Source of the DNA: Hydractinia symbiolongicarpus
Taxonomy: Eukaryota; Cnidaria; Hydrozoa; Anthoathecata; Hydractiniidae
Assembly: GCF_029227915.1 (NCBI RefSeq)
Contig: NC_079886.1
Coordinates: forward strand, 5,766,001-5,830,000
Length of the DNA stretch: 64,000 bases
Reading direction: 5' to 3'
Position 1 is the first letter of the stretch; each line of letters opens with the position of its first letter. This document shows positions 1 through 64,000 of the stretch, one piece after another. Both the position numbers and the translations under genes were made by a program. The notes beneath the pieces are model-generated. The model did not search any database, was not told where the DNA came from, and was given only the letters and a program-made list of their open reading frames with translations.

Positions 1-479
1 CGGCTTATCGGCACCCTCCTCGTTGCAGGGGGAGGGGGGTTGATTGGTGGTGTATACAAGGGAAGGAAAAAAGGAAGTAAAAGTTGCTAGGGCAAATAAT
101 ATAATCCATTATTTATAGCAATAGTATAGCTAGCCCATTACAAATTTTAATGAGAAAATATATATGAGGAGGGGGGGGGGTGCCAGCTATACCTGTGTTG
201 ACAAATGTCGTCGTTGCCCTACATTGCTTCCCTTCACTACTACACATACTTATGAATTAGCAACTTCTCACAATTTATCAGAATATAACTATAATACAGC
301 AGAAATTAAAAAAACAGGAGAGAAAAAATCAGAGAGAACGGTCAGCCCAGCTGCTACAAAAACTTACTTTTTCTTTCGTGTTTTGTCTTGATTAATTTGC
401 CAGTCAATTGAAAAAATTCGAAATTTATTCACGGGTAACCAAGGCAAATGGCGCGAAAGTACGCGTCCCCTCTTCCTAC
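1..479. other. Non-coding, no gene recognised
   Basis: A G-rich stretch lies near 25-40 and a poly-G run near 166-180. Short open frames here have no recognisable domain. Nothing else is seen. Confidence 0.5.
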
Positions 480-705
480 ACGCCGCGTCGCCCTTGTTTG
501 CGCGTCTTTCCATCACGCAACGCGTCCTTCTGTTACGCATCGCGTCCTTCTATTACGCCTCGCATCTCTCTATTATTACATACGCGTCTCACTATTACGC
601 CTCGCGACTCTCTATTTCGCCTCGCGTCCACCTATACTACGCCTCGCGACCTTGGGATCTATATTGCACCTCGACACTCTACTACGCAACACGACACTCT
701 ATAGC
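480..705. repeat. Degenerate ~22-bp minisatellite (CGCCTCGCG motif)
   Basis: A unit built around TATTACGCCTCGCGTC recurs about ten times with substitutions and small indels. All three plus frames stay open across it simply because the unit rarely forms stop codons, giving arginine/serine/tyrosine-rich translations that look artefactual. The stretch is much richer in CG dinucleotides than its surroundings. Confidence 0.7.
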
Positions 706-721
706 GTGACTTTTGTCCAGT

Positions 722-958
722 ACATGACTCCATATATTTAATGCTCGTTTTTTGAGCTACGCAGACCCAATTAGGGACCGCGCTCTACTAGACAACTCCT
801 GGCAACATCCAACGGCCCACACATGGAGCCATCTCCCCAATTTCCCTCACATGGCTTGGGTTAACCCGGGGCTATGACCCATGTTGAATCGCCGTCAAGA
901 GGAATCGAACCCCGGTCTCCTGCACAAAGTACGAGAGCTATAACCACTAATTTACGGC
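722..958 (-). mobile_element. tRNA-headed SINE, copy 1
   Basis: Read on the minus strand, the head carries a pol III A box (TTAGTGGTTATAG, 939-951) and B box (GGTTCGATTCC, 901-911). A body with GGTTAACCCAAGCCA and a segment CTGCGTAGCTCAAAA..GCATTAAAT follow. The same body and spacing recur at 5536-5800 and 27845-28130, so this is an interspersed family rather than a tRNA gene. The 3' tail shared by the other two copies is missing here. Confidence 0.75.
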
Positions 959-960
959 GA

Positions 961-1403
961 TTTATAAAGATGTAAAGCATACCACTTTGTAAAAAGTTTA
1001 TCTTATCCTGATTATATTATGTTGAGATAAAAGAAATTTACCATTTATTAAGTAAAATTCGAAATAATAAAGCAAATCTAAAGCCACATTTTATTGTGTT
1101 TACGTGTTTAGAACATGACATGCTTCCTCGTGTTATGGAAAGCTGCCATTTCCTCGGTCTGGTCTATCAGCAACTGCCGGTACAGGGCCGCGAAAAGTGG
1201 GGAAAAAATGTACAGTAGAAGTTAAAACGGGGGAGCTTTTTTCTTTCCTCACTGAAAAACTGAGAAGAAAAATTGGAAGAAGAAAAGGTAGGTCGCGCTA
1301 CCATTTTGTTGTATTTTTTTTTTCGGATTAAACTCAGTCTAACGTCATCTCCCGGATGGCAAAAAAATGTCCCTTAGACATGGTGCCGCAAAACTCATGA
1401 AAC
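961..1403. other. Non-coding, no feature seen
   Basis: AT-rich single-copy-looking DNA with no open frame, splice pattern or repeat that I can support. Confidence 0.4.
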
Positions 1404-1404
1404 G

Positions 1405-1497
1405 AACTTCAGGCAACCTCGTCCCCAGGGTCTTGTGGCCCCTGAGCCGTTATTACATACAAGGCAAAATGCCCTGGGAACGAGGTTAAACTTCAGG
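1405..1497. mobile_element. 75-bp foldback MITE with 9-bp target duplication
   Basis: The element (1414-1488) has inverted ends: CAACCTCGTCCCCAGGG on the left and the complement of TAACCTCGTTCCCAGGG on the right. It is flanked by a perfect 9-bp direct repeat AACTTCAGG (1405-1413 and 1489-1497). A 9-bp duplication is typical of Mutator-like insertion; hAT gives 8 bp. A sibling with the same ends lies at 13989-14071. There is no coding capacity. Confidence 0.8.
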
Positions 1498-4400
1498 GTA
1501 CGTCCGTCTCTCGGTTTGTCACGAAAATGGTAGCTTAGCTGCACAAGTAGCGAGACGCACGCAATGCGGTATAAAAAGGACGGGCGAACTCGTTGGTTTT
1601 TCCACAGGTTAACGACTAGTAATTATAAAATTGTCCACTTGCGCTATAGGTTTTTGCAGAAGAAAAAAGCTGTAGTGCTAGAAAGCATGCTTTTTTCAGC
1701 CTTCCAACAGGTAAGAAACAACGAGATGCGTGGACCTTCTTCGTGTCCCCAGTTTGGTGCACGCTTTTTTAACTCTTATTTATATTCTCTATTATATGCA
1801 ACGATGCAGAAACTTGAGGGCTTCTATTTTACTCTGCGCGCTATTCTCTGCTTGTCTGAACTCTGCACGTTTGCCTAAATTTCAACTTTAATCACATACA
1901 GGACATTAAAATCAACCTTGATCTCAGGACCTGTCTCTTATTTATATAACTTTCTTTTTAATTGTTTTTCGTGTCACTCAGGGGCGGATCCAGGATTTTT
2001 TTCTGGTTAGGCAAAATTTGATTGATTTTTTGGCAAAGTAATGTCAAGGGTTGTGGTGTTGTACGAGGTAAATCGGCCGTTTTGTGTTTTTGCTGTAAAA
2101 AAAGCTAATATTTTCCCCTAAAGTAAGGTTTTTAGTTATTAAAAATCCTTCCTAGATTAGAAACGAAAGTTTCTTTACAGCTAAATAAAGAACAGTAACC
2201 TCCGTAGTTTTACACTTTATCCTTGTTAAAACATGCGGATGGAAAATTCGTCCGTTTAGCAAATTAGATTCGAAGCAGGGTTAGCGTTTCCATAGTTTCT
2301 TTGAATGACATAGTGGTAATAAGTATCATCATCTAAGCATCTTTTTACGTTTTACGCACATAATATGAGTACAAGTGATAAGTAGGGGAGTTGCTTTATT
2401 CCAAAATATGAAATAAGTCTAATAACTAACAATACAACAAAAAATTACATTACAAAACAATTTTAGGAACAGATAGTCGACAGTAGTGCAACGTAGAAAT
2501 ATTGTTTGGAATATTATAGTCTGTGTTAAAAACCTGTAAATGCAAAAGCAGCATATAAAAGTATGAAAGCTTTCCAGTAAGACTTACAGTGTACGATAGC
2601 AACATATAATAAACGTCTACAAAGAGTATATAGTAATCAACTCTTCATGGAGTTAATACACTTTAGTATTAGGGTTACTGGTGTAGTTTTGCACCAATTT
2701 CTATTAAGCATTAATTTTAATGTTATGAAATTCCCACAACAGTAAGGCAGTTTATTAAGCCAGAAAAGAGTTAGAAATTAGAAAAATAACATCAAAATAT
2801 TTAACATGTCTGTATATTATTTACCCTCGCAAGTCCCTGTCAACTATGTTTAAAAAATATTTTAATACTGTAAAATCTTTAGGAAAGTTTTAGTAAATAT
2901 AGGCTAATTCTGAAGATTCTCATATAAAAAGCAACATATATACAAATCCTACTCATAATCACAAGTAAACATGACATTTTTTTTAGTTTACAGGCTGTAA
3001 CAGAGCGTTCTTTAACATGCAATTCTTGTTTCAATCTGTATTGTTTTTTGTAAAAATCATTTCTATGATTTACTCGAATATTCACAAGTTATGCGTTTCA
3101 TCCTTCTTATGGCCTCTGAGACAAAGTTGCGTGAGTCCAAGGTTCTAGACGGAGAGTCCTACCTATTCTACATTTTTGACCATTTCCGTAATTAGCTTGA
3201 AAGATTTTAAAATTTGAAGTCAACCTTGAAAACGGATAATAATGGGATACAAAATCATTGAGTATCCCAATTCTAAATTAGTATTGTAAATAACCTGCAA
3301 TATTAAAATACAGCTCAATAAACAAAAATAAAATTTAGAAAAAATAAAGACACCTGCTTTCAAAGGTTTTGATATTGGCTATTACTTGAAGCTACCCCTA
3401 AATATCTCTATGAAAAATATCATAACTCTTGTTAGGATTATCTTTAGAACTTAAAACTTACACCACAACCTTGTTTCATTAAGATGAATCATTTTCCATG
3501 TTTAAGACACGTGAATAATCCGATTTCCCGATTTTTTTTACTTTACCCAAAAATCGGAAAAAATCGGATTTTCGGGTAATTTTTGGCAACTTTTTATGCC
3601 ATCTATGTAAAAACCGGAAAATAGGTTAAATAACTTTTATGTAGCTTTCAGAAATTTCAAACAGAATGTAAAAATTCGATCTAGAACTAAAGCCATTGAA
3701 TTTTAAGCAGATGATGGCATTTTAAACAAATTTCAAGCTTTTGATGACGTCAAAAAAAATGTGCTGGCACAAGCAAATATTTATTGCCACCATTTTGTTC
3801 CTTTTGTGACGTACTATAAGTGTGCCAAGTTTGATTCAATTTGAACAAGCTTATGAAAGGGGGGTCATAATATGTTCGAAAAACCCCGGACCGAATAGGG
3901 TTAACTGGATATTTTTAAAACTAATCCGGAAAATTGTGGAAATTCCAGAATACAAATGTTGTTGTGTAGAAACTTGACGATTTGAATATAATAACATCTG
4001 GAGGAGCTCAATTTAAATGATGAAGTAGTTCATTGTTAATTAATTCAGCAATAAATACATATTAGCATTTGAATATTTCAGTATTTAGGCCTTCAAAATT
4101 TATGTACTCTCTTGTTAAAAAAATTCTTGAAGACGTTGATAGTGCATGGTTAGATAACAGCTGATTTGAAAAAAAAAAAAAAAAACGTTGTAAATATAAG
4201 AAACAAGAATACAATTTTACCATAAACTGCATTAAAACCAGGTTGTTTAATTATTGTCTCTTTAACCTCTCCTCTTTGACTTCTTTAACTTCGCCTCTTT
4301 GATTTGAAAAGGGAATTTATAAAAAAGATACAAATCAATGCCATGTGATGCGCACATATCTTTGTAACATATTAAGCAGGCGATACATGATTTTGAAACC

Positions 4401-4553
4401 TCTGGATAATACGGGATTTGTTTTGTCGAAATCGATTTATTGAATTTAACAAATTTGATTGTTTATTATCCTTTTTTAATTCAAATTCCCAAGTTTGAAT
4501 TTTTTCGGAGAGTCTGATTAATTGCAATTTTTCATTTTAAGGAAACGGATTGG
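1498..4553. other. Intergenic AT-rich DNA
   Basis: No gene is recognised. A lone CAGGGGCGGATCCAGG-type end near 1978 resembles a hAT terminal repeat; no partner end is found nearby. A small inverted CGGATTTTTCC-type motif lies near 3520-3590. The 104-codon open frame at 1564-1878 has no recognisable domain. Confidence 0.45.
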
Positions 4554-4690
4554 TCATTGTTGATTTCCGCCGGCGAAGGCGGAATCTTTAATATCGCCTG
4601 GGAAGATAGAGAGAGAAATAGAGAGATAGATAGATAGAGACAGCCCAGAGCCTGGACGCCTAAAACTTATCCAGGCTAAAGCTTAAATCC
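4554..4690 (+). repeat. Interspersed repeat, copy 1 (GGCGGAATCTTTAA..GATAGAGACAGC family)
   Basis: The sequence from GGCGGAATCTTTAA through an imperfect GATA microsatellite to CAGCCCAGAGCC and a CCTGGACGCC tail matches the reverse complement of 6905-7045 in order and spacing. The internal GATA run differs in length between the copies. The class of mobile element is not clear. Confidence 0.65.
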
Positions 4691-5535
4691 TCGTTTTTAC
4701 AGATTTTTTTCTCAGAACGAGGCTAAATTGAGTTTTAAGCCAATAAGAATCCTAACAGTGCAACAAATTGTTTTATTATCCAGCATAATGAAGATCGCCT
4801 TATAATGCGCCATCTTTGATGTTATTAACGTCATTTCCCTCTGTACAATTTTGAAAGCACGTAGACTAAAGCTAATTATTCATGAATTTTAATTTAGAGG
4901 AATTGTTGAGGCTGAATATTTTTGGTGAAAGGTTTATAGCTATAAAATCGTGACAATGTGTCATAAAAGAGAAAAAGAGAAAATAGATAAATTTTCAGCC
5001 TTGCCGTTGTTCTTTTTTTGTTTTTATTGTTTGTTTTTATTGCATCAATTTTCAGGATTATTATTTTTCTTTTATATTTGTTCCTATAGAGAAATGAAGT
5101 TTATGTAAGTTAAGTTAGCTATGATTTACAGTTACAATAATAATCAAAAATTGAATTTTAGAATATACAATGATTTTGTTCCCCCAGTCCTCTTCAAAGT
5201 TCAGTACTTTTTCAGATTATTGCTAATGGCGGAAATCGTTAAGCCACAGGGCTTCTTGTTTTTTTTGACAAATCCAAAAGTTGAACATAACTCCTTTCTG
5301 AAATTTTGAATTGACAAATTGAATTCAACAAGTTAAAACAAAAAAGGGTAAACACACAATAAATTTGCGGATTTAGCAACTCGATCGTCCCCTTCGTGAG
5401 ATTTTTTTCAGAAATCTTAGAAAAATATTTTGTGACACTTTGTGTGAGTCCAAGAAAGATTTTCAAGCAAATTAGGCACTCAAGGAGAAATAATAATTAA
5501 CCAGCAACAGAATAGTTAGCTTGGTGGGTATAAGT
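4691..5535. other. Non-coding, no gene recognised
   Basis: AT-rich. A half copy of the CCTCGTT..AACGAGG inverted motif occurs near 4687-4723. The small open frames at 5121-5466 on both strands have no recognisable domain. Confidence 0.4.
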
Positions 5536-5800
5536 TAGTTATAATAGTTAGCTTAGTGGGCATAAGTCTGACACTTTATGCGGGAGAACGGGGTTCAATT
5601 CTCCTTGGCGGCGATTCAATATGAGCGTGTGAATGCTATCATAGCTTCGAGTTAACCCAAGCCATAAAAAGGAAACTAGGGAGATGGCACAGGTAGAGCG
5701 CGGAACCTAATTGAGTCTGCGTAGCTCAAAATGTGCATTAAATACTCTAGGACTACCCATCTAAGCCATTGGCCCTCCTGGAAATAATAGACAGGGTATA
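5536..5800 (+). mobile_element. tRNA-headed SINE, copy 2
   Basis: The pol III A box region (TAGCTTAGTGGGCATAAG, about 5548-5566) and B box (GGGGTTCAATTCTCC, 5590-5604) are followed by a body with GTTAACCCAAGCCA and GCGTAGCTCAAAATG..GCATTAAATACTC. The tail is CCATTGGCCCTCCTGGAAATAA. A preceding partial duplicate of the A box (5518-5535) is visible. It is the same family as 722-958 and 27845-28130. Confidence 0.75.
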
Positions 5801-6904
5801 TCCCTCGATATTTGTGAGGCTAGCCATACAAAATATATAGATCATCTATTTATCTATGCAGAATAATTATATATACGGTGGGTAAACTATTAGCCGCTCA
5901 TACAGCTACTGATACAATATATATATATTTTTACTTGAATTTCCACACTTTTCTTCGTTGTCGATCTCCACATGGCCATCTGTATTTATATAGATCCACA
6001 TAAAGTTGTGTTTCAATTAAAACCAAAAAAAGAAACTATCGTGAAAAAAAGTTATTAATTTTACTGTAGCCAGCAGTATGTCGCATTAATAAACAACAAT
6101 GTGTTCACGGATTTCAAGAAAAAAACATGGAAAAGACACAGTTAGCTGTAAAGAACACAATGAAGCTTTTAACAGCTAATTGTACTATGCGTAGCATCTA
6201 ATTATCCTGCATCGGCTAACTATTCTGCATCGGCTAACTATTTCTGTTACAGATTAATCATCAGTTGACCTTGACTGTTTGGTGCAAGCAACAATAAACT
6301 TTTGTCATGTTTCAACAACTTTTCTGCAAAAAATGCGAATACATATCTTTTTATCTGATAGAAGTAACCCACCAAATTGTCCTTTGGAAGTTAATTTTAG
6401 CCCCCTTCTTTCCCAAGGAGTTGGGTGTCCAGTCATGAAAAAAATACGCAAAGCAGGATAAAAGGTTTTTGCTGCTGGCTCGTTAAGAAGAAAAAAAACA
6501 ACACTCTAATCAAAGCACTATTTTGTGTAGCTAGCTAGCAAGTAAGTAAGTGATTTTACGACTATTCAAAGTGGTATGTCATCACAATCATAAGGAGTTA
6601 GCACCAAAAATTAAGATAACTAGCTAGCCAGCACATCTTCTCACTTATATATAAAATAATTCCCGCCTGATATAATATACGAATTTAAAAAATAGTGCTT
6701 AGGTGGCTTCCCAGCCACATAAATACAGCTACTATGGCCAAACCAGAAACCAGCAAGGGGCGACCAACAAAATGTAAGCATTGTTAGTCATGGCTGTGCA
6801 CGGAATGTTCGGGTCACACGAAGAGTAAACAACCTCCGTACAGGTTGATCATTAAATTGACAGAGATTAAAATGAAGTATCTTCATTGCCTTTCGAAAAA
6901 ATGG
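5801..6904. other. Non-coding, no gene recognised
   Basis: AT-rich. It holds short repeated phrases (GCATCGGCTAACTATTCTGC twice near 6212-6245) and TAGCTAGCTAGC-type runs also seen elsewhere in the window. No coding signal is seen. Confidence 0.4.
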
Positions 6905-7045
6905 AAATTTTTCGAGGTTTTAGCCTGGACACAAACTTAACAGCGCACGGGCTCTGTGCTGTCTCTATCTGTATATCTATCTTCCATCAGGCGATTTTAA
7001 AGATTCCGCCCCGCGTAGCGGCGACGGTAATCAAAAATGGCATCA
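6905..7045 (-). repeat. Interspersed repeat, copy 2, inverted relative to 4554-4690
   Basis: The reverse complement reproduces GGCGGAATCTTTAAAATCGCCTG, a GATAGATATACAGATAGAGACAG run and the GTGTCCAGGCT tail of the 4554 copy. It lies about 285 bp upstream of the PAN/lectin-like gene. Confidence 0.6.
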
Positions 7046-7329
7046 TAAGTTGATTAATTTTGCGAAGAATTATTTTCGCGTGAAATTATGTGAATAACAC
7101 ATTCTTTATGCGCATGTACGTGATATGTACTGAATATGCACTAGTCATCGCACGAACAAAGTACAATATAGCTTACGTGTTTTGAGCTCTGATGTTTATC
7201 TTTGATTATTCTCCAATTCAATCCCGTCGGTGGTATTTTTCGTATTAAAGATGAAATACTCGTTAAAAATTAACCGTTAATTGTTCATTAAAAAGTTAGG
7301 ACTGAAGGCTTCACTAAACAGAATGAAAA

Positions 7330-8003
7330 ATGTGGAAACTGTTCAACTTCATCACATATATCTCCACAACACTGGCAAACTACCGGGAGCTTACTTTCCA
7401 ACATGTTGCTGATGATGCAAAAGTAACAAATATTTCTCTTGTCTTATCTACAACTCAAGTTCAGCGATCAACAGGTTGCTTTTGGGATTGTATCAACACC
7501 CCAGGATGTTTTTTATAAACATTTTTCGTCATCCCGATAACAACACGTTTACGTGCAGATTAATAACAGAAGGTTGGTTCAGACACAAGGTGGAATACGC
7601 TCCTGGGTACACATTTTATTCCTACGTTAAAAAGAATTTTCAATTACAGTTAACACACGGACCAGGGTTTTGCATCTCGCATGAGAAATCAACATTAAGG
7701 CTTGATTTCTGCTCCTCAAAATACACCTATTTTCATATGGATGGTTTCGGAAGATTGATGGTTGAAGATTTGTGTGTTGATGTTAATAGTCATAATTTTT
7801 TTCAGCTCACTGAAGATTGCACTTTAGGCCGGATGTTTGATTTCGTTGGAACAAAAGAGAAAAGTTACATTAAAGTCATAAATAAGGGAGGCCTTTGTGT
7901 ACACGTCTATAACGCGCGATACAATACACACCATAGTCTATTAATAGCGCACCACCGTTGTGATTATGTTCCTCAAACAGAATTTCGTATTATCGAACAC
8001 TAA
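7330..8003 (+). CDS. Secreted PAN/apple plus beta-trefoil-like protein, one frameshift
   Basis: The start MWKLFNFITYISTTLA looks like a short signal peptide. Next comes a PAN/apple-like half with the cysteine pattern GCFWDCINTPGC and, in the next frame, NNTFTCRL. The remaining ~140 residues have the spaced Cys pairs, QLTEDC and GRMFDFVG phrases of a ricin-B-type beta-trefoil, a carbohydrate-binding fold, not a toxin catalytic chain. A run of six T (7509-7514) interrupts the frame: the first part (7330-7518) ends just after GC and the second part (7476-8003) continues in another frame. The long open second part argues for a recent lesion, an assembly error or a polymorphism. No intron is needed. 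Related copies lie at 8726 and 10820. The domain calls are inferences from patterning. Confidence 0.6.
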
Positions 8004-8725
8004 ACACTTGCAGTCGAACTTTCATTAACAGTTACCTTCACATAACAGTAACTTCAAATCAACAACTAGTAGAGTTTAATCTCGATTGTATGTTTATACG
8101 AACAGAAAACATCTCAAGCAAGCCTTTCAACATCTTTGGTTGTGTCTAGGTCCTGTGTACAGCACTTCTTAATCACAATATAGTTATTACGCACAAGTTA
8201 TGTTTTTTTCTAATTACTATTCGGTTGATTTTTTTTTTTTTTTACAAACATACTTTTTGGGTTTTATCTGCAGACTGCACCTTTGTTAATTTTTAAGAGA
8301 TTTCTGAAAATTCATGGATCCAAGACCTTGTTTTGTAGAGTGAGCCACAGCTACATACAAAACGCACAAGAAATACCAATACATTCGATCATTTTAGACA
8401 AAAGTACGAACATATTCAAAAAAACTCCAAGCATTTTTCCCAAAAATACGAACATTTTTCACAAAACTGCAAACATATTCAAATATTACCTTCAAACAAA
8501 TTTGAAAGCACAATACACACGAGGAAACACCTCATAAAATTAAATACCTTTTAAAATGTATTTGTCAGCCCTTATAGGTTATATATTTCTAATTATTTCC
8601 TAAAATCATATTTTTTCATGTTTTTAACTTTAGTTCTACTAGGTGGTTAGTGCCCCCCCCCCCCCCTACTGAATTTATTTAAGTAAAATATGATCGAGGC
8701 ATTATTCTTAACATCTCCGACGTAA
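8004..8725. other. Downstream non-coding region
   Basis: Poly-T (near 8230) and poly-C (near 8654) runs. A repeated CAAACATATTCAAA/CGAACATTTTTC phrase (8405-8485) makes a spurious open frame. No gene is recognised. Confidence 0.4.
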
Positions 8726-8970
8726 GTAATATATATTGTATTAAGGCTAATCGAGCTCAATCACGTACCTCTAGTTAATATCGTCTTCAGTTGTAAGTGA
8801 CGTAATGCACAGCATTAAGTTTCCATATCAGTTCTATGTGTCTATGTTATGTATTAGGTTTTCTATATGCTTTTTTTGTTTTTAATATAGGATCGAGGAC
8901 TACTACACAGAAATTAAAAAACACGAAAATGGTTTAGTTTTATCTCATATATCTCTGAAGCATATTAGCG
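8726..8970 (+). pseudogene. 5' relic of the PAN/lectin-like gene
   Basis: About 200 bp (TTGTATTAAGGCTAATCGAGC onward) match the region just upstream of the 10820-11545 copy in order: AGTTAAT, TTCTATGTGTCT, TTTTCTATATG, GAGGAC and ACAGAAATT. The match runs into the first coding bases, keeping TCATATATCTC but losing the reading frame. Nothing resembling the rest of the gene follows, so this is a truncated duplicate. It shows that the promoter-proximal segment was part of the duplicated unit. Confidence 0.6.
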
Positions 8971-9083
8971 GGGGCAATTATGCAGGGAAATTGTCCTGTC
9001 AATGGCTATTTTGCCGGGTTGCGTAGTGGCTTCATTAAGGACAGAATAATGTGTTTTCATATACAATTTTTAAGTATTTTTAT

Positions 9084-9380
9084 GCAATCTCGTTCCCAGG
9101 GTTTTTTTGCCTTGTTTTTCGCGCGAAAAAAAGACCTTCGTCTTTTTTATATCTAGAAAGCAAACACGCTTGGTAACGATGGTGTCTAGTGACTCAAGGT
9201 TCTGAGCAAAGATATTCAAGGTTGACTTAAATAATATTTTCTTAGGACATAGCGCAAAGGAACAAAAAATACTTTTTTCACACGTCATGCACGTCAAAAA
9301 GCTAAAAAAATAACTCTGCAGACGAGATTCTCCAGACCTATTTAACGATAATTATATTGATACTGACTGGGAACGAACAA
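9084..9380. mobile_element. Possible longer CTCGTTCCCAGGG-ended element
   Basis: The left end AATCTCGTTCCCAGGGT (about 9086) and an opposing CTGGGAACGAAC (about 9367) resemble the ends of the 75-bp and 83-bp MITEs. The right arm is degraded and no target duplication is evident. The interior holds no coding sequence. Confidence 0.3.
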
Positions 9381-9584
9381 GATAACCGAGTAACCAATAA
9401 AGTCAAAAATTTAATTAAGCGTCCAGGCTTCTTTATCCAGCATTACCGCTGAAGAAAGGTCTCGTTTGCAAAAAGAGGATACTCTTCTTTCCCGCCCTGG
9501 ATTAAAACGTCGTGAAACTGTATAAAGAACATTCTTTTTATGCGAGTGTACGTAGTGTGTACTGAGTATGTACTAGTTATCGAA

Positions 9585-10555
9585 ATAGGTTATATTTTTG
9601 CCATATCGGAGAAGTAGAACTCAGGACTTTGAGCACTCGAGACCCGGGACCCGGAACTCAGGACTCGGACCCTAAAATTTACAATATGTGAATTACTGAC
9701 CGAACTTTCACACCTTAGAAAAAAGAAAGGTTTATTTGTTAAGATAGCGCTACAATAGTGAAGAAAAAAAATAGATATTGAGAAGAAAGATACGGTTTTT
9801 TTTTTTAGTTTTCGTGTATTTTTGTAACAGATGATCTCTTAAAGACTCCAGCAATACCACCAGATGAATTTCCTGGAAACAAGAAATTGAAATAGGATCG
9901 GTCCCTACTGTTTACCTTGTAGAACATCACAGTTACTCGAAAAACTATGTAACTGTCAGAACATGAAGGCCACAACAAAGCTATGAAGGAGTTAAAATGT
10001 AAAGAGTGGGATAAAACAGGCAAAAAGTTTGTAAAGGACGCTAGATAATGAGGGGATAAAACATAAAAATATTTAAACTTCAAGAATTCTAAAAGCATTC
10101 TAAGAACATTTCTTATAAAAAATGGTATATCTTTTACATGTATATATCTTTTGTTGTTGTTTTGTGTCCGAATTATCAACAGACTTGAACCTTATCTATT
10201 TTTTTTATTTTTCACTTCATCGAGTTTTTATTCTTCGCATCACATTATGTATTATATTTAACCCCAGTAACTACTATAATTTTGAGCATAATGTTCCTTT
10301 TCCTCCTTTGACGATATTTACATTTTGTTCTTTGATCTTCATTTTTTATCACAGCTGAAATTGTATATTGTATATACTTTTTTTAAAAAAAACGTCGTTG
10401 ACTTCCGGTATTTCTTTTGGTCTGTTTTTAACAAATCTCCAAATATTAAGTCGTAAGTCTTGAATCCCGGCTCCAGAATCCTGGGTACCGAGTCCCGACC
10501 AGGGGTCCTGGGTCCGAGTCCCACTTTGCCGATATGCCTATATTTTCAATTCGGA
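9585..10555. mobile_element. ~960-bp element with long imperfect inverted ends
   Basis: The left end contains TTTGCCATATCGGAGAAGT followed by repeats of GGACTC/GGGACCC (9595-9672). The right end, read in reverse complement, contains TAGGCATATCGGCAAAGTGG followed by the same GGACTCGG/ACCC phrases (10455-10545). The interior is AT-rich with no recognisable protein. The inverted arrangement suggests a non-autonomous DNA transposon. Exact borders are not resolved. Confidence 0.5.
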
Positions 10556-10819
10556 TGTTTGCTTATTTTGCCAATCCAATCACGTAAGAGATATTTTTTG
10601 TCTGATGAGTATATACTCGTAAGAAATTAATCAATCCACAGAATTCATTAGCTAAACACATTTACTAGAATAACAGAGGGTGGGGTTTAGGGTAGGGGAC
10701 TGGAACGTTAATTAGCCCAGGAAATCTAGATTGCGCACACAAATTTATTTTTCATCTCAGTCTCAGTTGCTAAATGTTTTTGAGAACATATAGGCGAAAT
10801 CAATTGTAGATTTCTGTTC

Positions 10820-11545
10820 GCAACATTTATTGTATTAAGAAGGCTGATCAAGCTTAATTGCGAACCTCCAGTTAATTTCGTGATATGATTCGGTGGTGGA
10901 CGACACAGAATCCTTAAGTGTTCATACCTATTCTTTATGTGTCTTTGAAGTTGGGTTTTGTTTTTCTATATGTCTTATTTTCATTCCTATACATCGTTCA
11001 TTAAGAAGATAGGGTTGAGGACAGAAATTGAAAAATGTGGAAACTGTTCAACTTCATCACATATATCTCCACAACACTAGCAAACTACCGGAAACTTACT
11101 TTCCAACATGTTGCCGATGATGCAAAAGTAACAAATAATTCTCTTATCTTATCTACAACTAAAGTTCAGGTTCAAAAGGTCAGGATGTTTTTTTATAAAC
11201 ATTCTTCATCATCCCGATAACAACACGTTTACGTGCAGTTTAATAACAAAAGGCTGGTTCAGACGCAAGCTGGAATTCGCTTTTGTGTACATGTTTTACT
11301 CCTACGTAAGAAGGAATTTTCAATTCCACTTAACACATCATGGACCAGGGTTTTGCATTTTCCATGAGAACTCAACATTAAGGTTTGATTTCTGTTTTTT
11401 CAGATGGATGCTTTCGGAAGATTGATGGTTGGAGACTTATGTGTACATGTCCACAACGTTAATTCCGTGGATGAACCCTTGAAACTCACGGAAGATTGCG
11501 TTTTAGGCTGGATGTTTGATTTAGTTGGAACGAAAGAGTTACATT
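10820..11545 (+). pseudogene. Decayed duplicate of the PAN/lectin-like gene
   Basis: From the ATG at 11035 the first ~130 bases are almost identical to those at 7330, including the signal-peptide codons. A deletion after 11170 then removes the codons for the PAN cysteines and shifts the frame. Later segments (ACGTGCAG near 11234, GACCAGGGTTTTGCAT near 11342, GAAGATTGATGGTTGGAGA near 11418, GAAGATTGCG near 11490) keep their order but are separated by further deletions. No frame spans the gene. The upstream 200 bp are shared with the relic at 8726. Confidence 0.75.
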
Positions 11546-11744
11546 AAAATCGTGACTGACTGGATTCTCTCTATACACGTTTATTACGATAATAACTTTC
11601 CATAACTTTAGCTGAAATAAAAACACAGTTTACAAATCCTTGCTACCCGTCATAGGAAAAACAATCGGCCAATTTTTATTCTTCAAAGAATGTTCCCGCT
11701 GAAAGTTCAAAAATAAATGTTACTCCAGGCTAAGTTCCTAGTAC

Positions 11745-12140
11745 AGGCAAACAATATCGCACATATATATAGGTATATTACCCTTTTTCGACAAAAACTT
11801 TATGGCAATTTTGGTTAAACAGAAACACAGGAAACAGCCTGTCGTTAACATTGCACTGAGCGCTTTGTACAGGTAAACCGTGTCGCCAATGCGTTTGGGC
11901 GTAATACCCTTTTGTAAAAAACTGTTGTAACTTTGATTTACATAACAAAACAGGATACACTCTCTTAACACTTGGCTAAAGCGCTTACTTAAACCGTGTT
12001 GCATATCCATATAGGCGTCATGCCATTTTCAAAAAAACCTAAAAGCAGCTGCAATTTAAACTAAACTACAGAAAACAATCTATTGCTAACGACGGGCTGA
12101 GCCCTTAGTACAGGTAAACGGTATTGTGCATGTGTAATGT
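11745..12140. repeat. Diverged ~120-bp tandem repeat, about three units
   Basis: The phrase GTACAGGTAAACCGTRTYG followed about 25 bp later by GGCGTAATACCCTTTT recurs near 11750, 11868, 11988 and 12108, a spacing of about 120 bp. Units differ by many substitutions, so the array is old. The minus-strand open frames inside it are by-products. Confidence 0.6.
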
Positions 12141-13979
12141 TGTTAGGGTTAGGGTTGAGGTCAGCGTTATATTTATAGATCGCTTAGATTTCAGTAGATT
12201 AAATAACCCATGGCACATGGCCATCTTTGTAGGTTGCGTAGGCTCTGTTGGATAAATAATCTATAGCATATGACATCATCATTGTAGGTCTGTAAGAATA
12301 TTTGTGATCAAATTCGTAGCGCAGTCTTTCCCATTTCACGGATATCAAGATACGCACACAGCCGGCGTAGCGTTACGTTGAACTTTAAAAGTCGTGACGT
12401 TTGCGTCAATCGGTTAAAAAATCGGTCGAAGAAGAAGAAAGAGGAGAAGAAGAAAAACACCGCTCGTTTTAATAAGATCTCAGATGTAATCCGAAATCTT
12501 AAAAAGAAAATTAGATTGCAGAGTTGTTAATCCAAAAGTTGTTATTAATTTTTGATCTGTAAAAGGCTAATGGATTTAAACTTTTAGCTTCTTTCCTGAA
12601 AAAAGATTTTTTAAGCTTGCCTTAATAACTATTTGATGTGTGAATAACTGGCAAAGTATGAACTCAAATCAAACTACTTCTTTAGAAAAACTAAAGAGAA
12701 AATTAAAATTTAATTGCAGATTATAAACAAAGTAGCCAAAACTTAAAATTTTTACTATTGGAAAATCTACTTATACAAGAAAAAAAAATTAAACAAAACA
12801 TCAGATGATACCATAAAAAACATAAATATCAACACTCCAACTTTTTCCAATAAAACAAAACACATAGCTATATATTATATTTTCCATAAATAATAAAAAT
12901 AATTATTAAAATTACTAATTGCCGTTCCCTTTAATGAAAGTACTGAATATTAATAATTTTACTAATGTGCTCAGAATGGAAGGGGTACATTTTTTTCCAC
13001 TCCCAGTACTCCATTCATAGTGGTATTTCCCTTAGACTGTGGTTACTTTAGACGAATTCAGCAATATTTTTAAACAGATTATAAAGTAGCCAAAAATATA
13101 TATAAAAAGTTAAATATTTCACAAATTTTTGTGGTTTTTTAAATCTCCGTCTTAGTGTCATACTAGGCTTCAAAAGTAATTATACGTTCTTTGGATTTGT
13201 ATTTTTTTATGTTAAATCATTTTTTTTTGTCGATATGATAATGCATATTGTTTTTTTTCCTTCTTCCATTGGGTGCCTTTTGTCCTCTGATGAGACTTCG
13301 TGGTCATTAAGCACACCCTGCGCATGCCCTGCGCATGTAATTATTGGTTGATTTGATTGCGAAGTACCCCTCGTCTTTTTTACACAAATTTTAACCAGGC
13401 TTGTTATAATTCTTATTTTTTCATTGTTCTAAACAAAATGCGTATTGTATTAATTCAAAATCTCAGCCTGATATTCTTATAAGGTACATTTATTATAAAG
13501 AAAAAGTATGTTGATAAATAAAATTACCTACTCTGCTACTGATCTGAATTGAATTGTGATACTATTATAATATGCACATGCACAATATAACCTGCTACAA
13601 TATAAAACTGTTGGTAAATTGAGCACGTTTTAGCAAAGCATACTTGCAAAAAGTGAAGAAATATACAGACCATGAAGTAAAATTGCGGACCAGATTCTTA
13701 AATTTAGTTGTGAAGGGAAAATTTAAGACCACATGGAAGGGAAGTGTTAAGTGCAGACGTCAAAATACAAAAGAGAAGTGTGAAAATGCAGAGGAGAACT
13801 GTTTGGATCATAGACGAGAAGTGCTTTTAAATTGGAAGAAAAGTGAGCCATAGAGGCAATCGTCGCCTTCTCATAAATGATTATGAACGCTAGCCAGATT
13901 ATTTACGGCAGCTTGCCCCGTTTAAGAACAGGGTAGAAAATACATAATCGGGCTACATAATCAGCCGGCTTATGTACAA
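12141..13979. other. Intergenic AT-rich DNA
   Basis: A short TTAGGGTTAGGG near 12148 is too small to be telomeric. The small open frame at 13644-13853 is lysine-rich and has no recognisable domain. Nothing else is supported. Confidence 0.4.
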
Positions 13980-14080
13980 CACTCACATCACCCTCGTCCC
14001 CAGGATTTTTTGACTTGTTGATATCGTCTTCTCTCATATCAAAAGGACAAAAAACCCTTGGGATGAGGGTGCACTTATAT
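13980..14080. mobile_element. 83-bp foldback MITE, sibling of the one at 1405
   Basis: The element (13989-14071) has inverted ends CACCCTCGTCCCCAGGATTTTTT and the complement of CACCCTCATCCCAAGGGTTTTTT. The flanks CACTCACAT and CACTTATAT form a 9-bp target duplication with two later changes. The ends share CCTCGTCCCCAGG with the 75-bp element. Confidence 0.7.
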
Positions 14081-15957
14081 TATTTCTCACTTAAAGCGAA
14101 AACTTCCAAGAACAGTCTGTGTGTGGTTGGGAAAATCAAAATAAATTTTAAATCGCTATATTAATCTACTTTTTTTACCACTGATTAGTTCTAAGGTTTG
14201 AACATTTTGTAATTATTAATACACCAGGTTCGGTGTATTGAACAATTGTGCACCATACGCCTCTTTTGAAACAGTATCATTGTGTATGATGATGTCTGAA
14301 CTTGTGCTTTCTTAGTAGTCTGTCATAGCATTTCACCTCAGTTGGTGTTTTAACAATTCTGATGCCTCTTTTCGACTCAGTGTCTGAAAATTTTATTTAT
14401 TTATTTGATTATTTTGACACATTTTAATATATATATAGTCACACATTCACACTTACGATCAACTATGCCATTCTCCTTCACAGTGACTTATCCTGATACG
14501 TGCCTACTTGCTTACTCATCACTCGTCTTTATCCAAGAGTGCTACACTTACTAACTATGCCTCTTCGAAACCAAAATTTTTATAGTATTTTTAGCTTTTA
14601 CTTTCATTTATTTTTGTACAGGTCCTGCATTGATACCAGATATGTATATATTCTGACGTAGTCAACCTGTGTAAATATGAATAATAATTTATAAATTATC
14701 ATGTTCAACATCGATAAATGAAAGAGAAAAACAAAGATTTAAGCTTCAAAGTCAAAACCAATTTTACAAACGAAATTCACAGCTATAAAATTAAGTAAAA
14801 CATAAAATAAAATTCCTCAGGTGCATAAAGCGCGAAATCCATCATCATTCATCAATGTTCGAAGTAAATGCCAATCACCAGCCTTTCTGGGCCAGCTACT
14901 ATATCAATCAGGGCAAAAGAATCATAACCGGGCCATGCGTACATAATCCGGCCGTCCTGTTTATAAACAGGCCGTTCTCGCAATCGGGGCAGAACAGGTC
15001 GTTCCCGTACGGAACAATCGGGCCGGGAGGGCCGTTTTGTGGCCAAAACCAACTTCTGATATCAGACAGAAGCATCAGAATTTGTTTTTGTACATCATGA
15101 ACGTAATCGGACGACGCGTGTTTAAAGGGATATAGCTAGCTAGCATGTTTTATAAATATTTGCATATAAAAACTTCATATAGCACAAAATGTCTTGCCTT
15201 TTATTCTGTTTACACTTAATTTGATTATGCAGTAGAATAGGTGAGTATTATTATAGCCACCTGGTGTGCAAGCCAGCTGACCAATTCAAATTCAAATTTG
15301 CTATTAGTTTTCAATTTTCAGTTAATTTGATATCTTTGAAGAAAGGTTACTTAGCTAACTAGGCTATTGCTTTGCTTACTTTTTCTGTGAACATACTCTT
15401 TTGGAACCCTTTTGCTCAAAAAAAGGCTAGGTAGCTATAGCTAGCTAAATATATTTCTTAGTTGTGGTGCAATATGTTCAAGAATTAACAGAGCGTAGCG
15501 TGAGGTAGTTGTTTTGATTTTGCGTCTAAAATAATAGGCATGTGCGCGCATGCACACAGTCAAGAAATATAAAGAACAGACCACAATGATTGAACAAATC
15601 AAGTTAGAAAACAACTTACTTCAAATGATAGTAAGGAAAAACTAATTCCAGCTCCTTTTAGATCGTTTTTTCCTTAAAATCAATAAATTAAAGGAAATAG
15701 TCAATTTTTTTATGTGGTCCTTCTTTTATTGCCGTAACAATGCATGCGCAACTTATCATTCACAACTAATCTATATATAGTATTTTTAAATAAAACTCAT
15801 TCGTCTGGATCATCTTTTTGTGATATGATAAATTTTAAATCCATTAGGTACCCTGGATTGATCTCCAAATCTTAAATACTTTTAAGATTCTCAATTCAAG
15901 TACGTTGGTCCCAATGATAAAGATATTTTTTGTACTGTATTTTAGTATGTATGCATA
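14081..15957. other. Intergenic DNA, CG-rich patch at 14920-15045
   Basis: Repeated TAATCGGGC/AATCCGGCC phrases at 14920-15045 are echoed at 13900-13970 and look like degenerate repeat copies. They open a spurious frame on each strand. The rest is AT-rich with no gene signal. Confidence 0.4.
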
Positions 15958-16757
15958 TCTATAATAATACGCTGAGTGTGTCTATCTGTGACAGTCAAAG
16001 TGGATATGTTCATTTTCCTTTGATATCGCCAAAAAAGTTATGTCTCAAATGTTAAATTTTCTGACGTAACGGCGCAACGTCGATAACACTACTTTTAAAT
16101 TAATGAAGCCATTACAATGCACCTAAAACTTTGAGGCCAAATAACTTGGAAACGAAGTGGTGACGTCAATGATTTTTCACCGCGTGGGTAACTAGCGACC
16201 ACCTAGGACCAATTTGGGTTATATTCCCAAACCTGGGTCCCCAAATCTGTTTTGGAATGGACGGGTTAATGATCTCATTCAAAAACCTTTAAACCTTAAT
16301 ATCTCTGCAACCGTTTGTCAAAAGTACATAATCCTATACATTTTCTTGATCAGCGTTTTTAGAGATATATTAATCTAAATGTACCATTTCTTTCAAGTCA
16401 AACATTCTTAAAGATAATAATAGAAAAAACTACATGGTTATGTTTAGTTTTCAGGTCTATACGTTGAAGGCAACGGTATATAAATTTTTAAAAATTTTTT
16501 TTACAGTTTTGACGGGTCATTGCTGATGTCAGCAAAATTTTTAAGCCCTTATTTCTCCTTAACCGCTCATCAAAAGCGCATGATCATATACATTTTCTTG
16601 ATCAGCATTTTAAGCTCTACCAATAGAGGCAACGTGAAAATAAGGTTCTAAATTATTTTTTTTATGGATGGGTTGCTGACGTCATAAAAATTTAAATGAC
16701 ACTTCTTTTTCGATTTTAATCTGCACTGTGGATTTTTCCACAGGCTTTATTGACTAG
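15958..16757 (+). mobile_element. Non-autonomous Helitron, apparently full length
   Basis: The 5' end begins TCTATAATAATACGC right after an A (15957). The 3' end is CTAG (16754-16757) followed by T. A 7-bp hairpin CTGTGGA-tttt-TCCACAG (16726-16743) sits 10 bp before CTAG. These are the textbook Helitron features: 5' TC, 3' hairpin plus CTRR, insertion between A and T, no target duplication and no terminal inverted repeat. There is no Rep/helicase coding, so it would depend on a helper. A related 3' portion in inverse orientation is at 32372-32880. Confidence 0.8.
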
Positions 16758-18189
16758 TATATAGTTTCTTTGTTGTAAATTTTTCCAATGTCTTTTATTC
16801 TGACCCAACTTAGAACATGGCTCGTCTAAAGACGGGGCGGACTATATTTTGACACGGTTACCCATCTTTCAACACAGTGGCTCTTCTTTTGACATGCTGC
16901 CCTGTGAACTGACGATGCAGGTCCAGCTTGCAACATGGCGTTAAAGGATGTTTGCATACATCAAGACCTTGAATTCAACTTAAACTAACTTCAATAAAGT
17001 GAAAAAACAACTTTTTATAGCGTATATTGTTGTATATAGCTGGCTTAGATTAAATCGAATTATGCATTTCATGTTTGTTGTGTGTAGCAAAAACAACACT
17101 ACTTGGAAATTCTTGGTGCAAGACTAGATCTTTAGTTTTCATCCTTGACAAGATTGAATAACGAATGCATTTTTCAAAGTAGGTAAAGACTTGCTTGTTG
17201 CATCATTGGAAATGTTTTTAACCAGATGGTTGTGTGCATAATGACTATCTAAATAATTATGACTCAGATACCAAGATATAACATTCAGCTTGGTGTAGTG
17301 TAATGTTATATGTATTATAGCTAGCTAGCAGAATTTATGACAAGGTATTTGTATTGCTCATTACTTTAGCAATATAGTATATTTGTAATAGATTTTATTT
17401 AGAGAATTCAAGATTTATTCTCATCCATGCATTTTTTGTCATCTTTAGTCCTCTCCTATAGAGACTGCATTTGTCCACAGTTGAGTCTGGCCTGTCTTAA
17501 ATTTTTTATCATGTTATAGCTGTCTCTAATAAGTGTCAAGTGTCAATAGTTGCGCCTGTCCCATCTTATGACACATTTTCTAAAATTGCAAAAGTCCTTT
17601 GTAAACAATCAAGTTTGTCCCATTTGATGACCTGTTCTTTAGAACTGAAAGATTTCTTTATCAATAGTTTGGCCTTTACCAATTTAAGACCAATTTGCAT
17701 AAATTTGTCCAAAGTTGGGCTGGGCTCATTAATAGATGGGTCATCCCAATTCCGAACGCTTCTTTTGACAGGTCAGTCCTGTGTCCAAAGTTGATAAATA
17801 AAATGTATGATAGAACACTTTTGTGGTCATTGTTTGCATTTTGAAAACTTGTTTTGTGCCTTTAATAAATAGTTAAGTCTTTTTAATTTAATTTATTTAA
17901 TGTCTGCAAAAAATTACAAACATAAATTTATTCACCTGCATTACTTTTTTAAATTCGTGTTTCAGGTGAGCAATTGTATATTTATTTTTGTGATTACATG
18001 CTCTGATACACAAACAACAAGTAAAGTTAAAAAAAAGTTGAGCAAATTTTTGCAAGTTAAAAAAACACATCAACATTCACCTAGACATGCAAATGTGAAT
18101 TAGAAAGGCTACAGTTCTAAGTAACAAAGAGTAATTTAAATGATTTTATACTATAAACATGAAATAGAGAAATAAAGTTAATCAGTGAA
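16758..18189. other. Upstream region of PTPMT1, no gene recognised
   Basis: Two patches (16800-16940 and 17455-17790) hold loosely repeated phrases such as TTTGACA, CCCATYTTATGAC and AAAGTTG. They look like a degenerate minisatellite and give an 84-codon spurious frame. No coding exon is supported. Confidence 0.4.
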
Positions 18190-18753
18190 ATGGCTACCTC
18201 TTGGCTATCTCCCTTTTGTTCACATCCTATTGGGGCACGGATTTTGTACTATCCAACATTACTGTTTGGAATAATGAAAACTAGTGGTGAGAGACGATGG
18301 TATGATAGAATAAATGATAAAGTCATCTTGGGTGCTCTACCCTTACATTCCACTGTAAAGAAACTAGTAGATACTGAAAATGTTACAAGGGTTGTCACAC
18401 TAAATGAAAGTTATGAAACAAGATGCATATGCCCAACAGAAAATGAATGGAACTTAATGGGTGTTCAACAGATTTGTATTCCAACAGTTGACTACAATAA
18501 TGCACCAACAATGCAACAAATTAAAACTAGTATAGAATTCATCAAAGAAGTTGAGAATGGCAAATCAGTATATGTACATTGTAAGGCTGGAAGAAGCAGA
18601 AGCGCCACTGTGGTGCTGTGTTATTTGATCTCCCAGTATGACATAAATCCAACGACAGCTTTTGATTTTGTTAAAAGTAAAAGACCACACATAGTGCTTG
18701 GACAGGCACAAACAAATCAAGTAGATAATTTTTTTAATAACTACAGAATGTAG
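18190..18753 (+). CDS. PTPMT1: PTPMT1-like mitochondrial dual-specificity phosphatase
   Basis: A 187-residue protein encoded in one exon. PTPMT1 dephosphorylates phosphatidylglycerophosphate at the inner mitochondrial membrane in cardiolipin synthesis. The family's conserved WY.RI...VILGALPL segment (residues 37-52), the NESYETR loop (72-78), a TVD aspartate (Asp101) and the P-loop HCKAGRSRSAT (130-140, catalytic Cys131) are all present and in order. Length is close to the human enzyme. The N-terminal ~30 residues are hydrophobic with few charges, compatible with membrane or mitochondrial targeting. The ATG at 18190 is chosen because homology begins soon after it. Animal PTPMT1 genes are usually split by introns; here none is present. 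The two GGACT-like genes follow on the same strand. Confidence 0.93.
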   Translation: MATSWLSPFCSHPIGARILYYPTLLFGIMKTSGERRWYDRINDKVILGALPLHSTVKKLVDTENVTRVVTLNESYETRCICPTENEWNLMGVQQICIPTVDYNNAPTMQQIKTSIEFIKEVENGKSVYVHCKAGRSRSATVVLCYLISQYDINPTTAFDFVKSKRPHIVLGQAQTNQVDNFFNNYRM

Positions 18754-19553
18754 TAAATAATACATTTTTATTGGAATACCGATGGATGTTTTACACAAGT
18801 TTATACTTATCAGGATGTAATCCAGCGTCCTCAGTAGCTAAAATTTATCTTGAATTTCCCAATTCATGACTCAAATCACCATAATAGACATTAAGGATTA
18901 GAAGTCTTTTATGGTACAACCTTTTTAAGATCCTTAATGGAATTTTTAGTTTAGATCTTTAACTGTCTCTGTTTTAAATTTATGGATTACACCCTGCCTT
19001 GAATTATGTCAATTTGCTTTTTCCTCTATCAAAACACTGTTTAATACATGTAAAATATTTTAAATTCGGAGCAGACGTAGAAGTTATGCGCATGTTTTTA
19101 TTCTTTTTTAAGAGGACCTTGTGGTAAAAATTTGTGTGAATAATCTGTTATTGATTAGATTCATCATGCTTTGTTGTAACGATAAATCCCAATTAGATCA
19201 GAAAGATTGTATCTTAATAGTATATACATCTGAGAAATATAAAATATTAAGGATCTTGTGATACTTGTGTGTTCCTTTGGAGTGTTTTTTTAATGATTTT
19301 TGAAAACTCCTTGCCAACATTTGTTTTTATGTTTATGCTATAGGGTGGATTGAACCAGATGACTTTCCAATTCTTTTCTGAAGTTGCTATAATTTGTAGT
19401 TATTAACTTGTGTTTACCATACATATAATCGCTCTGAATATTTCATTGAGCACTCTTTATTTTTATTTTTAACTGAACATAACATGTATATATTCTTATA
19501 TACTTAGCCTGTTGATGCTATTTAAGATCAATAATTTTTTTAACTTTCTTTAG
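18754..19553. other. Non-coding between PTPMT1 and GGACT-like 1
   Basis: AT-rich, no open frame of note. It ends in a pyrimidine tract and TTTAG acceptor (19552-19553) one base before the next start codon. Confidence 0.45.
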
Positions 19554-19554
19554 C

Positions 19555-21210
19555 ATGACTACAAAAGTGTTTGTTTATGGCACATTAAAGAAAGGTTTTC
19601 CGAACCATTTTTTTCTCAATGCAAAAGAACATGGAACAGCGAAATATATTTGCAAAGCAGTAACGAAAAATAAATATCCACTTGTTATAGATGCTGATCA
19701 AGGAAATCTACCATTTTTATTACACCTTTCTGGAAATGGCTATGTAGGTTTGTATATTATATTTTTAACTGATTGCGTAAAATCTACATACAGACTTAAA
19801 AATAAGTCGCACTAAATTTAAGATTTTGGAACATTAAATTGGAGAAACAAAAAGAAATGTTGATAATTTTTCTGAGATTTATTGCCTTTGGTCAGCATAC
19901 TTTTGAGTTTGGGTAATATTTCTTGGATATTATAGATAGACAAAACATTTATTTTTATATTATAATCAGGAAAACAATGGTAAACAAATTTTTCAAGGTT
20001 CTTTTGGAATTGTTTAGGCCTTTAGAAAGTTCGCATTCCATATATCATATTTAATTCATATATATATATATAATTTTAATACTTTTCCTTTATCAACAGA
20101 TTATGATTCTTTCTATTAGGAATGATAAGTAAAGGCAAAATAAAATTTAATTTAAAATTGAAGGAAAAATTTAGGATTAAGTAAAGTAGGATTAGGTAAA
20201 TTCACTGATGTAAGCATTTTATACCGTATTTAACATGCCAATGCCAGTTGAAATTGCATTGACCAGTACACCAATTCTTTTAACATGATTAACCCAAAGT
20301 TTTTACTAACAGAAGCTATTAAAATCACGAGGTTGTAAAATGTTAGCGCTTATAAAAAGCTAAAAAAGATTGTTTTAAAGAAATTAAAAGAACTTTTTAA
20401 GCTCTGTCCTGTAAAATTGAATTGTTTTTTTTTATGGGATATAATCTTGGCAACATACTGAATGAGTTTTGCATAAAAATTAACTTGTTTATATATTCTT
20501 AATTACACCCTTTATATTTAAATTCGGCAACAAGAAACACTTAAAACACCAGTGTTTTAAGAATTTATATTTTTGAGGGGGAGGTGCGGTTCAGGAGAAT
20601 GGTTCTCTTGTGGTGGGGCCTTCATTTCCAGTGCAGAAGATTGTGGGTTATTTTGTTTAAAGCTGACCTCTTACTTTAAAATCTTGCAATATGTAAAAAG
20701 TTAAAGTTACCTTTTTTACTTCAAAACCATCTTTTATGCATGTATTATTGATTTCCCTAAAAAAATTTGATAATACATTCATCGAGAAGAACCTTTCTTT
20801 TTCAAAAATATTTGTGCGTCTTAAAACTTTTTCTACATCACAGTATTTGAAAAATTTAGTCTAATTTCACTTTGGATAATTTTCAAACTAGCTTTGTTCT
20901 GGACCATGCATTATAAAATAAATGCATACATTACTATGAAAGGGATAGTAAGTGTGTATATGTTTTCATTCTTCAGAATGTTGCTGGTGAAGTATACGAG
21001 GTTGATGAGAAAATGTTAAAAAATCTGGATGAGTTTGAAGTAGTTGGTGTCCTGTATGATTCTTTAAAATTAATTGCAGTCACCGAGTCAAATAACGAAC
21101 ATGAATGTTTAGCATATTTCATGCATGGCATAAAAGATAATTTATTAAGGACTGAGTATTTTCAAACTTATTCCTCCTCATTAGCAACAACTTATGTTAT
21201 TCATTATTGA
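19555..21210 (+). CDS. Gamma-glutamylaminecyclotransferase-like protein 1
   Basis: Two coding exons, 19555-19743 and 20977-21210, joined in phase 0 (GT at 19744, AG at 20975-20976), give 140 residues. GGACT-family enzymes release 5-oxoproline from gamma-glutamyl-lysine left after transglutaminase cross-links are digested. The family's VFVYGTLKKG loop (residues 5-14, binding the substrate carboxyl) and PLVI and LPFLLHLSGNG segments are visible. Exon 2 holds GEVYEVDE and then DEFE, whose glutamate (residue 84) aligns with the catalytic Glu82 of human GGACT. The C-terminus is shorter than in the neighbouring paralogue. The reading-through frame past 19743 is intronic. An acceptor lies one base before the ATG. 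Confidence 0.88.
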
Positions 21211-22949
21211 TGCTGTAGTGGATGTATTACGCTGATCTGTTTACTTTCATGCAAGGTGGATAAATTTTTAGCCAAAGAGACATTGTTTTAATGTAAAAAC
21301 CATACTTTAATAAAAAAGTTTTTTAAGTCATTAAATTTTTCTAAAGCAAAGTTCGATCTCCCATATCATGACCAAAAATGTTTGACGATGACATTATCAA
21401 ATAAGCTTTTTTACTTGAATAAATTTTTAACCTTTTGAGTATTATATTTTTATCATCATTATGATAATTATGTAAAAAAAACCTGGATTGTGGGTAAATT
21501 GTTGATGATGTCATCAAAAATATCACAAATATTTTTTCATCTTTCATGAGTGGTATAATTAGGTCATTTAAAGAATATATTATTATGCAATATTTTTAGT
21601 GGTTTTGATAATATATATACCAGAAGGAGTTTACAAATTTTTATCAATGTTTTTTATATATTTTATAATTTTATAATATAAATTGTGTTAAAATAATTTT
21701 TGGATTGGTGAAAAAATTCTTAGTTTTTTATTTTTATATACACATCTCCAAATGAATGGAAAGAAGGCCATTTTTAGTTCTTTTACGCTCTTATAATTCT
21801 TGCTACATAACTCAACTGTTGTGTCTGGCGCTCTGATGTCATATTCTATTTTTGTATAGTTATGGCATGTTTACTAGCTGGAATTCTTTTTGTGGATTTT
21901 TCTATAGGTATAAATTTTTGATGTTGTTGTAACATATTTTAGCTATAAATGTTTCATTCAACCAGATAGAAGGTTAAAGACTTTTATCTGCTTTTAATAA
22001 TGTACCTGTCAACTTTGTAAATTGCAAATTTTTCATAACTTTTTTAATCTACATTGTTTTTCTTATGGACAACGATCACGTATGGTTGGATGACAACTTT
22101 TTTGTTTTATTTTATACGTCTGGAATTTAATGGATGTAGTACTTGCATTTACTTGACAGCTTTAGTTGTCCATGTAATTGATCATTTCCATTGCTGCTTA
22201 AGAATATTTTTTTTATCCTCGAGATTCTAAAGCTAGACAGTATTTATTTACTTTTTCTAAACACATAAGCAACTAACAGCCATGTGTTCAAACTTGGTGC
22301 AAGTATGGAAAACGTACAATTTTTTTTTTTTTTTTTGGTGAAATAGATATTCCATTTTTCTTACTATTGTAGATTCAAAATAATTATTAAAATATACTGT
22401 TATTTTCACTGGTTTCATTTCAAAAATAGGTAGGTTCACTGTATTCGTCTTTTTTTTGCTGTATGTTGTTTCATTGTTGCAGATAACCTAAAGCTAGGTA
22501 CTGAGGAGCCTAACTTTGACTTTACTCGATTACCAGACAATGTGTTAACTTTTCACTTTAAATCTTTATAGTCCTCAAATAGAGCACTGAACATGTGCTT
22601 TGAAGCATATCAAGTGGTTTATAGTAAGTCCGTAAAGACTTAAAACTATGTGTCGTGAAGTGTAGACTTAAACTTTGGGTTTTAACAGTAAACCTTAAAA
22701 TACTGAGACATACAGATACAGCCCTGCTCGAAGGTTTGAGGTAATTGAGGCTAATAGTACGCCAGAAAATGAAATGTTCCTGATGGAATACAGGTAATAT
22801 TTTATATTGGGAAATTATGTTCAGTAAGTATGACCGTGGTTTGTCGGACCTTTAGTATGTGCAACCATTCATAACACATTAATTGCAAAGAAAAAGTAAT
22901 GTTGTTCTTACCCAACAACGATAGCAAGTTCTTGTTTTTCATTTTAGAT
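21211..22949. other. Intergenic between GGACT-like paralogues, possible relic exon
   Basis: A polyadenylation hexamer AATAAA lies near 21307. At about 22707-22795 a 28-codon open stretch ending at a GTAATA donor reads RRFEVIEANS..ENEMFLMEY. It can be aligned loosely with the middle of GGACT-like exon 2 and may be a remnant of a third paralogue; this is a weak inference. A poly-T run lies at 22319-22336. Confidence 0.35.
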
Positions 22950-23599
22950 ATGGTGCGAATTTTTGTGTATGGAACTTTAAAACAGGGATTTCCGAATTTT
23001 CACTTCATGCATAATCCCAAAAATGGTGTAGCTAAATTTGTTTGCAATGCAGTAACGGTGAAGAAGTTTCCTTTGGTGGTTGCAAGTACAGCAAAAATAC
23101 CATTCATTTTAAACCAAGAAGGTATTGGAGAGGTTGGTATGACAGTTAAACTCTTGGTTCTCTATTTGACAGTGTCACCGTGCATCCTCTGAAACATCTC
23201 ATGTCTTCTACAATTTAACAATCCTCTTTAATTTTTCGCAGATAAAAAATGGCCTGTTTATATATGTCACGGAAAAAAGCGCACAATTTTTAAAGTAACT
23301 ATTATTCTCCGTAGCGTGTTTGTGGTGAAATTTTTGAGGTGGACGAGCAGATGCAGAATTGTCTCGATAATGTCGAACGTGTTGGTACCTTCTACGATGT
23401 CAAAAGGCTTGAAGTTATTTCTGAATTCGATCAGCTTGAAGTTTGTCCTACGTATGTGTTAAATGAATTTCACGATCATCTGCTCAAACTTCCAATGCTG
23501 CGAAGCTATTCAGGTCGTTGGGTAGAAATGTTTGTACCTCGAAATGAAAGACTTCACATCACCTTGGAGGATTTGATCAAGGAAGTTAAAAAAGTTTAA
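22950..23599 (+). CDS. Gamma-glutamylaminecyclotransferase-like protein 2
   Basis: Exons 22950-23132 and 23315-23599 join in phase 0 at the same codon position as in the upstream paralogue (GIGE / RVCGEIFEVDE against GNGY / NVAGEVYEVDE) and give 155 residues. The IFVYGTLKQG loop (residues 4-13) and the glutamate of LDNVE (residue 82, aligning with the catalytic Glu82 of human GGACT) are kept. The donor GTTGGT is weak. An AG acceptor ends two bases before this ATG, so the in-frame ATG at 22899 is judged intronic. AATAAA motifs follow the stop near 23602 and 23630. Conserved intron position and head-to-tail layout indicate tandem duplication. Confidence 0.9.
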
Positions 23600-25117
23600 C
23601 AATAAAGGCTACTGGGATCGTTAAACAGAAAAATAAAGGAAACGCCCCTTATGCTGAGCGGATATTGTTATGTACATAATTTTGTTTTGTTTGTATATAT
23701 TATTTACCGAGGTAGGTTTTAATGTTTCGAATGTTGCAGAGAAGTTAAATTATTTTAAAGGTTTGCTTGCTCATGTAAATGTGTTACGTCTTATGTGCGA
23801 AATTTTTTCTGCAGCTATATCAACACAATAATTGGTGTGACATTTATAATTTTTATCGAAATATAATCATTATATTTAGATGTATAATATTTTAGAAATA
23901 AGAAGTTATTAATATGTTGTATCTAAATTCCAGCTTTCACGTGAACGATTTTATGGCGCCACGTGAATGTAATAATCAGGAATCTAGAAGCATTCTAAAG
24001 GGGTTGCTTTCCTTCAATCTGGTAGTTAACTGCATTCTCACTTGAATAATATCTGTGAATTACATTAACGCAGTGAGCCATCTTTTATCACGTGACCAGA
24101 TTCGTTCAATTTTAAAACAGTGATATCTCACTTGAATGAGAATTTTGTCTACGAATGTTTATCGTGCATAATTTACAATCAATAAAATACTGTCATGGTG
24201 TAAAAACAAGTTATACGATGTCGCAGTGTACCGTAACGCATAGTTTTATTAGGAAAACTCTGTTGGCTTTAATTATTTTCTGGAAAATGCGCTGAGTAAA
24301 ATTTGTTGGAGAGTAATATCATTATTTCTAAACGACATTTTTTTGACAATGCAGCACACGTTACACGAACAATCGAGTACAATTCGGCACTTTATTTTTT
24401 TTCTACATCCTTCCACCGTATTGCTTCTAATAAAAGTCCACGGGATAATCAGTACATTGCTAGGTACAGGGATAATCAGTACATTGCTAGGTACAGCTGC
24501 GAAGAAGTAGTAACTAAATAACAAGTGCAAACGCACGACTTTTACCATGATCAATTTTTCTACTTAATAATTTTTTTACTGCATTTTATAACTTCATTAC
24601 GTCCTTTTTTAATACCTTCAATACTAGAATTACCCTGGCGTCTTATAATAACCTATTTTTCATTTGTTTTGATTGAGCTGCTTTGTTTAGTTGTGGTATC
24701 AAACATGTAGTTACGGACACAGCTGCATTTTTCAAATTTTTTGAATTTAAAACAAATAATAATTATAAGGAAGAAAAAATAGTAATACAGAATATTTGGG
24801 AACTGAAGAGCACATAGTTTGTGTTATGATGGAAATATTTTCTTTATGAATGTGTATCCAAATTTACAGGTCTGTGTTTTATATTTTCTGGTCAGGATTA
24901 TATGCAAATTCTAGATTTGGCGTAGTAATTAAAAACATGAAATATCAATATTGTTTGTCTTTTGATAAAATCTGTTCGTAGAAAAAGTTTAAATATATGA
25001 GTTTTATTAAATATAAATGTATCACTGATATATTTTAGAATAGAAAGTAAAAAAACGTCTTATTGTTGGTAAACCAATAGTGCTGCACGCCGGAAAGAAA
25101 ATTAAAAGCTTTTCAGT
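23600..25117. other. Non-coding, contains a 27-bp direct repeat
   Basis: GGGATAATCAGTACATTGCTAGGTACA occurs twice in tandem at 24440-24493. CACGTG motifs occur near 23940-23970 and 24090. No gene is recognised; the small opposing frames at 24273-24554 are not supported. Confidence 0.45.
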
Positions 25118-26700
25118 ATGTTGTGGTTGTATTTTATTGTTACGTTGTTGTTATTTGGAGCTGCTATGGCTTTCGATGTTGCAGGGAGCATAAAATTTGC
25201 CGGTGGAGCACCAGACACTTTAAAACCTGGTTCGTGGTTGACAGTGAAAGTTGAAGATACAACAATAATGGACGCGTCAAGTATTCTACTTGGACAGACT
25301 CAATACCAGATTAAAGATTATAATAAAAATAAACCGTTAACATATAAGATTACAGGTGCTAAGAAGCCTCCAAGAAAATCACCTGAAGTTTCGGTACGTG
25401 TTTTTTTTGTTGTTGTTGTTTTTTGAAGAAAAATCAACAAGAAATTGATTTCGATATGTTGTACGAACACACACAGTCTCTTTGTTTGTTTTCTCTTAAA
25501 CGTGATACCTTTTTTCAAATTAATTAAATTAACGGTCATGAAGTTAACGCGGTTCAATGAAATTAATTTGAAAAAGGCATTTAATTAACGCAGTTGAGCA
25601 AGGTTCTTTTTTAAAATGCATTTAATTAACGCGAATTTGAGAAAAAAGAGAAAATTTTTTTTAACAGTATCCTTTTTTCGTATAGTGTGAATTTGTAGTT
25701 TTACATGAATAGGTCCATGTTGATCTCGCTATCTGCTTCTCTGGCACTTTTTAATGTTTCTGTTATCCCAGCAGTCCCCAATCAGCAGTGATGATGTTAC
25801 GACCTTTTTTAGTTTGGAAATGCTTTTTATGAGTTTCGGAATGTTCTGGTTTTCAAGTTGACAAGCAAAGATCAACTTTAATGGTTGCACGTCACGATTG
25901 GGGTTTAGATAGTGAAGCGGTTTTTTCTATTATAAGGCGGTTTGGAAATTGAAATAAAAGTTTACGTGGTTTTTAAAGACAGTGTTAAAAATTTTAAAGT
26001 TTTAGAAGGAAACTTTCAGTTAATTTTCCACTTGGACCAAAGCATAAAGATAATACAAAATCTATTTTAAAAAAGATGACTAAAAAGGGCACCGATGAGA
26101 AGAAAATAGTAAAAAAAATTTTTAAAATAATTGTATTATTTAGGCTTTTACATACTATAAGCAAGTCACCAAATAAATAGTATTTTTATTAACGAGTCAT
26201 GAAATGAGTCATGAAATTAACGGTCTTTAAATTAACACTGCATTTAATTAACGGTCATTAGATTAACGCAAATTTTGAAAAAACCGCGTTAATTTCATGA
26301 CTGGAAGCATTAAAAGTCAGGACCCGATTGGATTGCTAAAATAACAAAGTTCTGCTTTTTGCGGTAAGAATTTTTAAGTAATCCATATCGGCCAATAAAT
26401 ATTGATTTCGCGTACTAAAAACTCTTGTAATCATTTGCGAAATTGCAAAAACTTCGCGTTTTTTTAACCCCCCCCCCCCAAATTTCTAAAAATATATGGT
26501 AAAGGCTAGTCAATTTTTTTCACTGTTAATTATGATTACTTATTCATATTTAGGTTTCAGCTTTCATTAATGCGAAAAAACCAACTAAAGATGATTGGAT
26601 TGCACGCGAGGATTATCTAACGCAAACAGTGGAAACTCTAAATTATTCCGATAACCAGAATTCGTACACGAAAGACATCGTGGTGGAATATTACGAATAA
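25118..26700 (+). CDS. Small secreted protein, YbaY/YscW-like domain candidate
   Basis: Exons 25118-25393 and 26554-26700 join in phase 0 (donor GTACGT, acceptor TTTAG) and give 140 residues. The N-terminus MLWLYFIVTLLLFGAAMA is a clear signal peptide. The mature part reads VAGSIKFAGGAP..LKPGSWLTVKVEDTT..DASS..LGQTQYQI..PLTYKI, with VSAFINA and an ETL ending. This spacing resembles the bacterial YbaY/YscW lipoprotein family (beta-sandwich; G.V.....L..G..L.V.LEDVSL.DA). I recognise the pattern, not a named animal orthologue, and no function is claimed. There are no cysteines in the mature protein that would suggest a knottin or toxin. AATAAA lies near 26738. The intron holds a transposon-like insertion (25534-26302). 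The acceptor is one base before the ATG. Confidence 0.75.
25534..26302. mobile_element. ~770-bp MITE-like element inside an intron
   Basis: The left end GGTCATGAAGTTAACGCGGTT and the right end AACCGCGTTAATTTCATGAC (26283-26302) are inverted copies. Several TTAACG/CGTTAA copies follow in the subterminal regions on both sides (25560-25635; 26175-26280). The interior is non-coding. The target duplication is unclear. Hosted by the intron of the secreted-protein gene. Confidence 0.6.
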
Positions 26701-26957
26701 GGTTTTTTACGAACACACAGTTTATTTTTTTATAAATCAATAAAATTTTCTTCACATGGTGTATGTATGTATTTATTCCATAAAATAATAACACAAATAT
26801 AGTCTACCTTTACGTTGTGTTAGACTTGTAACCTATGTATCACAACCATTGCATTTACACGTTAATAAATCTGTAAAAAGCAGCTAATCGTTTGCACTTT
26901 TCTTTCAGTTGTATAAAAAAATCAACCAATTACACTCAATTTGAATCAAAAAAGGGT

Positions 26958-27008
26958 GATACATGTTTTTAAATTCGAAATTTTTTTTCGAATTTAAAAA
27001 CATGTATA
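26958..27008. repeat. Perfect 21-bp inverted repeat, A/T-rich loop
   Basis: TACATGTTTTTAAATTCGA at 26960-26978 is followed by its exact complement at 26988-27006, and two further A-T pairs close a 5-base loop. It may be a foldback remnant or a cruciform former; no function is implied. Confidence 0.8.
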
Positions 27009-27133
27009 GTGCGAATTCGGAAAAAAGCATTGTGCATCTCCCGTTTAACATGCAGCCCACGCAATGTACGGTTTGTTTGCTCCCAATACCGCGGGTCAAC
27101 TCGTCATTGGTCGGTAATCTGATGGAAGAGAAC

Positions 27134-27333
27134 TACAGTTAACTCCCGGTAACTCGGACCTCTTAGGGACCAGAGAAAACAGTTCGACTTAACGAATGTT
27201 CGAATTATCCGGGGTTCAAGTTAACAAGTAGTTTTTATAAGGAAGTATTAAGAAATGTCCAAGAGACCGTAGAAAACAGTTCGAGTTAAATGTTCGAGTT
27301 AACCGGTGTTCGAGTTACCGGGAGTCTACTGTA
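27134..27333. mobile_element. 196-bp pogo/Tigger-type MITE with TA target site
   Basis: The element 27136-27331 begins CAGTTAACTCCCGGTAACTCG and ends with the complement of CAGTAGACTCCCGGTAACTCG. It is flanked on both sides by TA. CAGT-initiated inverted repeats at TA sites are typical of pogo/Tigger transposons. The interior repeats GTTCGA-GTTAA phrases. A lone related end (CAGTTAGACTGCCGGCAACTC) lies near 28838. Confidence 0.8.
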
Positions 27334-27844
27334 TTCTCGGCAAAGAACAAATACACAGATATGCGATTTATGTGAACTTGTAAAGAAAAATTTTAATGTA
27401 TTTTTTTTACAAAAGGATGATAATTTTAGTGTTTCAATCCGAAAAATTAATAGACTTACGCTATTTATTTCGCTGGAAGTGCCATGTTTTGCCAAGAGTG
27501 GTGTGTTTCGTGGAGGGGCGACGTCTTGCTTTTTGTAATGTTGCGAAAACCCTGTTTTGCGGGTAAAGTTTGCTGGCGGGAATAATCAAAACAAAATAAA
27601 CCGGGGAAAAATCTATGTTCGCTGTCTTCGCTAGCTGACTTGATGAAATAAACCGTGCTGATGTTGAGCTAGCTAGCTATAGTTTATTTCCATCATTTAA
27701 GCTAGCATGAACAAATCAGCATTCATGTAATTTTCTTTTTCTTAATTGGACTTCAGTAGGGGGTGGTCCTCAACATAATACAAATTTCTCTATCCTTCAG
27801 CATTTTTATTCCACGGTTTAATTTTCATTATATACAGCTAGGTA
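27334..27844. other. Non-coding, no gene recognised
   Basis: Contains another TAGCTAGCTAG run near 27668 and no supported coding sequence. Confidence 0.4.
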
Positions 27845-28130
27845 GTCGTTAAAACTCTCGCACTTTGTACGAAAGGGTTCTATTCTCTGGGGGTGATTTA
27901 AGAATAGACGAGTGGGTGATGTTGCCATAGCGTCTGGTTAACCCAAGCCAACTGTGACGGAAATTAGGGAGGTGGCACCACTGTGTTTGTCTTGTTGGAT
28001 GTTGCAAGGATTTCTCTGGTAGCGTGATTGCGGAACCTAATTAGGTATGCATTGCTCAAAATGAGCATTAAATACTCTAGGACTTTAAGCCATGGCCCTC
28101 CTAGAAATAACGAACAGGGTTTATTCCTTG
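27845..28130 (+). mobile_element. tRNA-headed SINE, copy 3
   Basis: A degraded head (B-box remnant GGGTTCTATTCTC near 27868-27880) is followed by the shared body: GGTTAACCCAAGCCA near 27938, a GTTGGATGTTGC phrase also in copy 1, GCGGAACCTAATTAGG and GCTCAAAATGAGCATTAAATA. The shared tail CCATGGCCCTCCTAGAAATAA (28091-28111) closes it. This copy is intermediate between copies 1 and 2, retaining segments of both. Confidence 0.75.
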
Positions 28131-28224
28131 AGTGAGTTTAAATGTAAAATGTGTGCATCTATCTATTTCTATCTTCCTTCGCCATGCAGAAAACTCTCTA
28201 CTTCCATATGTGACGTACAGAGTG

Positions 28225-29235
28225 TGGTTTCTATACGGAGTAATACCCCGTATAGCTGCTATACGGAGTTTGGTTTAGCTATACGGAGTCTGCCAACGAA
28301 TGTTCTTAAAGTTGAAATATTGCAATATATGACTGTTTAAAACTATTTCTGAAAAAAAATAAAAAAATAATCACTATTAAGAACAAGTTAAAAAGACAAG
28401 CACGTCATTTTCCTACTTTTTATCCATCTTAAGCATACAAGGTATATTGTAGTTATGCAGAGTGTGGGAACATTAGTTTGATTCAAAAAAAGGATTATGA
28501 CATACAGATTGTGAAATACCGAGAGTATGACATGCTTAATATACGTGTATGCTATACAGAGTGTGACAGGCGTAGTATACGGAGTGTGTCATGCTAAGTA
28601 TGCGGAGTGTGACATGCTTGGTAGGAACAGAATTCGATGTATTTTTAATGAGTTAAGGTTTACAATGGCTGGTATAAAAGTATACAATTTTAAAGTTACA
28701 TAATAAAAAGTCATTGAATGTATGGTTAGTTTTATTGCATACAGAAACATACAAAACAAAGTTATAAAGCTTAGAATGAATATGAAAGCCAAAAATATAA
28801 ACTTCATACAAAACACAAATACTGAACTACATCATACAGTTAGACTGCCGGCAACTCGAACACTGGTTAACTAGAACTTTTATTAGCTGAAACTGTTATC
28901 TGCGGTAATTGGTACTCTGCATGCTTGTCTCATATTTTAGACGTTTTTCTTCTTACACAAATTATTTGCTTGTTTTAGGCACAATTTTCTAAACTGGAAT
29001 AGCTCAGAGTAAATTTTTAATAAGAATGCTTAGTTTAGACTTCGATGCTCATGCTGCATTCGCTAATGTCTAGCCAAACCAGTCTCGGCATTATACTCTC
29101 AAAGCTGTCTGCGCCACTTGCGGCTTTGAGATAATTAAATATTTCCGCCTATATGGAGTAAACATGTAGCTATACGAAGTTATACTCTGTATACGTATGC
29201 CTATACGGAGCCGTACTCCGCATAGCTGCACACTC
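28225..29235. repeat. Field of TATACGGAGT motifs in both orientations
   Basis: CTATACGGAGT or one-base variants occur at 28231, about 28259 and 28276. They recur as a ~25-bp tandem set with GTGTGACATGCT at 28505-28620, and again in both orientations at 29150-29222. At 28231-28255 two opposed copies form an 8-bp stem palindrome. A solo pogo-type end lies at about 28838. No coding sequence is seen. Confidence 0.55.
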
Positions 29236-30480
29236 CAAATGGAACACACAGACCTTTTATTAATGTTTAAGATATAGATTTGCTAGGTGAATTGAGGTCC
29301 ACTCTAGTCTGTTTCTTCACACAAATTATCACTATGACTTTATAAATGGATGTCAATCAAGTTATTCATCTACACTTGGTAGTAGTTTAAAGCCTCAACA
29401 AATTTTCCGTAGAGAGAAATTGGCATCCGTATCCTTCTGCCTGCCACTCAGTGTTTACCATGATAATAAAATTCCTTCTTTGCACTTTTGGGATACAATA
29501 GTTAATGTCCAGCTGGTAATAAACCATTATATATTGAACACTCCTGTCCTAGGAAAGACATGGTTAGCCCACACAATTCTTTTTTATGGACAAAGTAAAT
29601 TTGATGTTAACTCTGTGTCTTTCTGACATAGTAAGTTTTGGTAGGTTCTAAGAAAAAGCACTGATACTATATGCAGGCTTTTTCAGTGAAACAGATGGGT
29701 TGGCGTCTCAATCCATCTATTCTGAAAATAGTTTTGCATATATAATAACTTTATCACATGGGTTTTACATGAGTATTAAACTACTTTGATATACGACTAA
29801 TTTCTTCTGTTGGTGTTCCACAAGTACGCGACGAGTATACTGCGCGTACAAGTACGTCAAAAATACTCGCACATTTTTGCTACCGTACTCACACATCACT
29901 CGCTAGCCTGCACGAAAGGTAAACGGCATTATTTAAACAAGTAATTGAGGCATGCAATGAATTGCATGCCTTAATAATTCCGCATGTGCAGTGTACTCAG
30001 CGTACTTATATACTTGTGTATAGTTACTCGCAATCGGCACTGTAGGAAAACAGTTTGTATCAGAATTTGATTCGGACTATGTTTTTAGATTCATTTTAAA
30101 ATCGTTTACCAATCATATACCAGCTGTTTCCCATTTGCCTCCACTTTATATAATATATATTTTTGAGATTAAAAAATAAAATAAAATTCAATTGTTTTCA
30201 AATTGTTTCATTACGCTTTTTATATTGTTTCATATTGTTCTTTTCAGGAACCAATCTGTAAACGGTTTTAAAGAATAATTATATGACTTTAAAACGACCA
30301 TGATTGTTTCAATTGGCATAAAACATTAAACAATAGTGAAGACGGTCCCTAAGCCTTAAATTTGTAGTTCTGATTATCGAAGCACCAATGTTAAAGCTGT
30401 TCATAGAATATTAACATATTTTAAAGCCTCAGATTTTCTATACATTTTCTTTGTGTTATGCATGCAATTGTTTTTTTTCA
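29236..30480. other. Upstream region of HUS1
   Basis: AT-rich. GTACTC/GAGTAC phrases cluster at 29820-30030, and a TGAATTGCATGC / GCATGCAATG palindrome lies at 29950-29970. It ends with a strong acceptor TTTTTTTTCAG (30471-30481) 14 bases before the HUS1 start codon. No promoter element is confidently identified. Confidence 0.45.
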
Positions 30481-30495
30481 GGGAAAACTAAAATA

Positions 30496-33400
30496 ATGAA
30501 GTTTAGAGCAAAATTGGTTGATATTGGATGTATTCAGCAGTTCATAAGTATGTTCTATTTATTCTACCAAGTAGTATGTTTTTAGTTGCCTGTTATCTTC
30601 AATGTACACAATAATAAATAAATTAAATTGCATTGTATTTCTCAAGTTCCTTTTTATTAAACAAGATGTCAGTTCCATGAGATGGTTTTGAAACGGTTGA
30701 AACTTTTTTGCCATACCCTATGCTGAAAAAGATGTCAATTATTTAATAGACATTGTCAAGTTATTTGATCTCAAATTTATAAGAGCAGTGTTATTTGCTA
30801 TTAATCTATTAAATAAGCTGTGATTGGGTAACAACAGGCTGTAACCTGGCCTTCTTTTTTGACCAGAAATGATGTACTACTGTAAACGCCCCACTAAATT
30901 TAATTTTGGACACACCAATACCTGTACTAAGAGCATCAATCAAGTTTGTGGTATGGTTTGTGTAGGCACACAACCTTCAAAACTGGGCCAAACATAAAGT
31001 GTATATTCAGGATTCAAACCAAAATGTATAAAATGGGTTACAAGTCCCATATTTTGTAGAGTAAAAATTATTATAATTGAGAAATAGCCGTTTAACAGCT
31101 AAATGCTTAATTGCATCCTGATAATAAAGATTTGAATGTAATAATGGCTTGAATGTAATAATAGCTTGAGAATTTTATTAAAAAAGTTGGAAATGCCACA
31201 AAATGCATTTTTGGTAAACACCTTTGGTAAACAAATTCTGCCAGAAACAGAAATGACAATGTGCTACACAGACAATTAGAAAACTGCAAAAAAAAGGTTT
31301 ATTATTTCTTAAACATGATAGTTTGGTACGTGATTTTTTTGGAAATCTCTTTCCAAAATCAAAAACAAACTGTTAATTACTGTTAATTTAGGTAATTGTA
31401 ATTTTTTAGACCTGGATGCAAGTGAATTCTCTTGTAGGTTTGGTCACCAAATCTTGGTTGGAACTTCTGACTTTCTATCGATTTGCAATCAATTTTTCAT
31501 GTGTCTATTCTGTTGACACGATTTAACAATTAGACATGATACTTTCTTTTAGGTTTCTGATAGTCTTATTCATAGTTAAGGTGCTGGTAAGATGTAAGTG
31601 GGTTTACAATATACTGAAAATGAGATCTCTTGCTTGGTAAAACGCAAGAACAATAGTTTTTGCCTTTGATTAAGCTATGCTCTGTTTTATTCAAATTAAC
31701 AGTGAATTTGATATGCTGGTTGAGACAGCTGATATGCTCATAGAAACTCTTCTGCATGGGATCTTTTGATTTTGGCATATACGCCATCAATGAATCTCTT
31801 CCAGATCTTTGGTCTGTCTGATGTAAACAATGCTGTTGTACTTGCATGTAACGGTTCTGTCTGTTTGAATGTAGAAGTTATTATCAAGTATAGTTTTTGT
31901 CAACATAAGTTTCACCAAACACCAACACAAATTCGTTACTGGTATCTTTTTCTTTTCACCAAATAATGCATCATTCCTTATGGTTTTCATGCAGAATGTT
32001 TTGCTGCATCCACCAATCAAAAAAGCAGCAAATTATTGCAAAGGTAAAGATCCTGCATTTGCTAAAACAAATGAAGGACAAGGAAAAGATCTCAAACAGC
32101 CAACAGAGGAGCTTTGTGTAACGTTAACCACTGAGCCCATTATTCTTAAGGGTAAAAAAAATATAATTTAATGACGTGAAAGAAAAGGAACAGAAATCTT
32201 CACCTTGCATTATGTTGGTGTCAAAAGCTACTTCTGTTCTCGATTTTATTATATATTATATTATTTTTGTCAAATTAGGTTTCACACGTTACATACTGTT
32301 GGTTTTGCTTTTTTTTGTGAAATTTTGTGGTGAAAAACCACAGTACAATATACCCATGTATTATTTAGGAACTAGTCGATAAGGCCCGTGAAGAAATCCA
32401 CTTAGTAAAAAGGTCAATAAAAAGAAATTTGTTTTTGATGTTTTGCTGACGTCAGCAGTGCAGTGCAGATATAAAAATTTGCTAAATTTGCTTATTCTTT
32501 GTCTGTAATGTGTAGAGGTTGAAATGCTGGTTAAAATAATGTACAGGTTCATATGTTCTCAACGAACGCCTAAGGAGATATCAGGGTTTAAACATTTTGC
32601 TGACATCAGCAAAGACCCGTGAAAACCTTGTATACCTTTTGTCTTCATCGTATATATCTCGATACGCTGATCAAGAAAATGTATAGGACCATGTAATTTT
32701 GAGAAATGGTTGCAGGGTTTAAAGGTTTTTTTAAGACATCATCAACCCGTTCATTTCAAAACGGATTTAGGGACCCAAGTTTTGGAAAATTACCCAAATT
32801 GGTCCTAGGTGTCCCTAGTTACCCACGCGGTGAAAAATCATTGACGTCACCACCTCGTTTCCAAGTTAAGATTAAACCAACAATAATTTTTTCTTATTAA
32901 CAATACATTTCGGGTAAATTTACCCATCATCAGGTCTAAAAGCAAATTAAACAGTAAAAAAAACGGTATAAAATATTCAGAATTTCTATATACATCTATT
33001 ATTATGCAATTTTAAGTAGTCCTAATAAGAAAGTACTAATTTAAGTCTCTTTTTTTAAGCCTCATAATCTGTTAATTTAATGACACTTCATTAAATTTTT
33101 ATCATGAGGACCTCGTACAACTTCCTGTGAGCGATTGAGTTTTGGTACTTCGTGAAAACGTTTTTGGGGAAGGACTGTGTCTGTGCATTATAATGTATTA
33201 TTTTCCTGTGTTTGTTTTTGTGGTTTAGGATCCGAAATATTGGTTTGGTGATTCTAAAGCCAACCTTACCATTTTGATTGACCAATCTGAGTTTTTTTGG
33301 TGTTCACATACCCCAAAATACTTTCTAAAATAGGAGCTGTTATGTTGTTAGTTTTTTTTCTTCTTATATCTTGCTATTTTGTGTCTTTCATATGGCTGGA

Positions 33401-36400
33401 CGGAGAAGTACACTGGAATTTTCTATGGCGACATAGCTAGTCTACAGAATAAAATATGTGTGAACTAAAATACCAAACAGGTTCTGCAAGGATCTCCACA
33501 CGAGCGATTACATTTAGATTATAAGCATAAAATTGCGTCACTAGATATTTTTATTTATTTATCAACTAACTGAAGTTGCATGAAAGCTAAGTTTGCCAGA
33601 AATAATCAAATTGTTTTTACATTAGAAATATTGTCAACAGTTTCCAAGATCTGTAAGTCCTGCACCTTACGCTTATCAGGAGGTCAGGTGATATTTACAC
33701 AGACAGAAAGAGTTGCAAGTGGTGGAACGAACCTCTGGGTGGAAATTAACCAGGTTAGTATATAATGTAGATATGTTCGTGCGTTATATTATTGAATACC
33801 ATCAGCGCTAAGTGCTTATGCTTTTTACATAGGAATTCTTTAAAATTGAAATATACACATTTTTTTGTAGATATATATATATATATATTTTAAAAAAAGT
33901 TGTTAAAAGAAGTATAATCCTATAAAACGTTTAAAACTGGTTTTGTAGGGTACGTAAGTATGCTGTTATGTTTGTGGAATGATTCATATCCACCAAACAG
34001 TTTTAGATTACAATCAGTACATGAACGTAAAAACAACCCCCTCAGTATTCAATCCTGTCACTACTTATGTTACTCTTGTCAACTGTTTTGTTCAAAAGAG
34101 TTTTTAAAGTTGAAGCTAAAAAAAATTTGGATTGGACAAAACTTCTTTGAGAAAACTTGAAACATAATAAGTCCGAGTCTTTAGTATATTAATTGAATTT
34201 ACTTTCGTATGTATGGCAAGTCACGTGGCTTTTAGTTCTTAAAGCGCGTGCAAGATACGAAAGCATGTCAATTAGTTCTCGAACTGTAAACTGTATGCTA
34301 ACCTAAGATTTTCGGTATGTGTATCAATATTTTTCACAAGAGCTACACAAAATGGGTGGATAATAAAGGAATAACAAGAGAAATTTTTTATAGTTTACAT
34401 TTTATTAAACTAATTATTCAATCAATTAATTGATTTGAAGGAAGTATTAATCCAACCGAATGACGTCATTTCTGATCCCTATGACACCATTATATTTTTT
34501 TCAATACCTTGAATTTCTTAAAATGCAATATTCTACATATGTACCAAGCTTAATGACATAATAAACCTTTTTGCACATATGACGTCATTTTTGAGTCTAA
34601 TGACGTCATTAAAATTCTTTTTTTAATATCAAAGCATTTATTGGTTCATAGTCCGCAAACATGTAGGCATATTATGTTGTGTTAGTTCCCAGAGGCGCAA
34701 CTAAGATGACACACCATTGGTTCGAGTCTTCTCAGTCTCAAAGATTAGAAAATAAAAAGGTTATTTTTGGTTGAGCGCAGCGAATTAATGGTTATAATAT
34801 TATTGTTTTTTGAACTGTAAAGATTTCAAATGTTTAACACTATTATTTTCATTGTTATTTTACAACCTTTTTTTGTTTTTTTAGGGAGATTTTTTTGATG
34901 AATACCGAATTGAAGGAAAAGACGACAGAAATGAAATATACTTGGAAGTTGTAAACGAGAACCTGCTTCGTGCTATGAAATCTGGACAAAATGCACAATC
35001 CATTAAAATCAAATTAACAAAGAAACAAACGCCATGTCTTACTTTTGAAATTTCTTTGGTTTGTATTTTTTTAAAGTTTTGTTTCTAAAATTGAATAAAA
35101 TCTGCATGGTGCATAGCATGTGATGGCTAATACACGGTTACCGCCTCATAAAACTTCTTGAAACTCCTTGAAACTACTTAGAACTCCTTGAAACTCCTTG
35201 AAACAACCTCAAACAAAATAACACTCTTGGAAGGTTGCTAAGCTAGAAACTCCTGGAATCTATTTCTTCTCCGAAACTATTCATAGCTATCAGGCCATGA
35301 AATCTGTCTGCAGCTTTTGAGTCTTATAAAACCCTGATTTTGTCAAAGTAGCTCCTGAAAAAAGGACTGCTGGAATTTACTTTTTTAAAACGAATAGCCA
35401 CCCTATAATACGCTTTATTTTTTTATGAGAACAATGAAGCTGAGAATTATTAAAAATAAAAACAAAGCAAGAACAATGATCAGATTGAAATTTTACTGAA
35501 AAGACACAAGGAAATAAATTTAAAGCAAAGATCTTTCCAGTTTTAACGATACCGCGAAACTTGTAATTGGTCCCAAAAATGTGTAATGTACAGTAAAAAT
35601 TTTTACTGTATCACACATGTGAAAAATTTTATTACTTTTATATTGTGAAAAAATCCTTATTTTATAGCCCTCTCTCACCAGTCACTCACTGAGAAAATCC
35701 TTATTTTATAGCCCTCTCTCACCACTCACTCACTGAGAAAATCCTTATTTTATAGCCCTCTCTCACCAGTCACTCACTGAGAAAATCCTTATTTTATAGC
35801 CCTCTCTCACCAGTCACTCACTGAAAAAATACTTATTTTATAGCCCTCTCTCACCACTCACTCACTGAGAAAATCCTTATTTTATAGCCCTCTCTCACCA
35901 CTCACTCACTGAGAAAATCCTTATTTTATAGCCCTCTCTCACCAGTCACTCACTGAGAAAATCCTTATTTTATAGCCCTCTCTCACCACTCACTCACTGA
36001 GAAAATCCTTATTTTATAGCCCTCTCTCACCACTCACTCACTGAGAAAATCCTTATTTTATAGCCCTCTCTCACCAGTCACTCACTGAGAAAATCCTTAT
36101 TTTATAGCCCTCTCTCACCACTCACTCACTGAGAAAATCCTTATTTTATAGCCCTCTCTCACCACTCACTCACTGAGAAAATCCTTATTTTATAGCCCTC
36201 TCTCACCACTCACTCACTGAGAAAATCCTTATTTTATAGCCCTCTCTCACCACTCACTCGCTGAAAAAATCCTTATTTTATAGCCCTCTCTCACCACTCA
36301 CTCACTGAGAAAATCCTTATTTTATAGCCCTCTCTCACCACTCACTCACTGAGAAAATCCTTATTTTATAGCCCTCTCTCACCACTCACTCACGTAATGT

Positions 36401-37526
36401 CGTTCATGATGTTCCAGTGGCTGTCATTCCTTCAAGATTTTGGGATGATTTTCAAAAGCCGCTTCTACCTAATTACGATGTGAGATTTTTTTTGTTATCA
36501 ATTTTGTTTTTTATGACCCGACATCATCCTTGTGTTTGTAGTTCATATAAATTCATAATCGCATCATATCCTCATTTTTTAGTGTAAAAACCTTAAATAT
36601 CTTTAATTCTGCTGCACGCTTAGTAGTTTTTCATCTATTTTTTTATAACACTTTAGATTAAAATCAGCATTCCTCAGTTAAAAATAATAAAGAACATAGT
36701 TGAAAGGTTAAAGAACATTAGTGGATTTATGGTATGTTAAATTGTGATACTGTCGAGTGTTGGTATACCGACAAAATTGTTTTAGACAAGTAGATGTTTT
36801 CCACGGATAAAAATTTGCCAGGGGGAATGTTCGTCATATCGAAAAGCATTTAAGAGTCAGTTATAATTTTATGTTTTGGCTTTAATAATATTACGGGAAA
36901 TATTTTATCTTTTAAAAAAATTTAGTAAGTAAAATACAATACCATTACCAAGATTTGAAACGTTGTGGCTCAACGTTACATAGTTGTTGCTCGTTGCTTT
37001 CATGACTCCACACTTGATTAAAAAGTCACACAGAGCAACTAGAAAAGGGCGTAAAATCACCAAAAAATTGGAGCTATCCCACCTAAGATTTTAGCAGAGA
37101 CTATCGAGTCCCAAAAACCCAAATATATTACTATTTATTTTATATTATTTTTTTATTATTTGTGATTATTATTCTTGCATTAAGTAACCTCACCTTGTGA
37201 AACCACACCTTTAGGTTATCTCAGCGAAAAGAAATGGAGAATTGAAATTTAGCGTGGATACTGACGAAGTTATCGTCACAACGCATTTTAAAAATATGGA
37301 CGTGGATGGAGACACTTTGAGAAACGCAAGTGAAGATGAAGAAGACGATGAGATTGAAGCTCGTATCGATATCCAAAAGTTAGTCACATTTCTTCACGTT
37401 CAGCAATTTAATCCAACGAAAGCAATATGCGCTTTAGTGCATGGTCAAGCAGTGCATATGTTTTTACAATGTAGTGATGTTATGTTTCAATATTTTTTGC
37501 CGGCAATGAATGTGACCATATCTTAA
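30496..37526 (+). CDS. HUS1: HUS1 checkpoint clamp component, six coding exons
   Basis: HUS1 forms the ring-shaped 9-1-1 clamp with RAD9 and RAD1, loaded at DNA damage to activate ATR. Coding exons: 30496-30547, 33626-33753, 34885-35058, 36372-36479, 36657-36731 and 37215-37526. All have GT-AG borders and matching phases (phase 1 after exon 1, phase 0 thereafter), totalling 282 residues against about 280 in human. Recognisable segments: MKFRAKLVD at the start, SCTLRL, NEIYLEVVNENLLRAMK, IKIKLTKK.TPCLTFEI, HDVPVAVIPSRFWDDF, VTTHFKN, IDIQKLVTFLHVQQFNPTKAIC and QYFLPA at the C-terminus. Intron 1 (3.1 kb) carries a truncated Helitron. Intron 3 carries the 44-bp array of 35647-36393, whose last unit supplies the acceptor and first codons of exon 4. 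A GAAACTCCTTG short repeat lies at 35150-35205. Confidence 0.95.
32372..32880 (-). mobile_element. 5'-truncated Helitron copy in HUS1 intron 1
   Basis: On the minus strand the element ends GTGGATTTCTTCAC-GGGCCTTATCGA-CTAG, with T following. This is the same 3' hairpin, spacing and CTAG end as at 15958-16757. Matching blocks upstream include TGACGTCA/TGCTGACGTCAGC phrases, GATCAAGAAAATGTATAGGA (complement of the first copy's TACATTTTCTTGATCAGCG), ACCCACGCGGTGAAAAATCA and ACTTGGAAACGAGGTGGTG. Similarity stops near 32880, so the 5' TC end is missing. The 64-codon frame at 32706 is a by-product. Confidence 0.7.
35647..36393 (+). repeat. 44-bp x 17 array repeating the HUS1 exon 4 splice acceptor
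   Basis: Seventeen units of exactly 44 bp with no indels; the acceptor G falls at 35667 + 44n up to 36371. Each unit reads GAGAAAATCCTTATTTTATAG and then CCCTCTCTCACC-A(C/G)T-CACTCACT. The last unit is the real junction: TTTTATAG is the acceptor and CCCTCTCTCACCACTCACTCAC (36372-36393) is the start of exon 4. Variation is small: a C/G change (G in units 1, 3, 4, 7 and 10), GAAAAAAT in units 1, 5 and 15, ATACTT in unit 5 and CTCGCT in unit 14. The CTCAC phrases also fit a branch-point consensus, so each unit may be a complete 3' splice module. Confidence 0.97.
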
Positions 37527-39011
37527 TGCGTTACAATCCACAGTTTACTAACTTTTTAAGTAAGTGTGAACATGGTAATTAGCTTAAAGTAATATATGTG
37601 GTATGTTACTATAAGCCATAGTTCACCAACCACAGAAATAACAGAGTGTAAGCATTTTGAAAAGAAGGTTACATTTCCTGCATAGTTATTGATTTCCACT
37701 GATGTTCTTCTGCAATTGCTATATATTTCTCTGCGATTGATACCAATAGATGATACATAGCTGACATATTTTAGTTATCTTAAAGATATCTATTAACCAT
37801 TTGTAAAAATGTGTTTATGATAAATATGAAGATAGGGCGTGACACTTGTAAAATGTGAAAATCGACGAGCTTGAAATTTGGCGTTATCGTCGTTGAAGTT
37901 GTTATTGTCGTTAAAATTTGGAAATGTCGTTGTGAGGGTGACGTTGCTATTGAAAACCCGTGCTGCTGTCGTTAAAAGTACCTCGCTATCGTCGTAGAAA
38001 TTTATCGTTTTTCTCCATGAAAACCAACACTTGTCAAAAGTATGTTTTGTCGTTGTTGAAAGTTGACGTTGTCCTTGTTGAAAACAACATCGTCGTTAAA
38101 AGTTGACGTGGTAACGTATTGCTTTATTAAAGCGTAAGAATATTCTGAAATTTCCTTATTTATATAAAGAGACATTGCTGATTTTTAAATGCTCTTTTTA
38201 TATTGTATTAATTTAATGTTTTTATGATTGTTGTATTGCATCTTAAAAACAACGAATAATACTGACAATACCGACAATCTGTATTCTATTATTATTTGGA
38301 TGCTTTTAGGCTGTTTTCATTGAAGCGTTCATGGCCGCAGCTCACGTTTGAACGTCGGCGCTTAATATGTTTAATTTCTATTCCATTAAAGATGGCAGGG
38401 TTTTTTGGAATTTTAATTGGCTGATAAAGTCTATACTTTAAGCTGTCAAAATACTGGCTCTGCGGCCCGAAAAAGTTCTAATTCGCGTACCCAGATACTG
38501 AACGTTGGAAGTGCGGCAAAGAACATTTTAATCGAAAGTAGCCTTTAAATTACCTTAGCAGAATATTTCTCTGTGTTAGTCCTTTTTGGTTATTTTGTAT
38601 ATCGCTGCTCTCAAATGATGCAAGCAAACTTATCACATATTGTTTTTTGACAGTTTGCGCGGATTTAATTTCACGGGCAGCACATTTATTCATATTTTTA
38701 GTCGGTATTTAAGTTTGTATAAACACCAAAATAAAGCCAATTACGAGGTGGCAGCTGCTACTAAAAAATCCTTGAAACTCATGGAAATTTACAAAAATGG
38801 ACCAACTCCTGGAAAAGTTTTTTTCCAAACCTGTTTTTCTTTTCGTTGGTCTTTTTTAGTCGTCTTGTTACGTAGAACGTTAATGATCTTTTTTCCCATT
38901 AAAATTCTACGTTCCCAAAATGACCACCTTTTAATTAAGGCAATAATAAGACTATCTTTCCATAGGTGAATATTCACCTACGTATACACACCATCCGGAT
39001 AAACTATCTGA
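37527..39011. other. Non-coding between HUS1 and MFSD6-like gene
   Basis: 37850-38110 holds a degenerate GTCGTTAAAAGTTGACGT-type simple repeat. The rest is AT-rich. The 109-codon frame at 38640-38969 has no recognisable domain. The two flanking genes converge here. Confidence 0.45.
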
Positions 39012-39124
39012 GTTCATTGCTAACATATTGCCGCACGTAGTGTAGTGGGTTCGTCTGCGGCTCCCAGTTCTGGGGACCGCGGATCGAATCCCGCTCACTG
39101 CCAGGCAGTATGTTAGTGATGAAC
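39012..39124 (+). mobile_element. tRNA-like element closed by a 21-bp stem
   Basis: A tRNA-like core has a TAGTGTAGTGGGTTCG A-box region (39039-39054) and a B box GGATCGAATCC (39081-39091) inside a GCGG/CCGC T-arm. It sits between inverted arms 39012-39032 and 39104-39124. As RNA, all 21 positions pair, 18 by Watson-Crick and three by G-U. Between the boxes, GCGG..TCCCAG/CTGGGG..CCGC forms a hairpin longer than a normal anticodon arm, so this is probably a pol III-transcribed SINE or tRNA-derived RNA rather than a working tRNA. Confidence 0.55.
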
Positions 39125-39181
39125 AAAGTAGTTCTTCAACAATATATAATCTTTCCGACTCGTTATTATTACTTTTTCAAA

Positions 39182-41608
39182 TCATTCCATTTGACTTTCC
39201 ACGTCAGATGGTTGTCTTTGAGACATCGTCGTCAAAATATAAGTTCCAGCTGGAATGTTTTCTACATAAGTATAATTGCATAACAGCTCCAAGAGTTTGC
39301 TCCGATACTTCATACCAACTAATATCATAAAGTTTATCAAGCAAATCACAGCGTAAATAATAAACGAAGCGTTGGAACCTATGTAAGTCACCATCACTCC
39401 TCCAAGTATTCCTCCACCACCGTGGCCTAATCCCCAGTATATACCATGAAGCAATGCTTGTAATGTAACCGGCGTTCCAGGAATTAGCCCAATATAACAT
39501 ATAGATGCTGTCCATATAGACGCAGAAGATACACCTTGTAAAATTTCTAGTCCTATCGAAAGAACGGGTTGCGTTATTATGGAATACGCCAGTAAGCGTA
39601 AAACGTTGGAGAATAATCCGATATATAATACGTTTTCACATCCGATTTTAAGTATCAAGTAACTGGAGAGCATATACGTTATAACTTCAGAGAGACACTG
39701 AACCGCCGATATCACACTAAATAAAAACTGAGTTCCGCCAAGGTCGTGTAAATGCCAAAACAAGAAGGTATGAACAAAGCCCATTGCTGAGCCAGAAGTT
39801 AATAAAGTCAATCCGAAGCATATGTGCTGAGAGTCGGTGATCATTTTGATAGCTTCCCATAACGACTCCGTATAGTCGGCGTTGCTTTCCACGGGTTTAA
39901 AACTGAAAAAAGCTGCACATATAAACGCTAGTGCCATCATAATTGCGTAAACGTAAAAACTTAAAATATAATCAACATGGCGACCTTCTTTGCATTCCTC
40001 AATTTGTATGCTGCTAACTACTGCACCAACAACAAATGCACATACACCCCAACCGAAAGCTCCCCACAATCTTTGGTAGCCGTATTGATAGGTTCGATCT
40101 CCTGTACAAAAAAAAGATAGATTTAGGAGAAGGAGTACACACCTTCCTCCGTTGTGAACATAAACCACACTTATTAGAAGCTGTGGTACAGTGGGAAACC
40201 ACGAAGTGTACACAAAGTACATTTCATTCAAAAAACTGTTTATATCAACATTTAAGTCCATTTGACTTACCTAATTTTTCTAATGTTGCAGTGTCAGCTA
40301 AAGTGGCAGCTGGTGAAGCGAGCACGGTTCCAATTATTGTGATAATAATCAAGACAATAAAAATGTTTAATGCATTTTGTGTAGATTCCAAAGGTTCATT
40401 AGCTGGTAGAGATTCAATATTGTCTAAATTAGAAAGAAGATTGTTGAAAATAACTCGAACACCTCTTAACTGGGAAAATTTAAATAGCTTTTTGCGAAGA
40501 GTCAGATTATTAGATCGTAAGTTATATATCCTTAAAATTTACAGATTTCTTTACTTCCTATGATTTTTTAGTTTAAACAATAGATGAGTAAGTATATCAT
40601 AAAGAAATATCTACCTAGCGGCCATGGATATTCATCATCTGTGTTAAGCGAGTCAAACTCTTCCTCGATTTCATCAGTTGCTAGCATTCTTTCCAAAGGT
40701 GTTATTCCATTCTGCGTAGAATAATTCTTTTTGCTCCACAATTCAGACTTCGTGTTTACACTGCGCAATGTTCTTGAGTAGATAACAGCTAGAAATCCGT
40801 CAACAAATCTTCTTAAACGTTGCTTATTTGCATTCACTGTCGATGTATCATCAAGCTTGCTTTTCTGTCTTTTTAAATGGGTAAGTGTGATCATGTAAAC
40901 ATCATCAGCTGGAATGGTATTTCTTTTATGTCGCAATTTCCTAACAGCCTCAGAATATTTAGCTACTTTGTATTTATTATTTCGATCCTTAGGTCTAGAC
41001 CTCGCGTAGTCAGGTAGTGACACGGAATTATTCAGAATGTGATCCACTGGATTAACCAATCGACCTACTTGTGGAAAATTTATTATTCCTCCTGTAGCGT
41101 TACACGCTGTTTCAGGAGGCACTCTAACAATTGAAATGCTGTAGTTCGTAGCTAACCAAGCTCCTATTGACATTAACAATATAACCTTCTTAACATTGTA
41201 TGTGTCAGCTAGTGCACCCCATAATGGACAAGTTCCCATCTGTATAAAGGGACGTATACCAATAAGAAAGCCCACTTGCTGTGCTGAGAGGTATAATTGT
41301 TTGTAAAATACAGCTAAGTAAGGGAATAGCGAACCAACAGCTCCATAAAACAAGAAGTAAAAAGCTTTATATATTAGTAAATCTTTAGCTATTCGAACTT
41401 TTTTGTTCTCATCCTCGGGTGGTGCAATTTGTTGTTCTTCTTCTTCATTTACTTTGTCATCCCCTGTTATGTAAAATTTATCGTCATCAAGACCACGTGG
41501 TAAGAAGACTTCTGATTGGCTGATATGAAAATGTTCTGAGCTTGATACTGGGGATAATAAAGATGGTGATGTAGCTTGAATGTTAAATATTGCACTGCTT
41601 GCAGCCAT
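39182..41608 (-). CDS. MFSD6-like major facilitator transporter
   Basis: Minus-strand exons 41608-40615, about 40462-40271 and 40101-39182 give 701 residues. MFSD6-family proteins are multi-pass membrane proteins of poorly defined substrate. Exon 1 has an acidic cytoplasmic N-terminus, then KAFYFLFYGAVGSLFPYLAVFY, then GIRPFIQMGTCPLWGALADT (the family's RPF..PLWGALAD loop) and a long polar loop before YPWPL. Exon 2 holds one clear membrane span (LNIFIVLIIITIIGTVLAS). Exon 3 starts GDRTYQYGYQRLWGAFGWG, a family hallmark, followed by about eight spans and a GHGGGGILGG stretch. The exon 3 junction fits well. The exon 2 acceptor is uncertain: phase requires AAGAG at 40463-40464, although a stronger CCCAG lies 7 bases upstream in the wrong phase, so a missed microexon is possible. 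Confidence 0.85.
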
Positions 41609-41945
41609 ATTTACTTATTTATTTATTTATTTATTATCCACTCTCTCTTTCTTTAACAATTCATCCAAATATTTCATGTCTTTATTGTTTTTCTATAAAA
41701 GGAATATATCTTGATATATTTTTATATTCATTATAGATTAATAATTTTCGAGTTTACCTAATAGGTTATGACACACTGATTTTTACATTTTTTTATTTTA
41801 TATATTTTACATTTGTATCATGTTTGTATATTTACGAATTTTATTAATATTTACAGGACACATTTTAATAGCAGTAATTTGTTACTGACGATGTCGTGTC
41901 CTGTATAAATATTCATTATAAATAAATAAATAAGTAAATAAATAC
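41606..41945. repeat. Foldback flanked by opposed TTTA/TAAA microsatellites
   Basis: A (TTTA)n tract at 41609-41632 and an (AAAT)n tract at 41918-41945 face each other. Inside, ACAGGACAC (41855-41863) and GTGTCCTGT (41897-41905) form a smaller inverted pair. The start codon of the MFSD6-like gene lies at its edge, so its 5' leader region would run into this structure. Confidence 0.5.
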
Positions 41946-42290
41946 ATACATATAAAAAGTTTAAAATTAATATGGCCTGGCATGGAAACGGGTCTCTTGT
42001 AAAGGGTGGAGGGTGGAGTTAGTGGTTTGTAAAATCAGATCATTAGACAGGTGTTTGGTATTAACTGGGAGAGGATCGAGGGTCGAGGGTTAGGGGTTGG
42101 TTATTATTTTTTAAAAAAAAACGCACGCAGGTAAGTTATAAACTACGCCCTAATTTTCCACCAATAACGCAGATTGACTGTTTCAGGACGTTTTGGTTTT
42201 TGAAGTAGGAGCTATTTTGGTGGTAAGTTAAAACAAAATAAAAAAAGGACACAAAATCAAATTAAAACAAGCATTACACTTAAATACGTT

Positions 42291-42990
42291 TCCACCCTAC
42301 CCACTTACACACCCTACCCACTTACACACCCTTCCCACTTACACCAACCTGCCCACTTACAACACCCTTCCTACTTACACCACCCTATCCACTTACACCA
42401 CCCTATCCAGTTACACCGCTCTACCCACTTACACCGCCCTACCCACCTGCACTGCCCAACCCACTTACACTGCCCTACCCACTTACACTGTCCTACCCAC
42501 TTACACCATCCTATCCAGTTACACCTCCCTACCCAGTGACCTCACCCTACCCACTTACAACACCCTACCCACTTACACCACCCTACTCACTTACAGCGCC
42601 TACCCACTTACACCACTCTATCCGCTTACACCGTCCTATCCAGCTACACCGCTCTACCCACTGACCCCACCCTACTCACTTACATTACCCTATCCACTCA
42701 CACACACCATCCTACCCACTTACAACACCCTACACACTTACACCTTTCTAACCACTTAAATCACCCTACCCAGTTGCAACGCCCTACGCACTTACAACAC
42801 CCAGTCCAGTTACACTGCCCTACCTACTTAACCCTCCTACCCACTTACACCACCCTATCCAGTTACAACACCCCATTCCCTTCCACCGCCCTACCTACTT
42901 ACGCCACTCTACCTTCTTACAATACCCTGTCCAGTTACACCGCCCTACCCACTTACACCACTCTACCCACTTGCAAACCCCACCCACTTA
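42291..42990. repeat. ~18-bp minisatellite CCCTACCCACTTACACCA
   Basis: About 700 bp of an 18-bp unit with frequent substitutions (CCCACT/CCAGTT/CTCACT) and small indels, roughly 38 units. One strand is strongly C-rich and the other G-rich. The 106-codon frame at 42774-43094 is a by-product. Confidence 0.9.
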
Positions 42991-44601
42991 CAACACAAGA
43001 CAAAAAAATACTGTGGTATGGAAGACAGAAAAACTTTCTTGAAATTTTTCTTTGTCATTTCCCACTGCACATCCACATTTTCTCCTTCTGCTGATGATTA
43101 CGAAGTCATAATACAAAACTTCTGAGATGTCAGACTTGGTGAAATTCTATCATTTGCTACATTCGTGCATAACTACCAAATTACTTATATAAGAAATAAT
43201 ATCGCCAGTGTCGAAAGTTTGTGATAGCCAGAAAATCTTAATGCAATGAATGTTTTATGATGTTGACATTTCTCTCAAGGTTTGAATGTAACGCGTGGAT
43301 ATACATTTATGGCATAAAAATTATAAACAATGAAAAATATTAACAATATTAAATTACAAATAAAAACTATTTTATTTTTGAATGAACACTGTGATTTCAG
43401 AAACCTTCTTCTAAAAGTCTACCTTCTATGTTCGACTTTCCTCATTTTCGGTATACTTTGAAATTTGTTTACTGCTTTGATGGGTTTGTACCGACCACGT
43501 TGCTACGAATGCGCAAATATAGTTGCCATGGCGATAAGAGTGTCTGATCTTTTGTCCATTTAAACGTTTACTTGCTAATTGATTTTTTTCATTGGAATTC
43601 AAATTCTTTAAATTAAAACCAGAATTTAACTCTTAAATTATTCTCATACTGATTTTGGAGGTGAAGAAAACTCTGATAGTTCACAACAACAAAAAACAAA
43701 ATACAACAAGCTGGAACCCAGCACCTTTTAGTTAAGAACTAACAGACACCAACGTCGAAGGGGCCTAGAGATGAGGTTAGTCACATCTACCTTATTTTAA
43801 CAAAATTTGACGCAGACAAAAATTTAACCAAAATAGCAAATTTTAAAAGACTTGATAAGACTTTTTTCGACTGGAAGCTTGTCATCCTTCCACAGTTGTT
43901 AATACTCACTCATAATGTGGGAGTGGGAATTTATGGAAGACGGAAATAACTTTTATGTCGTCAACACCTCCCACCCCATTCCTCTCTTGCTCCTACTTTT
44001 AAGAACGGAAGGGTTGGTGTGATAGAAGCCATACAAGCATAGCTACAATGTGCTATCATAAAACGTATTCCATAATACTTCGGCTAAAACAAATAGATAT
44101 TGCGCAAAAGATGCTATTAGATGTTATTATTTACAGCATTGCCAGAAGTTTAGTCCAAAACATTTTTTCTAACCAATCCAGTAGTGTGGATTTCCCAACT
44201 AAATAAAGGCTCTGATGATCAACTATTTTCAAACTATGTTAAAAAAAATTCCACAAGTGTAGCCTTTATAAATCTTTTACTATATTTTACTAAAGTTAGC
44301 ATCTCACTTCTGTTGGTTATTTGAAGTTGTTAACTGGAAAGAATTTAGAAAAATCTAATGATACTCTAATATGATTGTGAGTGTTTATTCAATGGATAAA
44401 ATTTTACTCAGTGCCAAAATCCATATTTTATTGGGGAACCATGCCTGAAAAGATTACAAAAAATTTGGTTTGCGGATATGGTAAGATTGGTTTGTGTTCA
44501 TCAACTTACTTTTTTTTGAATCTTCAAAATCTACAGTGGCTCTTTCGATGATTTTTTCATGAAGAATCTAATAAAAGAACTTATCGTAACACTTAGAGAA
44601 A
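42991..44601. other. Non-coding, no gene recognised
   Basis: AT-rich with no splice-bounded coding sequence or repeat pair that I can support. Confidence 0.4.
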
Positions 44602-44862
44602 TACAGTGGAATCTCTCTAAAGCGGACACCATTGGTGCAAAAAAAAGTGTCCGCTTAATAGAGATTGTGTCCAAAAACCACTTTCAGAGGAAAATTTTGC
44701 CGAAAAAAAGACTATTTTTTGTTTATATACATTTTTTTCTTTGTTCTATTCCTTTCAAATCAAGTAAATGAGACATAATTTGATGAATTTGAACTTGTAT
44801 TATTCATACGCTCTACTGTTATACAAACAAAAACAAATATCAACTAACAAATACATTGTGTT

Positions 44863-45081
44863 TTATAATCTAATCGAAGAAATCTCGGATTGAAGTTTGC
44901 TTTCTCTTTGATATTTGGAGTCCCTCCACTTTTTTCGTAACTGATGACAGCATTGTTGATTTTCCTCGTCAATATAAGGACTGCAACAAATTCTATCGAA
45001 CAGGGTGATTACTTCTGCATAACTAAGATTTTCCTCCTCGTTATCTTCGCTTTCGTTCCCATGCTGTCCATGCTGAAACAT
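44863..45081 (-). pseudogene. Putative transposase C-terminal fragment
   Basis: A 72-codon frame (NESEDNEEENLSYAEVITLF...) with an acidic stretch followed by an amphipathic Lys/Arg/Glu helix, a composition like the tail of pogo/Tigger transposases. No DDE catalytic region is found upstream on the same strand, so this is at best a remnant. The assignment rests mainly on its position inside the element. Confidence 0.35.
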
Positions 45082-45371
45082 TGTCGGGAACTACAATACT
45101 CAGGTCTGGGTGTTGAAATGCATTGATGCTTTTTTCTTCATTTTTCCTCGCCAACCGATTTCATTTTCTTGATCATTTGCTCGGATACTTACACGTTTTC
45201 GTTGAAACTGGCATACTCTGCAGCAGATATTTCAGATGTGAACTCTCGTACAAGAGCTTCAAATTCACGGTCATCTTCTTCGACCACAGTTAATTCTTCA
45301 TTGGATTTAACGATACCGCATTTGTCAAAACAGTTTTTGATAGTTAAACAGGTTACCTCTTTCCACGACTC

Positions 45372-45731
45372 TTGCAGTCAACGAATAACCTGGAGGATAT
45401 TAACGGTTTTGACAATTTTGTCGCTGAATCTTTCTCGGTGATTCTTGCGAGCACATGTTTCACAAGTCGTTTTCCTGAGCAGGAAATTCCTGTCATTTTT
45501 ATAAAAGAACAACGATTTGCCTTTAATTCGTTTATTCGAGCATACCATGCCTACATGGACACATTTGAACCGGATATTGAAGATGAAAACTTTTCATTGA
45601 TTCACGAAGAAGACAACGTGCACGACAACTTTGCAATGGCGATTACTTTTGAGGGACGTACAGTTACACATGTACCTAAAAATCTCAGCAAAACTTCAAC
45701 CGATTTACAAAAATTCCCAATTCCAAACTAA
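45372..45731 (+). pseudogene. HIRAN-like open frame inside the transposon
   Basis: 119 codons. The second half reads SLIHEEDNVHDNFAMAITFEGRTVTHVPKNLSKT, split here only for description as E-(E)DN-x2-D-x-FAMA...G-x-V-x-HVP. This matches the HIRAN core E.DN..D..AVAV......VGHVP, a DNA-end-binding module also carried by some animal transposons. No helicase or nuclease domain accompanies it. The beginning of the frame is not supported, and an upstream exon or frameshift is likely (45169-45441 is open in another frame). Confidence 0.45.
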
Positions 45732-46344
45732 CATGTTGAGTCACAAGGAAGGGTTATGGTCTGGAAATTACAGTTCTATGCGAGTTGGTAGGTGTCGATA
45801 AAGGCGTTGATTGGGCGACAAAAAAAATTAAAAAGGTTTTGTGAGATTGTGATTAAAAAAGTTAAAAAATGTACGAAAATAAAGATAAATATTGAGATTT
45901 AACAAGTTTTTTTTTGTGTCTGCTTTTTACATACAATTTTAAAGGGAAAATTTTATTTGGTTCGAAATAAGTGTCCGCCTTGTAACTGTCCGTCTTATAG
46001 AGATTTTCTTGTGAGAGTTTGACCTGAAATCAGTCCGTTCCAAGGAATAGTGTCTGTTATATAGAGGTTTCCGTTTTAGACCATGTCCGCTTTAGAAGGA
46101 TTTTTGTCATGTCTTTTTTGTATGAAATGAAATTAGAAAGATGTAGCAAATTTTTCATCCGTTAATTGTATGTATCCTGTTGATAATAATTCATGGGTAC
46201 AAGGTTGTATAATGCTGCATAAGTTTGCAACAAATGAATGTACGTGACATTAGATTTTGGTGCAAAGTATCACCACTGGTACAAAAAGTTGTTACTTTTT
46301 GCCGACCCTTTTAAACCGATAGTGTAAGTCCTCTTTTTTTTGGT

Positions 46345-46489
46345 GTTTCACTGATTGAGATACCATTTTGTTGTTGTTTCACTGGATGAGATATCTTTTT
46401 GTTTTTGTTTCACTGAATGAGATATCTTTTTGTTGTTGTTTCACTAAAAGAGATACCATTTTTGTTGTTGTTTCACTGGATGAAATATC
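46345..46489. repeat. 31-bp tandem repeat, about 4.6 units
   Basis: GTTTCACTGRATGAGATATC followed by TTTTTGTTGTT repeats at a 31-32-bp spacing. It lies about 230 bp beyond the transposon's right end and downstream of the SGNH gene's stop codon. Confidence 0.85.
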
Positions 46490-46880
46490 ATAAAACACAA
46501 GTTTTCGTCTTTATAGCGTATAGCTACTTCGCCTCATTTTTTAAAGTGACCTACCTCACGCCCACTCTCATCCAACCACCCCTCCCGAATAACCTCCCAC
46601 CTTTTTTTATACGCGCTCCTTTCAATTTGCTACCCCTATCGAATAAACGCTCATCCTAAAAGTCAATATGTTAAATAAGCGCCTGGACGCTTAATCGAAC
46701 ATTTACGGTATTTCATTATTTTGGGAAAAAAATTCGTCAATCACTTTCTAACACTGTTCACCTTTTATAACATGGGGATAAACATGAAAAAAAGTGTTGT
46801 TACAAATATGTTAACAAAAGATATAATATATACAAAAAAAATTATAAAAAGCTATATAAATATACAAAAACTAAAAATAC

Positions 46881-49800
46881 CTAATGCGGTAAGTATGGTT
46901 TTAAGCAGTCTGCAATAATTCCCGCCATTTTTGTGTATCCTTCAGGTGTCATATGTAAATGATCATCCCAAAGTCTTGCCTCTTGAACAGGACCCAGTGA
47001 ATGTCTCGGTAACTTTCTAGCTAAATCACATAAAACTGTTTTTCCTTTACTAGCAAATGCAAAATTTCTTAAAGCATCGTTGATCCTTTGTCTCATTTTT
47101 AGTAATGGCTTATACTCGGGCCAAACTTCGATTGAGTTCTCTGGTACAGTTAGAAGCACAGTGTGAGCGCCGTATTTATACGCGGTCTGGTGTAGCTTTT
47201 CAATGTCCTTTGTTATACGCGGTTGCCAAACCGTTTCTAATTGGTTCAGAAACTCCTGATCGTCAGCAAAGTTTTTCACATGTAAAATATCATTGGTTCC
47301 TCCTAGAATAATTATCCAATCATATTCCGACGTTGCGTTGCCTAGAACCATGGGTAATCGATGTGTCATTTGTTTATGAGTCATTTCACCCACAATCCCT
47401 TTGGTGTCAGTGTAAACGGGCACGTTTGACCTATAATTTAAAACGTTTTGTAAGCGACCGCAGTATGGATAAAAATTCTTTCCATGAGCGTTATAACCGG
47501 CTGTTAAGCTATCTCCAAAACATAAAATCCTTATCTTGCTCGGGTTATGCAAATTAACCACGTGCGGACGGGGCGATGAAAAATGTCTTGGACTTACGGA
47601 TTGAGGAGATTTAGTGGGTGCCTTCCTTTTGTCTGCTTGTTTATTTTGGTTCAGACTGTTCGGTGAAATACCCAATGCTTTTAGACCTTTTACAATCATA
47701 TTTAAGTTAGCTGCTATGGTTGTATGTCGAATTTTTTGAACAGTATGTGTCGGGACATGTTTTGTAGTCTTGACGTGCGTATGTCGGGGCGTCGTTTTAT
47801 GTATACGAATTGTTGTACGTTTGACGGTAGTATGGTGACGTGATGGTTGCATCGTCGGCAAAGCTGTAGGTATACCGCTCCTCTTAAAACTATTTTCAGA
47901 CGTTTGCCTGGACACAGATTTCATAACGGCCGGTAAAATTTTAGCGACCATATTTTCAATGCTGTTCGTATTGTCGTTACTATTTTTCGTCATATAGGCG
48001 TCATGATGTTTCATGATGTCGTCATTATTACCGTCATCCCGTTCATTTGCGTCGAGCATAGAAGTCTTTTTTTCTGGATTATAATCGAAGTTATCGTTGT
48101 TATCTTCGTCGTTTGAGTCATGATGCCGTAAACGTCGGTATCGAATATATTTGGAGAAGTGACGTTGTTTTCGTTTAAAGCCTAAAGCAAGGACAATAAT
48201 ACAATTCCAGTTAAAGAGAATTATAATGAAGTTGGTTGGTTTTGTTTCAACGATAATAGTTCTCAATGTCATAAGGCTAATGTATAAATTATCATTGAAC
48301 AGCTTTTAGTAATAAAGTTGAAACATGAAATGTGTTTTTATAACACTTGATAAAGAAAGCCTCAATCCGTAAAAACGAGGCAAATTCGTAAAAATTTAAA
48401 AACCAAATTAACATGATAAACTTGAGTACATCAAGAAATGAGGCTGTCATAATAATAACACTTTTACTTTCTATACGAACTTTATATAACTTTATCGTAA
48501 AATTAAGGAATACTCACCACCCTCAGCGCTTCCTCCATCCTCCTCTTCATCTTTTTCCTCAAATTTTATGTGTTGATCTTTCGATCTCTTTTTCTGAACT
48601 TCATCGTCTTTGTCACCACGATTATCTCCGTAAGAATGCTTTCTGGTTGTTCTGGTTGAATACTTTTCATCGTTTTTATTATATTCTCCATCATCGGGAT
48701 TATTTTCTTCATCATTTTGGTGATTGTGTTTATGATAAGAATGCTCATATCGGTCATCGCCATAATATTTTTCATCTCCATCATGTATTTCGCGATCTTT
48801 AGATTTCCGCTCCTTAGAATGTCTACCATTATGTTCGCTTTTGTGATCCTGATTGCTATCTCGATCATCAATCCGATTTTCATTCCGATTTTCATCTTTC
48901 GCTTTAACATCATGTTTATCATCATCTCCATCATCTTTCCCATTTTCATTATGTCGTACTCTGTCATGTATCTTCGCGTGATCTTCGCGATAACGCGCCT
49001 CATCATCATGTTCTTTTTTGTGATTTTCACTATACAGCTCATCATCGTCCTGATCTTCTTTATCATTTTCATCATATCGCGTTTCATGAACATTGTCTTT
49101 GTGTTTGCCATGTTTATGTGTTGTTGTGGAGTATTTGTCATTATAGCGCGTCGTGGTATGTTTATATTCTTTATCACCATGTTTCGATGTAGGTTTCTTC
49201 TTTTCCTCTTCCTTTTTCTTCTTCATAAGTTTCTGCACTCTTTTCACCAGTTCCTTCTCGTTAACTTTTTCTTTTGATTGCTTTTTCATTTCTTCTCTCA
49301 TGTCAGTTATCATTTTCATGAGGTCACCAAATTTGTTTGACTTCTCCGTAGTTTCACGTTTATGCTTGCTACTTTTTGTTGTTGGGTGTTTCTGTTGTTT
49401 TTCATTATGATGGAGATCATGGTGAGCTTTACTCTTGTGAATACGCGACTCTGTACCGTCATCGCCGCTTCCTGAGAAATCATCCAATATCTAAATTTAA
49501 TAAATAATGGTCAGTGTAGGGCAAAACTAGCGAAAGCTTGGGATAGAGAAACATGAAACGTAATTTGTGTATTTTTTTTCAGGTAATTAATTTTTTTCTT
49601 AAAATACGATGCTAATTTTATTTTAGTTTATCAAAATTAATTTAAACAGTTATCTTACCTGGTCGCCGCTGCCACTTTCACTTTCATCAGACTCGCCTTC
49701 CCCAGAAGCATCAGTGCTCTTCTTCGTAAATGGTATCGAATTGCGCTTTGAGCTGTCTCCTTTGTCATTTTTGCAGCCATAAATAGAGAAGATCTTCTTA

Positions 49801-52800
49801 CCCTTTTCTCTTTCTTTCTTTATAGATAACTTTCCGGTAGATATTTTATAATCTATGTCATAACACTTTCGCGCGACTTTATGTTTTCCGCTCTTTCTCC
49901 CACATGCTCGTATTTTGTAAAATATCTTTCCATGCTTTTTCTTTGGTCCTTCAACTTTTTTCACATCTCCTGTTCCTCTCGAAAACGTTTTGATTCGTAC
50001 GCATGATTTTAATTTGTACGTTTTGATTTCCTTTCGCGTTGTCTTCTTTGCTTTAATATGCTTGGTTGTCTTCTTTGATTTAGAGTGTTTTGTGGTTTTG
50101 TGTTGTTTTGTGGTTTTGTGATGTTTTGGTGTTGTTTTGTGGTGTTTTGATGTTGTCTTATAATGTTTAGGTGTAGTCTTGGCAATCTTATGTTTTTTCT
50201 TTGGTATTTCTTTTCGTTTGTGTGCGTCACCATTTTTGCTTGTTTTCTTCTTAGCGTGTCGTTGTCGTGTTTTGAGCATTTGTCGTTTCAGATATGTGAT
50301 GCGTTCTAAATACGTCATACGCTTTTTAGGTTCTTCAATGTCAAAATCTTCATCTTCGCTTTCTTCGGATGTTTCATCCCCAGAAGCTTCATCTAACTGA
50401 TTGTCTTCGCCACCCTCCTCAACACTGCTTTCCTTGATCGTATCATTTTCGTCATCATCGTTACTAGTGTCGTCAAAATCATGCGTCTCTTTTCCACGTC
50501 GTTTATCGTATTCGTTTAAATCTTTAATTAAATTCTCCGTTGGTGATGCTTCCTTCTTCTTGGCATACATCGTACCGACGTTTTCCTTTTTTTCGTTCTC
50601 GTCGTCGTTATTGTCGTCGTCCTCATTTAACGAACTTTCAAACTGCCTGTCTGTTTTTTTTGTTTTCGATTCGTCGTTTTCATCGTCGTCGGCATTTTCG
50701 TTATCCACCATTTTAGCAGAGCTGATTTTCCTGTGTATTTTTGACGCTTTTATTGAAGATGTTGGAATGGCAACGTCGTAGTTTTCGTCGTCGTCGTCAT
50801 TATCATTCACTTCTTTAGATTTTTCCTTATTAATACCGTCAATACTAACTTCATCATCATCCTGGTCAATTTTACCTTCATTTTGTGATCCTGAGAACAG
50901 AGTTTTATAAGAGTGTGAGTGCAACCCAGGAAGGTCACTTGCTTTAAGTTTTTGATGTGGAAGTTCTTTTCCTCGTGAGTCTAGATTGTCCCCAAAGGAA
51001 GGCTTCGAAAACATATTTTCATGAAATGTTTCTAATTTGTGTATTAAGTCCTGCTTTTTCTTGCTACTGTTGTCATCTCTGCCGTTATTTTTGTCATCAT
51101 CGTCGTCGTTATTTTCGCCGTCTACAATTTTGTTTCTTCTCTTGCTGTTTTCGTGTCCAGCTCGCTCATACTGTTCGTCATCTATATCGCCATTTTCTTC
51201 AGCTTCCACAAATTTCCGTCTTTCGCCGTCCCAATGAAGCTTGTCGGGAAATATTTCTACACTGTCGTCATCAAATGTACCAGCATGTTTATTATGTCTT
51301 AATCGACGCAGATCGTCTAGAATAGAATTTTCTAAAAACGCTTCAGATTTTGGCGTCGTTGTAGTTGTGGATGTTGAGGTTTTCTTGGTTGTAGGTTTTT
51401 TTGTCGTGGTGGTCGTGGTTGTAGTCGACGTTGTCGTTGGCGGCTTCGTGGTTGCTACTGTCGTGGTTGTAGTTGTTGTCGCTACGGTTGGTGCAGTAGA
51501 TTTTGTTGTAGCTTTCGTTGTTTTTGTTGTTGTTGTCGTTGTTGTAGTGGCTTGTGTCGTTGTTGTAGTGGCTTGTGTCGTTGTGGTAGAATGACGCTTT
51601 ACATGCTTCTTGCTTTTCTTTTTCGATTTTGATTTCCTCTTCTGTTTTTCTTTTTCTTGTTTCTTCTTTGTCGTTTTAGATTTCTTTTCCACTTTGTGTT
51701 TTTTCTTATGAATATTTTTTGTTTGTTTCTTAGACTCTCTCGTTTTCATATGTTTCATAAGCTGTTGTTCTATCGCTTTATCTTCGTCGTCGTTGTCTTC
51801 CTCATCATCGTCTGAGTCAAAATCGTCATGAGTTGGCACAATTCGCCGTGTGGTTGTTGTTACGACTACTTGTTCGTCGTCATGAACTGGTGTCGGAAAG
51901 TCATCCCGAACAACAGTAGGAGCACTATTGGCACCATAATCATAGTAAGAACCCACATCATGTGAATGTTTACGCGGTGTGAGTGTCTTCCAGTCCTCTC
52001 CGCTACCTATTGTATCTAAATCTGCCATTTCGTCGTCATCATTAATAGCAAGGTTATTTTTTAGGCCAGCATTAACACTTGGAGAGAGTTTACCAATGCT
52101 TGCGGAGGCGAGCTTGTCAGCTAGTGCTATGCTCATGGGTGCAATAGTCGTGTAAACTTCCGGCAAGGGTAAGATGTTTGGAGTAGTTGCTCGTAATGTT
52201 GGTTCTTGAGGGATGTTTTGCCGTTTATTCAAACTTTCTGTTTGCCATATCCATGTGTATCCATTCCAAACAGGTCGACCGTAATATCGCGACGTCGTGT
52301 AAAATGGCGTTGTTGTAGCTGTTGTTGTTACTGCTGTTGTTGTTGTTGTTGGTAATCTTAAAAATGGCGTTTTCGTTGTCGTTGTAGTGGAAGGTGACTG
52401 AATAGGGGTTGTCGTTCCGGTTGTTGTTGTTCCAGCTGTTCTCGTTCTGGCTGTTGTCGTTCCGGTTGTAGTTTTTGTTGTTGTTGGAGTTGAGACGTTT
52501 TTAACAGTTTGGTTATGTATATCAACAGAGGAAATTTGCGCAGTTTTATTTTCTGCAATTCTGTCTAAAAATTTTGACCCATCTTGTAGGTAATTCATGT
52601 TAGAAGTTCTATCATTTGAACGCAAGGGAATAATACCACTGTTTGCATTTGGAATTTCACTTCTAAAATTCTGAGTAACAGTACTGTTATTGTGTGTAGT
52701 GTTGTTATATGGCTTTGACACGACGGGATCTTTAAGACTGCCATTTTGAAATTGTGCAAAGCCATCATTGATAGGCGTTGCAAGGTCTTCAGTTGAACTA

Positions 52801-53852
52801 CTGTTTGTGGATGCTGCAATGTTATTGGTGGATGAGTGTAAAGTTTTATTTTCGATTCCATTGTCTCCAGTTTTTATGTTAGTATATGTTGTCTTGTTAC
52901 TTATATCAGTATCAGTTCGTTCCGTAGCGTTGTGTAACGAGTTTGATGAATTTTGAAAGTTCTTTATAGGGTGGGTGCGATTTTGATGGTGTTTGTGGAA
53001 ATGATGTCTGTGTCGTTCCTGCTTCATTAAAATACATACTTTGAATAAAGCTAAAGCAAATACTGCAGCAAATACGAGAACTGTGAAATACAAAGCGATG
53101 GAGTAGAAATTACGACAGCATAAAAGTCGGTAGAACGTTTCGCGAAGTTTACTTTTCTGTACCTCATCTTGTTTTGTTCCTGTTGGTTTTTTCGAAGCCT
53201 TTCGTCTGGTTTGTAATTTATTCGCGGTTGATACAAGTTTTTGGTTTTTGTCAAACTTTTCTTCGTTCTCTGCGTTGGCAGTGTTGCTCGATTTTTTGGT
53301 GTTATTCTGACTCTGTTTAAATTTTCCAAAGGTTGTTAACTTATTCTCATTGGAACTGAATAACTTTTTGGTAACCTGATTTATATTCTGTGGTAATTCA
53401 GTAGCCTTGACCTTATCTTCAGTGGAACTTAATAGTTTAGTGTTTCCCTCGCGAAAGTTTTCTTCCGTGCAATCTAGCGATACGTTATTCTGGTCTTTTT
53501 TTCTACCTTGACTTGTAAGTTTTTTAATTAGGTTTTTGTCCAATACATTAGATGATTTATTAACAACTACAGATCTGTTGAGAAGTTCCTGCTTTTTTCT
53601 TAGTACGGCCCGTCGTCGTTCTATAAAGTTAAGATCGCACTCACTAGCTTGAAATATTGATTTATCGTCAACTGATTGGTACAATGAACTAGCGCGTTTG
53701 ACTCTGTTATCTCGGTCAGCCTTGGTTGATAATTTCTTTCTCCGCGGTCGTTGAGCAATAGAGAATGGTTTAGGTGCGCTGTCTGTGTAATCGAGATTGT
53801 TAATTATTGCAGTACTGCTTTCTGAGGTGGGAGAAGTCGAATCCTTGATCAT
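46881..53852 (-). CDS. Giant type II membrane protein with C-terminal SGNH/GDSL hydrolase
   Basis: Minus-strand exons 53852-49659, 49490-48518 and 48181-46881 join in matching phases (0, then 1) at good GT-AG sites and give 2155 residues. Residues 1-240 are basic and polar; ~250-275 (FYSIALYFTVLVFAAVFALALF) is the single membrane span, so the rest is probably lumenal or extracellular. Next come an N-glycosylation-rich stretch (~290-455), mucin-like Thr runs (~455-520 and 756-835), Lys/His and Asp/Glu blocks, Lys-Thr-Thr-His repeats (~1225-1270), a small Cys-containing basic module (~1275-1375) and an extremely charged exon 2. The last ~215 residues form an SGNH esterase: FGDSLTAGY (Ser1947), GGTND (Asn2019) and DHLH (Asp2129, His2132). 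An in-frame stop just upstream fixes the ATG. The architecture is not one I recognise; the enzyme class is firm, the substrate unknown. Confidence 0.88.
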
Positions 53853-56800
53853 CAACGAACCAAATCATTTGTGACCTAAAAGAATGGATTGACCATTAAT
53901 TTGTTTAAATATGTAATGAATAAAAAATTGTTTAAAACGAAAAATATTTTATCCATCATAGTTACTTTAGTAATTAATGTTGCAAAGAGAAACATCTTGG
54001 CAAAATATGTAAAATGTAGAAGAGAAGATTTCAAAAGAAAAAAAATGCAGCACTAATAATTGCGAATTTCTAGCTATTTGCAAACTTTAATTTCTCTTCT
54101 AAGATTTGCAATTGTTCCTTTTACATTATACCCTATTTCCGGCCCACCTGCAATTTCTACTTTTAACATAGCACAGTTATCGAGATCCAATTCACAAAAT
54201 AAAATTGCACAATCTTTTCTCCCGCAAATAATTTCTTCCTCAACATACATACAAACAGATTTGCGTTGGGGTTAGTTTTAAGTCGGGTTGGTTTAAGAAA
54301 ACTCACCACAATTTATTTAATACGAACAGGGCCTTGAGGGTCTGGTAGACAGACTCAAGAAGTCTAAACGGAAATAATTTATCTATCCTAAACATTTGTT
54401 CCTCACCTCTTATGATGGTAAGGTACAAGAAGACATGGCATACCATCTGCTATAGCAGTTAATAACACACAGAAGCACCTTAAAGGTGACATGCCGCAAC
54501 AAAACAACCTTGCGAAAATCCTGTACGTTCATAAAACACAAAAGTCAAAGCTTAAAGGGGTTTTAATTAGCCTAAAACTAATTATTAACTAGATGGTTCC
54601 ATAAGAGGACGTATACCGCGATTGCTTTATTGCGATTATGCCGAATAATGAAAAAACGAAGTGTAAAAACGTGGAATGTATAGACTAAAAAATACACCAT
54701 CTACTTACATTACTAAGCACTGTCACCTAATATGTCAATTCCCAAAAAACTCTCTACATAAACAAATTGCTATTTCATCCTTTATGCTAACTTTCTGGAG
54801 AACGGCCTACATCGAAACTTTGTTTTGTTTTTAAAAATTTGCAAACGCTATAGCGTATTCACACTCACATTGAGCATCTCTATTGCACTCTTTCGGTATG
54901 ATTTAGTGTTGTAGTTTTTATACAGATGCTGGGACGATGTATGTAATAAATGCGCAAACGCCTTTATTGTGAAAATGTAAGTTGAATAAACGAGAGCATT
55001 TCTGTTTTAGAGGAACAGTAGGTCTTCACACATTAGACGGAGATTTTTTTTCGTTTAACTGTGCATGAGTGTTTATATATAAGGCTAAAAAAAATTGCTT
55101 TCGGGTGTTTCTTATGTTCGACTGTGCGTACGCTTTTTTATATAAAATGGGTTCAGTGACAATTCCCCCTGGACAGTTGTTCCCCGGAAAATTGCCAGCC
55201 ACATTATTCCCACCCGGGAAATTGCCCCCCATCCTGATCGTTTTGCCTCCTCCCGGATAATTCCCCTCTCCCTAAAAAAAGACAAAAATGTTATCAATAA
55301 AATGGACTTTATATGCTTGTATGGTTTATTCTCCGATTCTTTGGACAAAAGTGAATACACTCAAAAATGAACATAATATTTCTTCTAATATAGCTAACCT
55401 TGCTTTACAAATCTGAATATTGTTCATGAAAAAAAGTTTGAAAAAAAACAAAATGTTAAGTTGCGTGCAATACTCCGTAAATAATTGATTCTTTGACGGT
55501 TTGGATAATCATTAAGAATTCGAATGATGTGTTGATTACAATCAATCTATCTTTTTCTTTGCTATGGTGGTCGGTGTTCTCCTTGATTCTGCAAAATAGA
55601 AACTTTTACAATTCACTCTTTGGGCAGCTCTTTTTGGAATGTATACATGTAGCCATCAAGAATTAACATCCGCTTTCCTTTCTCAGTCTCAGTGAATTCC
55701 ATGTTGAATTGGGTTCACCTATCTTAACGACTGAAATCGAACAACTGTTTGGTTAAAAAAGTTAAAATAAAGCAAAAGCTTTTCGGTATAAAACCATCGT
55801 CATTACATATAAAATGTTACTATGTTACAATTATTCAGTTAGTATATACAAAATAAAAGCATAATGGTCCTAAGAGATCAAACGAAATAAAGAGAAAAAT
55901 AATTAACTGATCACGTCACGCCATTTTTAAATAAAAGAAACCCTAAACACTAAAATACGGAAAAATTTAGAAGCGTCAATAATTGCATTGAAAATACCCG
56001 TATTAAATGACCAACTTGATTCAAAAAAGCTTCTCTTCTTCTTCTTTCTTCAACTTACAAGTTTTTCATTGTTATTTGACAAGTGCAAGTTCGTAAATTT
56101 GCACACAACTAATTCTTCGAATATTTCTTCTTTTGACCAGGAAATGTATTTTTTTAGTTTTATTTTTTGTATTTTACTGGAAAAAATGAGAATCAGTAAT
56201 TTGTAAGTAATTCCAGTAGTTCTTCTCATTGAATACTTCATATTCTTCATATCAAATTAATTATTAGCGTACCTTAAAACTATTTTCCATTTATCCTCTT
56301 CTTTACTTATGTGGTTTTATCATCACCCACCCAGGGCAACCACTCCATTCCCAAAGGTTGTTCTCATAGAAGGGTGTTTTTTGTGCATTCGACATTCCCG
56401 TTCAAGGTACAAAAAACGCATAAACTCGTCAATTGCGTGGTTGGACAACTACAAATTCTTCGCGTATGGTGCTAAGCATAAAAGATTAAAACACTTGTAT
56501 ATTATTTAGTTCACACTTGCTAATATTTCCACGCCCTCCCCTTACAAAAGACTGTTGTATTCGACCATTATTTCTTATGACTATGATTCGACGCACTTGT
56601 CTGGGGTTGCTTTATGGCAATGGCAATAGTTGGGATGAGCTGTTTTATATCTGGGTCACTCTCTGACACAAGTATTGTGCCCAAATCCGGACTTCCACTA
56701 AACGATATTTACGACGTTCGTCATAGATTTTTGAGACAGCACACGACAAAAGAAAAAAAACAACGGGTATTGCGAAAAAAAATGTCTTGAAGAGAAGTAA

Positions 56801-57643
56801 AAGGGCAGTTATCTCCAATGCACGCTACCCCAATTGAATATGCCCCTAATCCACATGCTCTACCGATGGTTGAACAGTTAATAAAAGTCGATGAAGAAAA
56901 AATTTAACGCGAGCTCCAATTAATGCAAATGGACAAATTTGGCTAAAAATTTGAATTTAATCGACTCTAATTATTAGCGCGATATGGACTTTTTGAGTAT
57001 TTTATTTGGCTGTGATTACAACGCAAAGCAAATGTTATGGACAAATAGGTTGTGAAAAGTGTTAACAAATTACACAATGAATGTTGTCATAAAGATTTTA
57101 ATGGCTTACTGACCGTAGCTACAACTTAACAAAAGGAATCAATGGGCAAGTCAAAAAAGACAAACCAAAACAATGATAGTATATTTGAGCATTATTCTTA
57201 CAGGAAGAAAAATTATCATGCCAAATTTTATTTGGATTACTTAATCTTTCTCTTTTCATTAAGTTGACTCTACCTTTGAGGCTGTACCTTATTGGTTGCA
57301 GGATGTGTGTGCTCTCGAGACGCAAAGCAGATTTCTCGAAATCAAATAAACTATGGTTTTTTCATGACCGGCTGACTGGCTGACTTATTTTAAGGCCATG
57401 TAAGAGGATGCAAACCGAATATATTTCCAGGAAAACCATGTTGTAAACAGAATTTTTTTACTTGATAACCCCTATTCATACCATCGGTTCATGGGATGCA
57501 ACGTCCTAGGCCTAGATAAATTAACAAGCAATATATATAAAAGTTTGCATACCTGCTCCATATTATGTTGGTTTTCTTAGCATGTACATAAATTTAAAGG
57601 GAGGTGAACAAAAAACTTTTTTGTGTCAATAAATTTTCACTGA
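53853..57643. other. Upstream region of the SGNH gene, no gene recognised
   Basis: An acceptor TTTTAG (minus strand, 53876-53877) lies 23 bases before the SGNH start codon. The short leader between holds an out-of-frame ATG overlapping the start. 55150-55260 has repeated CCCGGRAAATTGCC phrases. The rest is AT-rich. Possible upstream transposase sequence before 57644 could not be recognised. Confidence 0.45.
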
Positions 57644-58400
57644 GGCAGCAATGTTGATAATTGGTTCAATAGTATTCCACTAAACGTGTATATGTATACA
57701 AAAGGTATACAAATGGTAGGGACAGTTCGTCGTAACCGAATAGGAAAATGTTCAGTATCGTCAGAAAAAGAAATGAAAAAGAAAGGTCGCAGAACTCATG
57801 AAGAACGTGTCGCAACAATAGATGATGTTGATGTCTGCGTTGTCTCGTGGTTTGATAATAAGGTGGTAACCCTGCTATCTAATTTTGTTGGTAGCGAACC
57901 AACAAGATATGTCAAGAGGTTTTCAAAAAAAGAAAACAAACATATCGAGATACCGTGCCCAAACCTTGTTACGATTTATAACAAACATATGGGAGGCGTA
58001 GACTTTTTAGATTCGCTTTTAGGGTATTACCGCAACAAAATCCGGTCAAAAAAGTGGTATCACAGAATTTTCTTCCACTTAATTGATATGATGGTAGTCA
58101 ATGCTTGGATTTTATGGAGAAACCAAGATCCAAATGTGCCTTTAGTAAAGTTCAAACTAGCTGTTGCTGATTTATTGTGCCATTACTAGAAAACTCCAAA
58201 TAGAAAGCGTGGTCGACCATCAATTAATATTGGCGTTGACCGTCTGGGACCTAAAATACCAATACAATACAATCAATGATTCTCGCACTCGCTGCAAATA
58301 CCAAAAATGCTCTACATTAACCTATGTATGTTGTGAGAAATGTAATGTCGCTTTATGTTTAAATAAGGACATGAATTGTTTTAAGAAATTCCATACATGA
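57644..58400 (+). pseudogene. Broken piggyBac-family transposase, C-terminal half
   Basis: After an in-frame stop (57641-57643) the frame reads NVDNWFNSIPL, GTVRRNRIG, KKKGR, WFDNKVVTLLSN, IPCPNLVTIYNKHMGGVDFLD, YYRNKIRSKKWYHRIFFH and VNAWILWR. These are the conserved blocks of piggyBac transposases; the Asp of VDN and of GGVD correspond to the second and third catalytic aspartates. The first-aspartate region is missing. The frame ends at 58189. KRGRPS continues in a second frame (about 58205) and the cysteine-rich zinc-binding tail (RCKYQKC..CCEKC..C) in a third, so at least two frameshifts are present. It is described as found, not as a functional gene. Confidence 0.88.
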
Positions 58401-61400
58401 TTTAAACAGAGTGCTTGAGTGGAGTAACATTTACTAATTATAATATTTATTTATACTGTATAATATATGTTTTGATCTTCAATTGACATAACTTTTCCAT
58501 TTATGTTTACCCGTTTTCCGCCTTGTGCTGCCAACTGGCCACCAGCAGGTGGTGTTCACCAATTCTGACATTTGGTCCTTTTAGGAAAAAAATTTGAAAT
58601 GATAAAATTTTCAATTCATATACGAGTTTAAGGCAAGTTTTGGCCTTTTTTAACTTTTAAAACACTTTTTTCCCAAAAATTTTTTTGGTGTTTTAATAAC
58701 TTTTTGTGCATAATGTATCATATATGATACAGTCTTAAAAAATTGATTATGTCAGCAAATTTCTTTTTTTTTTGCAAATTATGATTTAAATATGTTTTTG
58801 GTTGGTTAAAATAATTGAAATAACATAGGTTTCATAAAAAAAAAAAATCATGCAAAAAGGGGTTAATAAACTTGAAAACCCAAAATCTACAAAAATAACA
58901 ACTATAACAATGTACAAGTAACTATGTTTCATGACTGAATATCCATATTCCTTCCAGCAAAGTTTTGTGACTGTGAGGGAAAAAAGAAGCAATGAGATGT
59001 ACTTACCAATAAACATCAAAAATAAGATCAAATTAAGATAAATGGCGGTTTCAGCTTTCGTTTACAAATCTTTACTCATGAATTTGTTCAGAAAGTTCTG
59101 TTACAAACATAAAAAAAAGTCGTGTTATTTAACCAAAAGCATTTTTGTTATTGTGATCTCTAGTTTTTTTTTGTTTATTATTTTTTAAAAATTTACCTTT
59201 TTTAACAAAACTGCTTTAATTACCTCCTTTTTTCACTTGATCTGATGTTAGCTTTAAAAGCGTATTATTATATAGATTAAGCGATTGTCAAGTTTTTGCG
59301 GGACATTCCGGACCAGTGGCTTTGGTCTTTGAAAGTAACTGTGGCATCATGAATTTTTAATCAGCGGCCGCGTCCACGGCTGTTCGCCCTGCTAAGAATT
59401 GTTTTACCAAAAGTCTACGGACTTGTTACCCTAAATTCTGAATCTCAACAAATAGAGCTAATACAAAATTATTTTCTATGCTAATTTTATCAGAACACAA
59501 CAATCAAAATCAGTATTTACATATTATTTTATCACGAAGTGAGCCAGAAAAAGCACAAACACTTTTTTTCTCATTATTTCACGCTGACGTTTAACACATG
59601 TTTTTGTTTTGTGTTTGATTTCAGATAATTTTTCTTTCTTTTGCTAAAAGTGATAAAATAATTAATTATCAGGTTGATGGAGATATCTAATGAAGGATAC
59701 TCAGTTCGCCTCTTTTATATTAGTACCAACTTACAAATATTAAGCCCTTTTTTAAGGAAACAACAATGGAATAGGTGTATATTCAACTTATCCTAAAATT
59801 TTATTTTTGTTCGATTTTTATAAAAGTTTTTTACTTTTTTTAACCATTTATTATTAAAACAACCATTGTCAGCATTACTAAAAAATCTATAAGAGAGACA
59901 GTTTTTTTAACTTACTAAAACAGAAAACGAGAAGAAACAACCAGGAAACAACAGAAATCACAAAGAAAACGACAAAGAGCACTAAAAAACAACATTGGCA
60001 AATATAAGTACTAATATTTTAATTGTTAAACTAATGGAATATTGAACTACATTGTTCATTGAAGTTGTTAGAAAGTTGTTAATGAATTGTATTATTAACT
60101 TCACTACATCAATACAGTTTTTCAATAAAACATTTTCAATAAACTTTTTACTGTTTTTTAGAATACTACATGTAAATATGTCGTCTTTTATTTATGCAGT
60201 TTCATTGGACGTATGTAATTTATAAATGTGGCATGTCACCATAATTGAGATTTCGATTTATGATAAAAATTCGCATGCATCATTTTGTTTGCTAATAAAG
60301 TTTTGAAATTTATAAATTAGGGCGAAACCCTGCTAAATTTACAAGAAGAATGGTCCTCTTGATCATTTAATATTAATTTTAAAGAAACAAGAGAAAGTAT
60401 TGCAAATTTGGGGAATGACTCCGTGAGCTTATAAAACAAGTGCTTGATCATATATACTAGTATAATCAGTAGTCTAAACAGCACATGATCTTCAAGTTAA
60501 TGGCGTCATAAATTTACTGAGTTGCTGATCATATATTTACTGTCTTTAATAAAACTCAACCAAAGTTTAAACTTCTAAAGAATAGCGACTATTTTGAACC
60601 TTCATCAATCATTAATGTTGTACACAAAAAGCGAGAAATTGTATATGTTTAAATTTTGTATAAAAAATATTTCAAGGTTTACTAATGGAGGAGAAAATTT
60701 GAGGTATGTTGTTTTTAATAATCAATATGGAGGAAGACAACTAAAATTGATAAGTATTGTACGTGTGTAAGGTTTTGTTATATGAAATAAAAACATGAAT
60801 ATATAAATCAGCTGGAGGTCAGCGATAAGTATTAGCACAGGATTAAAAGTATTGTAAAGAAAACAGAGTGCGTTAAGAAGCCTCTTAACGGCAGCTCAAT
60901 AGAATGTCTTAATTCAGGCTAGGGCAATAAGGAACGATTCCTTAATATTCGCGTAGCTCTTGATCGGCAGAATTCTTTGTAGAAACATCATAGGGAAGCA
61001 GCGCCTGGTTGAGATTAGGAGCAAGATACACCATCTTCTATTTTAATATGTTCAATGTTTCGTTAAAAGTAAACTTTTCCTTATGGAATAACTTTTCAGG
61101 TGATTCAAAATCCGCAGTGTTATTTTCTAATTTCATTTTTTAGTTTATATTCCCAGTTTTATTTTCCAGCTTTATTTTCCAGCTTACTCAGTCCATCAAA
61201 TAAATTCGTTTTCTGACTTATCCCATCTGTAGGTAATCTCACCATCCTCCATACTATTTTACCAGGGTTATCCCGTAGCTTTCAACTTCCTGTGATAAAC
61301 ACCTTCCGTCTATAGGCTCCTCCCTCTAAAATACACCCTTCTATTGTTCTGCTACAAGTTGAATAATAAACATTAAGACAGGAATCATCGGAATATTACT

Positions 61401-64000
61401 TGAACTTATACAAATTTTATCGATGGTAAAAGAGATGACGATAGAGTAATCGTCATTAAAGAAGAGTACTCAATGACTCCAATTAACCCCTTCTGAAACT
61501 CTTTTTTATGTTCGGGGTCTAGCTTAATACTTTTTTGTAAAAGGTTCATGTAAAGTCGAATACCGTATCACTCAAACATTTTTTTTATTTTTATTTTGTT
61601 CGGATAATTAAAGTTTTTTGTACTTTTCAAATGTTATAGGTGGATAATTGCCCATCACCTCCTCTTACTCGCGACCTGGAGTGAATGAATCTCGTGCATT
61701 TAACCCTAAATACGATTTCAGAATGCTACCAATCAGGGATCAGGACATATAAGGTTCTTAAATTATGCCTGCTCTTTACCAATTTTAGGCGCGTAAAATC
61801 ATTAACTCAAACTTTCATCTTAAAATCTCTGTTTTTCGAGTAATCGAACAGTCCAGATTGCCTTAAGGGAAGATAGGTTTGCACAAGAAAACATTTTGGA
61901 ATTAAAGATCGAGAATTTGTGGTCGAAAAAAATGTAAATTCTAAAAGTTAAGATTGCGAATCTGTTAAAAAATTGCAGAATTTAAAATGATTTCATAAGG
62001 CAGATATTTCTGTGTTTGTGTGTGGTCTAACGTGAAAACTAGCTTCACTACTTTATTTTTTTATTAAAATTTCAAATACTGTTTTTTTTTACACGGTAAT
62101 GATAGAATACTGAGAATTCAAAAAATTAATATATCAGTCATATGGTAATTTGAGTTTTAGACAATCACCAAACACATATTAGCTACATTACTACACTACA
62201 CGCGTTCAACTGATGTCAAAAGGTTAAACATCTGTGGCAGAAAAATGAATACGAAACGAAGAGCCTGGACACAAATATTTTCTTTCACTAAATCACAGAC
62301 AACTACAGTTATTGCCTACACGCCCTCAGACATAAGAAACTTACACGTGACGGCTGTTAAAACATTTTCAAAAAACATTTTCACGCCCTACATATATGGT
62401 GCTTGAGCATTAAAGGGGCGTAAAAGGGGGGCAAACTGAAATAAATAACATACGAAAATCATTTAGTGGTGAAATAATTAAAGTTTTCACTTTTGTCGCC
62501 TTAAAACAAATGGCATAATTAGCTATCCACTGCTGACAAAACATTATACCTTAGTTATTTTTTAGTTTGTCTTTTTATCTTTTGAAGATTTACTTCACCT
62601 TCGGAAAACACTTTGGAAAAATAATTCCTTTTGATTCTAGTATTTTGCTATCTCACTGCATTTCGCTTCACTAGAATTCTGAAGAAATCGGGAGTTTGAC
62701 GGTGTAAAAAAAAACCCGCACGGTAGGATCACAAAATACAATGAAAAGATGAACAAACAACGAAAAGTTATCCTGTGGTGTAATTATAAATTGAACTAAC
62801 AACTGCACATAAATTATTGAAATGGCAAATTTGAGAAAAGTTACGCGACATGATATAGTGTTTGTATAAAAATAAAAATTTTCTTTTTTAAATTTGATAA
62901 ACATGATGAGGAGTCGGTTGTGGTTTTTATTTTAAAAGTAAATTTATTTAATAAGTTTTGTTTTGTTGTACTAACGAAGAAAAGAAAAAGCAATATTTGT
63001 TTTTTAACTTCTCTATATTTTATTATTTAAAATAAAAAAAAGGAAGAAAAAAATTAATTTTGTAAATATAGAACTTTTTATCATTTTGCTTTTTAAGAAG
63101 GTGCATTTTTATAGTTTCTTTGCTTTGTGAATTGATTTTGTATCTGTTAGACGTATTTTGATTTTTTTTAAGTGATTTTTAATTGGCATATTTTGTTAAA
63201 ATGTTGCAAGAAGCTAAGATAGAAGCAGAAGAAATTTAAGATTAATATTTAAAAGAAGACGAACTAAAGTAAAAATGTTAAAGAGTAAACCTGTAAGAGA
63301 AAACTTGTGTATTGTACACAACTTTTCCGGACAAAATCACCCACGGACAAATTTAATAACTTTTAATCTTTTGTGTCCACCAATTTGTAAAATTCACTTC
63401 TGAATATATTGTGGTACTGATTTACAACTAAATGGGGAAGTCGCGCGAAGTATATGTTGGAAAAACGTTCTTATTAATATACTAAAATAGCGAGTGGATT
63501 GGAAATTTCTTTGAACATTAAACAAATATAAATATCCAACAATTCGTGAGTAAAAATATTTGAAACAATAATTTCTTTTAAACTATTCAATATTTTATAT
63601 ATATTTTTTTCTCGTTAATATTTCCCTCGCGCTTATTAATTTTAAATGAATACGAATAAAAAAAATAATTCCCCTGCCTGCTCTTTCAACTGAAGTGAGA
63701 GGTGGACAAAACTCTACACGAAAAAACACAAAGAAATTACTTTCTCAAGTTCGTTTTAAAAATCAGAAGAAAATTAAAAATAGCATTGAAATATAGAAGT
63801 ACCTATACACAAGTATAAATATAACATTTATGAAAGCAAATACAGAATAAAATTAAATAAATATGCCATTGTGTTGGCAGTTTCTATGGTAACTATTTAA
63901 ACGAAAAATACGCCATCGTGACAACGCTGTAATGTTCGGAAAGTCTTTGAAGACATAATTTGGTAAAAACCTTAAACATATTATTCAAAGAAGTTAAACT
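58401..64000. other. 5.6 kb of AT-rich DNA, no gene recognised
   Basis: No open frame with recognisable domains, no convincing exon pair and no large repeat. Poly-A/poly-T tracts are common. TTTATTTTCCAGCTT occurs twice in tandem near 61158-61185. The 81- and 77-codon minus-strand frames (58786-59031, 62671-62904) are hydrophobic or low complexity and not supported. Confidence 0.45.

What the first reader, a model, noticed from the sequence alone, without database searches (positions are those of the whole stretch)
35647..36393. A 3' splice site of HUS1 amplified into a 17-unit array
The intron 3/exon 4 junction of HUS1, including the acceptor TTTTATAG and the first 22 coding bases, is repeated 17 times at exactly 44 bp. 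Sixteen identical decoy acceptors therefore precede the true one. Because 44 is not a multiple of 3 and the unit read from an acceptor reaches TGA in the second unit, every upstream acceptor except the sixteenth leads to a stop inside the array. The sixteenth shifts frame and stops at the end of exon 4. Only the last acceptor makes HUS1. Splicing normally favours the first AG after a branch point, and each unit also carries branch-point-like CTCAC. Either the cell reliably picks the most distal site, or HUS1 output is tuned by unproductive splicing that could scale with copy number. The near-perfect homogeneity implies recent or ongoing expansion, so alleles should differ in length.
Basis: partly seen in the sequence, partly recalled or inferred. 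Interest (0 to 1): 0.92.

Follow-up and report, generated by a model that had tools for sequence, protein, structure and literature searches.

The report
HUS1 splice junction repeated seventeen times
In what is probably a colonial hydroid's genome, the boundary where one exon of the DNA-damage checkpoint gene HUS1 begins has been copied 17 times in a row, so only splicing to the last of 17 near-identical sites gives the protein; such "mirages" are known from lancelets, and this looks like a new example in another phylum.

Summary
35646-36393 is exactly 17.0 copies of a 44-bp unit: the last 22 bp of HUS1 intron 3, including the AG, plus the first 22 bp of exon 4. I rebuilt HUS1 (six exons, 282 codons, Pfam Hus1 267 bits). 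It aligns without a gap to solved HUS1 across this junction, so the unit very probably is the native junction. In searches of the 480.9-Mb own assembly, array and gene matched only here. Only acceptor 17 keeps the frame.

The kind is known: "mirages", minisatellite duplications of exon-intron boundaries in amphioxus genes, reported not to disturb splicing. The assembly's size fits Hydractinia symbiolongicarpus, a cnidarian. My searches showed no mirage outside lancelets, though human boundary repeats are in print. The best reading is a recently expanded mirage, spliced mostly to the last acceptor, probably by exon definition. Copy-number tuning of HUS1 is possible but untested: no RNA was available.

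The parts
35646..36393 (+). 17-unit, 44-bp tandem array of the HUS1 intron 3/exon 4 junction
   Evidence: TRF 17.0 copies, 97% matches, no indels; unit table; all 8 listed assembly matches lie here
35646..35689 (+). Unit 1: joins unique intron 3 sequence on the left; A at unit position 4, shared with units 5 and 15, is perhaps the ancestral base (inference)
   Evidence: unit table
35668..36371 (+). From the first exon-like base after decoy acceptor 1 to just before the true exon 4; acceptors 1-16 have their first exon-like bases at 35668, 35712, ... 36328, every 44 bp
   Evidence: in-silico splicing of each acceptor
36350..36393 (+). Unit 17: holds the productive acceptor and the first 22 coding bases of exon 4
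36372..36479 (+). HUS1 exon 4 (108 nt, phase 0/0), residues 119-154
   Evidence: gapless alignment to solved HUS1 over the junction
30496..30547 (+). HUS1 exon 1 (start codon)
   Evidence: weak match of its own (E 0.08)
33626..33753 (+). HUS1 exon 2
34885..35058 (+). HUS1 exon 3; donor TTTG|GTTTGT of intron 3
36657..36731 (+). HUS1 exon 5; premature stop of the acceptor-16 transcript at 36679
37215..37526 (+). HUS1 exon 6 (stop codon)
35151..35204 (+). A second, unrelated short array (10 bp x 5.4) in the same intron 3

Best explanation
It is a 'mirage': a minisatellite born inside a gene by tandem duplication of one exon-intron boundary, here the 3' end of HUS1 intron 3 plus the first 22 coding bases of exon 4, then expanded to 17 near-identical units. 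Shown here: the anatomy, the frame consequences, and that the searches found the array at one place only. Inferred: the spliceosome mostly joins exon 3 to acceptor 17, because only that acceptor lies next to unique exon 4 sequence and a 5' splice site 108 nt away (exon definition). Messages from acceptors 1-15, if made, would be removed by nonsense-mediated decay. For acceptors 2-17 the duplicated coding bases now supply the pyrimidine-rich, CTCAC-bearing branch-point region of the next unit.
For: Array and unit table. Intact 282-residue HUS1 only via acceptor 17; Pfam Hus1 267.1 bits, E 2e-79. HUS1 of solved structures (3g65_C; human by recall) aligns gap-free over the exon 3/4 junction, E 5.7e-81 overall. 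The seven residues coded by the array's last unit (PSLTTHS) score higher on the Pfam profile (267.1 bits) than seven X (262.3), a seven-residue deletion (253.7) and each of 7 random AG-preceded peptides from the window (259.1-264.4). Their BLOSUM62 score against the human residues is reached by 1.9% of stop-free 21-mers of the window. The whole-assembly DNA search returned 8 matches, all inside this array, and the HUS1 protein search 6 matches, one per exon, all here, which speaks against a dispersed satellite or a paralogue. Lancelet mirages have the same build, and the papers report normal splicing (PMC3087553; PMC3902484; passages read).
Against: No RNA was available, so use of acceptor 17 rests on the intact reading frame. 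If the 17 acceptors were chosen equally, only 5.9% of messages would be productive; if they are met in 5'-to-3' order, each decoy must be passed 95.8% of the time to leave half productive. Local splice signals do not tell acceptor 17 from acceptors 2-16. The native tract is the most purine-rich of the five HUS1 acceptors (9 of 17 pyrimidines, against 10, 11, 12 and 15). The homology tests of the exon half are only moderate: the margin over the best random control is 2.7 bits, and 4 of the 7 controls also beat seven X. PMC3087553 itself notes that the units could act as cryptic sites. No unamplified relative could be read.
Confidence: 0.75

Rival explanations
1. Dosage rheostat: a real share of messages uses decoy acceptors and is degraded, so functional HUS1 falls as copy number rises, and array length variation between alleles or clones tunes the checkpoint.
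For: 15 of 16 decoys lead to a stop 66 nt downstream, at least 127 nt before the exon 4/5 junction (from the coordinates); 14 of 17 acceptor 23-mers are identical. Human ABCA7 shows that an intronic VNTR with a splice donor in its unit goes with lower expression and altered splicing as it lengthens (PMC5954066, passages).
Against: Lancelet mirages are reported to splice normally. Nothing here shows variation between individuals or any regulation.
Confidence: 0.12
2. Exon 4 skipping: the crowded acceptors interfere with one another, so that exon 3 is often joined to exon 5, giving a stable in-frame HUS1 lacking 36 residues (119-154).
For: Exon 4 is 108 nt, phase 0 on both sides, and the skipped frame is open to the normal stop. 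ABCA7 exon 19 skipping, also in frame, rises with VNTR length.
Against: Exon 4 is well conserved with solved HUS1. The ABCA7 unit carries a donor; the consensus unit here has no GT.
Confidence: 0.07
3. Pre-existing satellite landed at, or recruited to, the exon 4 acceptor, rather than amplification of HUS1's own junction.
For: The exon half is a simple CT/CACTCA-rich sequence, of a kind that can arise by chance; the residue-level homology tests are only moderate (1.9%; 2.7 bits over the best control).
Against: The unit was found nowhere else in the 480.9-Mb assembly (that tool skips simple repeats and very common words). Gapless alignment over the junction.
Confidence: 0.05
4. Assembly artefact or wrong copy number.
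For: Tandem arrays can be misassembled, and the draft version of one lancelet mirage appears to be (PMC3087553).
Against: The variant bases are scattered over units 1, 3, 4, 5, 7, 10, 14 and 15. If this is the H. symbiolongicarpus assembly, it was built from HiFi reads with N50 13.2 kb, and its scaffold 12 is one contig (PMC10411563); 748 bp is easily spanned. That C12 is scaffold 12 is inferred.
Confidence: 0.03

Closest known systems
Lancelet 'mirages' (Adh3, globins BflGb6 and BflGb9, troponin C, PGBD5)
   Same: Minisatellite-like tandem duplication of an intron-exon boundary; many units carry splice signals; at BflGb6 the unit is the 3' end of an intron plus the 5' part of the next exon, as here; Adh3 units of 10-72 bp bracket ours.
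   Different: BflGb6 has 6 and 3 units (two haplotypes) of 150-160 bp, 81-100% alike; here there are 17 units of 44 bp, 97% alike, every one with its AG. Lancelet RT-PCR supports normal splicing; nothing could be tested here. Those reports are from cephalochordates; this assembly fits a cnidarian (inferred).
Human internal tandem repeats at exon-intron boundaries (PMC2812944)
   Same: Minisatellites, on average 30 bp x 4, some of which lie at exon-intron boundaries and change splicing.
   Different: Found in primate-specific segmental duplications and read as forming new introns; the HUS1 unit has an acceptor but no GT in its consensus, so it cannot make new introns within the array as it stands.
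ABCA7 intron 18 VNTR
   Same: A splice signal in the unit, a large copy number, a neighbouring in-frame exon.
   Different: The unit (25 bp) carries a donor, not an acceptor, and lies in the intron.
Tandem acceptors (NAGNAG) and first-AG choice after a branch point
   Same: Competing 3' splice sites.
   Different: Sites 44 nt apart, each with its own branch-point candidates, so simple scanning from one branch point does not decide. The scanning rule is recalled; only a listing was seen.

Membership tests
Mirage (minisatellite of an exon-intron boundary) | Tandem duplication spanning an exon-intron boundary | tested here: met
   Each unit is 22 intronic + 22 exonic bp; exon start supported by gapless alignment to solved HUS1 and, moderately, by the Pfam profile
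Mirage (minisatellite of an exon-intron boundary) | Units carry splice signals that could act as cryptic sites | tested here: met
   TTATAG|CCC in all 17 units
Mirage (minisatellite of an exon-intron boundary) | Units homogenised at one locus | tested here: met
   97% matches; all 8 assembly matches lie in this array
Mirage (minisatellite of an exon-intron boundary) | Length instability between alleles or tissues | not testable with these tools
   One assembly; no second haplotype or population data
Mirage (minisatellite of an exon-intron boundary) | mRNA spliced normally in spite of the repeats | not testable with these tools
   No RNA; only the intact frame
HUS1 (9-1-1 clamp subunit) | Full-length Hus1 domain, single locus | tested here: met
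   267.1 bits, profile positions 1-287 of 288; six exon matches at one locus
Dispersed satellite / transposable element | Unit present at many loci | tested here: not met
   Matches at this array only, with that tool's stated limits on simple repeats and common words
Intron formation from tandem repeats (human boundary repeats) | Unit holds both a donor and an acceptor | tested here: not met
   No GT in the consensus unit; GT inside the array only in the five units with G at position 36

The most novel reading that the evidence does not exclude
The array is a heritable, and possibly somatically variable, splicing rheostat: each added 44-bp unit adds one near-identical poison acceptor, so HUS1 protein, and with it the DNA-damage checkpoint of a long-lived clonal animal, falls in steps with array length. 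Because HUS1 itself guards DNA replication, shortening or lengthening of the array could feed back on its own stability.
Probability: 0.1. Interest if true: 0.85.

Novelty: new member of a known kind. Interest (0 to 1): 0.52.

Why it matters
It is a natural experiment in 3' splice site choice: 17 acceptors with nearly the same local sequence, of which only the most distal is productive, in a gene found once in its assembly. Local-signal models cannot tell acceptors 2-17 apart, so whichever site is used shows what exon definition and distance contribute. If the host is Hydractinia, an established laboratory animal, RNA and allele-length tests are straightforward. It would also extend mirages from lancelets to cnidarians.

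Tried and rejected
Dispersed satellite: not supported by the whole-assembly search. Retrocopy or second HUS1 that would show the ancestral junction: none found. Relatives in viral contigs: 0 exact matches to a 25-mer, and 36 pattern matches, none a relative. Higher-order three-unit periodicity: not significant (lag 3, 6 of 14 agree, permutation p 0.18; best of lags 1-8 is lag 4, p 0.12). RNA structure hiding the acceptor: units 16-17 plus exon 4 fold no better than shuffles would by chance (z -1.12, 26 of 200 shuffles as good). Rfam: no match in the window at the gathering threshold. An array in the neighbouring ZIP gene (window-relative 86611-86771) looked like a second mirage at first, but by my reading of the sequence it lies inside an intron. 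Naming the host from GFP relatives (PF01353), sampling kinase loci (PF00069) and finding RAD1 (PF04139): not completed. The original Adh3 mirage paper and Zhuo et al. 2007 are not held, so I rely on how PMC3087553 and PMC3902484 describe the former.

Literature basis: PMC3087553, PMC3902484, PMC5954066, PMC13119343, PMC10411563, PMC2812944 and PMC11830802 were read as passages only; everything else was a search listing. 'No mirage outside lancelets' rests on the searches in an open-licence library; some of those listings were cut (20 of 21, 25 of 36, 12 of 20). No paper in that library holds both 'Hydractinia' and 'HUS1'.

Full report
What is there. Bases 35646-36393 are exactly 17 head-to-tail copies of TGAGAAAATCCTTATTTTATAG|CCCTCTCTCACCACTCACTCAC, with no indels and 10 substitutions in 748 bases. 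The 21-mer over the acceptor occurs 17 times at exact 44-bp steps; in 100 shuffles of the window the largest number of matches was 0. Substitutions fall at only four unit positions: 4 (A in units 1, 5, 15), 10 (unit 5), 36 (G in units 1, 3, 4, 7, 10) and 43 (unit 14). The array ends cleanly: the base before unit 1 (G) does not match the unit's last base (C), and the base after unit 17 (G) does not match its first (T), so the copy number is a whole number and the duplication ends share no microhomology.

The gene. Splicing six exons (30496-30547, 33626-33753, 34885-35058, 36372-36479, 36657-36731, 37215-37526) with GT-AG introns gives a 282-residue protein. Pfam calls it Hus1 over profile positions 1-287 of 288, 267.1 bits, and HUS1 of solved structures (3g65_C; human by recall) aligns to residues 1-277 at E 5.7e-81. 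Over the exon 3/4 junction that alignment has no gap: FEISL|PSLTTHSRNVVHDVP against VSVELLSMSSSSRIVTHDIP. So exon 4 very probably does begin at the array's last acceptor, and the exon half of the unit is very probably old HUS1 coding sequence. Two tests gave moderate support. Residues 119-125 add 4.8 bits over seven X and beat each of 7 random AG-preceded peptides drawn from 1752 in the same window; but the margin over the best control is 2.7 bits, and 4 of the 7 controls also beat seven X. Their BLOSUM62 score against the human residues is reached by 1.9% of stop-free 21-mers of the window, both strands, and by 1.9% of the AG-preceded ones.

Only here. A search of the window's own assembly (480,894,487 bases, 76 contigs) with two units returned 8 matches, all within this array; the tool warns that it skips simple repeats and very common words. 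The HUS1 protein returned 6 matches at E up to 1, one per exon, all at this locus. This speaks against a dispersed satellite, and no unamplified second copy was found.

Which animal. The organism is not given. G000 (480,894,487 bp, 76 contigs) is within 28 kb and two sequences of Hydractinia symbiolongicarpus HSymV2.1 as tabulated in PMC13119343 (480,922,349 bp, 78 scaffolds, GC 35.87%). The 264 kb I held has GC 34.1%. I take the host to be that hydrozoan or something very near it; this is an inference from size and composition. If so, HSymV2.0, its predecessor, was built from HiFi reads (N50 13.2 kb) and its scaffold 12 is a single contig (PMC10411563), which makes a misassembly of 748 bp unlikely.

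Frame arithmetic. Each of the 17 acceptors was spliced in silico. Acceptors 1-15 add 22 array-coded residues, of which the last 15 are foreign to HUS1, and stop at residue 141, at the first base of the unit two further on. Acceptor 17 alone gives HUS1. From those coordinates, the stops of acceptors 1-15 lie at least 127 nt before the exon 4/5 junction, so decay is expected by the usual 50-55 nt rule (recalled); acceptor 16's stop is 50 nt before the exon 5/6 junction, a borderline case.

Splice signals. 14 of 17 acceptor 23-mers are identical. The array holds 36 AG in all: by the unit table, 17 TAG, 14 GAG at unit positions 2-4 and 5 CAG in the units with G at position 36. Each unit has three CTCAC motifs in its exon half, whose A lies 34, 27 and 23 nt before the next unit's acceptor. 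Acceptor 1, facing unique intron, has only TTTAT-type candidates at suitable distances and no CTNAC in -60..-15. Pyrimidines in -60..-23 rise from 21 of 38 at acceptor 1 to 28 of 38 at acceptor 17. So duplication gave acceptors 2-17 a new branch-point region made from coding bases. Nothing local distinguishes 17 from 2-16. What is special about 17 is downstream: unique exon sequence and the intron 4 donor 108 nt away, against 152 nt for acceptor 16 and 812 nt for acceptor 1. If the last acceptor is used, exon definition is the natural reason (inference). The native tract is the poorest in pyrimidines of the five HUS1 acceptors, 9 of 17. The consensus unit has no GT, so no new exon or intron can form from consensus units; GT arises inside the array only in the five units with G at position 36.

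What is known. [quoted passage not shown] BflGb6 has 6 and 3 units on two haplotypes, made of the 3' end of an intron plus the 5' part of exon 2. PMC3902484 adds PGBD5 and troponin C. Both say splicing does not seem to be disturbed, though the first notes that units could act as cryptic sites. Human boundary repeats (PMC2812944) and the ABCA7 VNTR (PMC5954066) show that such arrays can alter splicing, and in ABCA7 exon skipping rises with length. The HUS1 case meets every defining feature that could be tested; length instability and normal mRNA could not be tested. I therefore file it as a new member of a known kind, with more and more uniform units than BflGb6, and probably in another phylum. 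The statement that no mirage outside lancelets was found is limited to the searches.

How common in this genome. In 264 kb around HUS1 (the window plus twenty 10-kb stretches) there were 78 TRF rows; 10 rows, 9 distinct arrays, had period at least 15 and score at least 150, and the HUS1 array scored highest. I listed ORFs beside the other eight but read only the two in a ZIP-family gene base by base; the other six were not tested for splice sites. At one of the two, a 20-bp x 39 array ends on the A of the acceptor TTACAG|GCATTTGC (Pfam Zip on the joined exons, 69 bits). Its 784 bases hold one AG. So it is an array of the acceptor's upstream side without the AG, the reverse of the HUS1 case. 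Two arrays touching acceptors in 264 kb suggests that the genome is prone to them, but this is too small a sample for a rate.

Verdict. The kind is already described, and published examples are reported to splice normally, so the silent-mirage reading leads (0.75). The rheostat reading is open and easy to test.

Noticed in passing
L026:9126-9909 (C12:5849126-5849909, about 19 kb beyond the window end): A 20-bp x 39 array ends on the A of the acceptor TTACAG of a ZIP zinc transporter gene; its 784 bases hold a single AG, so this array repeats the upstream side of an acceptor without its AG.
   Followed up: partly
35646-36393, minus strand: Read on the other strand, the array holds 17 TATAAAA and 28 GTGAGT motifs, so an antisense transcript would meet TATA-like and donor-like signals again and again. 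Probably a by-product of the acceptor sequence.
   Followed up: no
35646-36393: The G at unit position 4, absent in units 1, 5 and 15, lets UGAGA pair with UCUCA in the same unit, enclosing the acceptor in the predicted fold; overall stability is not unusual (z -1.12 for units 16-17 plus exon 4).
   Followed up: partly
42292-42996: An 18-bp x 39 array of CCACCCTACCCACTTACA, about 0.7 kb upstream of an MFS-type transporter gene on the minus strand (39182-41614).
   Followed up: no
501-653, and window-relative -5393 to -5174 (C12:5760607-5760826, L024): Two arrays of nearly the same 20-bp unit in opposite orientation (CGCGTCCTTCTATTACGCCT and CGCGAGGCGTAATAGAGAGA), about 6 kb apart.
   Followed up: no
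49650-53864, minus strand: A 1404-codon open frame rich in Thr/Lys/Asp repeats, mucin-like in look (not searched); near it a GDSL lipase-type protein at 46881-48305.
   Followed up: no
57644-58189: Fragment of a transposase matching DDE_Tnp_1_7 (piggyBac-type by recall).
   Followed up: no
18163-18753: An open frame with a dual-specificity phosphatase domain (DSPc), apparently in one exon.
   Followed up: no
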